A stretch of DNA of 64,000 bases from Eubacteriales bacterium (GTDB taxonomy: Bacteria; Bacillota; Clostridia; Lachnospirales; Lachnospiraceae): contig JAUNHC010000027.1 in the NCBI GenBank assembly GCA_030524175.1, positions 1 through 64,000 of the forward strand. The letters are read 5' to 3'. Position numbers and translations under genes: made by a program. Below are positions 1 through 64,000 of the stretch, piece by piece. A model generated the notes under the pieces. That model was not told the origin of the DNA, made no database searches, and saw only the letters and a list, made by a program, of their open reading frames with translations. Each line of letters begins with the position of its first letter. Position 1 is the first letter of the stretch.

Positions 1-5
1 TCAAT

Positions 6-1454
6 TTAAAGCTCCGTATCCGGCCAAATGTTCTCTGTATCCTCAATTCCAAACTGTTCCGGATGAAAAACAGGGTCACGGCCTTCTTTTTTCTGCTTTT
101 CATAATCTTTAAATATGGCAACACCTTTTTTAGACAGTAACGCAATTGCTATAATATTCAGCCAGGCCATCATTCCTGCCCCTGTGTCTCCCATGGTCCA
201 TATAATATCTGCATTAACTAAAACGCCTGAAAAGGTAGAAACCACAAAAATAATTCTCATGGCCCAAACAGCAGCCTTTTTACCTTTGAATAAATAAATC
301 ACATTGCTCTCCGCCTGGTATTCATAGCCAATGAGACTAGTAAACACAAAAAGCGCAATAATCACCGCAAACAATTTTCCGCCAAGAAGCGAACCGTAAG
401 TAGCCTCTAGAATATCCTGCGTCCATCCAACTCCATACTGGCTTCCGGGCAGATATTCTACTAACATTTCCCCTGTTGCCTCATTGATTACATTATAAGA
501 GCTGCTTAAAAGCAAAATAACTGCTGTAGAGGTACATACAATAAAAGAAACTATGTATACAGACAATGCCTGGACCAACCCCTGTTTGGCCGGATGGCTT
601 ACCTCCGCAGCCGCAGAAACAATAGCTCCTGAACCTTGCCCCGCCTCTGTTGAGTAAACACCTCTTTTTACTCCCCATACAATGGCAGAACCAGCAATAC
701 CTCCAAAAACTGCATCCATTCCAAAAGCCGCCTTAAAAATCTGGCTAAATACTCCTGGAATCTGCCGTGCATACAGAACTACAATCCCAATCGCCATCAG
801 CATATACACAAGACACATAATAGGCGCTGCCTTTTCTGCAAACTTTCCAATCCTCTTTACTCCGCCAAATACTACCACGGCAAGAAACACACACAGAATC
901 ACACCTCCTGTTATCATTCCTGTCCCAAAGGATCTCTGAAAGGTACTGGCAATTGAATTTGCATGAAGTCCAGGCATTAAGATTCCCGGTCCCAGGATAG
1001 TTGCCGCCGCAAACAATACTGCATAAGGTTTTATTTTTAATCCTTTCTCAATAAACACTGCCGGGCCGCCAATATACTCCCCGTCTATCCTTGTCTTATA
1101 AGCCTGTGCCAGTGTAGATTCCATCAAAGCAGTAGCAGCTCCCAAAAGTCCCAAAACCCACATCCAGAATACAGCGCCGGGGCCGCCAAAGAAAATTCCT
1201 GTGGCAACTCCTGCCACACTGCCCATTCCTACACGGGACCCTACTGTGGTGGCAAAGGCCTGAAAGGGGGTAATTCCACTGTTACTGTCAGGGTCTGCCT
1301 TTAACAACAGCCGGAACATCTCTTTAAAGAGCCTAATCTGTGGAAACCTCATCCATACAGTAAAACCCACTCCCGCTGCCAGACATAACACCACCAACAC
1401 ATTACTCCAGACAATGGAATTGATTTTTGTCATAATATCATTGAATAATTCCAT
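6..1454 (-). CDS. Sodium:alanine/glycine symporter, AGCS family
   Basis: Product is 482 aa with about ten hydrophobic membrane segments, the usual AGCS length. Recognisable family stretches are GVGFTVWMRFPQIRLF near residue 30, a GGPAVFIEKGLK segment near residue 130 and RGVYSTEAGQGSGA near residue 265. The last matches the conserved (N/T)EAGxGS loop of the AlsT/DagA type. By family it imports alanine or glycine with Na+ at the cytoplasmic membrane; the substrate is not decided by sequence. It stands alone, with its stop six bases from the window edge, so any downstream partner is out of view. The ATG follows an AGGAGAAGAGG-type ribosome binding site. No glycine riboswitch was seen upstream. 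Confidence 0.93.
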   Translation of the reverse strand: MELFNDIMTKINSIVWSNVLVVLCLAAGVGFTVWMRFPQIRLFKEMFRLLLKADPDSNSGITPFQAFATTVGSRVGMGSVAGVATGIFFGGPGAVFWMWVLGLLGAATALMESTLAQAYKTRIDGEYIGGPAVFIEKGLKIKPYAVLFAAATILGPGILMPGLHANSIASTFQRSFGTGMITGGVILCVFLAVVVFGGVKRIGKFAEKAAPIMCLVYMLMAIGIVVLYARQIPGVFSQIFKAAFGMDAVFGGIAGSAIVWGVKRGVYSTEAGQGSGAIVSAAAEVSHPAKQGLVQALSVYIVSFIVCTSTAVILLLSSSYNVINEATGEMLVEYLPGSQYGVGWTQDILEATYGSLLGGKLFAVIIALFVFTSLIGYEYQAESNVIYLFKGKKAAVWAMRIIFVVSTFSGVLVNADIIWTMGDTGAGMMAWLNIIAIALLSKKGVAIFKDYEKQKKEGRDPVFHPEQFGIEDTENIWPDTEL

Positions 1455-1713
1455 TCCTCTTCTCCTGTTTTTTATTATGTGCTCTCGGAATTTCCCGGTG
1501 CTCAGTTTTGTGAAAGGAGAGCCAAGGCGAATCCAAGAACGTATTATTTATTGTGCACAACTTTTGTATGGTTATTATCTCAAACTTACAGCAAATTTAC
1601 TATTATGGATATTGATTTCCTTTTTATCAATTTTGATATGAAATGGGGATTGGAAGCAAATATAGGGATTGGCAAAGATGAAAATAAGAATTGTCTCTTC
1701 ATTTACACAGAGT
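1455..1713. other. Gene-free upstream region of the symporter
   Basis: AT-rich sequence between the symporter start and the tRNA-Lys terminator. It must hold the symporter promoter on the minus strand, but no box pair is convincing. Short open frames on the plus strand here lack ribosome binding sites and recognisable products. Confidence 0.5.
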
Positions 1714-1764
1714 AAAAAGCACCGTCCCCGCGGCAATCACGTTGTCCGCAAAAACAGTGCTTTT
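1714..1764 (-). terminator. Rho-independent terminator after tRNA-Lys
   Basis: On the minus strand AAAAGCACTG pairs with CGGTGCTTTT around an inner GC-rich hairpin, followed by a T run. It begins a few bases after the tRNA 3' end. Confidence 0.75.
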
Positions 1765-1767
1765 CAA

Positions 1768-1840
1768 TGCGCCTTCAGGGGCTCGAACCCTGGACACCCT
1801 GATTAAGAGTCAGGTGCTCTACCAACTGAGCTAAAGGCGC
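1768..1840 (-). tRNA. tRNA-Lys (anticodon CTT)
   Basis: A 73-nt cloverleaf on the minus strand. The acceptor stem GCGCCTT pairs with AAGGCGC, the D-arm is AGCTCAGTTGGTAGAGC, the anticodon loop reads CTCTTAA with anticodon CTT, and the T-arm contains GGTTCGAGCC. The discriminator is A and CCA is not encoded. Anticodon CTT reads AAG, so the amino acid is lysine. A promoter lies upstream and a terminator directly downstream, so it is a single-gene unit. Confidence 0.96.
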
Positions 1841-1888
1841 TTATTTCTTTTGTTTAGGTCTTGGATTTGTTCCCTTGACGCAAAAGCT

Positions 1889-1918
1889 ATTATACGGGAT
1901 GAAGTATATAAAAGTCAA
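1889..1918 (-). promoter_or_regulatory. Promoter of tRNA-Lys
   Basis: On the minus strand TTGACT and TATAAT are separated by 18 bases, about 50 bases before the tRNA 5' end. Confidence 0.7.
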
Positions 1919-1937
1919 TAGGGTTTTTGAAATTTTT

Positions 1938-2096
1938 TTATTTTTTTTCATCTTTTTTTTCTTTTGGTGTCATATTATCCAGTAATTTGCTTAGTTCATC
2001 TGCGGATTTCTTTACTCGCACCAGGTGGCTGTCCAGTTTTTTATGTTCGTAGCTGAACTGTGTCATCATAGTCTTTAAACGATTGGATGTCTTCAT
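1938..2096 (-). CDS. Small charged helical protein, unknown function
   Basis: Product is 52 aa starting MKTSNRLKTMM and ending in a lysine/glutamate-rich tail (PKEKKDEKK). The start at 2096 is preceded by GGGGAG seven bases away. An upstream in-frame ATG at 2132 has no ribosome binding site, so the shorter form is preferred. The sequence is predicted helical, possibly coiled coil, with no signal peptide or membrane segment. I do not recognise a family. It lies between trmB and tRNA-Lys on the same strand and may be co-transcribed with trmB, unless the repeat hairpin at 2165-2251 stops transcription. Confidence 0.6.
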   Translation of the reverse strand: MKTSNRLKTMMTQFSYEHKKLDSHLVRVKKSADELSKLLDNMTPKEKKDEKK

Positions 2097-2164
2097 GGGC
2101 TGCTCCCCGGAATGCGGGACAGCGCATTCCATTTAAACTTATATTATTATATGCTGTGAAAAGG

Positions 2165-2251
2165 AAAAGAGTGCCGGGCAGGGACAGTCCTTCTCAGACA
2201 GTCTTTGCCCCGGCAGTCTGTGCCCCAGTAGTCTATGCCCCAGCACTCTTT
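2165..2251. repeat. Three 15-bp tandem repeats inside a 9-bp inverted repeat
   Basis: Three consecutive units follow the pattern AGTCTNTGCCCCRGY at 2200-2214, 2215-2229 and 2230-2244. Outer arms AAAGAGTGC and GCACTCTTT flank them, so the block can fold as one hairpin. It lies in the gap between trmB and the small protein gene. Confidence 0.7.
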
Positions 2252-2292
2252 CGTCACTTACTTCATCAAATCAACACCCTGGGATCAGGGGA

Positions 2293-2949
2293 TTAGCTAC
2301 GGGAAATGACCATTTTGTATATGGGATTGCCCATGGAAGAAAATTTCTCCTCATATTCTGTCATAATATTTCCCTTTACCATTTCCTGGTCATGATGCAG
2401 GTCAAAGGTGTGGGCTAAAAGATTCCAGCCTGCCTCCTTCACTTCCTCCAACGAAAACTCGAATAAATCTCTGTTGTCCGTCTTGAATTCTACTGTTCCC
2501 TTTTCCGCCAGTATTTTGTCATATCTCTCCAGAAACTGCCGGGATGTCAGACGTCTCTTGGCGTGGCGTGCCTTTGGCCAGGGATCGGAGAAGTTAAGAT
2601 AAATTTTATCTACTTCGCCTTTCACAAATATTTCCGGGAGAAGACGGGCATCCACACACATAAAATACAGGTTGCTCAAGGATTCCCCTGCCTGGGATAA
2701 TTCTTCTCTTTTCTGTAATGCACGCAGCAGAACACTGTCATACATCTCTATACCCACATAGTTAATTTCCGGGTGAAGCCGTGCCATATCCATGAGGAAC
2801 CGTCCTTTACCCATTCCAACTTCTATATGAAGAGGCTGTTTGGACGGAAAGGCGGCAGCCCAGGTCCCTTTATGGGTTTCCGGTTCCAAAATTACGTAAG
2901 GGCTTTCCAAAATTGCATCCTTGGCCCCTGGAATATTCCTTAATCTCAT
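2293..2949 (-). CDS. trmB: tRNA (guanine-N7-)-methyltransferase TrmB
   Basis: Product is 218 aa starting MRLRNIPGAKD, the usual TrmB amino terminus. The enzyme methylates G46 of tRNAs using S-adenosylmethionine. Visible motifs are HIEVGMGKGRF (SAM binding, near residue 45), NYVGIEMYDSV, and NFSDPWPKARHAKRRLT, the DPWPK substrate-binding motif. An in-frame ATG 12 bases upstream is rejected because GGAGG sits inside that extension, five bases before the chosen ATG. It is a single gene on the minus strand, divergent from the ATPase operon. Confidence 0.96.
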   Translation of the reverse strand: MRLRNIPGAKDAILESPYVILEPETHKGTWAAAFPSKQPLHIEVGMGKGRFLMDMARLHPEINYVGIEMYDSVLLRALQKREELSQAGESLSNLYFMCVDARLLPEIFVKGEVDKIYLNFSDPWPKARHAKRRLTSRQFLERYDKILAEKGTVEFKTDNRDLFEFSLEEVKEAGWNLLAHTFDLHHDQEMVKGNIMTEYEEKFSSMGNPIYKMVISRS

Positions 2950-3202
2950 AATATCCTCCATTTTTTAATCAATATCTACAATATACACGTTTTGCACATT
3001 TACCGCAATCCTCAATTCCTCATTTCATCTAAAAGTCCCGGACAGTGAAAAGGGGCGGCAGTTTGGGAATCGTGCAGGCACAAAACAATGGATTTTTATG
3101 TTCAGTAAAGTATGTATCAGCATACATGTAGGTTTAGTTTCATATGTGTTCCTTGATTTTAATGAAGATAACCAAATTTTTAACACAATAAAATATTTTC
3201 TG

Positions 3203-3232
3203 TTGGTATTTTTTAATAAAAAGGTGTATCAT
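3203..3232 (+). promoter_or_regulatory. Possible promoter of the V/A-type ATPase operon
   Basis: TTGGTA and TATCAT are separated by 18 bases, about 35 bases before the first operon gene, in AT-rich sequence. The rest of 2950-3202 between the divergent genes shows no further clear signal. Confidence 0.4.
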
Positions 3233-3267
3233 ATAGGGACAGATTATTAACGATAAGGAGGGTGCAG

Positions 3268-3579
3268 ATGGAGCAGATACTTAGCAAGTTATCAGAAATC
3301 GAAATCACCGCCAAACGTATCATGGAAGATGCGGACAGAACCAAAAAAGCTCTCTCTGAGGAAATGGAAAAGAAGTGCAAGGATTTTGACGCAGTTCTCG
3401 AGACAGAGACCAATGCCAAGATACAAAAAATCCGTGCAGGCTTGGAACATGAGAAGGACACTCAGCTTACGGCTCTTCGTAAGGAAACGGAGACTACGTT
3501 TTCTGCCCTTGATTCATATTATGAAAAGAACCATAAAAGCCTTTCCGAAGAATTATTCCAAAAAATATTAAAGCTGTAA
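3268..3579 (+). CDS. V/A-type ATPase peripheral stalk subunit (G/H-like)
   Basis: Product is 103 aa, almost entirely charged heptad-like helix (SEEMEKKCKDFDAVLETE and following), as expected of the small stalk subunit that pairs with subunit E. The start is MEQILSK at 3268, with AGGAGG six bases upstream. A GTG at 3262 sits directly on the ribosome binding site and is unlikely. It is the first gene of the operon, 29 bases before the subunit C gene. Assignment rests on position, size and coiled coil, because these subunits diverge quickly. Confidence 0.82.
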   Translation: MEQILSKLSEIEITAKRIMEDADRTKKALSEEMEKKCKDFDAVLETETNAKIQKIRAGLEHEKDTQLTALRKETETTFSALDSYYEKNHKSLSEELFQKILKL

Positions 3580-3608
3580 CCTAAGAACCGGAAAGGAAGT
3601 GATTATGA

Positions 3609-4652
3609 ATGGGAAGTGTTCTCTCTTACAGCGGACTTTCCACAAAAATCCGCGCCATGCAGAGCAGGCTGGTCACGGAAGCTCAGCTTCAGGAAATCAT
3701 CCAGCTTCCCAACGTAACCCAGGTAGTGTCATATCTTAAGCGGATGCCTGAGTATATCCAGGCATGGTCTTCACTGGATGAGAATGACATACACCGGGGC
3801 GATATTGAAAAATTGCTAAAAAAATCTATTTTTGGTGATTTTTCCCGTATTTATCATTTTGCCAACCCGGAGCAGAAGAAATTTCTGGAGCTTTATTCGA
3901 AACGTTATGAAATCCGTGTGCTCAAGGAGATTATGACCAATCTTTTTGACCACCGTGATACAGACCCGGTAGATATTACTCCGTACCGTGATTTTTTCCG
4001 TCTCCATTCCAAACTGGATGTGGACCGCCTGGCAGCCTCCGCTGACATGGAAGAATTTATCAATGCCCTGAAGGGCAATGAATTCTACGGCCCCCTGTCC
4101 AAGATCCAGGAGCATGAAACAGCTTTGCTTTTTGATTATGGTATGGCACTTGATCTATACTATTTTACCCAAATCTGGAATATCCGGAAGAAACTGTTCA
4201 GCGGCAATGATCTGGCAGAGATCACCAAGGCCTATGGTGAGAAATTTGATATGCTGAACCTGCAGTTTATCCAGCGTTCCAAGCGGTATTTCCATATGGA
4301 TCCGGCCAGCATCTACGCGCTGCTGATCCCTATGAATTATAAGCTGAAAAAAGAAGAGATCAATGCTCTTGTTGATTCTTCCACAAACGAAGAAGCAAGG
4401 CAGATTTTTCAGAAAACCTATTATGGACAGAAATATGAGCAGCTCACAGTGGCAAACCTGGAGGAATTTTATAATTATATCCTCCGCGACACGCTGGAAC
4501 GCGAGGCCCGTAAGGACCCATATTCCGTAGCTGTGATGTATTCCTACCTGTACCATAAAGAACATGAAGTAAACCGTCTGACCATTGCCATAGAGTGTGT
4601 ACGCTACGGTGTGGCTCCGGACGAGGCTATGCGTTATATTCGCAACAACTAA
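3609..4652 (+). CDS. ntpC: V/A-type ATP synthase/ATPase subunit C (d-type)
   Basis: Product is 347 aa, the normal size of the AC39/d-type subunit that seats the central rotor on the membrane ring. The amino terminus GSVLSYSGLSTKIRAMQSRL and the carboxy-terminal EHEVNRLTIAIECVRYGV are typical. It is soluble, helical and has no membrane segment. It ends 18 bases before the subunit I gene. Here it precedes I and K, unlike the F-I-K-E-C-G-A-B-D order of Enterococcus hirae ntp. Confidence 0.92.
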   Translation: MGSVLSYSGLSTKIRAMQSRLVTEAQLQEIIQLPNVTQVVSYLKRMPEYIQAWSSLDENDIHRGDIEKLLKKSIFGDFSRIYHFANPEQKKFLELYSKRYEIRVLKEIMTNLFDHRDTDPVDITPYRDFFRLHSKLDVDRLAASADMEEFINALKGNEFYGPLSKIQEHETALLFDYGMALDLYYFTQIWNIRKKLFSGNDLAEITKAYGEKFDMLNLQFIQRSKRYFHMDPASIYALLIPMNYKLKKEEINALVDSSTNEEARQIFQKTYYGQKYEQLTVANLEEFYNYILRDTLEREARKDPYSVAVMYSYLYHKEHEVNRLTIAIECVRYGVAPDEAMRYIRNN

Positions 4653-4670
4653 CAACCCGGAGGTAGCAAC

Positions 4671-6605
4671 GTGATTGAAAAAATGAAGTTTTTAAGTATA
4701 ACCGGGCCAAAAGCGGATATTGACCGGGTGGTCAACACCTATTTATCCAAATATGAAATCCACCTGGAAAATGCTCTGTCTGAGCTGACTACGGTCGAAA
4801 ACCTGTCGCCGTTTTTGGAAATAAACCCTTATAAGGAAGCGTTGAACAGTATCAGCAGCTTCTATGAGGAACTGGACTCTCCGGAACGGATTCCGCCTAA
4901 GCAGATGAATATCGAAGAGGCATTATCCGTTGTTCGCCGTATCAAGGAACAAGCCAAGGAGATTGCCGATGCCCGAGCCGAACTGGAGGCAGCACATGCC
5001 GCCATTGTGGAAGCCCTGCGGATAATCCGGCCTTTCCGTAATGTGAACTTTGACGTCTCTTCCATCCTGAAATTTGAATTTATCCATTACCGTTTCGGAC
5101 GGATAGAGAAACAATATTTCCAGAAATTCGAGAAGTACATTTACGATAATCTGGATACTATGTTCATCAAATGCGAGGAAGATGACGAATATATCTGGGG
5201 CATTTATTTTGTGCCTAAGCATGAAACCCATAAAATCGACGCTGTATATTCTTCCATGCATTTTGAGCGTATTTTTATACCTGACAATTACGACGGTACT
5301 GCAAAAGAAGCATTTGAGCATTTAAACACCCAGTTTGAAAAGAGCAATGCCGCCCTCTCCGCCAATAAGTCATCATGGAAAAAATTCCTCACTGACAATC
5401 AGGAGGATATTGTATCGGCCAAAGAAGCCATTTCCCAGCTTTCCAGCAATTTTGACGTGCGCAAGCTGGCAGCCTGTACCCACGGTGACAGGGATGTTTT
5501 CTACATTCTCTGCGGGTGGATGACTCAGCGGGATGCAAGAGCTTTCCAGCATGATATTAAAGATGATGACCATCTCTTCTGTATCATTGAGGACGAAGAC
5601 CATAATATTTACAAACAGCCCCCAACGAAGCTTCGAAATCCTAAGCTGTTCAAGCCATTTGAAATGTATGTGAAAATGTATGGACTGCCGGCGTACGGTG
5701 AACTGGATCCCACTTGGTTTGTGGCGATCACCTATTCCTTCATCTTCGGCGCAATGTTCGGGGATGTGGGGCAGGGACTCCTGTTGTTTATCGGCGGATT
5801 CCTTCTGTACAAATTCAAGCATATTGATCTGGCAGGCATTATAAGCTGTGCCGGTGTCTTTTCCACCATCTTCGGTTTCATGTTCGGCAGCATATTCGGT
5901 TTTGAGGATGTGATACCAGCCATTTGGCTGCGCCCCATGAATAACATGATGACCGTACCTTTTGTAGGAAAACTGAATACTGTATTTATCATTGCTATTG
6001 GTTTCGGTATGTGCATAATCCTTCTTTGTATGATTTTCAACATTATAAATTCATGGAAAATGAAGGATGTGGAAAAAACCTGGTTTGACACCAATTCAGT
6101 GGCAGGGCTTGTATTTTACGGGTCTGTGGTTGTTGTGATCGCCCTTTTCCTGTCAGGCCATAAGCTGCCCGGAGCCGCAGTTCTGTGCATCATGTTTGTG
6201 GTTCCCCTTTTGTTGATATTCTTCAAGGAGCCTCTCACCAACCTGGTGGAGAAAAAAGCAGAAATCATGCCGAAAGAGAAAGGAATGTTTATTGTCCAGG
6301 GAATATTCGAAATGTTCGAAGTCCTGCTGAGTTATTTTTCAAACACTCTTTCCTTTGTCCGTATCGGTGCATTTGCTGTCAGTCATGCAGCCATGATGGA
6401 GGTTGTACTCATGCTTGCAGGCGCTGAGAGCGGAAGCCTGAACTGGCTTGTAGTCATACTGGGCAACCTGTTTGTCTGCGGTATGGAAGGTCTGATCGTA
6501 GGTATACAGGTTCTTCGTCTGGAATACTATGAGATTTTCAGCCGCTTTTATAAAGGAAACGGGCGAAAATTTGAGCCGTTCCGTTCAAAAAAGGTTAATA
6601 GGTAA
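4671..6605 (+). CDS. ntpI: V/A-type ATPase membrane subunit I (a-type)
   Basis: Product is 644 aa with a cytoplasmic coiled-coil half (about residues 1-345) and a carboxy half with seven or eight membrane segments. It forms the ion half-channels against the K ring. The hallmark YFSNTLSFVRIGAFAVSHAA carries the essential arginine (about R564). A second conserved block near the end, GLIVGIQVLRLEYYEIFSRF, is also typical. The gene starts with GTG after GGAGG. It is followed 35 bases later by the proteolipid gene. Confidence 0.95.
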   Translation: MIEKMKFLSITGPKADIDRVVNTYLSKYEIHLENALSELTTVENLSPFLEINPYKEALNSISSFYEELDSPERIPPKQMNIEEALSVVRRIKEQAKEIADARAELEAAHAAIVEALRIIRPFRNVNFDVSSILKFEFIHYRFGRIEKQYFQKFEKYIYDNLDTMFIKCEEDDEYIWGIYFVPKHETHKIDAVYSSMHFERIFIPDNYDGTAKEAFEHLNTQFEKSNAALSANKSSWKKFLTDNQEDIVSAKEAISQLSSNFDVRKLAACTHGDRDVFYILCGWMTQRDARAFQHDIKDDDHLFCIIEDEDHNIYKQPPTKLRNPKLFKPFEMYVKMYGLPAYGELDPTWFVAITYSFIFGAMFGDVGQGLLLFIGGFLLYKFKHIDLAGIISCAGVFSTIFGFMFGSIFGFEDVIPAIWLRPMNNMMTVPFVGKLNTVFIIAIGFGMCIILLCMIFNIINSWKMKDVEKTWFDTNSVAGLVFYGSVVVVIALFLSGHKLPGAAVLCIMFVVPLLLIFFKEPLTNLVEKKAEIMPKEKGMFIVQGIFEMFEVLLSYFSNTLSFVRIGAFAVSHAAMMEVVLMLAGAESGSLNWLVVILGNLFVCGMEGLIVGIQVLRLEYYEIFSRFYKGNGRKFEPFRSKKVNR

Positions 6606-6640
6606 TTATATTTTATAAAAGTATAAGGAGGTCATTTATC

Positions 6641-7072
6641 ATGACAGTTTTAACACAAATCGTATTAGCAGCAGCACTTGTATTAAGCATTATCCTTCCC
6701 TTCGGTTACTATCTCATAGGCCAGAAAAACCGCGGCCGCTATAAAACAGCTCTTGGTGTGAACGCCTTTTTCTTCTTCGGCACCATGCTGGTAGCCATCG
6801 CAGTGATGTTCGCCGGCGGTTCCTCTGTTAAAGCAGCAGCCGGCGGGGATGCCGGTCTGGCAACAGGTATGGGCTATCTCGCAGCAGCTCTCGTAACCGG
6901 ACTTTCCTGTATCGGTGGTGGTATTGCCGTTGCCAGTGCGGCAAGTGCAGCTCTCGGTGCCATCAGCGAGGATCAGAGTATCCTTGGTAAGTCCCTGATT
7001 TTCGTAGGTCTTGCAGAAGGTGTTGCCCTCTATGGACTGATCATCTCCTTCATGATCTTAGGACAGTTATAA
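6641..7072 (+). CDS. ntpK: V/A-type ATPase proteolipid subunit K
   Basis: Product is 143 aa, predicted as four membrane helices, two fused hairpins as in V-type rotors. Only the last helix carries an ion-binding carboxylate (E126 in GLAEGVALYGLIISF). The second helix has none, which is the V-type pattern. The residue after E126 is glycine, so I do not see the Glu-Thr/Ser pair common in Na+-specific rings. The ion (H+ or Na+) stays open. A strong AGGAGG lies before the ATG, as expected for a subunit made in excess. Confidence 0.94.
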   Translation: MTVLTQIVLAAALVLSIILPFGYYLIGQKNRGRYKTALGVNAFFFFGTMLVAIAVMFAGGSSVKAAAGGDAGLATGMGYLAAALVTGLSCIGGGIAVASAASAALGAISEDQSILGKSLIFVGLAEGVALYGLIISFMILGQL

Positions 7073-7073
7073 G

Positions 7074-7382
7074 ATGCAGATGTATTTGATCAGCGACAAT
7101 ATTGATACCTATACAGGGATGAGACTGGCTGGTGTGGAAGGCGTGGTTGTCCATGAACGGGAAGAGCTTCGAGAGGCTCTGGAGAAAACCATAGCAAATA
7201 AAGAAATCGGGATCATTCTGCTGACTGAGAAATTCGGCAGAGAATTTCCTGAAATCGTGGACGAGGTGAAGCTCCACCATAAAACGCCTTTAATCATCGA
7301 AATCCCTGACAGGCATGGTACTGGCCGCAAACCGGACTTTATCACTTCGTATGTCAACGAGGCAATCGGACTAAAACTATAG
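7074..7382 (+). CDS. ntpG: V/A-type ATPase central stalk subunit F
   Basis: Product is 102 aa with the compact Rossmann-like F subunit pattern: YLISDNIDTYTGMRLAGVEG at the start, IGIILLTEKF in the middle and PLIIEIPDRHGTGR late. It binds the D subunit in the rotor shaft. The ATG is one base after the ntpK stop, indicating translational coupling. A second in-frame ATG at 7080 is an alternative start. Confidence 0.92.
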   Translation: MQMYLISDNIDTYTGMRLAGVEGVVVHEREELREALEKTIANKEIGIILLTEKFGREFPEIVDEVKLHHKTPLIIEIPDRHGTGRKPDFITSYVNEAIGLKL

Positions 7383-7419
7383 TCAGGTGAAGGGGAATCC
7401 GTTCCCTGTCCCTGAATGT

Positions 7420-7442
7420 AGGCGCAGACAGGTGCGCCACTG
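7420..7442 (+). repeat. Intercistronic hairpin between F and E subunit genes
   Basis: GGCGCA and TGCGCC flank a short loop in the only long gap (68 bases) of the operon. It has no T tract, so it is more likely an RNA-processing or stability element than a terminator. Confidence 0.45.
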
Positions 7443-7450
7443 GAGGTAAT

Positions 7451-8038
7451 ATGACTATTGAAGAAAAACTGCAGCATTTTTACGATGTCTCTGTGGAAGA
7501 GGCACGCCAGGAGGCTTCCCGGGCATTAGAAGAGCACAAAAAAACCTTACAACAAATGCTGGATGAACATAAAAAAACCAGAAGGATGAGCGCAGAGCTG
7601 GAGGTCAAGGCCGAGGCCGAGAATGCCCGCCGGGAAATCAATAAAGCGCTCTCCGCTGAGCAGCTTACGATCAAACGAAACTGGACCATAAAGCAAAATG
7701 AACTGAAGGAAAAACTGTTTATTGAGGTAAAGGACCGTCTTGAGCAGTTCATGGGTACGCAGCAATATGAGGATTATCTTTGCCGCAAAATTAAAGAAGC
7801 CACAGATTTCGCAGGCAAGGATGAACTTTATATTTATATCTCCCCGGCAGACAGTTCCAAGCTTCACTCTCTCATTGCGAGAACAGGTGCACCCATTGAA
7901 ATTTCCCAAGAGTCCTTTATGGGCGGGATCAAAGCTATGATCCCAAGTAAAAATATCCTCATTGATAATTCCTTCCTTGAGATATTCCAGTCAATGCGTA
8001 AAGAATTCAAATTTGACGGAGGGCTGAACCATGAGTAA
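7451..8038 (+). CDS. ntpE: V/A-type ATPase peripheral stalk subunit E
   Basis: Product is 195 aa. The first 110 residues are long charged helix (ARQEASRALEEHKKTLQQML and following) and the rest is a small globular domain that caps the A/B head. This layout and the position before subunit A identify it as E. The ATG follows TGGAGG. Its last eight bases overlap the start of the subunit A gene, so translation is probably coupled. Confidence 0.92.
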   Translation: MTIEEKLQHFYDVSVEEARQEASRALEEHKKTLQQMLDEHKKTRRMSAELEVKAEAENARREINKALSAEQLTIKRNWTIKQNELKEKLFIEVKDRLEQFMGTQQYEDYLCRKIKEATDFAGKDELYIYISPADSSKLHSLIARTGAPIEISQESFMGGIKAMIPSKNILIDNSFLEIFQSMRKEFKFDGGLNHE

Positions 8039-9800
8039 AACAGGCATTATCTACGGTGTAAACGGCCCTGTCATTTACCTGAAAGGCGATCCGGGGTTCA
8101 AAATTTCAGAAATGGTATATGTAGGACCTGAGAAGCTGGTAGGTGAAGTCATCGGCCTGAAAAAAGGCATGACCACTATCCAGGTTTTTGAGGAAACTAC
8201 AGGGCTGAAGCCGGGTGAAACCGTTGTGGGGACCGGCGATGCAATTTCCGTTATCTTAGGACCCGGAATCATCCATAACATTTTCGACGGCATCCAGCGC
8301 CCGCTGGAGGAAATAGCTAAATCCTCGGGCAAATATATATCCAGAGGTGTAAGTGTCAATTCCCTGGACACTGATAAGAAATGGGATGTACACATAACTG
8401 TAAAGACAGGCGACGTGGTAGGACCCGGTACTATTATTGCAGAAACACAGGAAACAGACTCTATCCTGCACAAATCTATGGTTCCTCCGAATATTCCGGA
8501 GGGAACAGTGGTCAGCACAGTACCTGATGGCTCCTACACGATCCTTGACCCCATAGTAACTATAGAGCTTACCGACGGCAGCCAGAAAGAGCTGTGCCTT
8601 GCACAGAAATGGCCCATCCGTATTCCCCGTCCCACGCATCAGAGATTTCCTGCAAGTGTGCCTCTGATAACCGGACAGCGTATTCTTGATACGCTCTTCC
8701 CTATTGCCAAAGGCGGTACTGCAGCCGTACCCGGAGGTTTCGGAACCGGCAAGACCATGACGCAGCATCAGATAGCCAAGTGGTCAGATGCCGATATCAT
8801 CATTTATATCGGCTGCGGTGAACGTGGAAATGAAATGACACAGGTACTGGAGGATTTCAGCAAACTGATCGACCCTAAATCCGGCAATCTTATGATGGAC
8901 CGTACTACCCTCATCGCCAATACTTCCAACATGCCTGTTGCTGCCCGTGAGGCATCCATTTATACAGGTGTGACACTTGCAGAGTATTACCGTGATATGG
9001 GGTATGATGTGGCTATTATGGCAGACTCCACCTCCCGTTGGGCAGAAGCCCTCCGCGAGCTGTCGGGACGTCTGGAAGAAATGCCGGCGGAAGAAGGCTT
9101 TCCGGCTTATCTGGCCTCCAAGCTCTCTGCTTTCTATGAGCGTGCCGGTATGATGCAGAATTTAAACGGAACGGAAGGCTCTGTGTCTATCATCGGAGCT
9201 GTTTCCCCTCAGGGCGGCGACTTTTCCGAGCCTGTGACTCAGAATACAAAACGTTTTGTTCGGTGCTTCTGGGGACTTGACAAGTCCCTTGCCTATGCCC
9301 GGCATTTTCCGGCCATCCACTGGCTTACAAGCTACAGTGAGTACCTTGAGGATTTAAGCCCTTGGTACAGGAATCACGTATCTCCTAAATTTGTCTCTGA
9401 CAGAAATCAGATCATGGCGATCCTGAACCAGGAGAGTTCCCTGATGGAAATTGTAAAATTAATTGGAAGTGATGTGCTGCCTGACGACCAGAAGCTCACT
9501 CTGGAAATTGCAAGAGTTATCCGTCTTGGTTTCCTGCAGCAAAATGCCTTCCATCCTGAGGATACCTGCGTACCTATGGAAAAACAGTTTGAAATGATGG
9601 AGATCATCCTTTACCTTTATGAGAAAGCCCGTGCACTTGTGAACAGAGGCATGCCAGTATCTGTTCTCAAGGAGGATAATATCTTTGAACGTATTATCTC
9701 CATTAAATATGATGTGTCCAATAAAGAGCTTGACAGATTTGCTGATTACAAAAACGATATTGATAACTTCTATAACAATGTATTAGAAAGAAACGGCTAA
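8031..9800 (+). CDS. ntpA: V/A-type ATPase catalytic subunit A
   Basis: Product is 589 aa, standard for A subunits with the non-homologous insert (about residues 110-185). The Walker A motif is GGFGTGKT at 235-242. The catalytic glutamate lies in GCGERGNE (about residue 264), and [14 protein letters not shown] is the Walker B region. It hydrolyses or synthesises ATP in the A3B3 head. It overlaps ntpE by eight bases and ends 16 bases before ntpB. Confidence 0.97.
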
Positions 9801-9816
9801 GGAGGCGAAGTTTATA

Positions 9817-11199
9817 ATGGCAATTGAATATTTAGGCTTAAGCGAAATAAACGGCCCTCTGGTAGTTCTGGAAGGTGTAAAAAATGCTTCCTACGAGGAA
9901 ATCGTAGAATTCCGTATGGATGACGGAACTCAGAAAATCGGCCGTATTGTAGAAATTTATGAGGGCAGGGCTGTGATCCAGGTGTTCGAGGGCACAGACA
10001 ATATGTCTCTTGGAAACACACACACACGTCTTACCGGACACCCTATGACCATCGGTCTTTCCCCTGAAATACTGGGCCGTACCTTCAACGGTATCGGCCA
10101 GCCAATTGACGGCCTTGGGGAGATTACCCCTGAGGTAAGCCTCAACATCAACGGTTTGCCATTGAATCCGGTAACCCGTGAATATCCGCGAAATTATATT
10201 AACACAGGTATTTCAGCCATTGACGGCCTCACCACCTTGATCCGCGGGCAGAAGCTTCCTATCTTCTCAGGCAACGGTCTTCCCCACGATAAGCTGGCAG
10301 CACAGATCGTACAGCAGGCATCTCTGGGCGGAGACTCCAACGACAACTTCGCCATTGTATTTGCCGCCATGGGTGTAAAATACGATGTCGCTGAATTCTT
10401 CCGGAGAACCTTCGAGGAGAGCGGAGCCTCAGACCATGTTGTCATGTTCCTTAATCTTGCCAATGACCCTGTGGTTGAGCGTCTTCTCACACCGAAAATC
10501 GCACTGACAGCAGCAGAATATCTGGCCTTTGAAAAAGGAATGCATATTCTTGTTATTTTAACAGATATTACATCCTTCTGTGAGGCTATGCGTGAAGTTT
10601 CTTCCTCAAAAGGAGAAATCCCCTCCAGAAAAGGATACCCGGGCTACCTGTACAGCGAGCTTGCAACACTGTATGAACGCGCGGGCATTGTAAGAGGAGG
10701 CAGCGGATCAGTTACTCAGATCCCCATCCTCACGATGCCTAATGACGATATCACTCATCCGATCCCTGACTTGACCGGATATATCACAGAGGGACAGATT
10801 GTTCTTGACAGAGCACTGCACGGCCAGGCTGTGTACCCGCCCATCAATGTACTTCCCTCACTGTCACGTCTTATGAAGGACGGTATCGGGGAAGGCTTTA
10901 CAAGGGCTGACCACCAGGATGTGGCAAACCAGCTTTTCTCCTGCTACGCTAAGGTGGGGGATGCCAGGGCCTTGGCATCTGTTATCGGAGAGGACGAACT
11001 TTCTCCTCTTGACAAACGTTACCTTGTATTCGGAAAAGCCTTTGAGGCAGAATTCGTGGGCCAGGCAGAAAACGAGAACAGAACTATCACCGAAACACTT
11101 GATAAGGGCTGGGAGCTTCTTGGTTTACTTCCCAGAGAAGAACTTGACCGAATTGACACTAAAGTACTTGACCAATATTACCGGGAAACCGTCCGCTAA
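9817..11199 (+). CDS. ntpB: V/A-type ATPase non-catalytic subunit B
   Basis: Product is 460 aa. It has the B-type fold with a degenerate nucleotide loop ([10 protein letters not shown], about 151-160) in place of a full Walker A motif, plus the B signatures [19 protein letters not shown] and REGYPG-like [21 protein letters not shown]. It alternates with A in the head. The start follows AAGGAGGCGAAG. It is 63 bases upstream of ntpD. Confidence 0.96.
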
Positions 11200-11262
11200 A
11201 TGTCCGGCGGCAGCCTTTTCAGGACCGCTGGGGCAGACCGGAAATTAAAGTGAGGTGATTTC

Positions 11263-11886
11263 ATGGATCCTAATACCTTTCCCACAAAGGGGAATCTCAT
11301 TCTTGCTAAGAATTCACTGCTTCTTTCCCGGCAGGGATTTGAGCTGATGGATAAGAAGCGTAACATCCTTATCCGCGAATTGATGGAGCTTATCGACCAG
11401 GCCAAGGATATCCAGACCCAGATAGATGAAACCTTCCGTACAGCTTATGCGGCGCTTCAGAAGGCTAATATGGAAATCGGCATTGCCTTTGTCCAGCAGA
11501 TTTCCTATACCGTACCTATCGAAAATTCTATCCGGATCAAAACCAGAAGTGTTATGGGAACGGAAATTCCGCTGATAGAATATGATAAAACCAGCAATCG
11601 TCCGACCTATGCCTACTACAGCACGAAAATGTCCCTGGATGAAGCCAAGGCTGCATTTGAACGTGTAAAAGAGCTGTCCATCCGCCTGTCTATGGTTGAG
11701 AATGCCGCCATCAGGCTGGCTGCCAATATCAAAAAGACGCAGAAACGGGCTAACGCGCTGAAAAATATAACAATACCCAAGTTTGAAACTTTGACCAAGG
11801 ACATTACTAATGCCCTGGAGGAAAAAGAACGTGAAGAATTCACCAGACTGAAGGTAATCAAGAGAATGAAACAGAATAGTGGATAA
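11263..11886 (+). CDS. ntpD: V/A-type ATPase central shaft subunit D
   Basis: Product is 207 aa with long amino- and carboxy-terminal helices that form the antiparallel shaft. NTFPTKGNLILAKNSLLLSRQGFELMDKKRNIL at the start is diagnostic in form. It is the last gene of the operon and is followed by a terminator. Confidence 0.95.
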   Translation: MDPNTFPTKGNLILAKNSLLLSRQGFELMDKKRNILIRELMELIDQAKDIQTQIDETFRTAYAALQKANMEIGIAFVQQISYTVPIENSIRIKTRSVMGTEIPLIEYDKTSNRPTYAYYSTKMSLDEAKAAFERVKELSIRLSMVENAAIRLAANIKKTQKRANALKNITIPKFETLTKDITNALEEKEREEFTRLKVIKRMKQNSG

Positions 11887-11888
11887 TT

Positions 11889-11940
11889 AAAAAACTTCCT
11901 TCGCCAAAATACAACATTTGAGGCGATGGAAGTTTTTTTA
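11889..11940 (+). terminator. Terminator of the V/A-ATPase operon
   Basis: AAAACTTCC and GGAAGTTTT arms, with an additional CGCC/GGCG pair, enclose a short loop and are followed by a T run. Confidence 0.85.
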
Positions 11941-12190
11941 TATTTATTACGACAATGCAGGACTCTTTCCGTCATTGACAGAGCCGGTCAATCTTATCTT
12001 GACAGTATTCATCCGTAAATATTTTCTGAAAATAGCATAAATGATACCAGAATTTTATCTTTATATGAAAATATTCTATGATATTTAGAATTTGAAAATG
12101 TCAAGGGAATTTCTTATTTTTTTGTCGATTTTTGTAGATTCATTATATTTAACCAGAACATCTGTTTAAAAAATTATTATGTAAATCTGG

Positions 12191-12308
12191 TCATCCACAT
12201 CCTTTCCATGTGGATAATGTGGATAACTTTGTGTATAACTTTATTTTTCAACGTTTATCCCATCTTGAAAATGTGGAAAGTTATTGTATGTGAATTTGTA
12301 CAATCCAC
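12191..12308. promoter_or_regulatory. DnaA-box cluster between convergent genes
   Basis: Two perfect, directly adjacent DnaA boxes TGTGGATAA lie at 12209-12217 and 12218-12226. One-mismatch copies are TCATCCACA at 12191-12199 (opposite strand) and TGTGTATAA at 12230-12238. Weaker copies follow at about 12270 and 12300. The surrounding 11941-12358 is very AT-rich and contains no gene. No dnaA, dnaN or rpmH is nearby, so this is not evidently oriC. A DnaA-titrating or regulatory site is more likely. Confidence 0.6.
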
Positions 12309-12358
12309 ATTTCAAAGACAGGTTTTGTGCAATATGTCGAAACTTCTATTTTTTTCGA

Positions 12359-13159
12359 CTATTCTACGTATGTTCCAACAGCAGTTGGCTGACGGTAATC
12401 GTAATCGGAGATTTTTATTCCTGTGGCAGAGGTACTGGCGTGAATGATTTGACCGCCGCCGATATACAGAGCAACGTGGTCAATTCCATAATCGCCATAA
12501 AACACCAAATCCCCCGGCTCTATATCTTTCACATCCTTTTTGGCCGATGCGTCACACTGTGCCGCCGCCACACGGGGCAGCTCGTATCCGAATTCCTGAA
12601 ACACAGACATCACAAACCCGGAACAGTCAGCACCGTTTGTAAGACTTGTTCCCCCGTACACATAGGGATTTCCTTCAAACTGCAGAGCAAAATCCACAAT
12701 CTCCTGACGCTTGGCAAGACGTTCCTCCTCTGCCTTCTGCGCTGCGATTCTTGCCTCTTCCTCTGCTTTTCTTTTTTCTTCCTCGGCCTTTTTCTTTGCT
12801 TCCTCTGCTTTTCGTTTTTTCTCCTCTGCCTTACGCCGAGCTTCCTTTTCTTCTGCGGCCCTCTTTGCTGCCTCCTGTTCCTTCTGATACTTCTGTGCTT
12901 CCTCTTCTGTACGCTTTACCAGTTCATTGGCCAGAGCGCTGATATCACCCTCCTGGGTACCATCAGAAAACATATCTCCTGCATTAGAAGTCCCGCTCCT
13001 GTCACTGAAAGCACTGACACTGGAACCCGTCTGGCCGGCAGAGCCTGACCGGGCTGCGGCTGATCCGGATGTATCCGCCTTCCCGGCAAATACAGTCTGA
13101 GGACCAGCCGCAGCGAAGATTGCTAAAGTAAATATAAATGTTATTAATTTTTTCTTCAT
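12359..13159 (-). CDS. Secreted NlpC/P60 family peptidoglycan hydrolase
   Basis: Product is 266 aa. A signal peptide (MKKKLITFIFTLAIFAAAGP) is followed by a serine/glycine linker, a KAEE-rich coiled coil (about residues 80-150) and a C40 peptidase domain. The catalytic cysteine is in ADCSGF (about 179), and histidines are in DHVALYIGGG (about 228) and IIHAS (about 240). By family it cuts the stem peptide of peptidoglycan, usually gamma-D-Glu to diamino acid. The ATG at 13159 is preferred over a GTG at 13171 that sits on the ribosome binding site. It stands alone. Confidence 0.9.
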   Translation of the reverse strand: MKKKLITFIFTLAIFAAAGPQTVFAGKADTSGSAAARSGSAGQTGSSVSAFSDRSGTSNAGDMFSDGTQEGDISALANELVKRTEEEAQKYQKEQEAAKRAAEEKEARRKAEEKKRKAEEAKKKAEEEKRKAEEEARIAAQKAEEERLAKRQEIVDFALQFEGNPYVYGGTSLTNGADCSGFVMSVFQEFGYELPRVAAAQCDASAKKDVKDIEPGDLVFYGDYGIDHVALYIGGGQIIHASTSATGIKISDYDYRQPTAVGTYVE

Positions 13160-13336
13160 GATTCTATACACTCCTTTGATAGGTTGTTTTTAAATTATTA
13201 CGATATTATTACATCGTATTAAGTGTTTGTGTATAGTATCACATGTTTTTGGATTTGTCAAATTTTCAAGAAACATCTTAAGAAAGGAACGTAGGATAAA
13301 TTCACAGAACTAAGGCATATGAAACAGTAACTTAAA

Positions 13337-13375
13337 GGGCATCCTGAAAGTCACAAAATGACTTAAAGGGTGCCC
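13337..13375 (-). terminator. Terminator downstream of trxB
   Basis: GGGCA/TGCCC arms with an inner AAGTCA/TGACTT stem lie directly after the trxB stop. The T tract on the minus strand is short. Confidence 0.6.
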
Positions 13376-13386
13376 ACTTTTCTCAT

Positions 13387-14313
13387 CTACTTCTCTTGTG
13401 TCAGCAGATACTTCTGCACGGAAGAGACCGCATTGGCGCCGTCAGACACTGCTGTCACAACCTGCCTCAGTGCTTTGGTACGGATATCTCCGGCAGCAAA
13501 AATTCCTGGGGTACTTGTGATTCCTTCTTCTCCTGCCACAATGTAACCGGACTGGTCAAGCTTAACAATTTCTTTAAACAATTGTGTATTGGGGATAATC
13601 CCCACTGCGATAAATACTCCGTCAGTATGGATCACTTGTTCCTCATCTGTTTTTACATTACGGATTTTCAGCCCTGTAACCTGATCCTGGCCTTGAATTT
13701 CAAGAGGAACACTGTCCCATACCATCTCTACGTTTCCGCAGGCAAACAGACGCTCCTGGAGCACCTTGTCCGCACGCATTTCGTCACGGCGGTGTACCAC
13801 ATATACTTTTTTGCACACACGTGCCAGGAAAATGGCATCCTCCGCTGCCACGTTGCCTCCGCCTACCACTACAGTCACTCTGTCTTTGAAAAAAGCGCCG
13901 TCGCAGGTAGCACAGTAGGATACCCCCATACCACTCAGCTCTTCCTCACCGGGAATCCCAAGATGGCGGTGTGCAGCTCCAAAAGCCAGGATAAGTGTTC
14001 TGGCTCTGTATTCATGCTTTTTGGTCCGTATGATTTTTTCTGAACCTGCGTCCTCAATAGAAAGAACATTTTCCCTCTGAGATGCAATTCCCAGCTTCTG
14101 GGCATGAGCACCCATGGCCTCTCCCAAGTCCATACCTGTTATTCCAGGCATTCCCGGATAATTATCCACTTCGTAGGTATCATTAATCTGTCCTCCGGGC
14201 ACAAATTTCTTTTCCAGCCATATGGTATGCAGTTTGGCCCGTGCAGCGTAAATAGCAGCACTAATTCCGGCAGGACCGGCTCCCAGTATAGCTAAATCAT
14301 AAATTTCAGACAT
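13387..14313 (-). CDS. trxB: Thioredoxin reductase
   Basis: Product is 308 aa, the length of low-molecular-weight thioredoxin reductases. The FAD motif GAGPAG is at 11-16, the redox pair CATC at C134/C137, and the NAD(P)H motif VVVGGGNVAAEDA follows. The carboxy-terminal FAD motif is GIFAAGDIRTK. It reduces thioredoxin in the cytoplasm. No thioredoxin gene is adjacent. A promoter lies about 160 bases upstream. Confidence 0.95.
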   Translation of the reverse strand: MSEIYDLAILGAGPAGISAAIYAARAKLHTIWLEKKFVPGGQINDTYEVDNYPGMPGITGMDLGEAMGAHAQKLGIASQRENVLSIEDAGSEKIIRTKKHEYRARTLILAFGAAHRHLGIPGEEELSGMGVSYCATCDGAFFKDRVTVVVGGGNVAAEDAIFLARVCKKVYVVHRRDEMRADKVLQERLFACGNVEMVWDSVPLEIQGQDQVTGLKIRNVKTDEEQVIHTDGVFIAVGIIPNTQLFKEIVKLDQSGYIVAGEEGITSTPGIFAAGDIRTKALRQVVTAVSDGANAVSSVQKYLLTQEK

Positions 14314-14472
14314 AATTGTTCTCCTTTTCCAAATGTATTTTTATGGCAGTTTGTCCCATTGTCTCCCCAGTAATAAATCCCCCGCTGCTGCATCCTTCCC
14401 GCAGTATACAGGATTTTCAGCAATCCTCCTGACACCGGCATTATACCAATTAATTACTCAGTTTCTTTTTTC

Positions 14473-14501
14473 ATAATAGCATACAATCTCTAGTTTTCCA
14501 A
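14473..14501 (-). promoter_or_regulatory. Likely trxB promoter
   Basis: On the minus strand TTGGAA and TATTAT are separated by 17 bases. Confidence 0.55.
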
Positions 14502-14540
14502 TAAGATAGTAAAAACAGGTACACGCCGAAAGGATATCCT

Positions 14541-16373
14541 ATGTCCTTGAAATTCCCAAAATCCAGGAAGCCTATGTGGGCGGCCCTTTTTTTATGCCTG
14601 ACCCTGGTTATCGGTATTAGTATTGGCTATGTTACCAACCATGTATTCTCTGAAAATGCGAAATTTGAAAAATTTACAGAAGATATTTTTAAGCGTGAGG
14701 TTTCCGGCAGCACCTTGAACCTGCATTATTCTCTTGCCAACCCGGAAAAGCAGGGAATTTCCAGGCCGGAGGCAAGCTTAGGGACCATTGATACGGATAT
14801 GGAAAAAACATATAAGCTTTGTGAAGAATATGAAAATACCCTGAAAGGATTTTCTTATTCCAAACTTTCCCGGGACAATCAGCTTACTCTGGATATGCTT
14901 CTTTTGTACTTCCATACACAGCGTTCACTTGGTGATAATTATCTTCTGGAGGAGGTCCTTGGCCCAAGTCTGGGGATCCAGGCCCAGCTTCCTGTACTGC
15001 TGGCAGAATATGCCTTCTATGAAGACCAGGATATTGCGGATTATCTCAATCTGCTCTCCAGTGTTAAGCCTTATTTTGAAAGCATTCTGGCTTTTGAACA
15101 AAAAAAGTCTGAGGCAGGTGTCTTCATGAGTGACACTACTTTAGACAGGATTTTAAAACAGTGCAATGCTTTTATTGAAAATCCTGATTCCAATTATATG
15201 CTTGAAATTTTTCAGCAAAAACTGACGGACTACGGGAAATTTAATGAAAAGGACATTGCAGAGCTTACAAAGCGTCACAAAGAAATTCTTTTTGACCAGG
15301 TCATACCTGCCTATCAGGATCTGATAAACGGGCTGGAAAAGCTGAGAGGGACAGGAAAAAGCAGCCGCGGACTGGCAGCCTTCGAAGGGGGGCAGGAGTA
15401 TTACTTATATCTCCTGCAAAGCAAGGTTGGAACTTATGTGCCTGTTAAACAAATTGAGCAAAGACTTACCCGGCAGCTGATGGATGACTGCAAAGAGGTT
15501 AACCTTATGCTCCGGGAACAGCCGTCACTTTTGACAAAGCTTACAGGTGGCGCTGATCTGCCTGCAACAGAGCCGGAAAAAATCATGGAAATCCTTCAGT
15601 CACAGATGGGCAGCGACTTCCCGGAAATCGAGGAAACTCCATATGAGATCAGATATGTACATGAGTCTATGGAAGAGTATTTAAGTCCGGCTTTTTATCT
15701 GACACCTCCCTTGGATACAGGAAGTCCTAATGTAATTTATATTAACCGTTCCGGAAGAAGCTCTAACCTGGAATTATTCACCACCTTAGCCCATGAAGGA
15801 TTTCCAGGGCATCTGTACCAGACTGTTTCCTTCGGCCGCCAGGATCCGTCCCATATCCGCTATCTCATTGATTCCAGCGGTTATGTAGAAGGCTGGGCTA
15901 CCTATGTGGAATCTTATGCTTACGGCTATGCGGCAGCCCTGATGAATGATCCCTCTGCCGCTGATGTAACCCGCCTGGCATGGCTCAACCGAAGTGTCAA
16001 TCTGTGTATATATTCCCTGTTGGATATCGGGATTCATTACAGAGGATGGAATTCCGCCAGAACTGCTGATTTCCTGAGCGCATTCGGAATCAGAGATGCA
16101 GCTGTGGCCGGGGAAATTTACCAGTATATTGTAGAAACCCCTGCAAACTATCTCAAATACTACTGGGGTTACTTAAATTTCCTGGATCTGAAAACCTCAC
16201 AGCAGAAAAAATTAGGGGACAAATTTGATTTGAAAGAATTTCATCAAAAGATCCTTGAAATCGGGCCTGTACAGTTCCCGGTATTGGAAAAATACATAAA
16301 AAACGAAAAAACCGCTGACAAAAAAGAGGCACTGCTTTCGGGCAGTACCTCTTTTTTGCCGGCTTACAAATAG
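14541..16373 (+). CDS. DUF885 family metallopeptidase-like protein, membrane-anchored
   Basis: Product is 610 aa. One amino-terminal hydrophobic segment (about residues 12-33) follows basic residues, so the rest lies outside the membrane. The DUF885 signature AHEGFPGHLYQ supplies H418 and H424, and SGYVEGWATYVE supplies a third likely zinc ligand (E450). DUF885 members are treated as zinc peptidases; the natural substrate is unknown. The last codons contain a full hairpin with a T run. The stop overlaps the 3' end of the convergent MarR gene by ten bases. Confidence 0.85.
   Translation: MSLKFPKSRKPMWAALFLCLTLVIGISIGYVTNHVFSENAKFEKFTEDIFKREVSGSTLNLHYSLANPEKQGISRPEASLGTIDTDMEKTYKLCEEYENTLKGFSYSKLSRDNQLTLDMLLLYFHTQRSLGDNYLLEEVLGPSLGIQAQLPVLLAEYAFYEDQDIADYLNLLSSVKPYFESILAFEQKKSEAGVFMSDTTLDRILKQCNAFIENPDSNYMLEIFQQKLTDYGKFNEKDIAELTKRHKEILFDQVIPAYQDLINGLEKLRGTGKSSRGLAAFEGGQEYYLYLLQSKVGTYVPVKQIEQRLTRQLMDDCKEVNLMLREQPSLLTKLTGGADLPATEPEKIMEILQSQMGSDFPEIEETPYEIRYVHESMEEYLSPAFYLTPPLDTGSPNVIYINRSGRSSNLELFTTLAHEGFPGHLYQTVSFGRQDPSHIRYLIDSSGYVEGWATYVESYAYGYAAALMNDPSAADVTRLAWLNRSVNLCIYSLLDIGIHYRGWNSARTADFLSAFGIRDAAVAGEIYQYIVETPANYLKYYWGYLNFLDLKTSQQKKLGDKFDLKEFHQKILEIGPVQFPVLEKYIKNEKTADKKEALLSGSTSFLPAYK
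16319..16357. terminator. Bidirectional terminator inside the DUF885 3' coding end
   Basis: AAAAAAGAGG(C)ACTGC and GCAGTACCTCTTTTTT form a hairpin with A and T tracts on both sides, so it can serve both convergent genes. It lies entirely within codons of the DUF885 gene. Confidence 0.75.
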
Positions 16374-16801
16374 GTCCTGAAAAATTTCTGCAGCTTTAAA
16401 AGTGCATTTGTCAGCGCCTCTGTTTCTTGTGTGTTCAAGTCCTTCAAAACAGCCAGGATCATCTTGTCATGGAAAGTCCGGTGATGGTAATAAGCCTTCT
16501 CTCCCTTTGGAGAAAGAGAGATAAGGACTACTCTGCGGTCCTCCTGGCTGCGTACACGCTGGACATAGCCTTTCTTTACCAGATTATTGATGGCTATGGT
16601 GAGAGTACCCACAGTGACGGACAATGAACGTGCAACTGTGGACATGTTTTTTGCCTCCCGGATACCTATTGCTTCCAGGATATGCATATCATTGACCGAG
16701 ATATCTTTATATTCGGAGATGATCAGCGCTTTTTCCTCTATATCCATAATTTCATTAAATAAATTTACCAACACTTCATTAATCGTATCATAATGATTCA
16801 T
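16364..16801 (-). CDS. MarR family regulator, FabT-like
   Basis: Product is 145 aa, one winged helix-turn-helix domain. The stretches ISVNDMHILEAIG, VTVGTLTIAINNLVKKGYVQRVRSQEDRRVV and HHRTFHDKM resemble FabT, the repressor of type II fatty acid synthesis in streptococci. A TTTGA-N3-ACAAA palindrome in its own promoter resembles a FabT box and suggests autoregulation. No fab genes are in the window, so the target is inferred from similarity only. Its transcript would carry the structured leader at 16825-16922. The ATG follows AAGGAGG. Confidence 0.8.
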   Translation of the reverse strand: MNHYDTINEVLVNLFNEIMDIEEKALIISEYKDISVNDMHILEAIGIREAKNMSTVARSLSVTVGTLTIAINNLVKKGYVQRVRSQEDRRVVLISLSPKGEKAYYHHRTFHDKMILAVLKDLNTQETEALTNALLKLQKFFRTYL

Positions 16802-16824
16802 ACCGATCCTCCTTACCGTTATTA

Positions 16825-16922
16825 AGGAAAGCTACTCGCTCTACGGCTCCTTGTGGAACCTGCTTGACCTGAAGGTCAATCAGTAGCGGAAAGCTACTCG
16901 CTCTACGGCTCGTAGCTTTCCT
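16825..16922 (-). repeat. Structured repeat element, copy in the marR leader
   Basis: Read on the minus strand, arm GGAAAGCTAC pairs with GTAGCTTTCC around a 14-nt loop. A small hairpin TTGACCTTCAGGTCAA follows, then a second copy of the loop sequence and of the 3' arm GTAGCTTTCC. It ends about 10 bases before the MarR ribosome binding site. The partner copy at 17008-17103 differs almost only in the stem arms. Confidence 0.8.
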
Positions 16923-16941
16923 TCATTATACACTAATTTAA

Positions 16942-16954
16942 TTTGATATACAAA
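16942..16954. promoter_or_regulatory. Putative FabT-like operator
   Basis: TTTGATATACAAA is a near-perfect palindrome in the AT-rich segment between the two structured repeats, where the MarR gene promoter must lie. It resembles the TTTGA...TCAAA FabT box. Confidence 0.4.
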
Positions 16955-17007
16955 GTATTTTTTTTTAAATAATCTTTCTTTAGATAGTATAATTTGTTAT
17001 AATGAAG

Positions 17008-17103
17008 ATTAACTACGAGCCGTAGAGCGAGTAGTTAATCGCTACTGATTGACCTTCAGGTCAAGCAGGTTCCATCAGGAGCCGTAGAGCGAGTAGTTAA
17101 TCG
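17008..17103 (+). repeat. Structured repeat element, copy in the CapA gene leader
   Basis: Read on the plus strand, arm GATTAACTAC pairs with GTAGTTAATC around the same 14-nt loop as the copy at 16825-16922. The TTGACCTTCAGGTCAA hairpin and a second loop plus 3' arm follow. Outside the stem arms the two copies differ at about two positions. The changed arm bases are matched in all three arm copies. A TATAAT box at 16998-17003 lies just before it, so it probably forms part of the 5' leader. Confidence 0.8.
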
Positions 17104-17157
17104 CTGCAGTATGTTATACCAATAATGGCAAGGCCTTATGATACGAAGGAAAAAATA

Positions 17158-18741
17158 ATGAAAAAAAATGATAATATACCCTTGAATTATAAAGAAAGAA
17201 ATAACTCCAGGATCAGTCTTATCTGTTCTGTTGTGGTTTTGGCGATTATGTTTTTGATCTTTCATCAGATGGATTACAATATGATCCGTAAGCCTGCTGA
17301 AGAAGCCGCCAAAGCGGCGGCTCTGGAGAAGCAGAAGGCTGAGGAGGCGGCTAATACCCCTCAGATTACTACGGCTGATGTCATTGCTGTAGGTGATAAC
17401 CTGTATCATGGTTCCTTGATCGAATCGGGACAGAGCGAGACAGGCGACTGGAATTATGACCATATTTACACTCATGTGCTGGATGAAATTCAGGCGGCTG
17501 ATGTTGCCATGATCGATCAGGAAACTGTTTTTACCAACGATCACAGTGCTGTCAGTTCCTATCCGTCCTTCGCCACTCCTATGGAAGTGGGCGATGCCAT
17601 TATCAAGGCAGGATTTAATGTGATAGAGTCTGCCACAAACCATATTGATGATTACGGCTATGATAATATGGCCCAGACCCTTGAATTCTGGCGTACCAAA
17701 TATCCTGACATTCCCGTTTTAGGCATTCATGAGACTCAGGAGGACGCAGATACAGTCAAGACTATGGAGGTTAACGGTATCACTATCGCTTTTCTTGACT
17801 ATACATACGGAACCAACAATTCCGGCGCAGGAGAAGGCCGGGAATATATGATAGATATCTTTGACCAGCAAAAGGTGGCTGCCGCTGTTGAAAAGGCCAA
17901 GGCGGCAAGTGACTGTGTTGTCTTTGTTGCGCACTGGGGCAGCGAGGATGAAACCATGCCTAATGAATATGAAAAACAATGGGCCGCCTTTCTGATGCAG
18001 CAGGGAGTGGATGTTGTCATCGGAGGACACCCTCACGTGCTGCAGCCTTACGGAAGGCTCTCAGATGACCAGGGAAATGAAATGCTTATCTTTTACTCTC
18101 TGGGTAATTTTGTATCTACTCAGCAGGAGCTTCCTGAACTTTTGGGAGGCATGGCGTCATTTACCATTGAGAAAACTGTCCTCAATGGCGTCACTTCCGT
18201 AAGAATAATCTCTCCGGAGGTAAAGCCGCTGGTTATGCACTATAATCATGAAACCGGGGATTATGGCCCATATATGCTGGAAGATTATACGGAAGAGCTT
18301 GCATCCCAGCACAGCGTCCGCGAAGTCATCGGGGAAGAATTTACGCTGTCTAATCTAAAAAGTAAGTTCCAAGAAATTATGGCAATGAATGTAAAGCCTT
18401 CTACCAATACTAATCTGCTCAATGTCAAATTTGACTACGATGGAAATATGATTGACAAAACTACCGGAAACTATGTGGAAGACACAGAATCCATACATTC
18501 CTGGCAGTATTACGAGCAGTTAAATTCCGGTGCATCAGGTGAGAACAGCGGCGGATCGGACAGCACTTCGGGAGATAACAATTCCGATGGAAATGATGAT
18601 TCCAATGAAGGCGGCTATGACGATTCAAATGATGATTCCTATGACGGCTACGATGATACCGATGACGGGTATGACGACTCCTACGATGGTTATGACGATT
18701 CTTACGACGGGTATGACGATTCCTACGACGATTACGAATAA
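17158..18741 (+). CDS. CapA family protein with acidic repeat tail
   Basis: Product is 527 aa. A membrane anchor (about residues 20-40) is followed by a CapA/PgsA-type metallophosphatase-like domain (about 75-345) with motifs AVGDNLYH, ATNHIDDYG, FVAHWGSE, GGHPHVLQP and FYSLGNFVS. Family members act in poly-gamma-glutamate or capsule export, but no capsule genes are adjacent. The last 65 or so residues are a Ser/Gly/Asn linker followed by repeating DDSYDGY units, strongly acidic and low in complexity. The start at 17158 has AAGGA seven bases upstream; the ATG at 17125 has no such site. The gene is a single unit. Confidence 0.87.
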   Translation: MKKNDNIPLNYKERNNSRISLICSVVVLAIMFLIFHQMDYNMIRKPAEEAAKAAALEKQKAEEAANTPQITTADVIAVGDNLYHGSLIESGQSETGDWNYDHIYTHVLDEIQAADVAMIDQETVFTNDHSAVSSYPSFATPMEVGDAIIKAGFNVIESATNHIDDYGYDNMAQTLEFWRTKYPDIPVLGIHETQEDADTVKTMEVNGITIAFLDYTYGTNNSGAGEGREYMIDIFDQQKVAAAVEKAKAASDCVVFVAHWGSEDETMPNEYEKQWAAFLMQQGVDVVIGGHPHVLQPYGRLSDDQGNEMLIFYSLGNFVSTQQELPELLGGMASFTIEKTVLNGVTSVRIISPEVKPLVMHYNHETGDYGPYMLEDYTEELASQHSVREVIGEEFTLSNLKSKFQEIMAMNVKPSTNTNLLNVKFDYDGNMIDKTTGNYVEDTESIHSWQYYEQLNSGASGENSGGSDSTSGDNNSDGNDDSNEGGYDDSNDDSYDGYDDTDDGYDDSYDGYDDSYDGYDDSYDDYE

Positions 18742-18789
18742 GAAACTGTGCAGTTAAAACGTGGGTAAATCTTATTTTCTTATGTAAAC

Positions 18790-18833
18790 AGCCAGGTTAT
18801 GAAAACTAAAAACTTCATAACCTGGCTGTTTTT
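18790..18833 (+). terminator. Terminator of the CapA-family gene
   Basis: CAGCCAGGTTATGAA and TTCATAACCTGGCTG form a perfect stem of about 15 bp, followed by TTTTT. Confidence 0.88.
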
Positions 18834-18880
18834 CAATGGTGCACTTCTTCGTGCTGCGGCTTTTGGCTTTCATATAAAGT

Positions 18881-19684
18881 TTATACGATGTCGGGGTTAA
18901 AAGGGAGCCGATTTTGTAACAACAGTTTTTTTGCATTGTCCTCCGTCACGGCAATGACTTCCTCAGCAGAAATTCCTTTTATCTCTGCAATGGCCTGAGC
19001 CACATAGGGCAGATTCAGAGAGGAATTCCTCTTTCCCCGGTTAGGCTCCGGGGCAAGGTACGGACAGTCTGTCTCCAGCACAAGCTGGGACAACGGAGCA
19101 TATTCTACCACTTCTTTAAGCTTTCTGGCATTTTTAAAGGTGACCACACCGCCGATTCCCAGATGTAATCCCATATTCAGGTATTCTCTGGCTATTTCCT
19201 TTCCGTAGGAGAAGCAATGGATGATACCTCCGTACATCCCTTCTGTCACATACTCCCGCACAATCTTAAGGGTATCCTCAGCTGCATCCCGGCTGTGTAC
19301 CATAAAGGGCAGCTTTTCTTCCCGCGCAATATCCATTTGGGCGCGGAACATGTCCTGCTGTATGCGGTGCTCTTCTTTTTCCTTATGCCAATAGTAATCC
19401 AGGCCGATTTCACCTATGGCTACTGCTTTTTCATGACGGGAAAGACGGCGTATCTCATCCAGGGTTTCCCGGGTAATCTTGTCTGCATCATCGGGATGGA
19501 CACCTATAGCCCCATAGATAAACGGATATCGGTCCATGAGTACAATCGTATCTGAAAGCCCGTCTATGGATGCGCAGGCATTTACAATCCGGCCCACTCC
19601 GTTCTCTATCATAGATGCCAATAATTCTTCTCTGTCTTCATCAAAAGCGTCATCGTCGTAATGTGCATGTGTCTCAAAAATCAT
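18881..19684 (-). CDS. tatD: TatD family metal-dependent hydrolase
   Basis: Product is 267 aa. Metal-site motifs are THAHYDD near the start, GEIGLDYYW, MVHSRDA, IIHCFSYG and ETDCPYL, in TatD order. The family has DNase and D-aminoacyl-tRNA deacylase-like activities. The start MIFETHAHYDD follows AGGAG; an in-frame ATG at 19705 lies inside the MOSC gene. The last codons (RLPFNPDIV) come from a 24-bp sequence found again, with one mismatch, in the inverted repeat at 58505. The carboxy tail may therefore derive from a repeat. It is the last gene of the molybdopterin run. Confidence 0.9.
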   Translation of the reverse strand: MIFETHAHYDDDAFDEDREELLASMIENGVGRIVNACASIDGLSDTIVLMDRYPFIYGAIGVHPDDADKITRETLDEIRRLSRHEKAVAIGEIGLDYYWHKEKEEHRIQQDMFRAQMDIAREEKLPFMVHSRDAAEDTLKIVREYVTEGMYGGIIHCFSYGKEIAREYLNMGLHLGIGGVVTFKNARKLKEVVEYAPLSQLVLETDCPYLAPEPNRGKRNSSLNLPYVAQAIAEIKGISAEEVIAVTEDNAKKLLLQNRLPFNPDIV

Positions 19685-19694
19685 AGTATGTCTC

Positions 19695-20126
19695 CTATCC
19701 CTCAATTGTCATCTCGTCTCCCTCACGGATAATTCCGCCGTGGAGCACTTTTGTAAACACACCTTCTCTCGGCATGATACAATCACCCATCTTTTTAAAA
19801 ATTTCACACCCGTTATGGCACTCTTTTCCTATCTGGGTAAGCTCCAGGACAACTTCATTGCAGCGGAACCGCGTACCCACAGCAAGCCTGGCAAAATCAA
19901 ATCCTTCCACCACCAGATTCTCCCCGAAAGCTCCGTCTTCCACTTCTGCCCCCCTTGCCCTGAAGGCTTCAATTTTATCATAGGAAAGAAGGCTTACCTG
20001 ACGGTGCCATTTTCCTGCATGGGCATCCCCTTTAATACCCCAATCCTCAATAAATTCGGCCTGATGGACATTTTTCTTCTGTGTCCCCTTGGCCTCGCTG
20101 GTACATACTGCTGTCACTTTCCCCAT
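19695..20126 (-). CDS. MOSC domain protein
   Basis: Product is 143 aa, a single MOSC domain (VSLLSYDKIEAFRARGAEV, GAFGENLVVEGFD, then a cysteine-containing GKECHNGCEIFKKMGDCIM). MOSC domains occur in molybdenum cofactor sulfurases and related sulfur carriers. The location after mog, moaA and moaC supports a role in final cofactor maturation or sulfur delivery. It has no aminotransferase-like domain, so it would act with another protein. Confidence 0.87.
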   Translation of the reverse strand: MGKVTAVCTSEAKGTQKKNVHQAEFIEDWGIKGDAHAGKWHRQVSLLSYDKIEAFRARGAEVEDGAFGENLVVEGFDFARLAVGTRFRCNEVVLELTQIGKECHNGCEIFKKMGDCIMPREGVFTKVLHGGIIREGDEMTIEG

Positions 20127-20144
20127 GATCGATAACTCCTCCCT

Positions 20145-20636
20145 TTATTTACGGGCACAATTCCCGGCTTCTCCTGTCATTATTTCAATCCCATGGCCAA
20201 GAGAATCAATAATATATTCTAAACTTTCCCTCACTGCCTTCGGACTTCCGGGCAGATTAATGATCAAGGTTTTCTTCCTTATACCTGCCGAAGCCCGGCT
20301 TAACATAGCGCGTTTCGTGATTGTCATGCTGTATGCACGGATCGCCTCCGGTATCCCCGGAACCTTACGTTCTGTCACATCGTCTGTAGCCTCCGGAATC
20401 ACATCTCTGGGAGAAAATCCTGTTCCCCCTGTGGTGAGGATCAGCTCCGCCTCATTCTTATCCGCAATTTCTGCCATCCTGAGAGAAAGCATTGCCCTGT
20501 CATCCGGCAAAATCTCCATAGATACTACCTCATAGCCGTTTTTCTCTGCGATTTCTTTCACAGCAGGTCCGCTTAAGTCCTCCCGTTCCCCACTGTATCC
20601 TGTATCGCTGGAAGTGATGATTACAACTCTTTTCAT
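20145..20636 (-). CDS. Molybdopterin biosynthesis protein, MogA/MoaB family
   Basis: Product is 163 aa with the MPT-binding motif TTGGTGFSPRDVIPEAT and NLPGSPKAVRESLEYI. It adenylylates molybdopterin before metal insertion. Mog and MoaB cannot be told apart here. It is three bases downstream of moaA. Confidence 0.9.
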   Translation of the reverse strand: MKRVVIITSSDTGYSGEREDLSGPAVKEIAEKNGYEVVSMEILPDDRAMLSLRMAEIADKNEAELILTTGGTGFSPRDVIPEATDDVTERKVPGIPEAIRAYSMTITKRAMLSRASAGIRKKTLIINLPGSPKAVRESLEYIIDSLGHGIEIMTGEAGNCARK

Positions 20637-20639
20637 ACC

Positions 20640-21620
20640 TTAACCTCCTATTTGGGACATACACAGCTTTTCTGTCTTGTCCACCCGGGCTTTTTCCAGA
20701 AAAGCATGTCCCTCCGGTTTCTCGGAAAGCGCTTCTAAAATAGCCTCTTTTAAATATTCATCTGTTTTTCCGTCTCTGATTATTGCACGCAGATCTCTGC
20801 CGGCAGTATATTGAAGGCAGGTTTTTAAAAATCCCTGTGAAGTCAGACGGATCCGGTTACAGTCCCCGCAGAATTTATGGCTGACTGCACTGATAAATCC
20901 GATTTTCCCCTGGAATCCTTCAACAGTATAATAATGACACGGACCGTTTCCCAGCCGTTCCCCCTGGTAAGGTATAAGAGGAGGAAAACGTTGCTCAAGA
21001 ACACGTACCACCTCTTCTTCCGGCATTCCGGTGAATTCTCTGCCATAACCGATAGGCATCATCTCTATGAACCGCACATGGATGGGATGTTTCTCCGCCA
21101 GCTGCGCCACACCGCACAAATCCTGTTCCTCTATGCCAAGAGGCACACAATTGATCTTCAGCGAAACCTGGGGATACTTTAACGCCTCCTCTATGGCCTC
21201 TAAGGTGTTCTTCAATTGGTTTCTGCGTGCTATTTTCTCATAGCACTGAGGATTCACTGTGTCCAGGCTGATGTTCAGGCCGTCCAGACCTGCACCCGCA
21301 AGTGCGGCCATCTGCTCTTTCAGCAAAATACCGTTAGTTGTAAGGGTCACTGTTTCAATACCGGGAAGGCTTTTAAGTTTTTCCACCATAGAAGGTATTC
21401 CGGCGCGAACCAGGGGTTCTCCTCCCGTAAGTTTGATCTTGCGTATTCCAAGCTCTGCCATTACCCTGCATATCCGCACAATCTCAGGCTCCTGAAGGAT
21501 AAAAGAACGGTCCACCAGCTCCACACCGTCTTCCGGCATACAGTAAATACATCTTAAATTGCAGCGGTCTGTCACTGAAACACGCAGGTAATCTATATTT
21601 CGTCCACAACGGTCAATCAT
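20640..21620 (-). CDS. moaA: GTP 3',8-cyclase MoaA
   Basis: Product is 326 aa, a radical SAM enzyme. The amino-terminal cluster ligands are C20, C24 and C27 (CNLRCIYC). The carboxy-terminal cluster ligands are C251, C254 and C268. The conserved GG carboxy terminus is present (MSQIGG). With MoaC it makes cyclic pyranopterin monophosphate. Its start overlaps the moaC stop by four bases. Confidence 0.96.
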
Positions 21621-22102
21621 TTGTCTTCATAGCGGAAGTTTCCGCTTTTTCCCCCTCTTTTTTCTACAAGATGGATATCTGACATTACCATATGCTTATC
21701 AATTGCCTTACACATATCATAAATAGTCAGAAGAACGATCTGCACACCTGTCAGGGCCTCCATCTCAACGCCCGTCTTTCCCTCAGTCTTCACAGTACAA
21801 TAAACCCTGACCGCCCCTTCTGACTCATCCAGTTCGTAATCCACCGTACATTTCTGTATGGGAAGAGGATGGCACATGGGTATCAGGTCAGAGGTGCGTT
21901 TTACTCCCATGATCCCGGCTACACGTGCCACTCCAAGCACATCTCCCTTTTTCACACTTCCTCCTGTGACAGCCTCCATAATTTCCTTGCCCACATAGAT
22001 GCTTCCCACAGCCGTTGCTGTGCGGGAGGTAATGTTTTTCTCCGACACATCTACCATCACTGCATTGCCTCTGTCATCAAAATGGCTGAATTCTCCGCCC
22101 AT
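21617..22102 (-). CDS. moaC: Cyclic pyranopterin monophosphate synthase MoaC
   Basis: Product is 161 aa with [44 protein letters not shown] and [17 protein letters not shown], all typical. It is the first gene of the moaC-moaA-mog-MOSC-tatD run. No moaD, moaE, moeA or molybdate transporter is present here, so the pathway must be completed elsewhere. No Moco riboswitch was recognised in the short upstream gap. Confidence 0.95.
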
Positions 22103-22186
22103 CCCTCTTCTCCTTTGTCCGTAAATAGTAACAGTTCAGGCTTGCCTGTCCTGTCGCCCCAAATAAGTCTTCTCTATAGTATAGGA

Positions 22187-22225
22187 AATTCCCCGGCGTC
22201 CGTCAAGCAGCGGAGCCGGGGAATT
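22187..22225 (-). terminator. Terminator of the calcium ATPase gene
   Basis: AATTCCCCGGC and GCCGGGGAATT form a perfect 11-bp stem after the ATPase stop. The T run is weak. Confidence 0.65.
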
Positions 22226-22279
22226 ATATGCCAGTAAACATTCAGCGTTACTGTATGATTTCATGAAAGAACCATTTTT

Positions 22280-24877
22280 TTATTTGCGGAGTGCTTTCAG
22301 CGCCTGGATAACAGGCAGGTTGAGAAATGCCAATCCGTATACTGTGAAAAGCTGGGACATATTCAAAGTCTGCACGGAGAACATACCTCTCAGGGCAGGA
22401 AGGGTAAGAACTGCTGTAAGCAGTAAGAACCCGGCAAGAAAAGCACCCTGCATATAAATATTGTTGAAGAACTTCTTTGTAAAAATAATAGGCTTTTTGG
22501 CCTTGCAGTTGAATCCGTGTACCAGGCGGGACAGACACAGCACTCCGAATGCCATTGTTCTTGCCAAATTCACATTTCCTGCACTGTAGCCGATATAATA
22601 CCCTATAAGGGTCATTGCACCGATAACAGCGCCCTCAACAGCAACCCTGGACAAAAAAGTCTTTGTAAGAATGGACTCATTCATGGGGCGGGGCTTTTCC
22701 TTCATCACATCATGCTTATGGGGCTCAAGACCCAGGGCGATGGCAGGAAGGCTGTCAGTGACAAGATTGATGAACAAAAGGTGTACTGCCGCAAAAGGTA
22801 CAGGAAGGCCCAGCAGGGATGACAGAAGGACCACCAGAATACCTGCAAAGTTACCGGAAAGCAAGAACTGGATCGCCCGTTTGATGTTGGCATAAACATT
22901 ACGTCCGTTCTCCACGGCCTTGACAATGGTAGCAAAATTATCGTCTGTCAATATCATGGAAGATGCATCCTTAGAAACCTCTGTTCCTGTAATTCCCATT
23001 GCCACGCCGATATCAGCCTGCTTGAGAGCCGGGGCGTCATTCACACCGTCGCCTGTCATGGAAACGATATTGCCCTTTTCCTGCCATGCCCGTACAATAC
23101 GTATTTTATGTTCCGGTGATACACGGGCATAAACTGATATATGCTCCACAAACTTCTTTAATTCTTCATCACTGAGACTGTCAATTTCCGCACCTTCACA
23201 TGCCTCTGACGGATCCTTAAGAATACCGATCCTCTTGGCAATAGCGGCTGCTGTTACCTTGTGGTCACCGGTTATCATGATAGGCTTGATCCCGGCGCTG
23301 ATACAGTCTGCAACTGCTGCCGCACTTTCCACACGGGGCGGATCCATCATAGCGATCAATCCCAGGAAAATCAGATCGTTTTCATCCTCAAGCACCAGTT
23401 CTTTTTCTCTGTCAAACTTCTTATAGCCCACACCAAGGACACGGAGTCCTTCCATGGAATACTTATTATTGGCTTCGCTGATCCTCCTGATATCCTCTTT
23501 CGTGAGAGGAACAAGCTCACCGTTCTTCTGTACATATTTTACACGGCCAAGCATAACATCAACAGCACCCTTAGTGATCATGGTATAACCATCCCTCAGG
23601 TGATGAAATGTGGACATAAGCTTTCTGTCACTGTCAAAAGGTATTTCGCTGATTCTTGGATATGCACCCCTCACACGCTGGGCCGGAACACCCAATTTGT
23701 CACCAAGGTTGATGAGTGCAGTCTCCGTTGGGTCACCGATCTCCTTGCCGTCAATATTTGTAGAGTCATTGCACAATATGCTGAGCCGGAGCATCTGCTT
23801 GTGAAGAGGATTCTCAGGATTGATCTTACTTTCCGGAATATCTTGTCCGTCCACATAGTAATGCTCAACTGTCATTTTATTCTGTGTCAGGGTTCCTGTC
23901 TTATCAGAGCAGATCACTGATACGCTGCCCAAGCCTTCAACAGCCTGAAGCTTACGTACAATAGCCCCTTCCTTGGCCATCTTCTGTGTTCCGAAAGCCA
24001 GTACGATCGTCACGATGGAGCTTAATGCCTCAGGTATTGCAGCCACAGCCAAGGCTACGGCGAACAGGAAGGCGTCTGCTATATTTCCGCCCTTCATGAC
24101 CTGAAGCCCGAAAAGCGCTGCACAGAGCACTAGTATGATAATGGAAAGCTTCTGGCCAAACTGGTCAAGATTTATCTGAAGTGGTGTTTTCTTTTCGGAT
24201 GTATTTTTCAGAAGGCTGGCAATCTTGCCTACCTCTGTATTCATGCCGATATCTGTAACTAAATATGTTCCGCGCCCATAGGTCACAAAGCTTCCGGAGT
24301 AAACCATGTTTTTGCGGTCTCCCAGAGGAAGCTCCCCTGCCAGCGGCTTGCTGACTTTGTCCACACCCAGACTCTCTCCTGTGAGGGCGCTCTCGTCCAC
24401 CTTCATGCTGGCACTTTCAATTATCCTTCCGTCTGCCGGAATAGAATCACCTGCCTCCAGATGAACCTCATCTCCCACTGTGATCTCCCGGCTTGGTACT
24501 TCTACCACAATACCGTTTCTCAATACCTTTGCATTAGGTGCGGACAGTTCTTTAAGGCTGTTTAAGGAATGCTCTGCCTTGATGGTCTGTACAGTTCCTA
24601 AAATAGCATTCATGGTGATAACAACCAGGATTACAGCTGCACTTTCCGCCTCCCCCAGAAATAAGGAGACAATTGCTGAACAAATGAGGATGATAACAAG
24701 AAAATCTTTAAACTGTTCCAGGAATATCTGGAGGGTACTCTTTTTCTTTCCCTCTGCCAGCTCGTTAAATCCGTATTTCTCTTGATTCTCCTTCACCTGA
24801 TCGTCAGTGAGCGGTTTGAGACTTCCGTTCATCTGCTTTCGTACCTCAGCGGCACTTGAATTGTAATAAGGTTTCAT
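22280..24877 (-). CDS. Calcium-type P-type ATPase (SERCA/PMCA-like)
   Basis: Product is 865 aa. The order is cation ATPase N-domain, M1-M2, A-domain with DESALTGES, M4 with AIPEALSSIV, and P-domain with DKTGTLT (phosphorylated D325). MITGDHKVTA and MTGDGVNDAPALKQADIG follow, and M6 has NLVTDSLPAIALG. M4 PEAL and M6 NxxTD fit Ca2+-exporting P2A pumps such as Listeria LMCA1. It stands alone. Confidence 0.93.
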   Translation of the reverse strand: MKPYYNSSAAEVRKQMNGSLKPLTDDQVKENQEKYGFNELAEGKKKSTLQIFLEQFKDFLVIILICSAIVSLFLGEAESAAVILVVITMNAILGTVQTIKAEHSLNSLKELSAPNAKVLRNGIVVEVPSREITVGDEVHLEAGDSIPADGRIIESASMKVDESALTGESLGVDKVSKPLAGELPLGDRKNMVYSGSFVTYGRGTYLVTDIGMNTEVGKIASLLKNTSEKKTPLQINLDQFGQKLSIIILVLCAALFGLQVMKGGNIADAFLFAVALAVAAIPEALSSIVTIVLAFGTQKMAKEGAIVRKLQAVEGLGSVSVICSDKTGTLTQNKMTVEHYYVDGQDIPESKINPENPLHKQMLRLSILCNDSTNIDGKEIGDPTETALINLGDKLGVPAQRVRGAYPRISEIPFDSDRKLMSTFHHLRDGYTMITKGAVDVMLGRVKYVQKNGELVPLTKEDIRRISEANNKYSMEGLRVLGVGYKKFDREKELVLEDENDLIFLGLIAMMDPPRVESAAAVADCISAGIKPIMITGDHKVTAAAIAKRIGILKDPSEACEGAEIDSLSDEELKKFVEHISVYARVSPEHKIRIVRAWQEKGNIVSMTGDGVNDAPALKQADIGVAMGITGTEVSKDASSMILTDDNFATIVKAVENGRNVYANIKRAIQFLLSGNFAGILVVLLSSLLGLPVPFAAVHLLFINLVTDSLPAIALGLEPHKHDVMKEKPRPMNESILTKTFLSRVAVEGAVIGAMTLIGYYIGYSAGNVNLARTMAFGVLCLSRLVHGFNCKAKKPIIFTKKFFNNIYMQGAFLAGFLLLTAVLTLPALRGMFSVQTLNMSQLFTVYGLAFLNLPVIQALKALRK

Positions 24878-25053
24878 AGCCTGGTTCCCCTTTTCTTATG
24901 GATTTGTCTACATGCCTGACGCCTGTATGCATTTCCTATTTACAAGATACCCTCCCGGATGCCGGTGTATACCTATGATTGTATCTTTTACACAAAAACA
25001 ATATTCAACACAACCAAAGGCAGTCTCCTGAAAATTTTCCGTCATACAACAAA

Positions 25054-25132
25054 AGCGAGGCCTTTATTGCACGCAGACATGCAATAAAAGTCTCGCTGTT
25101 TCATCACGATACGGACAGGCGGCCCGCCTGTC
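25054..25132 (-). terminator. Terminator and adjacent palindrome after the ECF S-component gene
   Basis: On the minus strand a GACAGGCGG/CCGCCTGTC palindrome (25114-25132) comes first. A long stem (25054-25097, GCGAG...CTCGC with TTATTGCA/TGCAATAA) then ends in TTTTGTT. The remainder of the 311-base gap, 24878-25053, must hold the calcium pump promoter; no clear box is seen. Confidence 0.75.
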
Positions 25133-25188
25133 GGGATTGACGACATCGCAAACACAACTGTGCCAGCTACTCCCTTTTATTTCCTATA

Positions 25189-25761
25189 CTATAAGCTGTT
25201 TTCCCATGATTTGTCAAGGGGTAATTTCCCTGTCCCCCGGATATATACCATCTGTGAGTTATGCAGATTTTTCAAAACTTTATATACCGGCTTGAACAAT
25301 ATGGCTGTGATCACTACATTTCCGATGCAGTGAGTGATATCATAGGGTATCCCTGCTATCCAATAGGCAAGCCCTGCCCCCGGACCTCCTGAGATAAAGT
25401 AGGGGAATGCGCACAGGAAGCCAAAACAAAGTCCATATGCACCTGCCAGAACTGTCCAAATGACAATGGATTCATTCTTCTTCATAAGCAGGACGATCAA
25501 CGCAAGGATCGACCATATATAAAGATAGCTGACCCACCAGATTCCAAATCCATAGACAAGCCCCTCCATAAAAACAAAAGTATAGATGATGTAAAACACC
25601 TTTTTTCCATAGACAAGTGTATAAATAATGACCAGAAGTGTTACCGGTTCAATATTAGGAAGAGCCGCAATTCCAATCTGCCCCAACAGAAGAATTGTAC
25701 TTAACAGCCCCATTGTCACCACATATATCACCTTCATGCTGTTATGCCTGGGAATTTTCAT
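25189..25761 (-). CDS. ECF transporter S component, probable corrinoid or corrinoid-precursor uptake
   Basis: Product is 190 aa with five or six membrane helices and a GPGAGLAYWIAGIPYDITHCIGN stretch typical of S components. These integral membrane proteins bind a vitamin and use a shared ECF ATPase module, which is not in this window. It lies 15 bases after the DUF4430 gene. Both are downstream of a cobalamin riboswitch, so the substrate is most likely cobalamin or a building block such as a lower-ligand precursor. The substrate is inferred from context; I cannot match it with certainty to CbrT or CblT. Confidence 0.8.
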   Translation of the reverse strand: MKIPRHNSMKVIYVVTMGLLSTILLLGQIGIAALPNIEPVTLLVIIYTLVYGKKVFYIIYTFVFMEGLVYGFGIWWVSYLYIWSILALIVLLMKKNESIVIWTVLAGAYGLCFGFLCAFPYFISGGPGAGLAYWIAGIPYDITHCIGNVVITAILFKPVYKVLKNLHNSQMVYIRGTGKLPLDKSWENSL

Positions 25762-25776
25762 ATGGCACTCTCCTTA

Positions 25777-26184
25777 TCAATAACCCACTGTCAATGTGAG
25801 TTCATACGTATCTCCGTCCTTTACAGGAGTCTTATCTGCGGAGGTGTTCACTTGCTCACCGCCCTTTGTCAGGCACCACCACTCCTGATTTCCGTCATCT
25901 GCTGGAACGCCGTTGACAGACGTGATGAAAAGGCCGTATTGACCATCTTCGCCTTCCACCAGTTTCTCATCCTTAAGCACATCTCCCAAATATTCACGTG
26001 CAGTATGAAAGGAAAAGCTGTCACTTTTGCCGTCCTGATACACCACCTCTACCTTGATGTTCTTGTCACCCGCCGTAGTTTTCTCCTTCGTAATCTGGTA
26101 AACGCCAAACAGAACAGTAATTACCGCGATCAAAAGCACTACTGCGATCAAAGCCTTTTTATTGCTTTTCTTTTGTTCTTCCAT
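25777..26184 (-). CDS. Membrane-anchored DUF4430 (transcobalamin C-domain-like) protein
   Basis: Product is 135 aa. One amino-terminal membrane anchor (about residues 11-31) is followed by a single extracytoplasmic domain. ITSVNGVPADDGNQEWWCLTKGG and the ending KDGDTYELTLTVGY match the DUF4430 pattern, a fold related to the carboxy-terminal domain of animal transcobalamin. With the B12 riboswitch upstream and the S component downstream, it is a plausible corrinoid-capture subunit. It could instead be a generic beta-grasp cell-surface domain. The ATG follows GGGAGGTGAAAG. Confidence 0.82.
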   Translation of the reverse strand: MEEQKKSNKKALIAVVLLIAVITVLFGVYQITKEKTTAGDKNIKVEVVYQDGKSDSFSFHTAREYLGDVLKDEKLVEGEDGQYGLFITSVNGVPADDGNQEWWCLTKGGEQVNTSADKTPVKDGDTYELTLTVGY

Positions 26185-26228
26185 CTTTCACCTCCCGGAA
26201 AGCAGCCGTCCTCTGTGTATACGACAAA

Positions 26229-26260
26229 AGAGCTGCCGATCCATACGGACAGACAGCTCC
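26229..26260 (-). terminator. Riboswitch expression-platform terminator
   Basis: On the minus strand GAGCTG and CAGCTC close an imperfect stem, followed by TTTTGTCG. It is placed between the cobalamin aptamer and the DUF4430 start. Confidence 0.65.
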
Positions 26261-26317
26261 TATCGTCAAGTATACATAATATGCAAGCAAGCTATCATCC
26301 GTAACCTCTTGACCAGA

Positions 26318-26475
26318 AACAGGCAGGTCTTCTGACTAAGGTATCATTATGCAGCTTCGCCTTCCCGGTTTCCCAGTGGCATTATAAAGCTGCACTCCTC
26401 CTATACAGCGGCGTGACCGTGAAGTGTAACTTGCTTCCCTATTCTCCCGCATGCGGGCACCTGTTCCTTTACAAC
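26318..26475 (-). ncRNA. Cobalamin riboswitch
   Basis: On the minus strand the conserved elements come in order: AGGTGCCCGC..., GGGAAGC, GCCACTG, GGGAAGGC and the B12 box AGTCAGAAGACCTGCC (26337-26322). A terminator hairpin follows 60 bases later. It controls the DUF4430 and ECF S-component genes, with expression expected when cobalamin is low. Confidence 0.93.
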
Positions 26476-26531
26476 CTGTTATTTCTTCCAGCTTACTATA
26501 AACACATGAAAAAGTCAATGATACGATAGCA

Positions 26532-28487
26532 TCAGCAGATTTCAGCACCTGCAGGCATATCCTTTTCAGGAACCATAAGGGACAGGTTTCCTTCGGCATC
26601 CTCGGCACAGAGGATCATGCCTTCACTCATGATTCCGGCAAGCTTGGCAGGCTTCAGATTTGTGACTACCATAACCTTCTTTCCAACCATCTCTTCGGCT
26701 GAATAATGAGATTTAATGCCTGAAACGATCTGACGTACCTTACTTCCGATTTTTACCTGGGAGCAAAGAAGCTTCCTGGACTTTTTCACTTCCTCGCAGG
26801 CGATGATCTCTCCCACCTGGAACTGAAGCTTGCCGAAATCATCAAAGGTTATTTCAGCCTTAGGCTCAATGTCAATTACATTTTCATCCTCTTTTGGCTC
26901 CTCTTCAGCAACGGCCGGGTGAAGCTTTTCTACCTTTTCCATCACCTCTTTTATGTCAAGACGTGCAAAGAGGATCTCAGGTTTCTCAGTCACTTTGTTT
27001 CCTGAGGGATAAAGGCCAAAGGTCTTAAGGTCTTCCAGGCTTCTCTTCTCAGCGTTTAACTGTGCAAGGACTCTCTGGGTAGTATCAGGCATAAAGGATT
27101 CCAGCAGAGTCACACCCATGCAGATTCCTTCAACCAGATTATAAAGCACTGTGGCAAGACGATCCGCCTTGGCCTCATCCTTTGCCAAAGCCCAGGGCAT
27201 TGTCTCGTCAATATATTTGTTGCATCTTTTGAACAGGGAGAATACCTCTGTCATGGCATCGGCAACCCGCAGCTTCTCCATCTTTGCCTCCACTTTACCC
27301 GGTACCTCCAGGGCAAAGGCTTTCAGTTCATCATCTACAGGCTCTGCCACGCCTTTATTTTCCACCACGCCGCCGAAATACTTGTTAGACATGGAAATTG
27401 TACGGTTAACCAGATTTCCAAGAGTATTTGCAAGCTCGGAATTCAGGCGTTCCACCATCAGCTCCCAGGTGATGACACCGTCATTTTCAAAGGGCATTTC
27501 ATGAAGGACGAAGTAGCGCACAGCATCCACACCGAAGAAGTCCACAAGTTCATCTGCATAGAGCACATTTCCCTTAGACTTACTCATCTTTCCGTCTCCC
27601 TGCAGGAGCCAGGGATGTCCGAATACCTGTTTCGGAAGGGGCAGGTCCAGGGACATAAGGAAGATTGGCCAGTATATGGTATGGAAGCGAATAATATCTT
27701 TACCGATCAGGTGAAGGTCAGCAGGCCAGTTTTTGTTAAACTGCTCTGAGCTCTCCCCGTCACATTCATATCCGATTCCTGTAATATAGTTTGTGAGAGC
27801 ATCCAGCCATACATAAACCACATGTCCCGGATCGAAATCTACCGGGATTCCCCACTTAAAGGAAGTTCTGGATACACAAAGATCCTGCAGGCCCGGAAGG
27901 AGGAAATTATTCATCATTTCATTCTTACGGGACTCCGGCTGAATGAACTCCGGATGGGTGTTGATATGTTCAATAAGTCTGTCAGCATATTTGCTCATTT
28001 TAAAGAAGTATGCTTCTTCCTGTGCAGGCACACAAGGACGTCCGCAATCTGGACATTTTCCATCCACTAACTGGGATTCTGTGAAAAAGGATTCACATGG
28101 AGTACAATACATCCCCTCATAATGTCCTTTATAAATATCACCCTTGGCATACATTTTCTTGAAAATCTTCTGAACCTGCTTTTCATGTGACTCATCTGTG
28201 GTGCGGATGAATTTATCGTAGGATGTGTTCATCATATCCCAGATCCCCTTAATCTCACCTGCCACATTATCCACAAATTCCTTAGGTGTAATGCCTGCCT
28301 CTGCAGCCTTCAGCTCGATTTTCTGACCGTGTTCGTCAGTACCTGTCTGGAAAAACACCTCATATCCCTGCTGCCTTTTATAACGTGCTATGGCATCAGC
28401 AAGCACAGCCTCATAGGTATTGCCTATATGGGGCTTTCCTGAAGTATAAGCGATCGCTGTTGTAATGTAATACTTTTGTTTGTCCAT
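26532..28487 (-). CDS. metG: Methionyl-tRNA synthetase
   Basis: Product is 651 aa. Class I motifs are PHIGN near residue 17 and KMSKS (in DGKMSKSKGN). A zinc-knuckle insert carries CTPCESF...CPDCGRPC, and a carboxy-terminal Trbp111-like tRNA-binding domain (about residues 545-651) is present. The start MDKQKYYITTAIAY at 28487 follows AGGAG. A much longer in-frame reading runs into the T-box leader and is not credible. Controlled by the T-box upstream. Confidence 0.97.
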   Translation of the reverse strand: MDKQKYYITTAIAYTSGKPHIGNTYEAVLADAIARYKRQQGYEVFFQTGTDEHGQKIELKAAEAGITPKEFVDNVAGEIKGIWDMMNTSYDKFIRTTDESHEKQVQKIFKKMYAKGDIYKGHYEGMYCTPCESFFTESQLVDGKCPDCGRPCVPAQEEAYFFKMSKYADRLIEHINTHPEFIQPESRKNEMMNNFLLPGLQDLCVSRTSFKWGIPVDFDPGHVVYVWLDALTNYITGIGYECDGESSEQFNKNWPADLHLIGKDIIRFHTIYWPIFLMSLDLPLPKQVFGHPWLLQGDGKMSKSKGNVLYADELVDFFGVDAVRYFVLHEMPFENDGVITWELMVERLNSELANTLGNLVNRTISMSNKYFGGVVENKGVAEPVDDELKAFALEVPGKVEAKMEKLRVADAMTEVFSLFKRCNKYIDETMPWALAKDEAKADRLATVLYNLVEGICMGVTLLESFMPDTTQRVLAQLNAEKRSLEDLKTFGLYPSGNKVTEKPEILFARLDIKEVMEKVEKLHPAVAEEEPKEDENVIDIEPKAEITFDDFGKLQFQVGEIIACEEVKKSRKLLCSQVKIGSKVRQIVSGIKSHYSAEEMVGKKVMVVTNLKPAKLAGIMSEGMILCAEDAEGNLSLMVPEKDMPAGAEIC

Positions 28488-28587
28488 CTCTTTATCTCCT
28501 TTACTCATTATCAAAGCGGCTGTATGCAGTCCCGGAGTTTTATATATCATAAGGGAATTAAAAATTCCTGTCAGAACAAAATGGAAT

Positions 28588-28880
28588 ATAAAAAAACTCC
28601 CCCCTTCTACATGTGTAAAAGGACGAGAGCATCCGCTTCGTGTTACCACCTTTTTTCATCTGTCCCTCACAGAACAGACCTCTGCCGGTACAGAACCCCA
28701 CTCAAAGGATCCGATACCCCGGCGCTATAATGGGCGCTCCCATCGCAGCCTATGCCACACGGCAGTCGGTGCGCGGCTCCAAGACCATCTTCCTACGTGC
28801 CCTCCGTATCTCATCACACCAACAGAGACTCTCTGTAACGGACAACAACATGTACTCTTCTCTTCACAGCCTTTATCTTA
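28588..28880 (-). ncRNA. T-box leader of metG
   Basis: On the minus strand a long structured leader ends with the T-box core AAGGTGGTAACACG (28657-28639 region). A terminator (28630-28589, CTCTCGTCC...GGGGGGAG then seven T) follows. Stem I features such as AGAGAG and GGCACGTAGGAAG are upstream. ATG at 28788-28786, in GGAAGATGG, is a candidate Met specifier, though I did not fold the RNA. It should read uncharged tRNA-Met. Confidence 0.87.
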
Positions 28881-28992
28881 TTATTATCTAACTTATCATT
28901 AAATGCCCTGATTGTCAACGCCTCAGCTCAGTAAAACCTTAAAAAATCCTGGATTTTGGCAACGTTGGGACAAGCATGACCTGTTAAAATTT

Positions 28993-29439
28993 CTACAGCC
29001 TTCTCTGCCGGTGCCCCCATTTCCAAACCATACGGAACGTGATGGTAGTCAATGTTATCCCCGCCGACATGCTTGCAGCAAATAACAATGTATACGTGCT
29101 TTCCGTTCCAAAACCCACAAAATCCTTCTGCATGAGACAGTTCATTGCTCTGTAGAGGGCGGCCCCCGGAATCAGGGGAATGGCTGCCGCCACAAGAAAC
29201 ACAGTGACAGGGGTCTTATGGATCCTGGCCATACATTCTGCATAGAGCGTAAGCAAAACCGAAGCTACAAACCCGCACAGATAAGGATTATCACTAAAAC
29301 ATGCCACTGCGAGATAAATCCCCCAGGTAAGTCCTCCTCCCAAAGTGGCAAAGATAAGCTTTTCCCCGCGGATATTAAATAACGCAGCAAAACCAAATGA
29401 CCCCAGTAAGGCAGCTGTGAGCTGGACTGCTGTCTGCAT
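28993..29439 (-). CDS. Threonine/serine exporter family protein, small subunit (ThrE_2 type)
   Basis: Product is 148 aa with four or five membrane helices, matching the carboxy-terminal half of ThrE (DUF3815). It lies 14 bases after the partner encoding the other half. Together they form a split ThrE-type exporter for threonine/serine or related small acids; the substrate is not shown by sequence. Confidence 0.85.
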   Translation of the reverse strand: MQTAVQLTAALLGSFGFAALFNIRGEKLIFATLGGGLTWGIYLAVACFSDNPYLCGFVASVLLTLYAECMARIHKTPVTVFLVAAAIPLIPGAALYRAMNCLMQKDFVGFGTESTYTLLFAASMSAGITLTTITFRMVWKWGHRQRRL

Positions 29440-29453
29440 AATACGTACTCCTT

Positions 29454-30209
29454 TCAGAAGAGGAAATTTGCAAAGGTAAATCCCAAGGCTATGATAATAG
29501 CCAAGAGAATAGAATCCATAAACCGTATCAATCCGGTGATGGTATCACCGGAAAACATATCCCTGAGAGAATTGGTAAAGGCCAGACCTGGTATAAACAG
29601 CATGATATTTCCTATACTGATCAGATCCGCATGATTTCCCAGTCTGCACAAAACAGCCAGATTTGCCAGGAACCCACCCACACTTGCACAAAGGAGGGCG
29701 GTAATCAGACCATTCACAGACATTCTCTTTACAAAAGCTTCAAAAAATTTCAGCAGTATGCCTATTACAGCCGAGGACAGCATATCTTTCCAGTCTCCGC
29801 CGAAAAACACAGAAAAGGACCCGGAGATCAAGGCATAGATCAACAACTGCTGGGTAAACGTATATCTGGGCCCCTTCATGATCTTGTCCAGCTCCGTCTT
29901 GATCTGATCCGGCTCTGGCCTTGTCTCACATATTTTCCTGGACAGCCGGTTCAACTCATCCAGCTTATGAAGGTCATTTGCCATAGCAGACACTCTTCTT
30001 GTCTGTGTGTAAGTCTGTGCATCCTTCTCGTACATAGTGGTGACAATACTGGAAGTGATGGAAAACACATCAACACGCACTGCACCGTAAGCCATACAGA
30101 TCCTACGGATGGTATCCTCCACCCTTCCCACCTCTGCACCGCTGACGAGAAGCTGCTCTCCTATGGACATTGCACAATAAAGGTACTGTTCTGCTTCTTC
30201 CCGGTTCAT
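29454..30209 (-). CDS. Threonine/serine exporter family protein, large subunit (DUF1212)
   Basis: Product is 251 aa. A cytoplasmic amino-terminal domain (AMSIGEQLLVSGAEVGRVEDTI, typical of ThrE/DUF1212) is followed by about five membrane helices. The start MNREEAEQYL at 30209 follows AGGAGGGACTT; the longer reading to 30266 has no ribosome binding site. Confidence 0.87.
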   Translation of the reverse strand: MNREEAEQYLYCAMSIGEQLLVSGAEVGRVEDTIRRICMAYGAVRVDVFSITSSIVTTMYEKDAQTYTQTRRVSAMANDLHKLDELNRLSRKICETRPEPDQIKTELDKIMKGPRYTFTQQLLIYALISGSFSVFFGGDWKDMLSSAVIGILLKFFEAFVKRMSVNGLITALLCASVGGFLANLAVLCRLGNHADLISIGNIMLFIPGLAFTNSLRDMFSGDTITGLIRFMDSILLAIIIALGFTFANFLF

Positions 30210-30283
30210 AAGTCCCTCCTGCTGTCTTGATATGCTTATTATACGTTCTAGGACTTTTAGGCACAAGGCAATTTTCTGATTTT

Positions 30284-30488
30284 TTGTTCTAAGAACAAAG
30301 TGGACAAGTCCACTTCAACTCCCTGAATCCCTCACTCATGAGGGACTTGTACACTTTGTGCGCCAATGTGCAGCTGCGAAGCAGCCTTCCTCTGCACATT
30401 GTGTGCATCCCCCGGAGGGTTTTTATATACTAGGAAAGTCATAACCTTCTGGTCAGAACAAAATAGAGTACTTTCCTAGTATATAAAA
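30284..30488. repeat. Cluster of palindromes upstream of the exporter genes
   Basis: Within 205 bases there are five inverted repeats. They are TTGTTCT-A-AGAACAA (30284-30298), a 17-bp pair at 30295-30311/30343-30359 with one mismatch, an inner TCCCTC/GAGGGA, AATGTGCAG/CTGCACATT (30365-30400), and a perfect 19-bp pair at 30421-30439/30470-30488 with a 30-nt loop. No gene is present. Some may act as terminators or in the exporter leader. Confidence 0.7.
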
Positions 30489-30530
30489 GAGCATAATTCC
30501 AGCCATTTTTCCTGCTGAAATTATGCTTTT
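30486..30530 (-). terminator. Flavodoxin gene terminator
   Basis: On the minus strand GCATAATTTCAGC and GCTGGAATTATGC form a stem, followed by TCTTTTAT. Confidence 0.75.
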
Positions 30531-30585
30531 CATCATCTTACGTAAATCTATCCAGGATTATGTACACCTTCACAAAATCTTATTT

Positions 30586-31011
30586 CTATACCAAAGCTGT
30601 GCCTAATTTCCTGCACGCTTCCAACTCCTCATCTTCTGGTGTATTATTGGCGGTCAAACCTTCGTCCTGTAACATTTCAGCTCCTGCATTTTTCGTGCGT
30701 TCATACCAGCTTCGCATCCATTCCCCGTCACCCCAGTCATAGGAACCAAACAAAGCCACCTTTTTTCCTCCAAGCTTACCTTCAAGCTCTGTGAAGAATG
30801 GTTCAAATTCACCTTCCTCAAGCACTTCATCCCCCATTGCCGGGCATCCCAATGCAAGTGCATCATAGACTGCTGCCTTATCTGCCGTTGTATCGGAAAC
30901 TTCAATCAAATCAACTTCTGTCCCTGCCGCTTTCGCTCCTTCTGCCACTGCCCGTGCCATTGCCTCTGTGTTTCCTGTTGATGACCAATAAATCACTGCT
31001 GCTTTGCCCAT
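30586..31011 (-). CDS. Flavodoxin
   Basis: Product is 141 aa, the short-chain flavodoxin size. The FMN phosphate loop WSSTGNTEAMA is at about 9-19. The flavin-stacking regions GCPAMGDEVLE and GSYDWGDGEW are present. It carries electrons in place of ferredoxin, often under iron limitation. It is 31 bases downstream of the DUF3793 gene, so the two form an operon behind a possible metal-responsive promoter. Confidence 0.93.
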   Translation of the reverse strand: MGKAAVIYWSSTGNTEAMARAVAEGAKAAGTEVDLIEVSDTTADKAAVYDALALGCPAMGDEVLEEGEFEPFFTELEGKLGGKKVALFGSYDWGDGEWMRSWYERTKNAGAEMLQDEGLTANNTPEDEELEACRKLGTALV

Positions 31012-31042
31012 TTTCTAAGACCTCCTGATTTTCTCATCATTG

Positions 31043-31678
31043 TCAGGCTGTTTCCCTCTTTCGTTCCGTCAGGGACGCCTGATATATCTCTTCAGAAGCA
31101 AACTTGCATAAATGTTTCATACCCACAACCTGTAAAATTGAATATCCCTTTTGAATCTGTGCAGATATAAATTCCCGGCACATATCATAGTCAGCAAACA
31201 GCCGCCTGGCTGCTTCCACATCACCATATACCTTCCAATATCCGCAAAGCTTACACTCATTCCCGCCATATCTGTGGAACCCTTCCACATCTTCTGTGGG
31301 GTATCCTAAAAACAGACCAATCTCATGGGGGAAATCCTCGCTCACCTCAAATCGGCTTTTCAAATAAGAAATCATTTCTTCCAGTGTTCCTTTTTCCGGA
31401 TAACCGTGGGCTTTCAGAAGCTTTCTGGCCTCTATCTGCTGCAAACATGTTCCCAGCATCCCAGGACGGTATACAAAGACAAGATAATGTCTCCTGCAAC
31501 TGCAGATAATCTCCATACAGATACCCTCACCTTTAAGATTCTCTGAATATAATGCTGCAAGCTTCGGCAACTCCGGCATTTTCTCTTTTGAAAAGGATAC
31601 AAGATTAGAAGGCTTCATCCCCATCAAAACAGGGGAACAATGATAAGCTATGACAGATTCGAATTTTTTGCAGGTCAT
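31043..31678 (-). CDS. DUF3793 family protein
   Basis: Product is 211 aa, soluble, with CSPVLMGMKPSNLVSF near the start and HEIGLFLGYPTEDVEGFHRYGG in the middle, as in DUF3793 proteins of clostridia. Function is unknown. Pairing with flavodoxin suggests a link to iron or redox control. The family name rests on remembered pattern and context. Confidence 0.75.
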   Translation of the reverse strand: MTCKKFESVIAYHCSPVLMGMKPSNLVSFSKEKMPELPKLAALYSENLKGEGICMEIICSCRRHYLVFVYRPGMLGTCLQQIEARKLLKAHGYPEKGTLEEMISYLKSRFEVSEDFPHEIGLFLGYPTEDVEGFHRYGGNECKLCGYWKVYGDVEAARRLFADYDMCREFISAQIQKGYSILQVVGMKHLCKFASEEIYQASLTERKRETA

Positions 31679-31703
31679 AATGTACTCCTTTGCTTCTACT
31701 CTT

Positions 31704-31756
31704 AGTTAGTTTTATCTAACTTATTTTATATTATCATAAAAGTTAGTTAAAGTCAA
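31704..31756 (-). promoter_or_regulatory. Promoter and operator of the DUF3793-flavodoxin operon
   Basis: On the minus strand TTGACT (31756-31751) and TAATAT (31733-31728) are separated by 17 bases. Just downstream is the palindrome AGTTAG-N6-CTAACT (31704-31721), and a further half site AACTAAC lies in the spacer. The arrangement resembles iron-dependent DtxR/IdeR-type operators, but the binding protein is not proven. Confidence 0.55.
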
Positions 31757-31865
31757 CTTGTATAATGAATTTTGTTTTGCCTCAATATTAAACAGGCGCC
31801 AAAAGGAGCAGGGCTATCTGAGATCACTTACTCTAAAATTAGTTTAACTTTTTCAAAAAATAATG

Positions 31866-31923
31866 TTGACAAATCAAGTCTAGTATTTTATAATATTAAC
31901 ATCAGTAACCATTATTATTATTA
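31866..31923 (+). promoter_or_regulatory. perR promoter with shared operator
   Basis: TTGACA (31866) and TATAAT (31889) are separated by 17 bases. Ten bases later AGTAACCATTATTATTATTA (31904-31923) matches the operator found before the three reverse rubrerythrin genes, so autoregulation is likely. Confidence 0.75.
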
Positions 31924-31938
31924 GAGAAAGGAGGAGAT

Positions 31939-32337
31939 ATGATGGCATCACTGAAATACAGCCGTCAGCGAGAGTCTATCAAGGAATTTCTCATGACAAG
32001 GAAAGATCACCCGACGGCCGATGTGGTATATGAGAATATGAAGCTTATTTACCCTAATATCAGTCTTGGCACAGTATACCGTAATCTTTCTCTCCTTGCT
32101 GATATCGGCGAGATCAGAAAGCTTCCAAGCTTTGCAGGGGTGGACCGTTTCGACGGCAGGACTGAACAGCATTCCCACTTCATGTGTACACAATGTAATA
32201 AAGTCATTGACATGGAGAACGACAAGATTGACCGTTTTCTGGATAATGCCGGCAATGACTTTAAGGGACAGATTTCTGACTACAGCGTGAGATTTTTTGG
32301 GATTTGTGAAGATTGTTTGAAAAACCAAGGAAATTGA
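31939..32337 (+). CDS. perR: Fur family peroxide-responsive repressor, PerR-like
   Basis: Product is 132 aa. A winged helix (about residues 1-75, with TVYRNLSLLADIGEI) is followed by a metal-binding dimer domain with DRFDGRTEQHSHFMC and two zinc-type pairs, CTQC and CEDC. The His/Asp layout fits PerR, which senses peroxide by metal-catalysed histidine oxidation. It lies directly upstream of peroxide-reducing rubrerythrins and shares their operator. Confidence 0.88.
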   Translation: MMASLKYSRQRESIKEFLMTRKDHPTADVVYENMKLIYPNISLGTVYRNLSLLADIGEIRKLPSFAGVDRFDGRTEQHSHFMCTQCNKVIDMENDKIDRFLDNAGNDFKGQISDYSVRFFGICEDCLKNQGN

Positions 32338-32346
32338 AAATTTTAC

Positions 32347-32400
32347 TTGACAAGTCCAATTTTATATGTTAAATTAAAACAGTAATCATTACTATTATTA
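32347..32400 (+). promoter_or_regulatory. Promoter and operator of reverse rubrerythrin copy 1
   Basis: TTGACA at 32347 is followed by a weaker TTAAAT-type -10 region near 32369 and the operator AGTAATCATTACTATTATTA at 32381-32400. Confidence 0.7.
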
Positions 32401-32440
32401 AAACAAATTAAATCATATATAAGAAAAGGAGAAATGCAAA

Positions 32441-32983
32441 ATGGCAAAATGGGTATGTAATGTATGCGGCTATGTTCACGAAGGAGAAACTGCACCGGAG
32501 GTATGTCCAATCTGTAAGGCACCTGCTGAAAAATTCACAAAACAGGAATCCGAAATGTCCTGGGCTGCTGAGCATGTTGTAGGTGTTGCCAAGGGTGTGA
32601 GCGAAGACATCCTTGCTGATTTAAGAGCAAACTTCGAGGGTGAGTGCTCTGAGGTTGGTATGTATCTGGCAATGTCAAGAGTTGCACATAGAGAAGGATA
32701 TCCTGAAATCGGTTTATATTGGGAAAAAGCTGCTTACGAGGAAGCTGAACATGCTGCTAAATTTGCAGAGCTGTTAGGTGAAGTTGTAACAGACAGCACC
32801 AAGAAAAACCTTGAGATGCGTGTTGCTGCTGAGAACGGCGCTACCGCAGGTAAATTCGACCTTGCAAAACGTGCAAAAGAAGCTAATCTTGACGCAATCC
32901 ATGACACTGTTCATGAGATGGCAAAAGACGAGGCTCGTCACGGCAAAGCTTTCGAAGGTCTTCTGAAAAGATATTTTGGCTAA
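32441..32983 (+). CDS. Reverse rubrerythrin, copy 1
   Basis: Product is 180 aa. The amino-terminal rubredoxin site is C6/C9/C22/C25. A ferritin-like diiron domain follows, with [17 protein letters not shown] (about 101-104) and DEARH (about 163-167). This reversed domain order defines reverse rubrerythrin, which reduces hydrogen peroxide (and oxygen) in anaerobes with rubredoxin or NADH as donor. It differs from copy 2 at four residues and from copy 3 at about ten. Confidence 0.95.
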
Positions 32984-33049
32984 TAAGTAAGGGCAGTATG
33001 GTTAATCAATCTCCATGCTCATATCAAGCCGCAGATGAGAAGTGATTCT

Positions 33050-33086
33050 GAGACTTGGGAGTGTATATCTTCCAAGTCTCTTTTTC
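33050..33086 (+). terminator. Terminator between reverse rubrerythrin 1 and rubrerythrin
   Basis: GAGACTTGG and CCAAGTCTC arms are followed by TTTTTC. Rubrerythrin has no clear promoter of its own in the 47 bases that follow, so partial read-through is likely. Confidence 0.7.
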
Positions 33087-33133
33087 TAAACAAACCAATT
33101 GGGAAATTTTGTAAAAACAAGGAGGATTTACAT

Positions 33134-33670
33134 ATGTCTAAATACGCAGGAACAAAAACAGAGAAAAACTTATGGGATGCTTTTTCCGGGGAATCCCAGG
33201 CAAGAAATAAATATACATATTACGCTTCTGCTGCCAAGAAAGCCGGTTATGAGCAGCTTGCAGCTCTTTACTTAGAAACAGCAGACCAGGAAAAAGAACA
33301 TGCAAAAATGTGGTTCAAAGAAATCCACGGTATCGGAGATATTGCCGCTAATCTGGAAGACGCTGCAGCTGGTGAAAATTTCGAGTGGACTGACATGTAT
33401 GCACGCATGGCAAAAGAAGCAAGAGAAGAAGGCTTCGAAGAGCTGGCAGTAAAATTTGAAGGTGTTGCCCGTGTGGAAGCAGCTCACGAAAGACGCTACC
33501 AGAAATTATTAGACTCTTATAAAGCTGACAAAACTTTCAAAGGAGATGCTCCTCTTGGGTGGAAATGCCGTAACTGCGGATATGTCCACACTGCGGATGA
33601 GGCACCTGAGGTTTGTCCGGTATGTGCACATCCCAGAGCTTACTTTGAGAGGAAAGTGGAGAATTATTAA
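33134..33670 (+). CDS. rbr: Rubrerythrin (classical domain order)
   Basis: Product is 178 aa. A diiron ferritin-like domain ([39 protein letters not shown]) is followed by a carboxy-terminal rubredoxin domain (CRNCGY...CPVCAHP). It acts as a peroxidase in the cytoplasm. The start [12 protein letters not shown] follows AAGGAGGATTTACAT; an in-frame start at 33035 lies in the terminator and is rejected. Confidence 0.95.
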
Positions 33671-33926
33671 AATATTTGCAAAGGATCGCAAAGGGACCGC
33701 GCCCGGTCCCTCTGCACACCCTTCGGCTTGTGTTTTGAGCCGCCTTGGGTTGTTTATGTATGGCGGTTTCGGCAGGTGATGGCCCGCTTTGGTTTGGATA
33801 CCGGAGTGGGTTTTTTGTTGCTTCAAGTTTGCTTGTTGGAAAATGACTGGGGCTATATTAAGTTTTAGGAGCATATACTAATAAAATACGTTAATAAAAT
33901 ATGCGGAAAAATTTTCAAGAAAATAG
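33671..33926. other. Gene-free gap after rubrerythrin
   Basis: Contains a short GGGACC/GGTCCC hairpin at about 33693-33710 that may end the rubrerythrin transcript. Nothing else is recognised before the promoter at 33927. Confidence 0.4.
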
Positions 33927-33983
33927 TTGACAAATTTAATCAAGTATCCTATAATACAATCATAGTAATTGTTACTGTTATTA
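33927..33983 (+). promoter_or_regulatory. Promoter and operator of reverse rubrerythrin copy 2
   Basis: TTGACA (33927) and TATAAT (33950) are separated by 17 bases, with operator AGTAATTGTTACTGTTATTA at 33964-33983. Confidence 0.8.
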
Positions 33984-34058
33984 ATAAGTGATTCGGCAGT
34001 AACTGTTTGTATACATAATAAGATAAATATATAATAATAGAAAAAGGAGAAATGTAAA

Positions 34059-34601
34059 ATGGCTAAATGGGTATGTAATGTATGTGGTTATGTTCATGAG
34101 GGAGATGCTGCACCGGAGGTTTGTCCTATTTGTAAGGCTCCTGCTGAGAAGTTTACGAAACAGGAATCTGAAATGTCTTGGGCTGCTGAGCATGTTGTAG
34201 GGGTTGCCAAGGGTGTAAGTGAAGATATTCTCGCTGACTTGAGAGCTAACTTTGAAGGTGAGTGTTCTGAGGTTGGTATGTATCTGGCAATGTCAAGAGT
34301 TGCACATAGAGAAGGATATCCGGAAATCGGTTTATACTGGGAGAAGGCTGCTCATGAAGAGGCTGAACATGCTGCTAAGTTTGCAGAGCTTCTGGGCGAG
34401 GTAGTGACAGACAGCACTAAGAAGAATCTGGAAATGCGTGTAGCTGCAGAGAACGGCGCTACTGCAGGTAAGTTTGATCTTGCTAAACGTGCGAAAGAAG
34501 CTAATCTGGATGCGATCCATGATACAGTTCATGAGATGGCTAAGGATGAAGCCCGCCATGGTAAGGCTTTCGCAGGACTTCTGAAGAGATATTTCGGTTA
34601 A
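34059..34601 (+). CDS. Reverse rubrerythrin, copy 2
   Basis: Product is 180 aa with the same rubredoxin plus diiron layout as copy 1. Changes from copy 1 are E16D, T17A, Y99H and E172A. The DNA differs at many third codon positions, so the copies are old or divergently maintained and are not an assembly repeat. It has its own promoter, operator and terminator. Confidence 0.95.
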
Positions 34602-34618
34602 TCACAAATATAATAATC

Positions 34619-34665
34619 CAGGCCGGTGTACTTATAGTAAATCTGTAAGTACACCGGCCTTTTTA
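34619..34665 (+). terminator. Terminator of reverse rubrerythrin copy 2
   Basis: GGCCGGTGTACTTA and TAAGTACACCGGCC form a perfect 14-bp stem, followed by TTTTT. Confidence 0.9.
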
Positions 34666-34715
34666 ATATACCAGAATTAGGGCGTGAAAGGGGTAGGAGC
34701 AAGCCTTCTTCCCAG

Positions 34716-35909
34716 TCACACATGGGGATATAAAGTGCTTATATCCCTCACTTCCACCCAGCGGTTTTCCCTGCTGCTTTTCAGGCATGCTTCAACAATC
34801 TCCATTGTCCTCCATCCATCTGTCAGACAGGCGTAGCCATAGTCGGACTTTTCTATTCCCAAATGAGTATAAAAATCATAGATTCCGTTTCGGAAGGCAT
34901 CCGCCCATCCTACGCTGTGCCCCGCCGGAAGTGATGCAAGCACCCTTGCTTTTTCTTCCAGCAGTTCAGGGGATGCATAAATATCTTCATTTCCCCTGTC
35001 CCGGTGCCCGATCCACAAATGATCCATCCGTTCCTGGTCCCATTTCATGGAAGCTTTTGTTCCGCTTACAGAAATACTCATTCCGTTTTTTCTGCCAGCA
35101 CAAACCTGGCTTAAATATAAGAGTCCGTGTATGCCCCCTTCAAACTCCAGCATGATAAATGCCGCATCCTCTGAATCCACAGCTATGCTGGTAAATATAT
35201 TTTCCTTTGAGCTTTCTCCCTTGGAATGGTTTTCACTTTGGGAAAAGGTTCCTTTGCTTACCGCCGGCTTTTTCCTGACAGGATATAAGTTTATAAGCCT
35301 GGCATAGACTGAGATGACTTTCCTTCCCAGTATATATTCCATAGTGTCCAGACAATGAGAACCGATATCGACCGCAGCTCTGCTTTCTCCTCCCATCATG
35401 GGGTCCATGCGCCAGTCATAATCAGTATCATAGAGAAGCCAGTCCTGAAGGTATTCCCCATAGATTAAAAAAGGAGTCCCTATTTTTCCATTCTCAATCC
35501 GGGCTTTCATCTCATGAACCATAACATTGTTTCTGTAATTAAAGTTTACAGCCCCGCACACTCCCTTCTCTCCTGCCAGAGAAACAAGTTCCTCCGCCTG
35601 TGAAGCCTTCAGAGTCAAGGGTTTTTCACAATATATATGCTTTCCGGACAAAATGCATTCTCTGTTCACCGGGTCATGCATGTATGTGGGTGTACAATTA
35701 TGTATCACATCTATTTCAGGATCCTTCAGCATATCCTTGTAATCTCTGTAAAAATCAGGTATCGCATACTCCTGCTGTACGGCTCTGCCTGCCTCTTCAT
35801 TGATATCCGATATGGCTTTCACTGAAACGCCCGGTATCCGGCTGACTGCTTCTATATGCTGTTTCCCGATAAAACCTGTACCGATGATTCCTGCCTTGTA
35901 TTCCTTCAT
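34716..35909 (-). CDS. Gfo/Idh/MocA family oxidoreductase
   Basis: Product is 397 aa. The NAD(P) motif GIIGTGFIGKQH is at 8-19. The catalytic lysine lies in CEKPLT (about K96), and GSHCLD near residue 180 is the usual substrate-site block. By family it oxidises or reduces a hydroxyl of a sugar or cyclitol. The start MKEYKAGIIG follows AGGTGACAGT; the longer reading from 35960 runs through the upstream gene. It is the last gene of an operon with an isomerase, a bicupin and a sugar importer, and overlaps the isomerase gene by four bases. Confidence 0.92.
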   Translation of the reverse strand: MKEYKAGIIGTGFIGKQHIEAVSRIPGVSVKAISDINEEAGRAVQQEYAIPDFYRDYKDMLKDPEIDVIHNCTPTYMHDPVNRECILSGKHIYCEKPLTLKASQAEELVSLAGEKGVCGAVNFNYRNNVMVHEMKARIENGKIGTPFLIYGEYLQDWLLYDTDYDWRMDPMMGGESRAAVDIGSHCLDTMEYILGRKVISVYARLINLYPVRKKPAVSKGTFSQSENHSKGESSKENIFTSIAVDSEDAAFIMLEFEGGIHGLLYLSQVCAGRKNGMSISVSGTKASMKWDQERMDHLWIGHRDRGNEDIYASPELLEEKARVLASLPAGHSVGWADAFRNGIYDFYTHLGIEKSDYGYACLTDGWRTMEIVEACLKSSRENRWVEVRDISTLYPHV

Positions 35910-36838
35910 ACTGTCACCTGCCTTGCCATCAGATCTTTGATATAATCCCGGCTTTTGCATAATGCCTTCTCTACAGCCTCACGGGAACCCTCATAATCCT
36001 TATCCTCAATTTCTATACACACGTATCCGTCATAACCGATCTGCTTAAGGGAAGACAAGAATTTATCCCAGCGCACATCCCCCAGGCCGGGAAGGCAAGG
36101 GGACATATAGGTAAGAGGCGGTGACAGGATTCCCACATCATCCAGCTTTTCTCTGGAAATTTTTATATCCTTGATGTGTACATGAAAAATCTTGTCCCGA
36201 AATTCAAAGAGCGGTTTGATCTCATCCATCTGCTGCCACACAAAATGAGAAGGATCATAATTGAGCCCGAAATACTTGCTGGGCATGGCAGTGAACAATC
36301 GGCGGAAAATCCAGGGTGACACAGCCAGGTTCTGTCCTCCCGGCCACTCATCCTCTGTAAAAAGCATAGGACAATTCTCAATGCCTATCCTTACTTCATT
36401 CTCCTTTGCAAATTCCAGGATAGGCTTCCACACTTTATCAGTTTCCTCCAGATTCCTGGAAAGAGGTTGGGTCTGCATTCTTCCCACAAAGGTTGTGACC
36501 ATCCCAATCCCAAGCTTTTTCGATGCAGTGATCAGCTTTTTCAGGTGGGCTGCTGCCGCCTGTCTTTTTTGGAGGTCTTCATCCATCATATTCGGATAAT
36601 AAGCCAGGGAAGAAATCTCTACATTCCTGTCTTCACAATACTTCCTCACATAAGCAGCTTTGGTATCGTCAAGGTTATCTACATCCAGGTGGGAAACTCC
36701 TGCATACCGTCTGCCGCCTTCTTCCCGCGGCCAGCAAGCCAGCTCAACACAGGAAAATCCGTTCTCCCAGGCAAAATCTATGACTTCCTCAAAGGTATAT
36801 CCTTCCAGGATTGCACTGACAAAACCTAATTTCATCAT
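35906..36838 (-). CDS. TIM-barrel sugar isomerase/epimerase family protein
   Basis: Product is 310 aa, an AP-endonuclease-2-type TIM barrel. Likely metal and substrate residues lie in IGIENCPM, NYDPSHFVWQ, FHVHIKDIK and CIEIEDKDYEG. Relatives are sugar epimerases, inosose dehydratases and 3-keto-glycoside-cleaving enzymes; the substrate is unknown. Its start overlaps the bicupin stop, so translation is coupled. Two adjacent ATGs (36838 and 36835) fit the same AGGAGG. Confidence 0.87.
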   Translation of the reverse strand: MMKLGFVSAILEGYTFEEVIDFAWENGFSCVELACWPREEGGRRYAGVSHLDVDNLDDTKAAYVRKYCEDRNVEISSLAYYPNMMDEDLQKRQAAAAHLKKLITASKKLGIGMVTTFVGRMQTQPLSRNLEETDKVWKPILEFAKENEVRIGIENCPMLFTEDEWPGGQNLAVSPWIFRRLFTAMPSKYFGLNYDPSHFVWQQMDEIKPLFEFRDKIFHVHIKDIKISREKLDDVGILSPPLTYMSPCLPGLGDVRWDKFLSSLKQIGYDGYVCIEIEDKDYEGSREAVEKALCKSRDYIKDLMARQVTV

Positions 36839-38202
36839 TATTCCTCCTTCTCACCGGGAAACAGGTCGGGACGCAGATGAAGCATATCCGTAGGATTTTT
36901 CTCAACTCTCAGTATGGGATTGGGTGCATACAGATTATAAGTCTCTCTGGAGTTCATATAAACAAGATCTCCCGGATTATTCAGGACAGCTTCTTCTTCC
37001 TTGGTAGGTCTTGAAGGACGGGTATAAATATATGCCATATGAGGATACATGGACGTACCTGGTGTTTTGCCGAATGCACTTTGCTTGGCATGGAAAACAA
37101 TGGCTGTATATCCTCCTGCATCCACATGGGGCAAGCCTCTTGGAAGAATCTGAAGATCTCCTGCCTCACAGTGGTAGAACTCTTCTTCACAGGTTTCATC
37201 TCCCTGACCGATAACAACATCACAATAACCTTCTAAGATAAATTTGTATTCTTCAATATCCAGATGGGAATGGGAGTCAAAGGGCCTGTCCTTGTCAGAC
37301 TCCGCTTTATGCTCAGCCAGATTGCAGATGGCAATATCGTCTGTCCATGTAAGGGGATAGCTGGATTGTTTCAGAGCTGCATTGGCATTATATACAGAAG
37401 GGGCATCCTCTCTCTTTATGACTCTGGCACCCAGCACTGCTGCATTCTTCCATGCTTCTTCTCTGTTTCGGGCATCTCCTGTCTGGAGATCCACAGGGGT
37501 TACCTCTCTGTAAATCTCATTTCGGCAATAATCCTCTGACTTTTCCAAATCCTCCCTGAGCATCTGTAGATCCACGGTTTTCCTTACAACGCCACCCTCT
37601 CTGCACACCTCGATTTCCATAGAACAAAGACTGTCCAGGAAATTCACGGTTCCCGGCTCTCTCAGTGCATCCTGTTCTTCCTTCCCGGGGCGTAATGGTT
37701 TATCATAGGTACATACACTGTGAGGAAAACGGGACAGACCGGACACTGTGCCGTAAACACCTGTTCTTGCATGAAAACAAACTGCTTTCCATTCTCCCTC
37801 CATACGATAAGGTATATCTCTTGGGACTACTACAAGCTCTTCCTCTTTAAATGTGAACTCTTCTTTCTGAAAACCTTCTCCTCCTAAAAAGAGAGTCCCC
37901 TCTCCTTCCAGAATATAAAAATACAGATTTACATTGAGATGAGACTGAAGCGCCCATGGCCTGTTCTCATCTGTCTCTGCTTTTTTCTCTATGTAGCAGA
38001 AATATGCCAAGTCATTGATCTCACTTAAGGGATAGCACCATTTTCTGCACGCAATAGCATTGTCATATACAGGGAGTGCATCAGCACTTCTGATAATCCT
38101 GGCCCCCGGCACCAGGGGATTTTTGGCCGCTTCCTGCAGATCCCTCCGGGACTGCAGTCTGTCCTCATCCGTACGTTTTAGCTTCATGGGTAAATAATAC
38201 AT
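36838..38202 (-). CDS. Tandem-cupin protein with one degenerate cupin
   Basis: Product is 454 aa, two homologous halves (about 32-190 and 258-420), each with a VPGARII/VLGARVI lead-in, a cupin barrel and a YxYTRPxRPxKEE-like end. In the second half H311, H313, E317 or E318 and H359 form a likely metal site (SHSHLDIEEY, GLPHVDAGG). In the first half the equivalent positions read Q, H, N/L and Y, so metal binding is probably lost there. Function is unknown. The operon suggests a role with the isomerase and oxidoreductase on an imported sugar derivative. It lies 14 bases after the permease gene. Confidence 0.8.
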   Translation of the reverse strand: MYYLPMKLKRTDEDRLQSRRDLQEAAKNPLVPGARIIRSADALPVYDNAIACRKWCYPLSEINDLAYFCYIEKKAETDENRPWALQSHLNVNLYFYILEGEGTLFLGGEGFQKEEFTFKEEELVVVPRDIPYRMEGEWKAVCFHARTGVYGTVSGLSRFPHSVCTYDKPLRPGKEEQDALREPGTVNFLDSLCSMEIEVCREGGVVRKTVDLQMLREDLEKSEDYCRNEIYREVTPVDLQTGDARNREEAWKNAAVLGARVIKREDAPSVYNANAALKQSSYPLTWTDDIAICNLAEHKAESDKDRPFDSHSHLDIEEYKFILEGYCDVVIGQGDETCEEEFYHCEAGDLQILPRGLPHVDAGGYTAIVFHAKQSAFGKTPGTSMYPHMAYIYTRPSRPTKEEEAVLNNPGDLVYMNSRETYNLYAPNPILRVEKNPTDMLHLRPDLFPGEKEE

Positions 38203-38216
38203 AGTTTTCCTCCTAT

Positions 38217-39056
38217 TCAGGCTTTCACACCGCCTGCCATAATACCGTCCATAATGTTTTCTTCAAAAATCATAACAAATATAATAATAGGGACTAAGAT
38301 CACACATCCCATAGCACTGAGCAAATCCCAGGGAACATCATAGGCATTGGCCCGGGGAAGTGTGGATATCCCAATTGTAAGCACCTTGATCTTCTGGGAA
38401 AAGAACAGCGGGATAAAAAATTCATTCAGACAGGTGATAAAATTAATGATACATACAGTTGCCACTGCCGGTCTCATCAAGGGCAATGTAACATATAAAA
38501 GCTTCTGGAAATGACCTGCTCCGTCTATCTCTGCTGCCTCTTCGATCGCCACTGGAATCCCCCCCAGATAGTTCCTCAGAATCAGGATAGAAAAGGGGAT
38601 CAATGCGCTGGTATACAGCAGGATCAGTCCGCCATAGGTATCTACAAGCCCCAGTTTCCTAAGGTAGTCATAAAGCGGTCTTGCCGTAACAATTCCCGGA
38701 ATCAGAGCAGAGAATACGATCATCCCGTAAGCTATGGTAAGTCCCTTGCCCTGGTAACGCTCAAAGGCATAGGCAGCCATGATACAGATAACTGTTGACA
38801 CCAAAAGTGTCATGGCAGTGATCAATAACGTATTTCCTATCTGAGGAAGTATTCCCACCGTATTTATCAAGGTACGGTAACTGTCCAGTGTCACATGTTT
38901 GGGAATCCATTGGATGGGATTCGTCAAAAGCTCTGTGGACGGTTTGATGGATGAAATAAAAATCCAGTACAGCGGCACCAGGATTGTGGCAGCCACGATT
39001 CCGGTCATCACCCATTGTGCCGCGGCAACTGCTGTTTTTCTTCTTTTTCTGTTCAT
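38217..39056 (-). CDS. Carbohydrate ABC transporter permease, MalG type
   Basis: Product is 279 aa with six membrane segments and the ATPase-contact EAA loop EEAAEIDGAGHFQKLLYVTLP. It pairs with the MalF-type permease immediately upstream. No ATPase gene is in the cluster, so a shared MsmK-type ATPase is expected. Confidence 0.93.
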   Translation of the reverse strand: MNRKRRKTAVAAAQWVMTGIVAATILVPLYWIFISSIKPSTELLTNPIQWIPKHVTLDSYRTLINTVGILPQIGNTLLITAMTLLVSTVICIMAAYAFERYQGKGLTIAYGMIVFSALIPGIVTARPLYDYLRKLGLVDTYGGLILLYTSALIPFSILILRNYLGGIPVAIEEAAEIDGAGHFQKLLYVTLPLMRPAVATVCIINFITCLNEFFIPLFFSQKIKVLTIGISTLPRANAYDVPWDLLSAMGCVILVPIIIFVMIFEENIMDGIMAGGVKA

Positions 39057-39070
39057 TTTAAACCGCCTCC

Positions 39071-39952
39071 CTAATCTGATATTTTTTTGATGCCCAGAAG
39101 ATTGACTCCGCTCAGCACAAGCATGATCAAAAAAAGGACAACTGCAATGGCAGAAGCATATCCCAGGTTCAGATTATTGAAGGCCTCAATAAGTATTCTG
39201 TATGAAAGCACAGAGGTTCCGTCAAAAGGTCCTCCTGATGTCATTGCATATACCAATTCAAAACTTGTAATCCTCCACATTGTAAAGAAAATAGAAATAG
39301 TCATGACAGTCTTCGCAATACTGGGCACTGTAATATAGAAAAATGTTTTGAATATTCCCGCCCCGTCAATTTTCGCTGCTTCATATATGTCAGAGGACAC
39401 AAACTGAAGAGAAGCCAGGACCAAAATGGCAAAAAATGGGATATCTTTCCATAGATCAACAAGTATAACCGCAGCTCTGGCTGTGTCCACATGGATCAGC
39501 CAGTCAAACTGGAATCCGTCCACCAGCCTGCCGATCAGATCATTTACAAAACCATATGTTCCGTTAAATCCCCACCTGGCTGCACGGCCTGCCACGATCA
39601 TTGGCATAGCCCAGGGAATCAGAACGATCGTCCTCAGAAATTTCTTTCCCTTAAACTTCATGTTCAGAAGCACTGCCAGGAGCACACCAAGAATAATATG
39701 GAATGTCATAGATACGACAGTAAAAATAATAGTAAATTGTAATGAGGATAAAACCTTGTCATCCTGAAACATTCTTATAAAATTGTCCAGTCCGATAAAT
39801 TGTCCTGTTCCCCCGCTGATAATATTCATATTCCGAAAGCTGTTTATAAAGGTCATCACTACCGGATATAAGGTAGTCATACACCGAATCAAAATCACCG
39901 GAAGAATCATCAGCCAGGGAATCCACAGTCTTTTCCTGCTTTTTGTATTCAT
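39071..39952 (-). CDS. Carbohydrate ABC transporter permease, MalF type
   Basis: Product is 293 aa with six membrane segments and an EAA loop (YEAAKIDGAGIFKTFFYITVP). It lies 14 bases upstream of the MalG-type gene. Confidence 0.93.
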   Translation of the reverse strand: MNTKSRKRLWIPWLMILPVILIRCMTTLYPVVMTFINSFRNMNIISGGTGQFIGLDNFIRMFQDDKVLSSLQFTIIFTVVSMTFHIILGVLLAVLLNMKFKGKKFLRTIVLIPWAMPMIVAGRAARWGFNGTYGFVNDLIGRLVDGFQFDWLIHVDTARAAVILVDLWKDIPFFAILVLASLQFVSSDIYEAAKIDGAGIFKTFFYITVPSIAKTVMTISIFFTMWRITSFELVYAMTSGGPFDGTSVLSYRILIEAFNNLNLGYASAIAVVLFLIMLVLSGVNLLGIKKISD

Positions 39953-40008
39953 GGTCCCCTCTCCTTCTCACAGTCAAAACGCTAGTCTAAAACACGGACT
40001 GCCGTACA

Positions 40009-40069
40009 GTCCCGGGAGACGCTGGGTTCTCTGTCTCTTGCGCCCACGCCTCTCACACATGTACGGCAG
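40009..40069 (-). repeat. Intercistronic hairpin after the solute-binding protein gene
   Basis: CTGCCGTACA and TGTACGGCAG form a 10-bp inverted repeat with a 41-base spacer, between the binding-protein gene and the permeases. It has no T tract, and probably protects the upstream mRNA so that more binding protein than permease is made. Confidence 0.55.
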
Positions 40070-40092
40070 CCCGTTCACCTTAATCTTTTATA

Positions 40093-41340
40093 TCAATCCT
40101 GTCCGCCGTTTCCTGTCTCTTCCGGAAAATATGTATTCATGCAGTTCTGCATTTTTTCAATATAATCCTCAAATCCAAGCTCGTCACTTACATACTTCTG
40201 GAACAGGGAACCTACCTCGTTGATGTATTCCATGGAATTCACCGGCAGAGGACGGGGAACAAGAGTGGTGTCGGTAAGATAGCTTTTCAGCTGTTCCAGG
40301 CCGGGAACTGTAAAGTCAGGGTCATCCACAACATCTGTCCTTGCAGGCAGTCTGGAGAAAATCCTTCCATATGCTTCCTGTCCCTCCAGGCTTGCTGCCC
40401 AGTTCAGAAAAATTTTTGCCTCATCTTTATTTTGTGATGCAGCGTTAAGAACATACTGCCATCCGTTTGCATAGGTTTCTTCTTTTCCAAGATTCAGCAT
40501 CGGCGCAATATAAATATCCTCCTCTCCATACCTTCCCGCTGCGTCATAAGTAGGCATAAAACTGGAGTAATTCAGCATAGAAGCTGATGTTCCGTCCATG
40601 ATCCTCTGGTTCAGTTCTGTGTACTGGTCTGCAAGCTGGGAAATAGGGGTATACTTCTTGTCCACCATTTCCTTCATAAATTTCACTGCCGCCTGTGTAT
40701 TCTCATTGGACCAGTCAAATAAATCGCCGTCGAACAAATTCACAAATTCTCCCACATCATTCCATACATAGGTCTGCTCCCAGCCTCCGCCGTAGCCGTA
40801 GACACCGTCCTTAGAAACAGTCTCAAGATATTTGACAAACTCATCCTTTGTTTTCACAGAATCCATTCCGGCTTCCTTCACATATTTTCCGTTAAGCCAG
40901 AAACAGAATATTTCCATAAACATGGGAACCCCTTTTCCCTTGCTCATTTCAATAAAAGATTCCGGATAAGCTGCTTTTACTTCATCAGTGAGAACATCAT
41001 CCAGCGGTTCCAGATAATCAGTCCCTCCTAATGACAGAAGCATTTCCTGGTCAATGGAGATCACATCCACACTGTCATCCCCTGACGACAAAACAGTCAT
41101 TACCTTAGCTGTTCTGTCGTCTGTGTTCGTAGGCATTGCAATCACTTCAATCTCAAGCCCTGTAGCTTCCTCTGCCGCATCCACGTACTCCTGGAAATTT
41201 TCCTGTGTGGCAGCATCATCACAGAATAATGTAATTTTCCCCGCTGACTCCGCTGCCAGAACCTGCTGACCGCCATAGCCTGTCAACAGACCTGCTGCCA
41301 TGCTTAACCCCAACATTGCACTGACTAATTTTTTTCTCAT
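40093..41340 (-). CDS. Extracellular sugar-binding protein of ABC importer (lipobox Cys replaced by Tyr)
   Basis: Product is 415 aa, a solute-binding protein of the MalE/UgpB type with a signal sequence. The signal reads GLLTGYGGQQVLA, where most relatives have LxGC. A TAT codon stands where TGT would give the lipidated cysteine. Secretion could still occur through an alternative cut after VLA. The start MRKKLVSAML follows GGAGGAGG. It is the first gene of the transporter-isomerase operon, with a regulator pair divergent from it. Confidence 0.9.
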   Translation of the reverse strand: MRKKLVSAMLGLSMAAGLLTGYGGQQVLAAESAGKITLFCDDAATQENFQEYVDAAEEATGLEIEVIAMPTNTDDRTAKVMTVLSSGDDSVDVISIDQEMLLSLGGTDYLEPLDDVLTDEVKAAYPESFIEMSKGKGVPMFMEIFCFWLNGKYVKEAGMDSVKTKDEFVKYLETVSKDGVYGYGGGWEQTYVWNDVGEFVNLFDGDLFDWSNENTQAAVKFMKEMVDKKYTPISQLADQYTELNQRIMDGTSASMLNYSSFMPTYDAAGRYGEEDIYIAPMLNLGKEETYANGWQYVLNAASQNKDEAKIFLNWAASLEGQEAYGRIFSRLPARTDVVDDPDFTVPGLEQLKSYLTDTTLVPRPLPVNSMEYINEVGSLFQKYVSDELGFEDYIEKMQNCMNTYFPEETGNGGQD

Positions 41341-41469
41341 CTTGTTACCTCCTCCGATTTGTTTTTTCATTGTAGGCTCATTATAAGTAAACCGCATATT
41401 TTTTGAAATACAATTTTTTATTTGTAATTTATAATTATTTATGAGGTTTTTCCAATATATTCAAGCACA
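41341..41469. other. Divergent intergenic region, binding-protein side
   Basis: AT-rich sequence that must hold the promoter of the importer operon on the minus strand. No unambiguous box pair was found. Confidence 0.4.
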
Positions 41470-41498
41470 TTGACAGATAATTTTATTTTAAGTATAGT
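41470..41498 (+). promoter_or_regulatory. Promoter of the first sensor kinase/regulator pair
   Basis: TTGACA and TATAGT are separated by 17 bases, about 150 bases upstream of the kinase ATG. Confidence 0.7.
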
Positions 41499-41647
41499 TG
41501 AATTTAAGGATACCAGAGTCAAAAGGTCATACAACGCATGCAATTGGATAAGTTGGGAACCCAATAAGATATTGGGAGCCAAAGGGCTTTCGGCTGATAC
41601 TACTTTGGAACACTGTTATGAAATTGACTGTATAAGGAGGCACACAC

Positions 41648-43468
41648 ATGAAGCTATTCCAAAAATTCCACAGTGTCTTTTCATCTGTGGGTGTTAATCT
41701 GAATTCTGTATATAAAAAGTTGATCTGCCTTACTCTTGTCTGCAGTCTTCTGCCTTTGTTGGCAGCCAGCGGAATTTCCTATTATATGGCTTATTCCCTT
41801 TCCAAAGACAGGACCATTGACTCCATACAGTCCAGCAATAAGCAGATTGCTTTAAATATCACAAACCGGATGGAACAGGTGGAAAGCCTGGCGAACTCCA
41901 TCTCCTACCAGCTCTATTCCCTGTATGAAACACCCCTTACCCCTTTGTCACAATATCTTACTGCGTTCTCTAACACAAAAAACAACATAGCCTCCATCCA
42001 GAATACTTTCCGCATTTTCCAGATCACTACATTTCTCCCAGAGGAATGCTACATAAATTTAGGGGGCAATGGCATTGATTTCTTCCCTTTTCAGAAACTT
42101 TCTGATTACCGAATGACAGAAGAGGACCTGTATGATGCAGGCTCCTCCTGCTTCTGGAAAATAGAGAAAGACCACCAGTTCCCCCAGGCATTTTCACCTA
42201 AGCCTAAGACAGTGCTCACCTGCTGGAATGCTTACCGTAATATAGTCACCGGGTCCTTAAATTACGCATTCGCCTGTCATATCAAGGTTTCGGAATTTCA
42301 GGAGATGATGAATCCCTCTATCGGGACAGACACAAGCTTCAGTTTTCTTCTGGATAAAGATAATACAATACTCCTTCATCCTGACAGCAGTCAGCTTGGC
42401 ACTGTATTTTCCCTTCCTCAGAATGATCTTTGGGATGAACAGGTACATTCCTTTACTTATGACAGCCAGCTGCTGGTCACTCATCCTCTGCGTAACGGAA
42501 GTATGCTTCTGATTACCCAGGTTCCTTTGTCTTATGTACGGGAAAGCGGGAATTTTGTGCTGTCCTTTTCCCTTATGACAACCTTTTTTATCATTTTGTG
42601 CACTGTGATCTGCTCTGTATGGGGTTCCAAGACCTTCACAAAACGCATCAACACTCTTTCCCAGGTTATGAAGTCCGCACAGGGCAGCACTAACCTGGAG
42701 ATGCTTAAAACCCTTGCCCCCATGATAAACCGGCCCAGCAAAACGAAGGATGAAATTGACAATCTGGCAGCCACTTACCAGCAGATGATCACAGAAAATG
42801 AAAAATATTTCGAAAGAATCCTGGAGATGAGTGTGCAGACAGAAAAGCTGAAATACCAGCTCCTTCAGTCACAGATCAATCCTCATTTCCTTTTTAACAC
42901 ACTGAACTCCATCATATCCTGCCAGGCTCTTGGAAAGGTACAGCTTGCCCAGCAGACCATGTCTAATCTTTCCCAGTTTTACAGACACCTGCTCCATGAC
43001 CCTGACACCCTGATCACTATAGGAGAAGAGCTTCATATCACAGAACTTTACCTTAATTTGATTTCTGTGTGCAGGCCCAACCATATTACCTGGGATTTTC
43101 AGCTGGAGGACGGTATTGAAAATTTTCTTATCTGTAAATTTGTATTTCAGCCTTTTATAGAAAATTCCGTAGTGCACGGTATCACTGATTCCAGCCAGCC
43201 GCTTCATATTGAGATTAAAATATGTTATGAAGAGGAAGCTCTCTTAATCCAGATACAAGATAATGGGGTTGGAATCCCCTTTGATAAACAGCAGGAAATC
43301 CGAACTACCCTGAAAAACCATATTGCCAACTACGAACAGCATTTTGGGATCGGCAATGTGAATGTAAGGCTGACACCTTATTTCAGCCCGGAATACCCAT
43401 ACATTATATTAGAAGAACAGCCGGAATGCGGAACTTTGTTTACCCTTCACTTACAGCAGCTTTTGTGA
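41648..43468 (+). CDS. Sensor histidine kinase, YesM type
   Basis: Product is 606 aa. A membrane segment at about 24-48, an extracytoplasmic sensor of about 250 residues, a second membrane segment at 302-325 and a linker precede a His_kinase domain. The phospho-accepting histidine is about H413 (QSQINPHFLFNTLNSI). The ATP-binding motifs include FIENSVVHG and DNGVGI. It likely senses the sugar system divergently encoded at 34.7-41.3 kb. The start follows AAGGAGG. Confidence 0.92.
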   Translation: MKLFQKFHSVFSSVGVNLNSVYKKLICLTLVCSLLPLLAASGISYYMAYSLSKDRTIDSIQSSNKQIALNITNRMEQVESLANSISYQLYSLYETPLTPLSQYLTAFSNTKNNIASIQNTFRIFQITTFLPEECYINLGGNGIDFFPFQKLSDYRMTEEDLYDAGSSCFWKIEKDHQFPQAFSPKPKTVLTCWNAYRNIVTGSLNYAFACHIKVSEFQEMMNPSIGTDTSFSFLLDKDNTILLHPDSSQLGTVFSLPQNDLWDEQVHSFTYDSQLLVTHPLRNGSMLLITQVPLSYVRESGNFVLSFSLMTTFFIILCTVICSVWGSKTFTKRINTLSQVMKSAQGSTNLEMLKTLAPMINRPSKTKDEIDNLAATYQQMITENEKYFERILEMSVQTEKLKYQLLQSQINPHFLFNTLNSIISCQALGKVQLAQQTMSNLSQFYRHLLHDPDTLITIGEELHITELYLNLISVCRPNHITWDFQLEDGIENFLICKFVFQPFIENSVVHGITDSSQPLHIEIKICYEEEALLIQIQDNGVGIPFDKQQEIRTTLKNHIANYEQHFGIGNVNVRLTPYFSPEYPYIILEEQPECGTLFTLHLQQLL

Positions 43469-43500
43469 GAATTGCTGCGCTGCAACAGGAGGTTTTGATC

Positions 43501-45096
43501 ATGCCTAAGAATGCCCTCATAATAGATGACAATATTTTACTGACTGAAGCATTACAAGAGAACATAGACTGGAATTCCCTGGGGATCCTTGTCACCCATA
43601 CCCTGCACGATGCCTTACAGGTGCAGGAAATTCTCAGCAAAGAGCCTGTAGACATTATTATTTCAGATATCCGCATGCCCGGATTATCCGGGCTGGACAT
43701 GGCCCGGCAGGTACTTTCGGAATATCCCCATATAAAAATAATCCTGATCAGTGCATATGAGGACTTCCAATACGTTCAGGAGGCAATCCGTCTGGGTGCT
43801 TTTGATTATATTGAAAAGCCTGTAGACGAAGCATACTTGTACCGTATTGCAGAAAAAGCCTGCCAGCAGATCGATCTTGACAAAAAAATCCAGAAACAGC
43901 TCAATGCCAGCAAGCCAGCCATGAAAGAAAAATTTTTTCACGATATTCTTAGGCACAATGCAGGAGAAGCACTTTATCACTATAAAGATTATCCTGGTTT
44001 TCTGGATATTTCCACTGACAATAAATACCATCTGTGCATTTGCATTAAAATATCCAACTCAGGGAAATTGAAAGCCCAGTTCGGGCTGGAGAAATATTAT
44101 CTGGATCTGCTGTCACTAGAAAACTCAATACAGGAAGCTTTTTCCGGATTTCCGCTGTGCTATCTCATGCATAATGGAAACTCTTTAATCCTTATATTAG
44201 GAAGAAGCTTTTCTGACACAGAAATATTCATGAATTTCGTTGATCAGAAGCTGAGAAAGCTTCTCTCACAGCCCGAACGTTTCTCTCTGACCATAGGCGT
44301 GGGAGCCCCTGTCACCTCCTTCTGGAATTTGAGACAATCCTATGAAAGCGCCAGACTGGCACTGGATTACCGTTTCTTTCTGCCTGAAGAAAACATGTTC
44401 TGTTATCAGGATATGCCAAAGGAAACCTTCACCCCTGACATTAACCTGGAATCAAAAAGCAGCACGCTTATCAATTTCGTGTGCAAAAACCAGAAAGATG
44501 AGTTAAGAAACTTTATCAATGAACTCTATGATGAATATCTTAAACTTCATATAAATAAAAACAGCCTGTTCTTTTCTATTTTCGATATTGTGGGGAAACT
44601 TCTTGGCTTCCTTTATAAAATGGGGGTAGAACCCTCATCCCTGGATCCCGAGCTGTTAAAAAATTGCGGTGACCCCCGGTATTTCTCCACAAGCAGGGAA
44701 TTGTTTGACTGGCTGTACTCCTTATGTGAAATGGCCTGCGACAAACTTGATTCCTCTGTAAGCCATTACCAGAACAGGCTGGTAACCATGGTAGACCAGT
44801 ATATCCAGGAGCATTATTCAGAATCCGAACTTGGACTTAATCAGCTTGCAGCCCACGTCAATGTAAGCCCTAATCATTTAAGCGCTACCTATAAAAAAAT
44901 AACAGGAAGAAACATCATAGACGCTATCGGCAATACCCGTATCACCAACGCCGAAAAGCTTCTGCTGAACAGTACGCTGACAATGAAAGAGATCAGTGAA
45001 AAGACAGGATTTTCCAATCAATATTATTTCAGCGCCTGCTTCAAAAAAGTGACGGGGAAATCTCCCAGTGCTTTCCGATCAGAGGCTACAGCTTGA
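43501..45096 (+). CDS. Response regulator, YesN/AraC type
   Basis: Product is 531 aa. The receiver domain has acidic D9/D10, phospho-acceptor D56 (SDIRMPG) and K106, followed by a long linker. A carboxy-terminal AraC double helix-turn-helix (about 430-531, ISEKTGFSNQYYFSACFKKVTGKSPS) ends it. The start MPKNALIIDD follows AGGAGG. It is the partner of the kinase 32 bases upstream. Confidence 0.93.
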   Translation: MPKNALIIDDNILLTEALQENIDWNSLGILVTHTLHDALQVQEILSKEPVDIIISDIRMPGLSGLDMARQVLSEYPHIKIILISAYEDFQYVQEAIRLGAFDYIEKPVDEAYLYRIAEKACQQIDLDKKIQKQLNASKPAMKEKFFHDILRHNAGEALYHYKDYPGFLDISTDNKYHLCICIKISNSGKLKAQFGLEKYYLDLLSLENSIQEAFSGFPLCYLMHNGNSLILILGRSFSDTEIFMNFVDQKLRKLLSQPERFSLTIGVGAPVTSFWNLRQSYESARLALDYRFFLPEENMFCYQDMPKETFTPDINLESKSSTLINFVCKNQKDELRNFINELYDEYLKLHINKNSLFFSIFDIVGKLLGFLYKMGVEPSSLDPELLKNCGDPRYFSTSRELFDWLYSLCEMACDKLDSSVSHYQNRLVTMVDQYIQEHYSESELGLNQLAAHVNVSPNHLSATYKKITGRNIIDAIGNTRITNAEKLLLNSTLTMKEISEKTGFSNQYYFSACFKKVTGKSPSAFRSEATA

Positions 45097-45141
45097 GTGG
45101 CGGGAGGGCAGGATTGGAAGGGGCCCGGAAGGTTGTCGAAC

Positions 45142-45382
45142 GGCGAGGAGAAGGGACTCCGGTGCCAGGGCTTTGAGCGAGGACGAGACAGATCTAGGCT
45201 TTCATTTGTCACTTGGGGACGGAAAAGTCGTGCGGCAACTCACAGTGTTTGCTGATGCAAACACTGCTCAGACAGGCCTTACTCCGTGCCAGGGCACGGC
45301 TTTTCCTGATCGTTCCAACTGAAAGCCAAGATCTGTCTCGTCCTCGCTCAAAGCCCTGGCACCGGAGTCCCTTCTCCTCGCC
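45142..45382. repeat. Large nested inverted repeat, 63-bp arms
   Basis: Arms 45142-45204 and 45320-45382 match at 62 of 63 positions. Inside the 115-base spacer are a 13-bp pair (45221-45233 with 45294-45306, one mismatch) and a perfect 10-bp hairpin CAGTGTTTGC-TGAT-GCAAACACTG. Open frames across it lack ribosome binding sites and arise from the symmetry. The rest of the 655-base gap to the next gene has no other clear feature until the promoter at 45649. Confidence 0.9.
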
Positions 45383-45648
45383 TTCCTCTACGTTTCATCC
45401 CTTTTCAGCGTGGTGTTCTTTACCGGGAAATTTCTCGAAAGTATAGAATATGCACAGACATTGCTGAATTACACTTTCATAAAAATTCCGCTATCGTCAC
45501 GCTACGTTCCGCCTTGAAACGCCAGCCTTACGCGCAAGCGTCCCACCCCTCCGTCCTCTCCCCTGCCTGATAACACTTGTGGCATACCTGACCTGTCACG
45601 CCTGTAAAAAAGCCTCAAAAAAAAATATAATTTTTTTCGAAATAATAG

Positions 45649-45706
45649 TTGACAATTTTACTCCTGTATCCTATAATACATATATCAGTAATAGTTACTG
45701 TTATCA
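45649..45706 (+). promoter_or_regulatory. Promoter and operator of reverse rubrerythrin copy 3
   Basis: TTGACA (45649) and TATAAT (45672) are separated by 17 bases. Operator AGTAATAGTTACTGTTATCA is at 45687-45706, as in copies 1 and 2. Confidence 0.8.
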
Positions 45707-45751
45707 ATTATTACCAATAAAATAGATATAAAAGAAAAGGAGATTAAAACT

Positions 45752-46294
45752 ATGGCTAAATGGGTATGTAATGTATGCGGTTATGTTCACGAAGGAGACA
45801 GCGCACCGGAGGTATGTCCGATCTGTAAGGCTCCTGCTGATAAATTCACGAAGCAGGCAGGGGAAATGTCCTGGGCTGCTGAGCATGTAATAGGGATTGC
45901 TAAAGGTGTAAGCGAAGATATCATTGCAGATTTAAGAGCAAACTTCGAAGGTGAGTGCTCTGAAGTTGGTATGTATCTGGCAATGTCAAGAGTTGCCCAC
46001 AGAGAAGGCTATCCTGAAATCGGATTATACTGGGAGAAAGCAGCTTATGAAGAGGCAGAGCACGCTTCTAAGTTTGCAGAGCTGTTAGGGGAAGTGGTTA
46101 CTGACAGCACCAAGAAGAACCTGGAGATGCGTGTGGCTGCTGAGAACGGTGCAACCGCAGGTAAATTCGACCTTGCGAAACGTGCTAAAGAAGCTAACCT
46201 GGATGCGATCCATGACACAGTTCACGAAATGGCTAGAGACGAAGCCCGTCACGGAAAAGCTTTCGAAGGTCTTCTGAAGAGATACTTCGGCTAA
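45752..46294 (+). CDS. Reverse rubrerythrin, copy 3
   Basis: Product is 180 aa with the same C6/C9/C22/C25 rubredoxin site and diiron motifs as copies 1 and 2. It differs from copy 1 at about ten positions, mainly in residues 16-57. It lies 11 kb from the other two, between unrelated clusters, but keeps the same promoter and operator. Confidence 0.95.
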
Positions 46295-46392
46295 TAACTG
46301 ATAATACACCCTCCTTAAACAATAATGATCTAAAACGCCGGCAGCTTTCCGCTGTCAGCCCCCGTCAGCTATGCTGACTGAATAATCCGCGC

Positions 46393-46436
46393 AATAAGCG
46401 GTATCCGTAATCACACATCGGATACCGCTTATTTTT
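46393..46436 (+). terminator. Terminator of reverse rubrerythrin copy 3
   Basis: AATAAGCGGTATCCG and CGGATACCGCTTATT form a perfect stem of about 15 bp, followed by TTT. Confidence 0.85.
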
Positions 46437-46484
46437 ATTGCTATTTTTCTTAGATATTTGTTGAAATTTTTGTCAGAACGCCTC

Positions 46485-46515
46485 TTGACTCTATAATTGT
46501 TATAGGGTTTACAGT
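46485..46515 (+). promoter_or_regulatory. MerR-type promoter of the MATE-MerR operon
   Basis: TTGACT and TACAGT are separated by 19 bases, the over-long spacing used by MerR activators. The spacer starts with the perfect palindrome CTATAA-TTG-TTATAG (46491-46505). Confidence 0.65.
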
Positions 46516-46642
46516 ATAACAGACATGAACCTTATTTTCTATGATATGATGCTCTTTGATCCTTTTACTTACAGTTTCCGGATGGAGCTTCATACTGATG
46601 AAATCACAAATAACTATAAAAGAGAAAGAGGTATTACACACT

Positions 46643-47998
46643 ATGAAAAAGAATGATCTGACAGAGGGAAATATCCTGAAAACACTTCTTCTGTTTGCGG
46701 TTCCCTTCCTTATTGCCAACATCCTCCAGTCCTTATACGGCGCTGTGGATTTATTTGTTGTGGGTAAATACTGCGATGCGGAAAGTGTAGCCGCTATTTC
46801 CACGGGAACACAGGTAACGCAGATCATCACAAGTCTGATCACAGGTTTAACCTTAGGCAGCACCATCCTCATAGGCCAGTATATGGGCCGGAAGGAACAC
46901 GAACATGTAAAACAGATCATCGGCACCACCTTGACTGTATTCGCTGTAACTGCTGTGATTCTCACGGTTCTCATGCTGGTGTTCGAACGCCAGCTCCTTA
47001 CACTTCTGGACACCCCGGCAGAATCCTTTGAACTGACCATGGAGTATGTGGCGGTGTGTTCCCTGGGAAACATCTTCATCTGCGGGTACAATGCCATCAG
47101 CGCTGTTCTCAGGGGGTATGGGGATTCCACACGGCCTATGGTTTTTGTGGGAATAGCCTGTGCTGTAAATATTGTTCTCGACTTTGTATTTGTGAGATAC
47201 TTCTCTATGGGGGTGGCGGGAACTGCCCTGGCAACAGTAATCTCTCAGGGATTAAGCATGGTCATCGCTGTCATTTACCTGAAAAAGAAAGAGTTTATCT
47301 TTGATTTCCGGCTTTCAAGCTTCCGTCCCTCAGCCCTGTTTGCAAAAAAACTGGCTACTGTTGGGATTCCCATTTCTTTTCAGGAAATGATGGTCAGGAT
47401 TTCTTTTCTTTATCTTATGACCGTAATGAACCGCTGCGGCGTATTTGCAGCAGCAGTTGTGGGGATCAGCAGTAAATATGATGTTTTTGCCATGCTGTCC
47501 GCCACCTCAATGGCCAATGCCCTGGCAGCCATCACTGCTCAGAATATGGGTGCCGGGAAGCCTGAACGGGCAAAGAAATCCTTGTGGTACGGATTAAGCT
47601 TCGCTCTTTTGGTATCTCTTGTCTTCTGGGTCTGGGCACAATTAAACCCCGGCTCCATGATCGGTTTCTTTACAAATGATAAAAATGTCATTTCCGCAGG
47701 CATACCGTTTTTTAAATCCTGCAGTTATGACTACATCATGGTCACTATTGTTTTCTGTCTCAACGGATATCTGAACGGAAAGCAAAAAACAGTATGGACC
47801 ATGGTAAGCTGCAGTGCAGGTGCCCTTGTTTTAAGAATACCCATGGTGTATTTCTTTGGAAAGTATTTTGCAGATGATTTAGGCCGCTTGGGAATGATCG
47901 CCCCCATTGTATCAGGAATCATGGCATGTTATACTCTCATATATGTACTGTGTGAGGGACAAAAAAATGGAAAAAAACGAATTATTTCTCATAGGTGA
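46643..47998 (+). CDS. MATE family efflux transporter
   Basis: Product is 452 aa with twelve predicted membrane segments. TEGNILKTLLLFAVPFLIANILQSLYGAVDLFVVGKY at the start is typical of clostridial MATE proteins. It exports drugs or cationic compounds using an ion gradient. The start MKKNDLTEG is chosen by family form; an earlier ATG at 46598 is possible. Its end overlaps the MerR gene by 32 bases. Confidence 0.92.
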   Translation: MKKNDLTEGNILKTLLLFAVPFLIANILQSLYGAVDLFVVGKYCDAESVAAISTGTQVTQIITSLITGLTLGSTILIGQYMGRKEHEHVKQIIGTTLTVFAVTAVILTVLMLVFERQLLTLLDTPAESFELTMEYVAVCSLGNIFICGYNAISAVLRGYGDSTRPMVFVGIACAVNIVLDFVFVRYFSMGVAGTALATVISQGLSMVIAVIYLKKKEFIFDFRLSSFRPSALFAKKLATVGIPISFQEMMVRISFLYLMTVMNRCGVFAAAVVGISSKYDVFAMLSATSMANALAAITAQNMGAGKPERAKKSLWYGLSFALLVSLVFWVWAQLNPGSMIGFFTNDKNVISAGIPFFKSCSYDYIMVTIVFCLNGYLNGKQKTVWTMVSCSAGALVLRIPMVYFFGKYFADDLGRLGMIAPIVSGIMACYTLIYVLCEGQKNGKKRIISHR

Positions 47999-48797
47999 GG
48001 TGTCTAAGCTTTTTCACATCAGCATCGGCATTCTCCGCCATTATGACAAAATCGGGCTTCTGAAACCGGAATATACAGATGCAGACACGGGCTACCGCTA
48101 TTACAGCACCCGCCAGTTTGAATGCCTTAATACCATCCGGTATCTCAGAGCCCTTGATATGCCTCTGGAAGAAATCTCCCTGTTCCTGAACAACCGGGAT
48201 TTAGACAGCATTCAGGCTCTCTTGCTGAACCAAAAAGAAAAAGTGGCTCAACGGCAGCTGGAATTATCCATCATCCAGCATAAAATCGAAAACCGCCTGA
48301 GCCAACTTTCTGATGCGTCAATCTCTGAATTTGATATTATAAAAGAAGAGGCAAAACCCGGACGCCGTCTGGCTGCCCTGAAGAAAAAGCTCACTCCGAA
48401 GAGCTATCTTGACCTGGAATTTTCCATCCGTGAACTTGAACAGGAGGAGGAAAACACTGTGACCTTCCTTGGAAAGGTAGGTGTTGGAATCTCCTGTGAT
48501 TCTCTGCTGAAGGGACAGTATCAGCCTTACGAAATTGTATTCATCATCCTGGATGAAGAGGACACTTTCAAAGGAAATACCATTTATCTGCCTCCGGAAA
48601 CATGTGTCACTGTAAGATTTCAGGGCGGTCATGAACAGGCCTTTGGGTATTACGGCAGACTGATGGAATATATCAAGAAAAATGGATATGAAATATCCGG
48701 TTTCTCAAAGGAAATTACCATGATCGATTACGGGCTGACCAACGATGTATCAAAGTTTGTGACGGAAATACAGATTCCGGTCAGCAAAAGCTTGTAA
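47967..48797 (+). CDS. MerR family transcriptional regulator with GyrI-like effector domain
   Basis: Product is 276 aa. An amino-terminal MerR helix-turn-helix (GEVSKLFHISIGILRHYDKIGLLKP) and a dimerisation helix precede a carboxy-terminal GyrI-like ligand domain (about residues 120-276), as in BmrR. It probably activates the MATE gene and itself in response to a toxic ligand. The start MEKNELFLIGEV follows GAGGG inside the MATE gene. Confidence 0.9.
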   Translation: MEKNELFLIGEVSKLFHISIGILRHYDKIGLLKPEYTDADTGYRYYSTRQFECLNTIRYLRALDMPLEEISLFLNNRDLDSIQALLLNQKEKVAQRQLELSIIQHKIENRLSQLSDASISEFDIIKEEAKPGRRLAALKKKLTPKSYLDLEFSIRELEQEEENTVTFLGKVGVGISCDSLLKGQYQPYEIVFIILDEEDTFKGNTIYLPPETCVTVRFQGGHEQAFGYYGRLMEYIKKNGYEISGFSKEITMIDYGLTNDVSKFVTEIQIPVSKSL

Positions 48798-48823
48798 CAG
48801 TTCAGGCAAGTCTGAACTGTTAC
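48794..48823. terminator. Hairpin at the MerR gene stop
   Basis: GTAACAGTTCAG and CTGAACTGTTAC form a perfect 12-bp stem that includes the stop codon. It has no plus-strand T tract, and separates this operon from the convergent corrinoid gene. Confidence 0.6.
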
Positions 48824-48851
48824 AATGGATTGTCTTGTCCCTTTACTTAGA

Positions 48852-49490
48852 TTACGCCTCCGCCAGCTTTTTAGCCAGAGTCGCTGCGCTTGCGGCATCC
48901 TCAGAATATCCGTCTGCTCCGATTTCATCGGCAAACTCCTGGGTAATAGGCGCGCCTCCTACCATTACCTTTATATCACTTCTGAAATCTGCCATGTTGA
49001 GGGCTGCCACCGTATCCTTCAGCGACGGCATTGTAGTTGTCAAAAGTGCAGAAAGTGCAATAATCTTGGTATCCTCATTTTCTTTGTAACACTCTATAAT
49101 TTTCTCTGCAGGAACATCAACCCCAAGGTCAATGACTTCAAAACCAGCACTTTCTATCATCATGGCAACCAGATTTTTGCCAATGTCATGAAGGTCTCCC
49201 GCCACAGTAGCTATAATAAGCTTGCCCATTGCTCCCGTTGCGCCTGTAGCAAGATAGGGTTTCAGAACTTCCACGCCCTTTTTCATGGCACGTGCTGCCA
49301 CAAGCATTTCCGGTACAAAAATCTCATTGTTCTTAAATCTGTCACCCACAACCGCCATGGCGTCAATCATACCTTCATTCAGAATGGCAGTTGGCTCACA
49401 TCCCTCGTCCAGGGCTTCCTGTACTGCCTTTGCCACAAGCTTGGATTTTCCTTTTCCAACTAAATCTGCAATTTCCGCAATTTTAGACAT
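48852..49490 (-). CDS. Corrinoid (cobalamin-binding) methyl carrier protein
   Basis: Product is 212 aa. A helical cap (about 1-85) is followed by a Rossmann B12-binding domain. The lower-ligand motif is D99-x-H101-x-x-G104 (DLHDIG), with SALLTTTM and GGAPIT further on. It carries the methyl group between the substrate methyltransferase and the methyl-THF enzyme. It is the last gene of the second sugar cluster. Confidence 0.95.
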   Translation of the reverse strand: MSKIAEIADLVGKGKSKLVAKAVQEALDEGCEPTAILNEGMIDAMAVVGDRFKNNEIFVPEMLVAARAMKKGVEVLKPYLATGATGAMGKLIIATVAGDLHDIGKNLVAMMIESAGFEVIDLGVDVPAEKIIECYKENEDTKIIALSALLTTTMPSLKDTVAALNMADFRSDIKVMVGGAPITQEFADEIGADGYSEDAASAATLAKKLAEA

Positions 49491-49508
49491 TATATGTCCC
49501 TCCCTTTA

Positions 49509-50315
49509 TTATTTATTAACAGGGCCTATCAGCCCTTCTCTGTAAGCACCTATGTATTCCATGCAATAATCATCCAGCCCCATAAGTGCCTCTGTTGCAT
49601 AAATGATCCCTAACAAGTCACGATTTGTAGGGTCCAGTATAGCACTGTCCAGCCCGGCCTTCATTGCCAGAACCGTAAATCCAATATTAATAAGCTTACG
49701 GACAGGAAGGTTAAATGAGATATTGCTCACCGCAGCCGTAATATGAATAGACGGATACTGCTCCCGTATGGTACTGATCACTTCCTCATTCATGGCAATA
49801 CCATCTTCAGATGTACACAACATTTCTACCAGAGGATCAATATGCATACGGCTTGGAGAAATCCCATACTCCTTAGCCTTTTCCATAAGATTTCCAAATA
49901 CCTTCAGCCTGTCTTGGGCACATTTAGGTATCCCGGTGTCATCTGACAAAAGACAGATAACCTCCCATTTTGTGTCCGCGATCAATGGAAAAATCTTGTC
50001 TGCCTTATCTCCTTCCATAGATACGGAATTTATCAACCCAGGTCTTTTACAGTAACTAAAAACCTGTGCCAGCACATCTGCACTTGGGCTGTCCACAGAA
50101 ATAGGCACATCTGTCACTTCCTGGATACAGTCGATCATCCACTTTAATGTTTCTGCCTCCACAGCCTCTTCTACAGAAGCACAGCAGTCAATAAAAGCAG
50201 CTCCTGCTTCCGCCTGGATTTTGGCACGCTGTTTAATAAACTCTGCATCACGGTCTGCTATCGCCTTGGCTACTGCCGGGATCGAACCGTTAATTTTTTC
50301 ACCGATAATAATCAT
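49509..50315 (-). CDS. Methyltetrahydrofolate:corrinoid methyltransferase
   Basis: Product is 268 aa, a DHPS-like TIM barrel (IIIGEKINGSIPAVAKAI, PISVDSPSADVL, GLINSVSMEGDKAD, SNISFNLPVRKLIN). Relatives such as MtgA and AcsE move methyl groups between a corrinoid protein and tetrahydrofolate. It lies 18 bases before the corrinoid carrier gene. In an acetogen-like host this would feed methyl groups into the folate pool. Confidence 0.92.
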   Translation of the reverse strand: MIIIGEKINGSIPAVAKAIADRDAEFIKQRAKIQAEAGAAFIDCCASVEEAVEAETLKWMIDCIQEVTDVPISVDSPSADVLAQVFSYCKRPGLINSVSMEGDKADKIFPLIADTKWEVICLLSDDTGIPKCAQDRLKVFGNLMEKAKEYGISPSRMHIDPLVEMLCTSEDGIAMNEEVISTIREQYPSIHITAAVSNISFNLPVRKLINIGFTVLAMKAGLDSAILDPTNRDLLGIIYATEALMGLDDYCMEYIGAYREGLIGPVNK

Positions 50316-50360
50316 TCTGTTTTCTCCCTGTATCGTTCCGTTTTTATATCTTGGTACCTG

Positions 50361-50687
50361 TCAGTCAAGATGATAAATTTCCTTCATTCCCGACCAGAAC
50401 TCCCCCTCTTCACGGTCGTCCAGCGGCTGCATAAGGGGCTTCACCAGGCTCCACCAATGCTGGGTTGCCGGATCGGCAGCCATTTTCTCCATGTCGGCCT
50501 CAAAATCGTCACCATCGTACTCATAGTAAGCAAACATATAGTCGCCCCGCTGATAAATGCTGTAATTTTTAAGATGGCATTCCTTGATCATTTCATTGAC
50601 ACCCGGCAGAGGGTTGGCATGATATCTTTTATATTCCTCCAGACCCTCGGGCTTGATTTTTATCATTTCTCCAAATCTTCTGACCAT
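50361..50687 (-). CDS. L-rhamnose mutarotase-like protein (RhaM/DUF718)
   Basis: Product is 108 aa. The fold family is the dimeric ferredoxin-like RhaM: MVRRFGEMIKIKPEGLEEYKRYH, NYSIYQRGDYMFAYYEYDGDDFEADM and QHWWSLVKPLMQPL follow the E. coli RhaM pattern, including the active-site His region. RhaM interconverts alpha and beta L-rhamnopyranose. Placement between the methyltransferase genes suggests the imported sugar is rhamnose or a relative. It is somewhat divergent, so substrate is inferred. Confidence 0.82.
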   Translation of the reverse strand: MVRRFGEMIKIKPEGLEEYKRYHANPLPGVNEMIKECHLKNYSIYQRGDYMFAYYEYDGDDFEADMEKMAADPATQHWWSLVKPLMQPLDDREEGEFWSGMKEIYHLD

Positions 50688-50705
50688 CTTTCTCCCTCTT
50701 TCCTG

Positions 50706-51755
50706 TCAATCATATATTTTCTGGGCTTCATCGAACAATGCCTTGATGTTCTTCGGCGGCACGTCATTCTGGATGGCCTCATGGCTGGGTGACACAATAA
50801 GTCCTGTGGGGAAATAAGAGCGAAGTTCTTTTACCTTATCCTTAACCATCTCCGGTGTTCCGTTCACAAGAAGGTCCTGGGTATCCACGCCTCCGCAGAA
50901 TGAAACCTGTCCTTCAAATTTTGCCTTAAGGTTATCCGGCTGCATACCTGCTGCCAGTGCCTGAATGGGATGGACAGCGTCCACACCTGCCTCGATCAGC
51001 AGCGGAATAGCATCCACAATGGAACCGCAGGAATGATAAATCACTTTAACCCCATAGCTGTGAGCAATATCAATAAGCTTCTTTGCACCAGGGATCACAA
51101 ATTCCTGGATCAATGCCGGGCTGATCATCAAACCTCTCTGGCTTCCCATATCATCGCCAATAAGAATAGCCTGAACCTTACCCTTGGTAGCTTCAAGAAA
51201 AATTCTAAGGGCTTTTTCATAGAACTCAACAATCTTATCATCTACTGCATGGACCATCTCCGGTTCTGCCACCATATTCATAAGGCAGGTTTGCATTCCG
51301 AAGGCAGCACATACGTCCTGGAAGTGGCAGGCCCACACCATACCGATGACAACCTTATCCTCCGGCGCTTCCTCCACAAGACGTCTGCATTCCTCAGGGT
51401 CAATATAAAGCTCCGGGTCCGGCCACGGAAAATTCACCGCCTCAATATCCTCAACATCCTCACATTCCGCAAAGCATCCGTCTGCTGTCAGTGTCCGGTG
51501 TTCCGTATCAACATTGCTTCCGTTCATATACCAGTCAAAGGCAGCATACAAGGCAGAGCATGTAGGTGCTTTATAAGGTACTTCAACTGCATAGAAATCA
51601 TCGCCGCAGGCTACTTTTAACTCATTAAAGGTGTTTACCCCATAAAATTCACATAATCCCGGAATTGCTGTGGGCGTAGGCATACCCATCCAGCACGCCG
51701 GCCTGTCTACCGGTTTCCTCTCAATCGTCGCATAAAAACGTTCTTTACTGTTCAT
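50706..51755 (-). CDS. UroD-family corrinoid methyltransferase (MT1-like)
   Basis: Product is 349 aa of the uroporphyrinogen decarboxylase superfamily, in the MtaA/MtbA/CmuA-like branch. A probable zinc site is formed by H and C of YHSCGSIVDAI (about residues 265-267) and C of SFCGGVD (about 300). With the corrinoid carrier and methyl-THF enzyme next to it, it is the likely substrate demethylase that puts the methyl group onto cobalt. The methyl donor is not known. It lies 20 bases after the permease gene. Confidence 0.88.
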   Translation of the reverse strand: MNSKERFYATIERKPVDRPACWMGMPTPTAIPGLCEFYGVNTFNELKVACGDDFYAVEVPYKAPTCSALYAAFDWYMNGSNVDTEHRTLTADGCFAECEDVEDIEAVNFPWPDPELYIDPEECRRLVEEAPEDKVVIGMVWACHFQDVCAAFGMQTCLMNMVAEPEMVHAVDDKIVEFYEKALRIFLEATKGKVQAILIGDDMGSQRGLMISPALIQEFVIPGAKKLIDIAHSYGVKVIYHSCGSIVDAIPLLIEAGVDAVHPIQALAAGMQPDNLKAKFEGQVSFCGGVDTQDLLVNGTPEMVKDKVKELRSYFPTGLIVSPSHEAIQNDVPPKNIKALFDEAQKIYD

Positions 51756-51775
51756 CTTTCATTCTCCTCCTTCTA

Positions 51776-52726
51776 TCATGCCTGGCTGCGTTTCTGGATA
51801 CTGTTGATAATAACCGCCAGGAAAATTACAAGACCTTTAATTACACTCTGCATGTAAGCACTTACACCTAAAAGCACCATTCCGTTTGCCAGGATACCTA
51901 CGAAAAGAAGACCAATGATCGTCCCTCCCAGTTTACCTTCGCCGCCCATCATGCTTGTACCGCCGATAATAGCGCCTGCGATGGTATCCATCTCCCATGC
52001 ATTGGCACAGGTGGGGTCGCCGGAACGTACCTTGGCAGTCAGAAGAACACCTGCAATACCGCAAAGTCCGCCGGACAATACGAATACCAAGGTTTTCACT
52101 TTCTCAATATTAATACCTGACAGTCTCGCCGATTCCTGATTACTTCCCACTGCATAAATGGAACGGCCAAAAGCAGTATATTTCATAATGTACATAAATA
52201 CTGCATATAAAACGATCATATAAATAACAAGGTAAGGTATAGGACCTATGGAACCGGAGGCAATGACACCAAATCCGTCCGGAAGTCCTGCCACAGGGCG
52301 TCCGTTTGTCATAGTCTGAGCCATACCACGGATCGCTGTCATCAACGCTAATGTCACCAGAAATGAATGAAGCTTAAGCTTTGCCGTCACACCGCCTGTG
52401 ATCAGTCCGAAGAATGCCCCGGCAGCAATGGCCACTATGATCGCCACTATGACGGGAAGCCCCTTATTCATGATCATGGCGCAGGTGACAGAACAAAAGG
52501 CAACAATGGAGCCTACGCTCAAATCTATATTTCCGCTGATGATGATCATAGTCATACCGATCGCTACCACAGACTGAATAGAAATCTGCTTGATAATAGT
52601 GATCAGGTTTGTAGGGGTGAGAAACTTATCACTGGCAATAGCCAGCACAATGCACATTAATACCAGAAACAAGTACATGATGTACTTCATCAAAAAATTC
52701 TTTAAGTCAAAGGATTTCTTTTCCAC
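51776..52726 (-). CDS. Sugar ABC transporter permease, RbsC type
   Basis: Product is 316 aa with eight to ten membrane segments. GNIDLSVGSIVAFCSV and GGTSMMGGEGKLGGTIIG are hallmarks of ribose/xylose/rhamnose-type permeases. It pairs with the RbsA-like ATPase 14 bases upstream. Confidence 0.94.
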   Translation of the reverse strand: MEKKSFDLKNFLMKYIMYLFLVLMCIVLAIASDKFLTPTNLITIIKQISIQSVVAIGMTMIIISGNIDLSVGSIVAFCSVTCAMIMNKGLPVIVAIIVAIAAGAFFGLITGGVTAKLKLHSFLVTLALMTAIRGMAQTMTNGRPVAGLPDGFGVIASGSIGPIPYLVIYMIVLYAVFMYIMKYTAFGRSIYAVGSNQESARLSGINIEKVKTLVFVLSGGLCGIAGVLLTAKVRSGDPTCANAWEMDTIAGAIIGGTSMMGGEGKLGGTIIGLLFVGILANGMVLLGVSAYMQSVIKGLVIFLAVIINSIQKRSQA

Positions 52727-52740
52727 TTCTATACCTCCAA

Positions 52741-54246
52741 TTAAACAGCTTTCTGGCTGGTCGCATAATCCAGCAGAATATCCTGTGTCAAGTCTTTATT
52801 TTCCAGCTGTCCGGTAATCTTCCCTGCTGCAAAAACAACGATGTTATTTGCCACCTGCAGAACTTCAGGCAACTCTGATGAGATCATTATTATGCCGATC
52901 CCCTGACGGGCCAGTTCATTGATCAATGCATATATCTGATTCTTTGAGCCTACGTCAATTCCCCTTGTAGGTTCATCCATAATAAGAATCTTCGGCTCCA
53001 TGGCAAGCCATTTGGCAATAACCACCTTTTGCTGGTTTCCGCCGCTTAAAGCCTTCGCCTTCTGGTTTCCGTCACGGCATTTGATGCTCAGGGATTTGAT
53101 ATATTCGTTTGTCAGTGTGATCTCTTTGCTTAGATCAAGGGACAATCCCTTTTTCAGGCGGTCGAGAATAGTCATTCCCACATTGGTATGAAGGTCCATG
53201 TTAAGTATCAGCCCTTCCTCCTTCCGGTCCTCTGTGATAAAACCGATTCCTGCACGTTTTGCGTCCTGAGGAGATTTAATATGAACCTCTTCTCCCTCAA
53301 TAAATATCTCTCCCGAATCCCTGGGGTCCGCGCCGAACAGCGCTCTTACAAATTCTGTTCTGCCTGCACCTGCAAGCCCGGCGATTCCCAAGATTTCTCC
53401 TTTTCTCAGCTTGAGGCTGATGTTCTGGAATTTCTTTCCCGATGTAAAGTTCTTTACTTCCAGAAGGACATCCTCACTGTAACACTTCACCTGTTCGGTG
53501 ACTGTCATGTTTTTGCCCACCATGTTTTCGATGATCACCTGCTTTGGTGCGTCTTCAATATTCAAGGTTTTTATGTAATGGCCGTCCCTATACACAGAGA
53601 CACGGTCGCAGATAACAGGCAATTCCTCAAGCCTGTGGGAAACATAGATGATACTGATTCCCTTTGACTTTAAGTCTTTGATTATATTGAACATATTGTC
53701 AATTTCATTGTCAGACAGAGAGGCTGTAGGCTCATCCATGATCAATACTTTCAGTTTATTGGACAGAGCTTTGGCGATCTCTACCATCTGTTTCTGGGCC
53801 ACGCTTAATCTCCCTACAATCATATCAGGTTTGATGTTGGTTACACCCAGGCTGTCAAGGAGCTTCTGAGTCTCCCGGTTCATCCCCTTCCAGTCCACAC
53901 GGGGGACAGGGCCTAAGTTATTGTAAAGAAGCTTTCCCATAAATATGTTTTCCGCTACAGAAACTGTATTGATCAGCGAAAACTCCTGATATACAGCGCT
54001 GATCCCCAGCGCACGTGCATCAAACGTGGATTTGATCTCTACTTCCTTTCCGTCCAGATATACCTTGCCCTCATCGTTTGTATAAGCCCCTGTAATGATC
54101 TTTATCAGGGTACTTTTCCCTGCCCCGTTAGCTCCAACCAGGGCATGAACCTCACCTTCCCGCACTTCCAGCCGGGCGTCCTCAAGGGCTGTAATTCCGC
54201 CGAACCTTTTGGTGATTCCTTTTGCTTGTAATACAATATCCGGCAC
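52741..54246 (-). CDS. Sugar ABC transporter ATP-binding protein, RbsA type
   Basis: Product is 501 aa with two ABC domains. The first has GANGAGKST, LSVAQKQMVEIAKAL and LIMDEPTASLSD. The second has GLAGAGRTEFVRAL (degenerate Walker A), LSGGNQQKVVIAKWL and LIMDEPTRGIDVG. The start is taken as GTG at 54246 (PDIVLQAKGITKRFGG), eight bases after GGAGG. An ATG at 54285 lies in the loop of a hairpin and has no ribosome binding site. It energises the importer encoded around it. Confidence 0.93.
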   Translation of the reverse strand: MPDIVLQAKGITKRFGGITALEDARLEVREGEVHALVGANGAGKSTLIKIITGAYTNDEGKVYLDGKEVEIKSTFDARALGISAVYQEFSLINTVSVAENIFMGKLLYNNLGPVPRVDWKGMNRETQKLLDSLGVTNIKPDMIVGRLSVAQKQMVEIAKALSNKLKVLIMDEPTASLSDNEIDNMFNIIKDLKSKGISIIYVSHRLEELPVICDRVSVYRDGHYIKTLNIEDAPKQVIIENMVGKNMTVTEQVKCYSEDVLLEVKNFTSGKKFQNISLKLRKGEILGIAGLAGAGRTEFVRALFGADPRDSGEIFIEGEEVHIKSPQDAKRAGIGFITEDRKEEGLILNMDLHTNVGMTILDRLKKGLSLDLSKEITLTNEYIKSLSIKCRDGNQKAKALSGGNQQKVVIAKWLAMEPKILIMDEPTRGIDVGSKNQIYALINELARQGIGIIMISSELPEVLQVANNIVVFAAGKITGQLENKDLTQDILLDYATSQKAV

Positions 54247-54271
54247 GTGCACTTCCTCCTTTTCAAAACAA

Positions 54272-54295
54272 AGGGTGTTCTCCATAGAACACCCT
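54272..54295 (-). terminator. Attenuating hairpin between binding protein and ATPase genes
   Basis: AGGGTGTTCT and AGAACACCCT form a perfect 10-bp stem with a 4-nt loop, followed on the minus strand by TTTGTTTT. It should lower expression of the ATPase and later genes relative to the binding protein. Confidence 0.7.
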
Positions 54296-54334
54296 CAATC
54301 TTCCACTAATAATTATTGTTCTGCTTATGCAGGA

Positions 54335-55309
54335 TTAGCCGACCAGATCCTGATGCTCATCAATATATGTCTGTATCTCGTCCATATTATCTTTTGTATA
54401 GGTGTAGGTCGGAATCATGATCTCTTTTTCTACTTCTTCGCCTTTTACAGCCTTAACAGCGTTTTCAACTGCCTGGTATCCCATATCATATGGCATCTGA
54501 GTGGTGATCGCCTGAAGCGTGATGGAATCGCCCAGCATATCCTTTGCCAGTTCTACGGACATATCGGTTCCCATAAGAACGATATCTTTCTTTCCGGCGT
54601 TTTCAAGAGCTGCTGCACATCCCAAAAGTGAGGTCTGATTCCAGCACCAGATCACCTGTACATCAGGATTAGCTGTGAGGATCTGCTCTGTGATGTCAAG
54701 TCCTTCTTCCTGAAGCTCTGCATCCTGTTCGTTAACAATTTCTACTGTACCATCGTCTGTAAGCTCTTTGATAGCTTCTTTAAAACCATCGCATCTTGCA
54801 ATGCCGATTTCATAATTGCTGTCACCGATGATTGCCATTTTACAACCGTCCGGGAAATTCTCTTTGATATAATCAACCGCGTATTTACCTGTATTACCTC
54901 CAAGCTCTGAAGGTACAACGCCTACATGGCTTGTCACATCTGTATCTACTGTGGTATTCCAGGTTACCACAGGAATCTGTGCGTCCTTTGTTGCTGTCTC
55001 AACTGCTGCAATTGACGCGTCAACTGCCAGCGGAGAAATAACAAGTGCATCTACCTGCTGTGCCATAAAGGTTGCAACATTGTCGGATTCTTTGGAGATT
55101 TCGTTGTCGGATGAAACAATGGAGAAGCTGACACCCAGTTCCTTAGCCGCATCTTCCTGACCCTTGATCACTTCTGCAAACCATTCTCCGGAATTATTCA
55201 TGATCACAGAGCCGATTGTAATATCTTCTTCACCCTCTGCAAATACTGCTGCCGGAAAAGAACATACCATGGCCGCGCACAACAATACACTTACTAATTT
55301 TTTCTTCAT
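54335..55309 (-). CDS. Sugar-binding protein of the RbsB type
   Basis: Product is 324 aa. The signal peptide ends VFA before EGEED, and no lipobox cysteine is seen. The periplasmic-binding-protein type I domain has IGSVIMNNSGEWFAEVIKGQED, VDALVISPLAVDA and QVIWCWNQTSLLGCA. It delivers the sugar to the RbsA/RbsC importer. A -10-like TATAAT upstream (about 55358-55353) may give it a promoter of its own. Confidence 0.92.
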   Translation of the reverse strand: MKKKLVSVLLCAAMVCSFPAAVFAEGEEDITIGSVIMNNSGEWFAEVIKGQEDAAKELGVSFSIVSSDNEISKESDNVATFMAQQVDALVISPLAVDASIAAVETATKDAQIPVVTWNTTVDTDVTSHVGVVPSELGGNTGKYAVDYIKENFPDGCKMAIIGDSNYEIGIARCDGFKEAIKELTDDGTVEIVNEQDAELQEEGLDITEQILTANPDVQVIWCWNQTSLLGCAAALENAGKKDIVLMGTDMSVELAKDMLGDSITLQAITTQMPYDMGYQAVENAVKAVKGEEVEKEIMIPTYTYTKDNMDEIQTYIDEHQDLVG

Positions 55310-55362
55310 TTTCTACCTCCTGATTTTTTGATCACGTTTACTTGATGATTGTATTATAGAAA

Positions 55363-55401
55363 AAACCGATGAAAATATAAATTCAATATTTTCATCGGTT
55401 T
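55363..55401 (-). terminator. Terminator between rhamnosidase and sugar-binding protein genes
   Basis: AAACCGATGAAAATAT and ATATTTTCATCGGTTT form a perfect 16-bp stem with a 7-nt loop, followed on the minus strand by TTTTCT. It separates the hydrolase transcript from the importer operon. Confidence 0.8.
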
Positions 55402-55431
55402 GGTCTAATTTTTCATTTTTATGATTTAGAA

Positions 55432-58400
55432 TTATTTATTAGCAGTTAAAGTAAGTGTTGTCTTTCCGGTCATACCGTAGTCTGCCGGCTCTGTATCCTG
55501 TGTAAGCCAGAAAATCGGATCATACCCCCGGGCCACATTGCAAAGGCTGCTGGTTACCCGAACGGATATGGTATTTTCCCCGGAAACCACTGCTTTGGAA
55601 ATATCCGCTGTAGCTGTATCCATATTCACAGGCACCTTCTGGTCATTTACCATGATCATAGCCGTTCCATAATTAAAGCTGTCTGCCTTAAACACAACCT
55701 TTCCTGTTTCCGTATCAAAATCTTCCGGAATCGTAAAGGTTGTTGTGTAAGTGCCTACACCAGACACACTATCACCCACAGCCTCAAGCTCCTTCCATGG
55801 AACAAGCTCTGTCAGTTCGCCAAGCTCAATATCCGTATGAGCTGTCTCGTAAGTAACCTCTGTGGTAGTTACGCCGGTTTCTTCATTGTTTTCCGTGCGT
55901 TCCACTTTATCTCCGGGTGTATAAGAATCTACGGTAAGGTTCCATCCGGTCAGTTCCATTTCGCTGCTTTCATAAGTATTTTTCTCAGCTGCAGCCTCTT
56001 GTGCCGGGTCCAGAATATACATCTCCACCTCTCCCGGCTCCAGAGAAACATTCAAAATAGTTTTTCCGTCTTTACAGGACGCATCTGTAACCTTGCTTAC
56101 TTCTCCGGTCCATGTATCCAGAATATATGGCTGATAATTTCCTTCCACTGCGATCTGTCCGGAATACGCTTCCTCATCCTCATACATGTAATGATATACA
56201 TAAAGATAAGTGGCATCGTCAGCTTTTCTCATATTGGTCAGAAGTTTATGGTTGGATTCTACATTTTCCGCTCTGGGCGTAACTCCCAGCTCAACAAGTG
56301 CATCCATCGCTTCTTCACAGGAATCCACTGTTTTTACATTATCAAGAGCTTTCATCTCTTGCACAACTGCTGCCAGTTCATCGTCAAGCCCGTCATTGCA
56401 GCCAGTAGTAGAGGCAGCAATGGTATTTACTTTATCTACATTAGAATTGTTCGGATGTTCCACCACATTATTAACAAACAAAACCGGAAGTCCGCTTTGG
56501 GCTGCTTCTTGCAGCTTCTTTGCCGCATCCAGCAAAAGCTCATCTTCCATAATTACGACAGCTTTATAAGCAACACCGTCTGAATTGATCATGCCGTCCG
56601 ATACATCCACTTCATCATCCAAAAAAGTATAGGATGAGAAATAGTCATAAGTATATCCCTTATCCTGCAGGCCAAGATCTGTCCAGTAATATGCCCTGTC
56701 ATTATGAAGCGCATTGTTATAAACACCTGAACTGGAAACACTGGTCAAAAGATTATTCAGATAATAATCCGTGCGGAGCATGGCTATATCCACCTGGGGA
56801 ACTCCTTCCTCAAGCGCCTTCTGGATACGGCTTAAATGGGTATTTACATCAGGATAGTCAATGGAAGCCGGCTGACGCTTATTAAAACGTTCTGCTATCA
56901 GATTTGTCATACCCTCATATCCCGGCCATGACACAGAAGCATCCGGGCCATATTCAGACGAATAACCGTGGGTTACTGTTTTCTGGATTCCCGCTGCGTA
57001 CTGGGTATAAAAAATCTGACGGTAATATCCATTGTTCCACAAATAATTTGTGTTGATAGACGCTCCTGATTCTGAGGAGAGACGTTTATCGTAAACATGA
57101 GCAGCTCCTGTAAAGTTACGGTAAGAATCCACATCTGCCGCAAATTCAAAGGACTCTGTTTCCAAATAATCTACAGAAGATACTGTCTGGGAAACCTCAA
57201 AGGTTTTTCCATAAGAATTTTCTGCTCTGAGATACATCCCCTTTTCATTCAGCCAGTTATGGAGAATATCAAGACAGTTTTCCTGATACAGCTCTGTTTC
57301 TGTCTGGAAGAAATCATTCCTGAGATAATTTATATCAATTTCTTCTGTGTCTGTAAAATCATAGACATAAGTCAGATGCTGCCCCATTCCCTTTAAGGTA
57401 TCCGGTGTTTCACGGATCAGAAGCGGAATATATTTTTCGATATCATAGCCTCTGCGGTTCTTAAACTGTCCCAGCATGTCTGTACACCAAAGCTGTTTTG
57501 TGGAATTTTCTCCTTCAGTCATCAGTTCCAGAGAATCCATATACAGGGATGCTTCGTCTATTTCAGAAATCAATTCCATTACATCCTCTGTAAGGACATT
57601 CTCATCCCAGTAAGCCATCAAGGCGTTTGCGCCTGCCGGGTCGAAATAATTGATGGTATACCCATACCCGGTATTGGCCGCGGCATAGCGTTCACTGGTT
57701 CCATACTGATAGAAGGCAAAGAGTGCATAATCACTGTCATCCTCTGCCGTATAATCAATGCTGTAGCTGCCGTCCTCCTCTTGTGTTGCCAGATCCGTCA
57801 CTATCTTCATTGAATCTGTGTTTACTACTGTCTTTACACCTGGATCCGTAACCTCGCCGCTCTCCTCATCCACTGTTGCCGGAATACCCCAGTCTTCCAC
57901 CTTGGCAGCGATCACAGATACTAACATCTGTTTTGTGGCAGCTCCAGGAAGCGTGCACTGCGGAAGCTCTCCGCTGTAAGAAGTATTTTTTCCTTCTTCC
58001 CTTTTCAGGTTCACAGTCATATATCCAAGCTCCTGGGAAGCCTCCTGCTGGTCCGGCAATATCGTAGGAAGATTTGCCGTAGCCCAGTATGTCCCGCCTG
58101 TCATACTTACGCTCATTCCATACTTTTTACACTCTTCAATGATCACCTTGGTATCATGGATCCATTCCGGAGACCCCCATCCATAGGTTGCATCATCCAA
58201 AATCTCCGCCTCACTTGTGAGGGTTACAAATTCCACACCTCCGAAGCCATCCTCGTAGAGTTCTTTTACAGACTCCCGCAGCGTCTCATCTGTGTGGGAC
58301 CCCTCTGCCAGCCACCATCTCGCATACGGGCGGTTAGCCATCTCCGGCTCTGCAAATTTTGCTTCCATCGCCACTGCAAAATCATCCTCAGCGGCAAAAA

Positions 58401-58476
58401 CATTGACCGGCGCCGCCAGGGCCGTTATCCCCAGAGCCGCCGCAAGCATTTGTGCAAGAAGCTGTTTCCTTTTCAT
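55432..58476 (-). CDS. Secreted glycoside hydrolase, GH106 (alpha-L-rhamnosidase) type
   Basis: Product is 1014 aa with a signal peptide (cut after NVFA). The PYARWWLAEGSHTDETLRESVKELYEDGFGGVEF start of the catalytic part follows the GH106 pattern of a tryptophan-rich opening and GGVE. A carboxy-terminal jelly-roll module (about 915-1000, YTTTFTIPEDF...GTAMIMVNDQKV) resembles the sugar-binding-like domain of these enzymes. GH106 removes terminal alpha-L-rhamnose from plant glycans and glycosides. It has no membrane anchor or cell-wall sorting motif. The start follows AAGGAGGAACAGAAC. Family assignment is by pattern, not by search. Confidence 0.8.
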   Translation of the reverse strand: MKRKQLLAQMLAAALGITALAAPVNVFAAEDDFAVAMEAKFAEPEMANRPYARWWLAEGSHTDETLRESVKELYEDGFGGVEFVTLTSEAEILDDATYGWGSPEWIHDTKVIIEECKKYGMSVSMTGGTYWATANLPTILPDQQEASQELGYMTVNLKREEGKNTSYSGELPQCTLPGAATKQMLVSVIAAKVEDWGIPATVDEESGEVTDPGVKTVVNTDSMKIVTDLATQEEDGSYSIDYTAEDDSDYALFAFYQYGTSERYAAANTGYGYTINYFDPAGANALMAYWDENVLTEDVMELISEIDEASLYMDSLELMTEGENSTKQLWCTDMLGQFKNRRGYDIEKYIPLLIRETPDTLKGMGQHLTYVYDFTDTEEIDINYLRNDFFQTETELYQENCLDILHNWLNEKGMYLRAENSYGKTFEVSQTVSSVDYLETESFEFAADVDSYRNFTGAAHVYDKRLSSESGASINTNYLWNNGYYRQIFYTQYAAGIQKTVTHGYSSEYGPDASVSWPGYEGMTNLIAERFNKRQPASIDYPDVNTHLSRIQKALEEGVPQVDIAMLRTDYYLNNLLTSVSSSGVYNNALHNDRAYYWTDLGLQDKGYTYDYFSSYTFLDDEVDVSDGMINSDGVAYKAVVIMEDELLLDAAKKLQEAAQSGLPVLFVNNVVEHPNNSNVDKVNTIAASTTGCNDGLDDELAAVVQEMKALDNVKTVDSCEEAMDALVELGVTPRAENVESNHKLLTNMRKADDATYLYVYHYMYEDEEAYSGQIAVEGNYQPYILDTWTGEVSKVTDASCKDGKTILNVSLEPGEVEMYILDPAQEAAAEKNTYESSEMELTGWNLTVDSYTPGDKVERTENNEETGVTTTEVTYETAHTDIELGELTELVPWKELEAVGDSVSGVGTYTTTFTIPEDFDTETGKVVFKADSFNYGTAMIMVNDQKVPVNMDTATADISKAVVSGENTISVRVTSSLCNVARGYDPIFWLTQDTEPADYGMTGKTTLTLTANK

Positions 58477-58506
58477 GTTCTGTTCCTCCTTAACGTTTTT
58501 GTAAGA

Positions 58507-58709
58507 TGTCGGGGTCAAAAGGGAGCCGGGGCGGGTGCTGTCCTATCCAGACAGACTTGCGGAAGCACGCCTGAAAATCCAGTGCTTACGAAGACTTAGG
58601 CGTGAAGGCTCTCCTGAGCGTCTTAGTCGCAGTTAGTACTTAGTTGAAGGGAAGCGAGCGTCTGTCCGAAGAGGACAGCACCCGCCCCGGCTCCCTTTTG
58701 GCCCCGACA
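58507..58709. repeat. Large inverted repeat, 38-bp arms, upstream of the rhamnosidase gene
   Basis: Arms 58507-58544 and 58672-58709 match at 37 of 38 positions. A GACAGAC/GTCTGTC pair continues the stem inside, and a CACGCCT/AGGCGTG hairpin lies in the spacer. The first 24 bases from 58505 also occur, with one mismatch, at the tatD 3' end (18887-18910). It probably lies in the rhamnosidase mRNA leader. Frames reading through it are not genes. Confidence 0.88.
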
Positions 58710-58791
58710 ACATTGTAATCATATTTTATAAAAAGGACAGTGCGAAAAAAATACGGTATTTCGTTTATTTTGTTTGTTTTTCTTTTATTTA

Positions 58792-58820
58792 TTGCGCTCA
58801 AAATGTATCTGATGTATAGT
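58792..58820 (+). promoter_or_regulatory. Promoter of the second regulator/kinase pair
   Basis: TTGCGC and TATAGT are separated by 17 bases, 37 bases before the regulator ATG. Confidence 0.55.
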
Positions 58821-58857
58821 GAGGACGGGGAAAACAAAGGCAGCGGGGAGGAATATC

Positions 58858-60369
58858 ATGAGAAAGATCAAAACTCTGTTGGTAGACGATGATTATCTTG
58901 TATTACAAGATCTTGAAAAAATGGTAGAATGGGATTCTGTGGGTTTTCAGATCATAGATACAGCAGCGAACGGAAAACGCGCCCTGGAAATCAGTCAAAA
59001 AAACATACCGGATCTAATCGTGTCAGACATCTCCATGCCGGTAATGGATGGTTTTGATTTTATAGAAGCATTAAAGGAGCTGAATCCCCGGGTCTATATT
59101 ATTTTTATTTCCTCTTATGCAAGCTTTGATTATGCCAGGCGTGCCCTGCAAAATCATATTCACAGCTATATCCTGAAAAATGAAATGACAGCGGAATCGC
59201 TTATAAAAGAATTACTCCAGGCAAAAAAGCTCATCCTGCAGAATGAATCTCTTCACAAAGAAGAAAACGAAGCAGAATTAAAGAAATATTTCGGAATTAA
59301 AAGCGGGCATCCTGCCTTGGATCAGGAACTTCTTCACCGGAGATTTGTTCTATTTTTTATAGCGTCACATATGCCCCTGCAAAAACTGAAGCTGCATTTT
59401 CAGGATTCTCCAGAAATAGGGAAACAGTTGTATAAAGAGTTCCAGCCGCTGATCAATGAAATATATCCTGACGCCTATGTATTTTCTCAGGAAGAATTTG
59501 TGATCGCCGCTATACCGTGGGAGTCACTGGGAAAACCATTTTCCTGCACCAGCGTTTCCATATCCTGCAGAAGCCTTCAAAGTAAATTACAAAAAACCCA
59601 GGAAGAAAATGTACAAATTTATACGATTCCGGAAAAGCTTTCCGTTCCTGACGGAAGAAACGCATTTTATCATTTATTGCCGTGGCTTCACTTTTTTAAT
59701 TCTTTTCCCTCATATGCAAAATGGGATATGTCTGCCTATATGGAAAAGGAGTTTTCCGGTATCCGGCAGAGTTTTCCCTATGACTGCCTGGAAAAATCTC
59801 TTGAGCATCCTGAGATTTTTGTAAAGGAATTAAAAGGCTACACAGCCGCACTGTTTAAGGCCATGGATGCAGACGGAATCTTCATGCTCTATCACAATCT
59901 GCTTCTTCAATTAGAGGAGCTGTCCGGACACATGGTCCCTATCAATGGAAGGAACCTGTTTACAAATGAAGAGGCCTTTACGGACTTTTTTGTAAGTGTT
60001 TACAAAGATATCCGGCAGCATCTTAGCAGAAAGGGACAAGCCGGATATGCGCCCTGGCTTACCGCGGCCATTAATTACATGAAAAATAATTACGCCAACA
60101 GCAGTATGACTGTAGAACAGATCGCAGAGACAGCAGGACTCAGCACAAGCAGGTTCAGCGTGCTCTTTCGACAGGAGACCGGCCAGACTGTTAATGATTA
60201 TCTGACAGAAATACGGATTTCCCAGGCTGTATTTCTTTTGGAAAACAGTAATTGTAAAATATACGAGATTGCAGATAAGGTGGGCTATAAGTCTGCCCAG
60301 TATTTCAGTCAGATATTCAGCCAGAAAACAGGTTATAAGCCTTTACATTTCCGCAAGAAAAAGAATTGA
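58858..60369 (+). CDS. Response regulator, YesN/AraC type
   Basis: Product is 503 aa. The receiver domain has D10-D12, D57 (SDISMPVMDG) and K107 (in ILKNEM), followed by a long middle region. A carboxy-terminal AraC helix-turn-helix pair (VEQIAETAGLSTSRFSVLFRQETGQTVNDYL, then EIADKVGYKSAQYFSQIF) completes it. It is divergent from the rhamnosidase/importer cluster and is its likely activator. The start follows GGGGAGG. Confidence 0.93.
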   Translation: MRKIKTLLVDDDYLVLQDLEKMVEWDSVGFQIIDTAANGKRALEISQKNIPDLIVSDISMPVMDGFDFIEALKELNPRVYIIFISSYASFDYARRALQNHIHSYILKNEMTAESLIKELLQAKKLILQNESLHKEENEAELKKYFGIKSGHPALDQELLHRRFVLFFIASHMPLQKLKLHFQDSPEIGKQLYKEFQPLINEIYPDAYVFSQEEFVIAAIPWESLGKPFSCTSVSISCRSLQSKLQKTQEENVQIYTIPEKLSVPDGRNAFYHLLPWLHFFNSFPSYAKWDMSAYMEKEFSGIRQSFPYDCLEKSLEHPEIFVKELKGYTAALFKAMDADGIFMLYHNLLLQLEELSGHMVPINGRNLFTNEEAFTDFFVSVYKDIRQHLSRKGQAGYAPWLTAAINYMKNNYANSSMTVEQIAETAGLSTSRFSVLFRQETGQTVNDYLTEIRISQAVFLLENSNCKIYEIADKVGYKSAQYFSQIFSQKTGYKPLHFRKKKN

Positions 60370-60389
60370 TCTCATCTGTAGGAGGCCAT

Positions 60390-62123
60390 ATGTTTAAAGC
60401 GCATTCAAAAATCGGCGGGAAAATATTCAAAAAATTTCTGCTCACCTATACCGTGATTTTCTGTATATTGTCAGCATTAATCCTGGGCGGCACCGGCATA
60501 CTTCTTTTATACAACACCAGTAAATCCATTTCATCGAAAATCGCGCTGATCACAGATGTATGGGATAATTTTGAGATTACACGACAGGAACAGATATACA
60601 CTCTTTTTTCCTCTGATGAGCTTGTCCGAAATCTGCAGGCCTGGTATCGTTCGCCTTCAAACCAAAACAAAGAACGGATCAATTTATGTCTGGCAAATTT
60701 TCAGACCTCTTTTTCGGGAATCCAATACTTGCTCATGGAAGATGACGAAGGAACTATATTCCATTCTCTGAACGGCTTCTCTCCCGAAATCCAGAGTGTT
60801 TTAAAAAACAGCCCCGGATATAAAAGTACACAGGAAAACGGAGGCTCCTATCTATCTCCGGTTGAAGCTGCCGAAAATCCCAATATGCCCGCGGCTTATT
60901 CTAACTATACCGACCGCCAGACCATATACGGACATACCGTTACTGTTTGCTTCTGCTATGATGCCCAAGGCTTGGTACGCGATATAAAAAGCGCCGGAGA
61001 GGGCCTGGATTCTGTAGAAATCTATAATACCTATGGGGAAAGGCTTTATGGAACACCGGGATCAGAAATAAAATCCTTTTCCGGTATAACGGAAACAGGA
61101 ACGGGCCTCTTTCACTGCCGGTTCACCAAAACAGGAATTTCTATGGTAAACGGAAGCCGTAATACTCTCGTGTATACCATGGGAACCATTACGTATTCTC
61201 ATTTGTTTACGAATTTTTTCCTGTTGTTTTTCTTCCTGCTGGGAATATATTTTGTCCCTATTTTATTTGCCCTGCTGTATATTATCCCTGCAAACGACAA
61301 AATGCTGGAGCCCATAAGCAATCTCAGCCAGCAGGTACAGTCCTTTTCTCTCGGCGCCGAACCGCCGCTGATCTGTGAATCGGACGATGAGGTTGGAGAA
61401 CTGAGCCATTCCTTTTACAATATGGCTATCAACATTAATCAGCAGTCCCGAAAGATTTCGGAAAAAGAAAGAGAAAAGGCTGAGACTTATTATAAACTTC
61501 TGACCACACAGATAGATCCTCATTTCATATATAATACTATGAATATCATAAATATCCTGGCAAGGCAGGGTGCCTATGAGGACATCATAAAGGTAAATAC
61601 TGCGCTGACCAGGGTTTTAAGAGAGCGGCTGAATACGCAGAACACCACATTTGAAGAGGTGAAACATGAAATTGACGCGCTGAAGCAATACCAGTTGATC
61701 ATGGATTACCGATACCACAGCCAGGTCATTGTGGAATATGATATCAACGAATCTGTTTCAGAGAAAAAAATACCGAAAAACATTCTTCAGCCATTACTGG
61801 AAAATGCCTATTATCATGGACTTGCCACTGATTCCGGAGAAATTAAAGGAAATATCGAAATTTTGATCTATCCATTAGAAGATGACCTGGTGATTGAAAT
61901 CAGCGACAGCGGTAAGGGATTTTCCGAAGAAAGGCTGAAGGAAATACGTGACAATCTTCTTCACGCCACACTTCATAAAGAAAAAGAAGCTCACATAGGC
62001 CTGGAAAATATTTATCGCCGTATTTCCTATCTTTACGGAGAAAACTTCTCTATGGACATTCAAAGTGAGCCGGGTTACGGCTCTTCTGTGGTATTAACGT
62101 TTCCATTGGACTTTGCCAATTGA
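60390..62123 (+). CDS. Sensor histidine kinase, YesM type
   Basis: Product is 577 aa. The first membrane segment is at about 17-40, then a sensor domain, and a second membrane segment at about 275-300. A HAMP-like linker is followed by His_kinase with the phospho-histidine at about 378 (TTQIDPHFIYNTMNIINIL), LLENAYYHG and SDSGKGFSEE. The start MFKAHSKIGG follows AGGAGG. The 3' end overlaps the convergent binding-protein gene by 49 bases. Confidence 0.92.
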   Translation: MFKAHSKIGGKIFKKFLLTYTVIFCILSALILGGTGILLLYNTSKSISSKIALITDVWDNFEITRQEQIYTLFSSDELVRNLQAWYRSPSNQNKERINLCLANFQTSFSGIQYLLMEDDEGTIFHSLNGFSPEIQSVLKNSPGYKSTQENGGSYLSPVEAAENPNMPAAYSNYTDRQTIYGHTVTVCFCYDAQGLVRDIKSAGEGLDSVEIYNTYGERLYGTPGSEIKSFSGITETGTGLFHCRFTKTGISMVNGSRNTLVYTMGTITYSHLFTNFFLLFFFLLGIYFVPILFALLYIIPANDKMLEPISNLSQQVQSFSLGAEPPLICESDDEVGELSHSFYNMAININQQSRKISEKEREKAETYYKLLTTQIDPHFIYNTMNIINILARQGAYEDIIKVNTALTRVLRERLNTQNTTFEEVKHEIDALKQYQLIMDYRYHSQVIVEYDINESVSEKKIPKNILQPLLENAYYHGLATDSGEIKGNIEILIYPLEDDLVIEISDSGKGFSEERLKEIRDNLLHATLHKEKEAHIGLENIYRRISYLYGENFSMDIQSEPGYGSSVVLTFPLDFAN

Positions 62124-63247
62124 AGCAGGCGGTTGTCGTTAATGATCTGCTGGAAGGATTCTTCATCCAATTTAGGATTATTCCATTTAAAAAGCATATC
62201 CCGTACAAAATCATCCGAAAAATACAAAAGGGAGCGGTCCTCTATCTTAGGGGAAAGCTCCCTTGCCTGTTCCTCGGAAGTGATGAGAATCCCCTCTACA
62301 TAATGGCTGGTACTTTTACTTTCCAGCGGACAGCCTTTCAATGTGTTGATCATTTTTATGGCAAGATAATAGGGGTCCATGGACAACTGCATAAGTCCAT
62401 AGCTGCTCTTCAGGATACCCGTCTGAAAGTCTTCTACAATCTTATCTGAAAAATCAAAGGCAACCAGGCTGATACGTTCCGTACTGCGCACGGCCTGAAT
62501 GGTTTTCAGCACCTGATTCGTGCCGCCTAATGTCTTAGTGCCCGCAAGAAAAAAACAGTCCAGGTCCGGATACGCCTGTATGATACTTTTTGTATTTTGT
62601 TCTATATCAGAGTAACTCCGCATGTTCCTGGCTTCTGCCACGATCTGCGCATCCGGATATTCCATAAGTGCTTTCTGAAATCCTACTTCACGCTGCCTGC
62701 ACGTATTGTCTGATTTTGATTCCGAAAGAAGAGCAAATCTACGGTATCCTTTCTCCAATACAGACTTTGCCAGCTCATATGCCCCCTCCTCCTCATTTTC
62801 ATATGTATTGCCAATATAATAGGGAGAGGCTTTACAAAATTCCTCTATGTCCTTATCTGTAATGCCCCTCATATAAATCCCCCAGTAAACCTCTGCTTCC
62901 TCGCACATCCGGCAGATGGCGGGCAGAACCCGGTCGGCAGTAGGGGCAAATAAAATGCCATCCACATCTTGCGCCAGCATGTCTTCCACATTGTAGATAG
63001 ACTGTTCATTTATAGTTCCGGAATACTTATTATCCGGTCTTACAAACTCCACATTAGCCAGCTTTTCCAAATGCTTCAGATTTTCATTCAGAATATGAAA
63101 AGAGGTATTATAATCCGATTCTAAAAATTCCAGGCCAATACGGATTGGCGGGGCCTCCCTGTCATCTGCGTGGATATCAGCCGGAAAAGCACAAATGCAT
63201 AAGCATAATAATAGAAAACATCTTATTAATAGTCCGCTTTTTCTCAT
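62075..63247 (-). CDS. Sugar-binding protein, possible sensor partner
   Basis: Product is 390 aa. A signal sequence (MRKSGLLIRCFLLLCLCICAF, cut near HA) precedes a type I periplasmic binding domain (VDGILFAPTADRVLPA, ALLSESKSDNTCRQREVGFQKAL, SLVAFDFSDKIVEDFQTG). About 50 extra residues at the carboxy end are uncommon. No permease is adjacent, and it shares its 3' end with a sensor kinase gene. It may present the sugar to that kinase rather than to a transporter. Confidence 0.85.
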   Translation of the reverse strand: MRKSGLLIRCFLLLCLCICAFPADIHADDREAPPIRIGLEFLESDYNTSFHILNENLKHLEKLANVEFVRPDNKYSGTINEQSIYNVEDMLAQDVDGILFAPTADRVLPAICRMCEEAEVYWGIYMRGITDKDIEEFCKASPYYIGNTYENEEEGAYELAKSVLEKGYRRFALLSESKSDNTCRQREVGFQKALMEYPDAQIVAEARNMRSYSDIEQNTKSIIQAYPDLDCFFLAGTKTLGGTNQVLKTIQAVRSTERISLVAFDFSDKIVEDFQTGILKSSYGLMQLSMDPYYLAIKMINTLKGCPLESKSTSHYVEGILITSEEQARELSPKIEDRSLLYFSDDFVRDMLFKWNNPKLDEESFQQIINDNRLLQLAKSNGNVNTTEEP

Positions 63248-63374
63248 TCCCCTGCTCCTAATTCTGGTAACTTTGTACGATAGATAGCTCAGATACTCTG
63301 AACTACTACTGCTTTGTCCTATTATAACTTAATTTTATCAGCAGGGCAAACAGAGATCCGGAGTAGTCCCAATT

Positions 63375-64000
63375 TCAATATTTCAGACTCTCCCCCTCCA
63401 TGGGCGACTTATATTTATCCACATTTTCCTCAGTGATGATCTCCACCGAATTTTTGTACCAGGGCCGTAAGGTACTGCCGGATATGGCCTTACGGGCGCA
63501 TACCAGCGCATAGTAGGCTTCATAATCCGCGGGCTGGCTCACGATTCCGTAAAGTCTTTTATCCTTCACTGCCTGCATATCGCTCTGGGAATTTCCGATG
63601 CCGATGACCTTAATATCTTTTTCCTTTCCCCTGCTTTTGAGCATATCGTAAGCGCCCATTGCCATATTGCTGTCATGGCAGTAGATCATGTCGAGCTGCG
63701 GGTTCTTATTGAGCAGATCCAGCGCAGCCAGTCCGGCCATACTCTTCGACCACTTTCCGTTGACGATTCCCACCACCTCAATATTGGGGTAAGATGCGAT
63801 CCGTTCCAAAAACACCTGAGTGCGGTCAATCTGGGGCGAACTGCCGGGCGCACCTTCAATCACTCCCACCTTGCCGCTTTTTCCGTCAAAATAGTCCACC
63901 GCCATCTGTGCGGCCAGCTCTGCCTCTTCCTCGGTGCTGGCGCCCACATACGTGGTGATGTATTCAGAGGACACCATGTCCACCTTCATGTTTACGTTGA
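63375..64000 (-). CDS. Sugar-binding protein, carboxy-terminal part (gene continues past the window)
   Basis: The open frame runs off the window end. At least 207 codons are visible (NVNMKVDMVSSEYITTYVGA at the start of the visible part), so the amino terminus and signal peptide are missing. The visible part is the second lobe of a type I periplasmic binding protein (KVGVIEGAPGSSPQIDRTQVF, DMIYCHDSNMAMGAYDML, GIVSQPADYEAYYALV). It is a separate protein from the neighbour, 127 bases away on the same strand. Confidence 0.87.
   Translation of the reverse strand, partial: NVNMKVDMVSSEYITTYVGASTEEEAELAAQMAVDYFDGKSGKVGVIEGAPGSSPQIDRTQVFLERIASYPNIEVVGIVNGKWSKSMAGLAALDLLNKNPQLDMIYCHDSNMAMGAYDMLKSRGKEKDIKVIGIGNSQSDMQAVKDKRLYGIVSQPADYEAYYALVCARKAISGSTLRPWYKNSVEIITEENVDKYKSPMEGESLKY

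Follow-up and report, generated by a model that had tools for sequence, protein, structure and literature searches.

A putative corrinoid O-demethylase gene set joined to a monosaccharide importer in a Lachnospiraceae bacterium, with O-methyl-L-fucose as a possible substrate

Organization of the locus

The window, that is, the whole 64-kb stretch of DNA that was analyzed, comes from a Eubacteriales bacterium of the family Lachnospiraceae. An original prediction, made from the sequence alone, described eight clustered genes reading in the same direction, and the list of open reading frames and domain scans of the window confirmed all eight, on the minus strand. They encode a GH106-type glycoside hydrolase (55432–58518), the sugar-binding protein of an RbsB-type importer (54335–55309; Peripla_BP_4, 149.5 bits), an RbsA-type importer ATPase with two ABC domains (52741–54285; ABC_tran in two stretches), an RbsC-type permease (51776–52726; BPD_transp_2, 149.1 bits), a UroD-superfamily methyltransferase I (50706–51755; Pfam URO-D, 96.3 bits), which is the proposed O-methyl-sugar:corrinoid methyltransferase, a RhaM-family mutarotase of the L-fucose mutarotase type (50361–50687), a methyl-H4F:corrinoid methyltransferase (methyltransferase II, 49509–50315) and a corrinoid carrier protein (48852–49490). 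The top NCBIfam matches of the ATPase are the xylose and ribose ABC ATPases, both under cut-off.

From the binding protein to the corrinoid protein, the gaps between genes are 49, 14, 20, 18, 45 and 18 bp. The link of the GH106 gene to the others is looser, and this gene is perhaps its own transcription unit, since the gap between it and the binding-protein gene is 122 bp and holds a hairpin with a 16-bp stem and a T tail (55363–55401, minus strand) and a promoter-like site (55381–55353, minus strand). A terminator-like hairpin with a 14-bp stem lies 3' of the last gene (48792–48825, minus strand); hairpins of this kind, that in the GH106 gap included, number 9 in the region against 9.1 in shuffles and are not enriched.

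Divergent from the cluster, on the plus strand, are a response regulator with an AraC-type end (58819–60369) and a sensor histidine kinase (60366–62123), open reading frames whose domains were assigned by eye and which are probably the regulators of the locus. On clustering, this kinase and those encoded beside the operon in relatives fell into separate clusters. A second sugar-binding-like protein (62075–63247, minus strand; Peripla_BP_4, 54.5 bits) is, judging from position alone, a possible sensor partner.

The UroD protein and its corrinoid partners

In a comparison with a structure library, the fold of the UroD protein matched those of MtaA and UroD; the library probably predates the CdmB structures (9RUI and others), so that the absence of CdmB among the fold matches is uninformative. 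The putative metal ligands are H241, C243 and C287, and the HxC...C pattern is invariant. Neither the protein nor its profile matched PDB sequences at E 0.01, and the protein falls below all curated family cut-offs listed, including that of the MtaA/CmuA family (TIGR01463, 47.9 versus 235.4 bits). Identity as the decarboxylase of the heme pathway was considered and rejected, because a corrinoid carrier and a methyl-H4F methyltransferase adjoin the gene and the HxC...C pattern is invariant.

Methyltransferase II matches NCBIfam PRK07535 at 335.7 bits (cut-off 259) as well as Pterin_bind. The carrier contains both B12-binding domains (B12-binding, PF02310, and B12-binding_2, PF02607) and misses all curated cut-offs listed. 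Reductive activators are absent from the locus, and three are encoded elsewhere in the genome. A corrinoid O-demethylase calls for a UroD-type methyltransferase I, a carrier, a methyltransferase II and an activator in the genome, and all of these were found. The best reading of the locus is a three-part corrinoid O-demethylase, predicted from its components to transfer a methyl group from a substrate to Co(I). The genome also has an acetyl-CoA synthase domain, the Wood-Ljungdahl pathway being encoded at least in part, and two UroD paralogues that lie in other RbsABC-type operons.

The mutarotase and the hydrolase

The mutarotase aligned nearly full-length with the L-fucose mutarotase 7byu at 106 bits, and with the rhamnose mutarotases YiiL and another at 27.5 and 20 bits. 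With a profile, the values were 128.7 bits for the L-fucose mutarotase and 45, 43, 29 and 28 for rhamnose mutarotases; a designed protein, 7ong, whose short match outranks YiiL in both searches (50 and 44 bits), was set aside. Against the L-rhamnose mutarotase family TIGR02625 the score was 44.7 bits, under the cut-off of 99.6. As a control, the canonical L-rhamnose mutarotase encoded elsewhere in the genome gave the mirror pattern (108.5 versus 32.3 bits). The protein falls with L-fucose and not with L-rhamnose mutarotases, and activity on L-fucose is predicted.

The hydrolase matches Pfam Glyco_hydro_106 at 57.2 bits (gathering cut-off 29), and a profile built from 11 homologues matches 6q2f (158.9 bits) and 5mqm (140.8 bits), which we take to be GH106 structures. 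It scores far under the cut-off of the NCBIfam BT4145 rhamnosidase (87.9 versus 1300). The protein likely has a signal peptide, as read by eye, and the true start of the gene is probably near 58476.

Conservation of the gene set

A scan of the genome collection gave relatives of the UroD protein in 193 stretches. The window and the best 80 of these 193 were compared; the relatives are not independent, and full flanks are available in only 46 of the 81 loci. A mutarotase gene is present in 56 of the 81 and lies at most 340 bp from UroD in 55. An RbsA-type gene is present in 50 (a count that takes in L145 and L151, seen only by 25% matches), and 46 loci have both. On these counts of the mutarotase, and of the mutarotase together with the RbsA-type gene, the cluster is not a chance neighborhood, and conservation of the set in other genomes, the check asked for with the original prediction, is thus observed. 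Of the 81 loci, 32 have a carrier, a second methyltransferase, an activator or a combination of these, and the activator is within the stretch in 15. The locus of Blautia schinkii DSM 10518 (L149) is similar to that of the window but has no GH106 gene.

The pairing of UroD with the mutarotase spans differing importers. Another 25 of the 81 loci are without a mutarotase, and a clade of eight loci (L131, L136, L141, L144, L145, L148, L151 and L153) has UroD without mutarotase, FucI or an RbsC-type permease. Near other UroD copies there are genes for a rhamnogalacturonan lyase and for apiosidase-like, GH106-like and GH78-like proteins; these Pfam labels were obtained for hand-picked neighbors only, and many of the proteins scanned were housekeeping or of unknown function. 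In 4 of the best 80 relatives, UroD has a GH29 fucosidase gene just upstream, a weak 25% match in L143 being left out.

Sugar isomerases near UroD and across genomes

No gene for L-fucose isomerase (FucI) is present in the window; in this genome FucI and L-rhamnose isomerase (RhaA) are both encoded on contig C64. The original prediction noted that neither a rhamnose isomerase nor an activator is in view; FucI, RhaA and the three activators are encoded elsewhere in the genome. Of the best 80 relatives, eight carry FucI at most 10 kb from UroD, at six places on a quick tree, against a chance expectation of 0.4–0.8 under an assumed density of one copy in every 3.3 or 1.8 Mb. The other 72 have no FucI in the stretch; it is present in 6 of the 46 loci whose flanks are complete. 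RhaA was found near UroD in none of the best 80, in a search for which L155, the source of the query, served as positive control, and AraA likewise in none, with a query that had no positive control. The RhaA and AraA queries were proteins of this genome and the FucI query was that of a relative. In six of the eight FucI loci, FucI is accompanied by FucU, which belongs to a different family of mutarotases that also acts in fucose use, so that the mutarotase beside UroD may have a different sugar as its substrate.

Across genomes, FucI was detected in 23 of 24 UroD-positive and 93 of 373 other genomes (at E 0.001; 115 of these 116 exceed the family cut-off). RhaA is present in 20 of 24 and 91 of 373, respectively, and its association with UroD also holds inside FucI-positive genomes (p 0.004). 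Genomes with FucI only and with RhaA only do not differ (4/52 versus 1/47, p 0.37); these Fisher tests ignore phylogeny. The RhaA counts and the GH106 affiliation of the window hydrolase run counter to a shift from rhamnose to fucose.

Discussion

We propose that the locus couples a three-part O-demethylase to a monosaccharide importer and that the substrate is an O-methyl-6-deoxyhexose, with O-methyl-L-fucose as the likeliest candidate; the 2-O-methyl-L-fucose of the pectin rhamnogalacturonan II (RG-II) would be an example. We give this proposal an even chance. The sugar would enter the cell through the RbsBAC-type importer and the mutarotase would provide the right anomer. The UroD protein would then demethylate the sugar, with Co(I) of the carrier as methyl acceptor, and methyltransferase II would pass the methyl on to tetrahydrofolate. 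The freed sugar could enter an isomerase-based catabolism encoded outside the locus, and methyl-H4F could feed acetogenesis through the Wood-Ljungdahl pathway. A 2-O-methyl group would block aldose-ketose isomerization, and demethylation would then have to come first. What the analysis shows is the genes themselves, their grouping across relatives, the subfamily of the mutarotase and the recurrence of FucI near UroD; which sugar is used, where it is methylated, from which polymer it comes and in what order the reactions run are what we infer here. In favor of methyl-fucose are the subfamily of the mutarotase and its pairing with UroD, the FucI loci among the relatives, the frequency of FucI in UroD-positive genomes, the GH29 and rhamnogalacturonan lyase genes near other UroD copies, and the description in PMC12282258 of 2-O-methyl-fucose as confined, among plant wall glycans, to RG-II. 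The GH106 hydrolase, a member of a rhamnosidase family, counts against it, as do the 72 relatives with no FucI in the stretch, the FucU genes of the FucI loci, the 25 loci that have no mutarotase, and the inactivity of GH29 enzymes on 2-O-methyl-fucose reported in PMC12282258.

Other O-methyl sugars, such as O-methyl-L-galactose, O-methyl-D-arabinose or the 2-O-methyl-D-xylose of RG-II, might instead be used through FucI-type or other enzymes, which we consider rather unlikely. FucI also handles D-arabinose and accepts further sugars. The plant and gut setting would suit such substrates, and RG-II is described in PMC10154630 as also containing 2-O-methyl-xylose. Against this, the closest relative of the mutarotase is an L-fucose enzyme, AraA was found near UroD in none of the best 80 relatives, and xylose isomerase exceeds its curated cut-off in none of the 24 UroD-positive genomes, the set in which it was sought (weak matches under the cut-off occur in 6 of 23).

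The earlier suggestion of an O-methyl-deoxysugar holds insofar as import appears coupled to corrinoid O-demethylation onto tetrahydrofolate, and is weakened in its derivation from rhamnose. O-methyl-L-rhamnose, set free by the GH106 enzyme, seems an unlikely substrate given that the mutarotase does not group with the L-rhamnose enzymes and that FucI lies near UroD in eight of the best 80 relatives and RhaA in none. The window's GH106 type was moreover found in 1 of the 81 loci (the best 80 of 193 and the window), the window itself, perhaps as a separate unit. In favor of rhamnose are the GH106 affiliation itself, the enrichment of RhaA in UroD-positive genomes, GH106-like genes in the UroD stretches of L133, L143 and L152, and GH106 homologues in 5 of 19 UroD-positive versus 5 of 280 other genomes (assuming that the genomes searched were G000–G298). 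One genome, G204, carries its homologue (65%) and UroD on separate contigs, so that it gives no distance.

Demethylation of methoxylated aromatics or small methyl compounds, with the sugar genes serving a glycoside, is improbable. It would agree with the characterized UroD-superfamily methyltransferases I named in passages of PMC13222342, which use methoxy-aromatics or haloalkanes, with the report there of cdmB from gut Blautia and Robinsoniella, and with the loci that have no mutarotase. However, the commonest partners of UroD are a monosaccharide-type importer (50 of the 81 loci) and a monosaccharide mutarotase (56 of 81), which makes the methoxylated plant glycoside offered earlier as an alternative less likely, and several UroD neighbors are sugar isomerases or polysaccharide enzymes. 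A patchwork in which mutarotase, importer and demethylase are co-regulated and the demethylase substrate is unrelated to the sugar would fit the eight-locus clade and is very improbable in view of the tight UroD-mutarotase pairs, with differing importers, in 55 of the 81 loci.

Extending the O-methyl-L-fucose proposal, we suggest, somewhat more tentatively, that Clostridia of the gut and rumen, including acetogens, may use the methyl groups of RG-II, a UroD-type enzyme demethylating 2-O-methyl-L-fucose, the sugar going to FucI and the methyl group to the Wood-Ljungdahl pathway; UroD paralogues in other RbsABC-type operons may demethylate other O-methyl sugars or polyols. If this is true, UroD-type methyltransferases I would have sugars as a new class of substrates, and the O-demethylation of sugars would form a broad and so far undescribed branch of methylotrophy. 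It would account for how anaerobes could exploit methylated sugars that are no substrates for isomerases, and would link the degradation of pectin with acetogenesis, both the methyl and the sugar parts becoming food for a gut-type bacterium. It also predicts a concrete, testable substrate for a protein that is represented by relatives in 193 stretches.

Searches for corrinoid or demethylation work on methyl sugars, rhamnogalacturonan or fucose returned no open-access paper with sugar demethylation in its title, and the word "demethyl" is absent from the main text of PMC12282258, a paper on RG-II. The nearest known systems are the acetogen O-demethylases (the MtvB, OdmB and VdmB systems) and the chloromethane system CdmBCA, which, like the present locus, employ a UroD-superfamily methyltransferase I, a separate carrier, a methyl-H4F methyltransferase and an activator, a likeness of component types and not of aligned sequences. 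They differ from the present locus in that here a monosaccharide importer and a mutarotase are embedded and a sugar is the proposed substrate. MtaA, the methylcobamide:coenzyme M methyltransferase (4ay7, 4ay8), shares 15–16% identity with the UroD protein, which lies far under the MtaA cut-offs and in a bacterial three-part context. The L-fucose mutarotase 7byu/7byw resembles the window mutarotase over nearly its full length, but the latter is linked to a demethylase. In the degradation of RG-II by Bacteroides thetaiotaomicron, as described in PMC12282258, the GH139 2-O-methyl-fucosidase would release the substrate proposed here after removal of arabinose and rhamnose.

Organization of the Gene Cluster

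Open reading frame and domain scans of the window confirmed the cluster of the original prediction, with all named genes on the minus strand (approximately 48852–58518). In 5′ to 3′ order, it encodes a GH106-type hydrolase, a binding protein, an RbsA-type ATPase, an RbsC-type permease, a UroD-family protein (UroD, 50706–51755, a candidate methyltransferase I), a RhaM-family mutarotase (50361–50687), a methyl-H4F:corrinoid methyltransferase (335.7 bits to NCBIfam PRK07535, cut-off 259), and a corrinoid carrier. The intergenic gaps from the binding protein gene to the carrier gene are 14 to 49 bp, and a 14-bp hairpin lies 3′ of the latter. The GH106 gene may be its own transcription unit because the 122 bp between it and the remaining cluster contain a promoter-like site and a T-tailed hairpin of 16 bp. 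As shuffled sequence yields hairpins and promoter-like sites of this kind about as often, these signals are no more than a hint. The window also holds three nearly identical 180-aa genes (32441–32983, 34059–34601, and 45752–46294), which we take to be rubredoxin/rubrerythrin-like.

Conservation of the Gene Set

UroD is present (E 1e-70 or better) in 24 of 397 genomes of the family, own genome included. A scan of genome contigs gave 193 stretches encoding UroD relatives; the best 80, together with the window, make up the 81 loci analyzed here. Across these loci the gene set proved to be conserved: the mutarotase occurs in 56 (at most 340 bp from UroD in 55); an RbsA-type gene occurs in 50, together with the mutarotase in 46; and the second methyltransferase, carrier, and activator occur in 17, 20, and 15, respectively, with at least one of the three in 32. 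Wherever the mutarotase lies within four genes of UroD (54 loci), both are on the same strand. The window's binding-protein type is found in 8 loci, window counted; in many others, a different binding protein is paired with a two-permease importer. As the importer type varies while the UroD–mutarotase pair persists, the pair is more constant than the importer.

Among the best 80 relatives, the nearest named one is locus L149 of Blautia schinkii DSM 10518 (UroD 95% identical), where two binding proteins, RbsA, RbsC, UroD, mutarotase, second methyltransferase, and carrier follow in that order, without GH106. This row is preceded by a kinase-type gene and one other gene, with which the window's own kinase and regulator do not cluster. 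A window-type GH106 near UroD was found in none of the other 80 loci; across genomes, its homologues occur more often where UroD is present (5/19 UroD-positive versus 5/280 other genomes, assuming that the genomes searched were G000 to G298).

Two further proteins recur at these loci. A 758-aa protein (L049:16619–18895), in which LacI DNA-binding, periplasmic-binding-type, and extracellular solute-binding domains are fused, is an unusual regulator with homologues in 21 of the 81 loci; at the 14 loci that place it no more than four genes from UroD, the two are always on opposite strands. A 404-aa protein (L099:4983–6197, minus strand), without Pfam matches at E 0.001, has homologues in 8 loci, opposite in strand to UroD and at most four genes away.

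Fucose Versus Rhamnose

Rhamnose had been proposed from the RhaM label, a reading that the mutarotase scores weaken. The window mutarotase scores 106.1 bits to the L-fucose mutarotase 7byu, versus 27.5 to the L-rhamnose mutarotase YiiL and 20 to 6hhn, and misses the L-rhamnose mutarotase cut-off (44.7 versus 99.6 bits). A profile of 15 UroD-linked mutarotases gave 128.7 bits to 7byu versus 45, 43, 29, and 28 to rhamnose-type mutarotases. The pattern was reversed for the canonical mutarotase of the same genome (contig C54), used as control (rhamnose-type 108.5, 106.6, 105.9, and 104.9 bits; L-fucose mutarotase 32.3).

Physical linkage points the same way. Among the best 80 of 193 relatives, L-fucose isomerase (FucI) is encoded in eight loci (L081, L085, L096, L097, L098, L109, L112, and L127), versus 0.4 to 0.8 expected by chance if one copy occurs per 3.3 or 1.8 Mb; L-rhamnose isomerase (RhaA) and L-arabinose isomerase were found in none. 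The eight fall at six places on a quick tree (L096–L098 form one group), with FucI 0.5 kb from UroD in L085, 1.2 kb in L112, 1.4 kb in L081, and 5.5 to 8 kb in the other five. In six of them FucI is accompanied by FucU, another mutarotase family used for fucose. This pairing suggests that plain L-fucose is not the substrate of the UroD-linked mutarotase, which perhaps acts on the methylated form.

Genome-wide isomerase presence is less decisive. FucI is present in 23/24 UroD-positive versus 93/373 other genomes, and RhaA in 20/24 versus 91/373. By Fisher tests that ignore the kinship of genomes, UroD is found in 19/64 RhaA-positive genomes with FucI versus 1/47 without (p 1e-4), and in 19/64 FucI-positive genomes with RhaA versus 4/52 without (p 0.004); FucI-only (4/52) and RhaA-only (1/47) genomes show no significant difference (p 0.37). 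Both isomerases may simply be markers of plant-polysaccharide users. As for 2-O-methyl-xylose, no xylose isomerase above the curated cut-off was found in the 24 UroD-positive genomes (weak sub-cut-off matches in 6/23), which counts mildly against it.

A GH29 fucosidase gene lies directly upstream of UroD in L119, L130, L138, and L139. In Pfam scans of hand-picked neighbors, RGL11 and a PcRGLX-like protein immediately preceded UroD, carrier, and activator in L135. GH106-like enzymes occurred together with GH42 in L133 and L152, and together with GH2 and GH78-like enzymes in L143; L120 has an apiosidase-like enzyme, and L043, on the same contig as L075, a sulfatase. Many further scanned neighbors were of unrelated kinds, including helicases, AAA ATPases, and a tRNA synthetase.

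Paralogues in the Same Genome

On contig C26 (L157, about 5757–13439), a second operon, which adjoins a divergent 764-aa ORF, combines RbsA and two more permease-sized ORFs with a UroD paralogue (32% identity) and with another mutarotase that shares 52% identity with that of the window; it perhaps encodes another methyl-sugar demethylase. Contig C23 (L156, about 2700–15949) appears to encode a pathway for a methylated sugar or polyol, in which a UroD paralogue (33% identity) lies between RbsA/RbsC importers, two zinc alcohol dehydrogenases, and FGGY, PfkB, and ROK kinases. Contig C77 (L158) encodes a second methyltransferase II (80% identical) and carrier (73%), another UroD paralogue (28%), and an activator, and is a possible source of activator for the window's system.

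Discussion

As a general reading, methyl-sugar demethylation has good support from the gene set and its conserved grouping, and, summed over three sugar readings, this is very probably the role of the cluster. RbsABC-type importers carry monosaccharides and mutarotases act on free reducing sugars; the substrate is therefore probably a free O-methyl monosaccharide. O-methyl-L-fucose is the likeliest, at roughly even odds, and O-methyl-rhamnose is less likely. Were the methyl group on O2, ketose formation by FucI would, on chemical grounds, be blocked until demethylation. The proposed route takes the methyl group first to Co(I) and then to tetrahydrofolate; methyl-H4F could plausibly enter acetogenesis, given that three activator genes and, on contig C58, two acetyl-CoA synthase domains (CdhC) are encoded in the genome.

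According to one study (PMC12282258), 2-O-methyl-L-fucose is found, among plant cell wall complex glycans, in RG-II alone, and GH139 frees it only once arabinose and rhamnose are removed; a rhamnosidase adjoining the operon would fit such prior rhamnose removal. The same study states that GH29 fucosidases do not accept methylated fucose, which weakens a simple reading of the GH29 neighbors.

In the open-access literature, searches for corrinoid or demethylation with methylated sugar, rhamnose, rhamnogalacturonan, or fucose returned no title on sugar demethylation. UroD-superfamily methyltransferases I are named for methoxy-aromatics and haloalkanes, with further clades lacking a known substrate, in PMC13222342, in whose main text no word starting with "sugar" was found. 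O-demethylation in gut acetogens is described in PMC12915777 as the work of a four-protein system. The kind of enzyme is already known; the substrate class and the operon type appear to be new.
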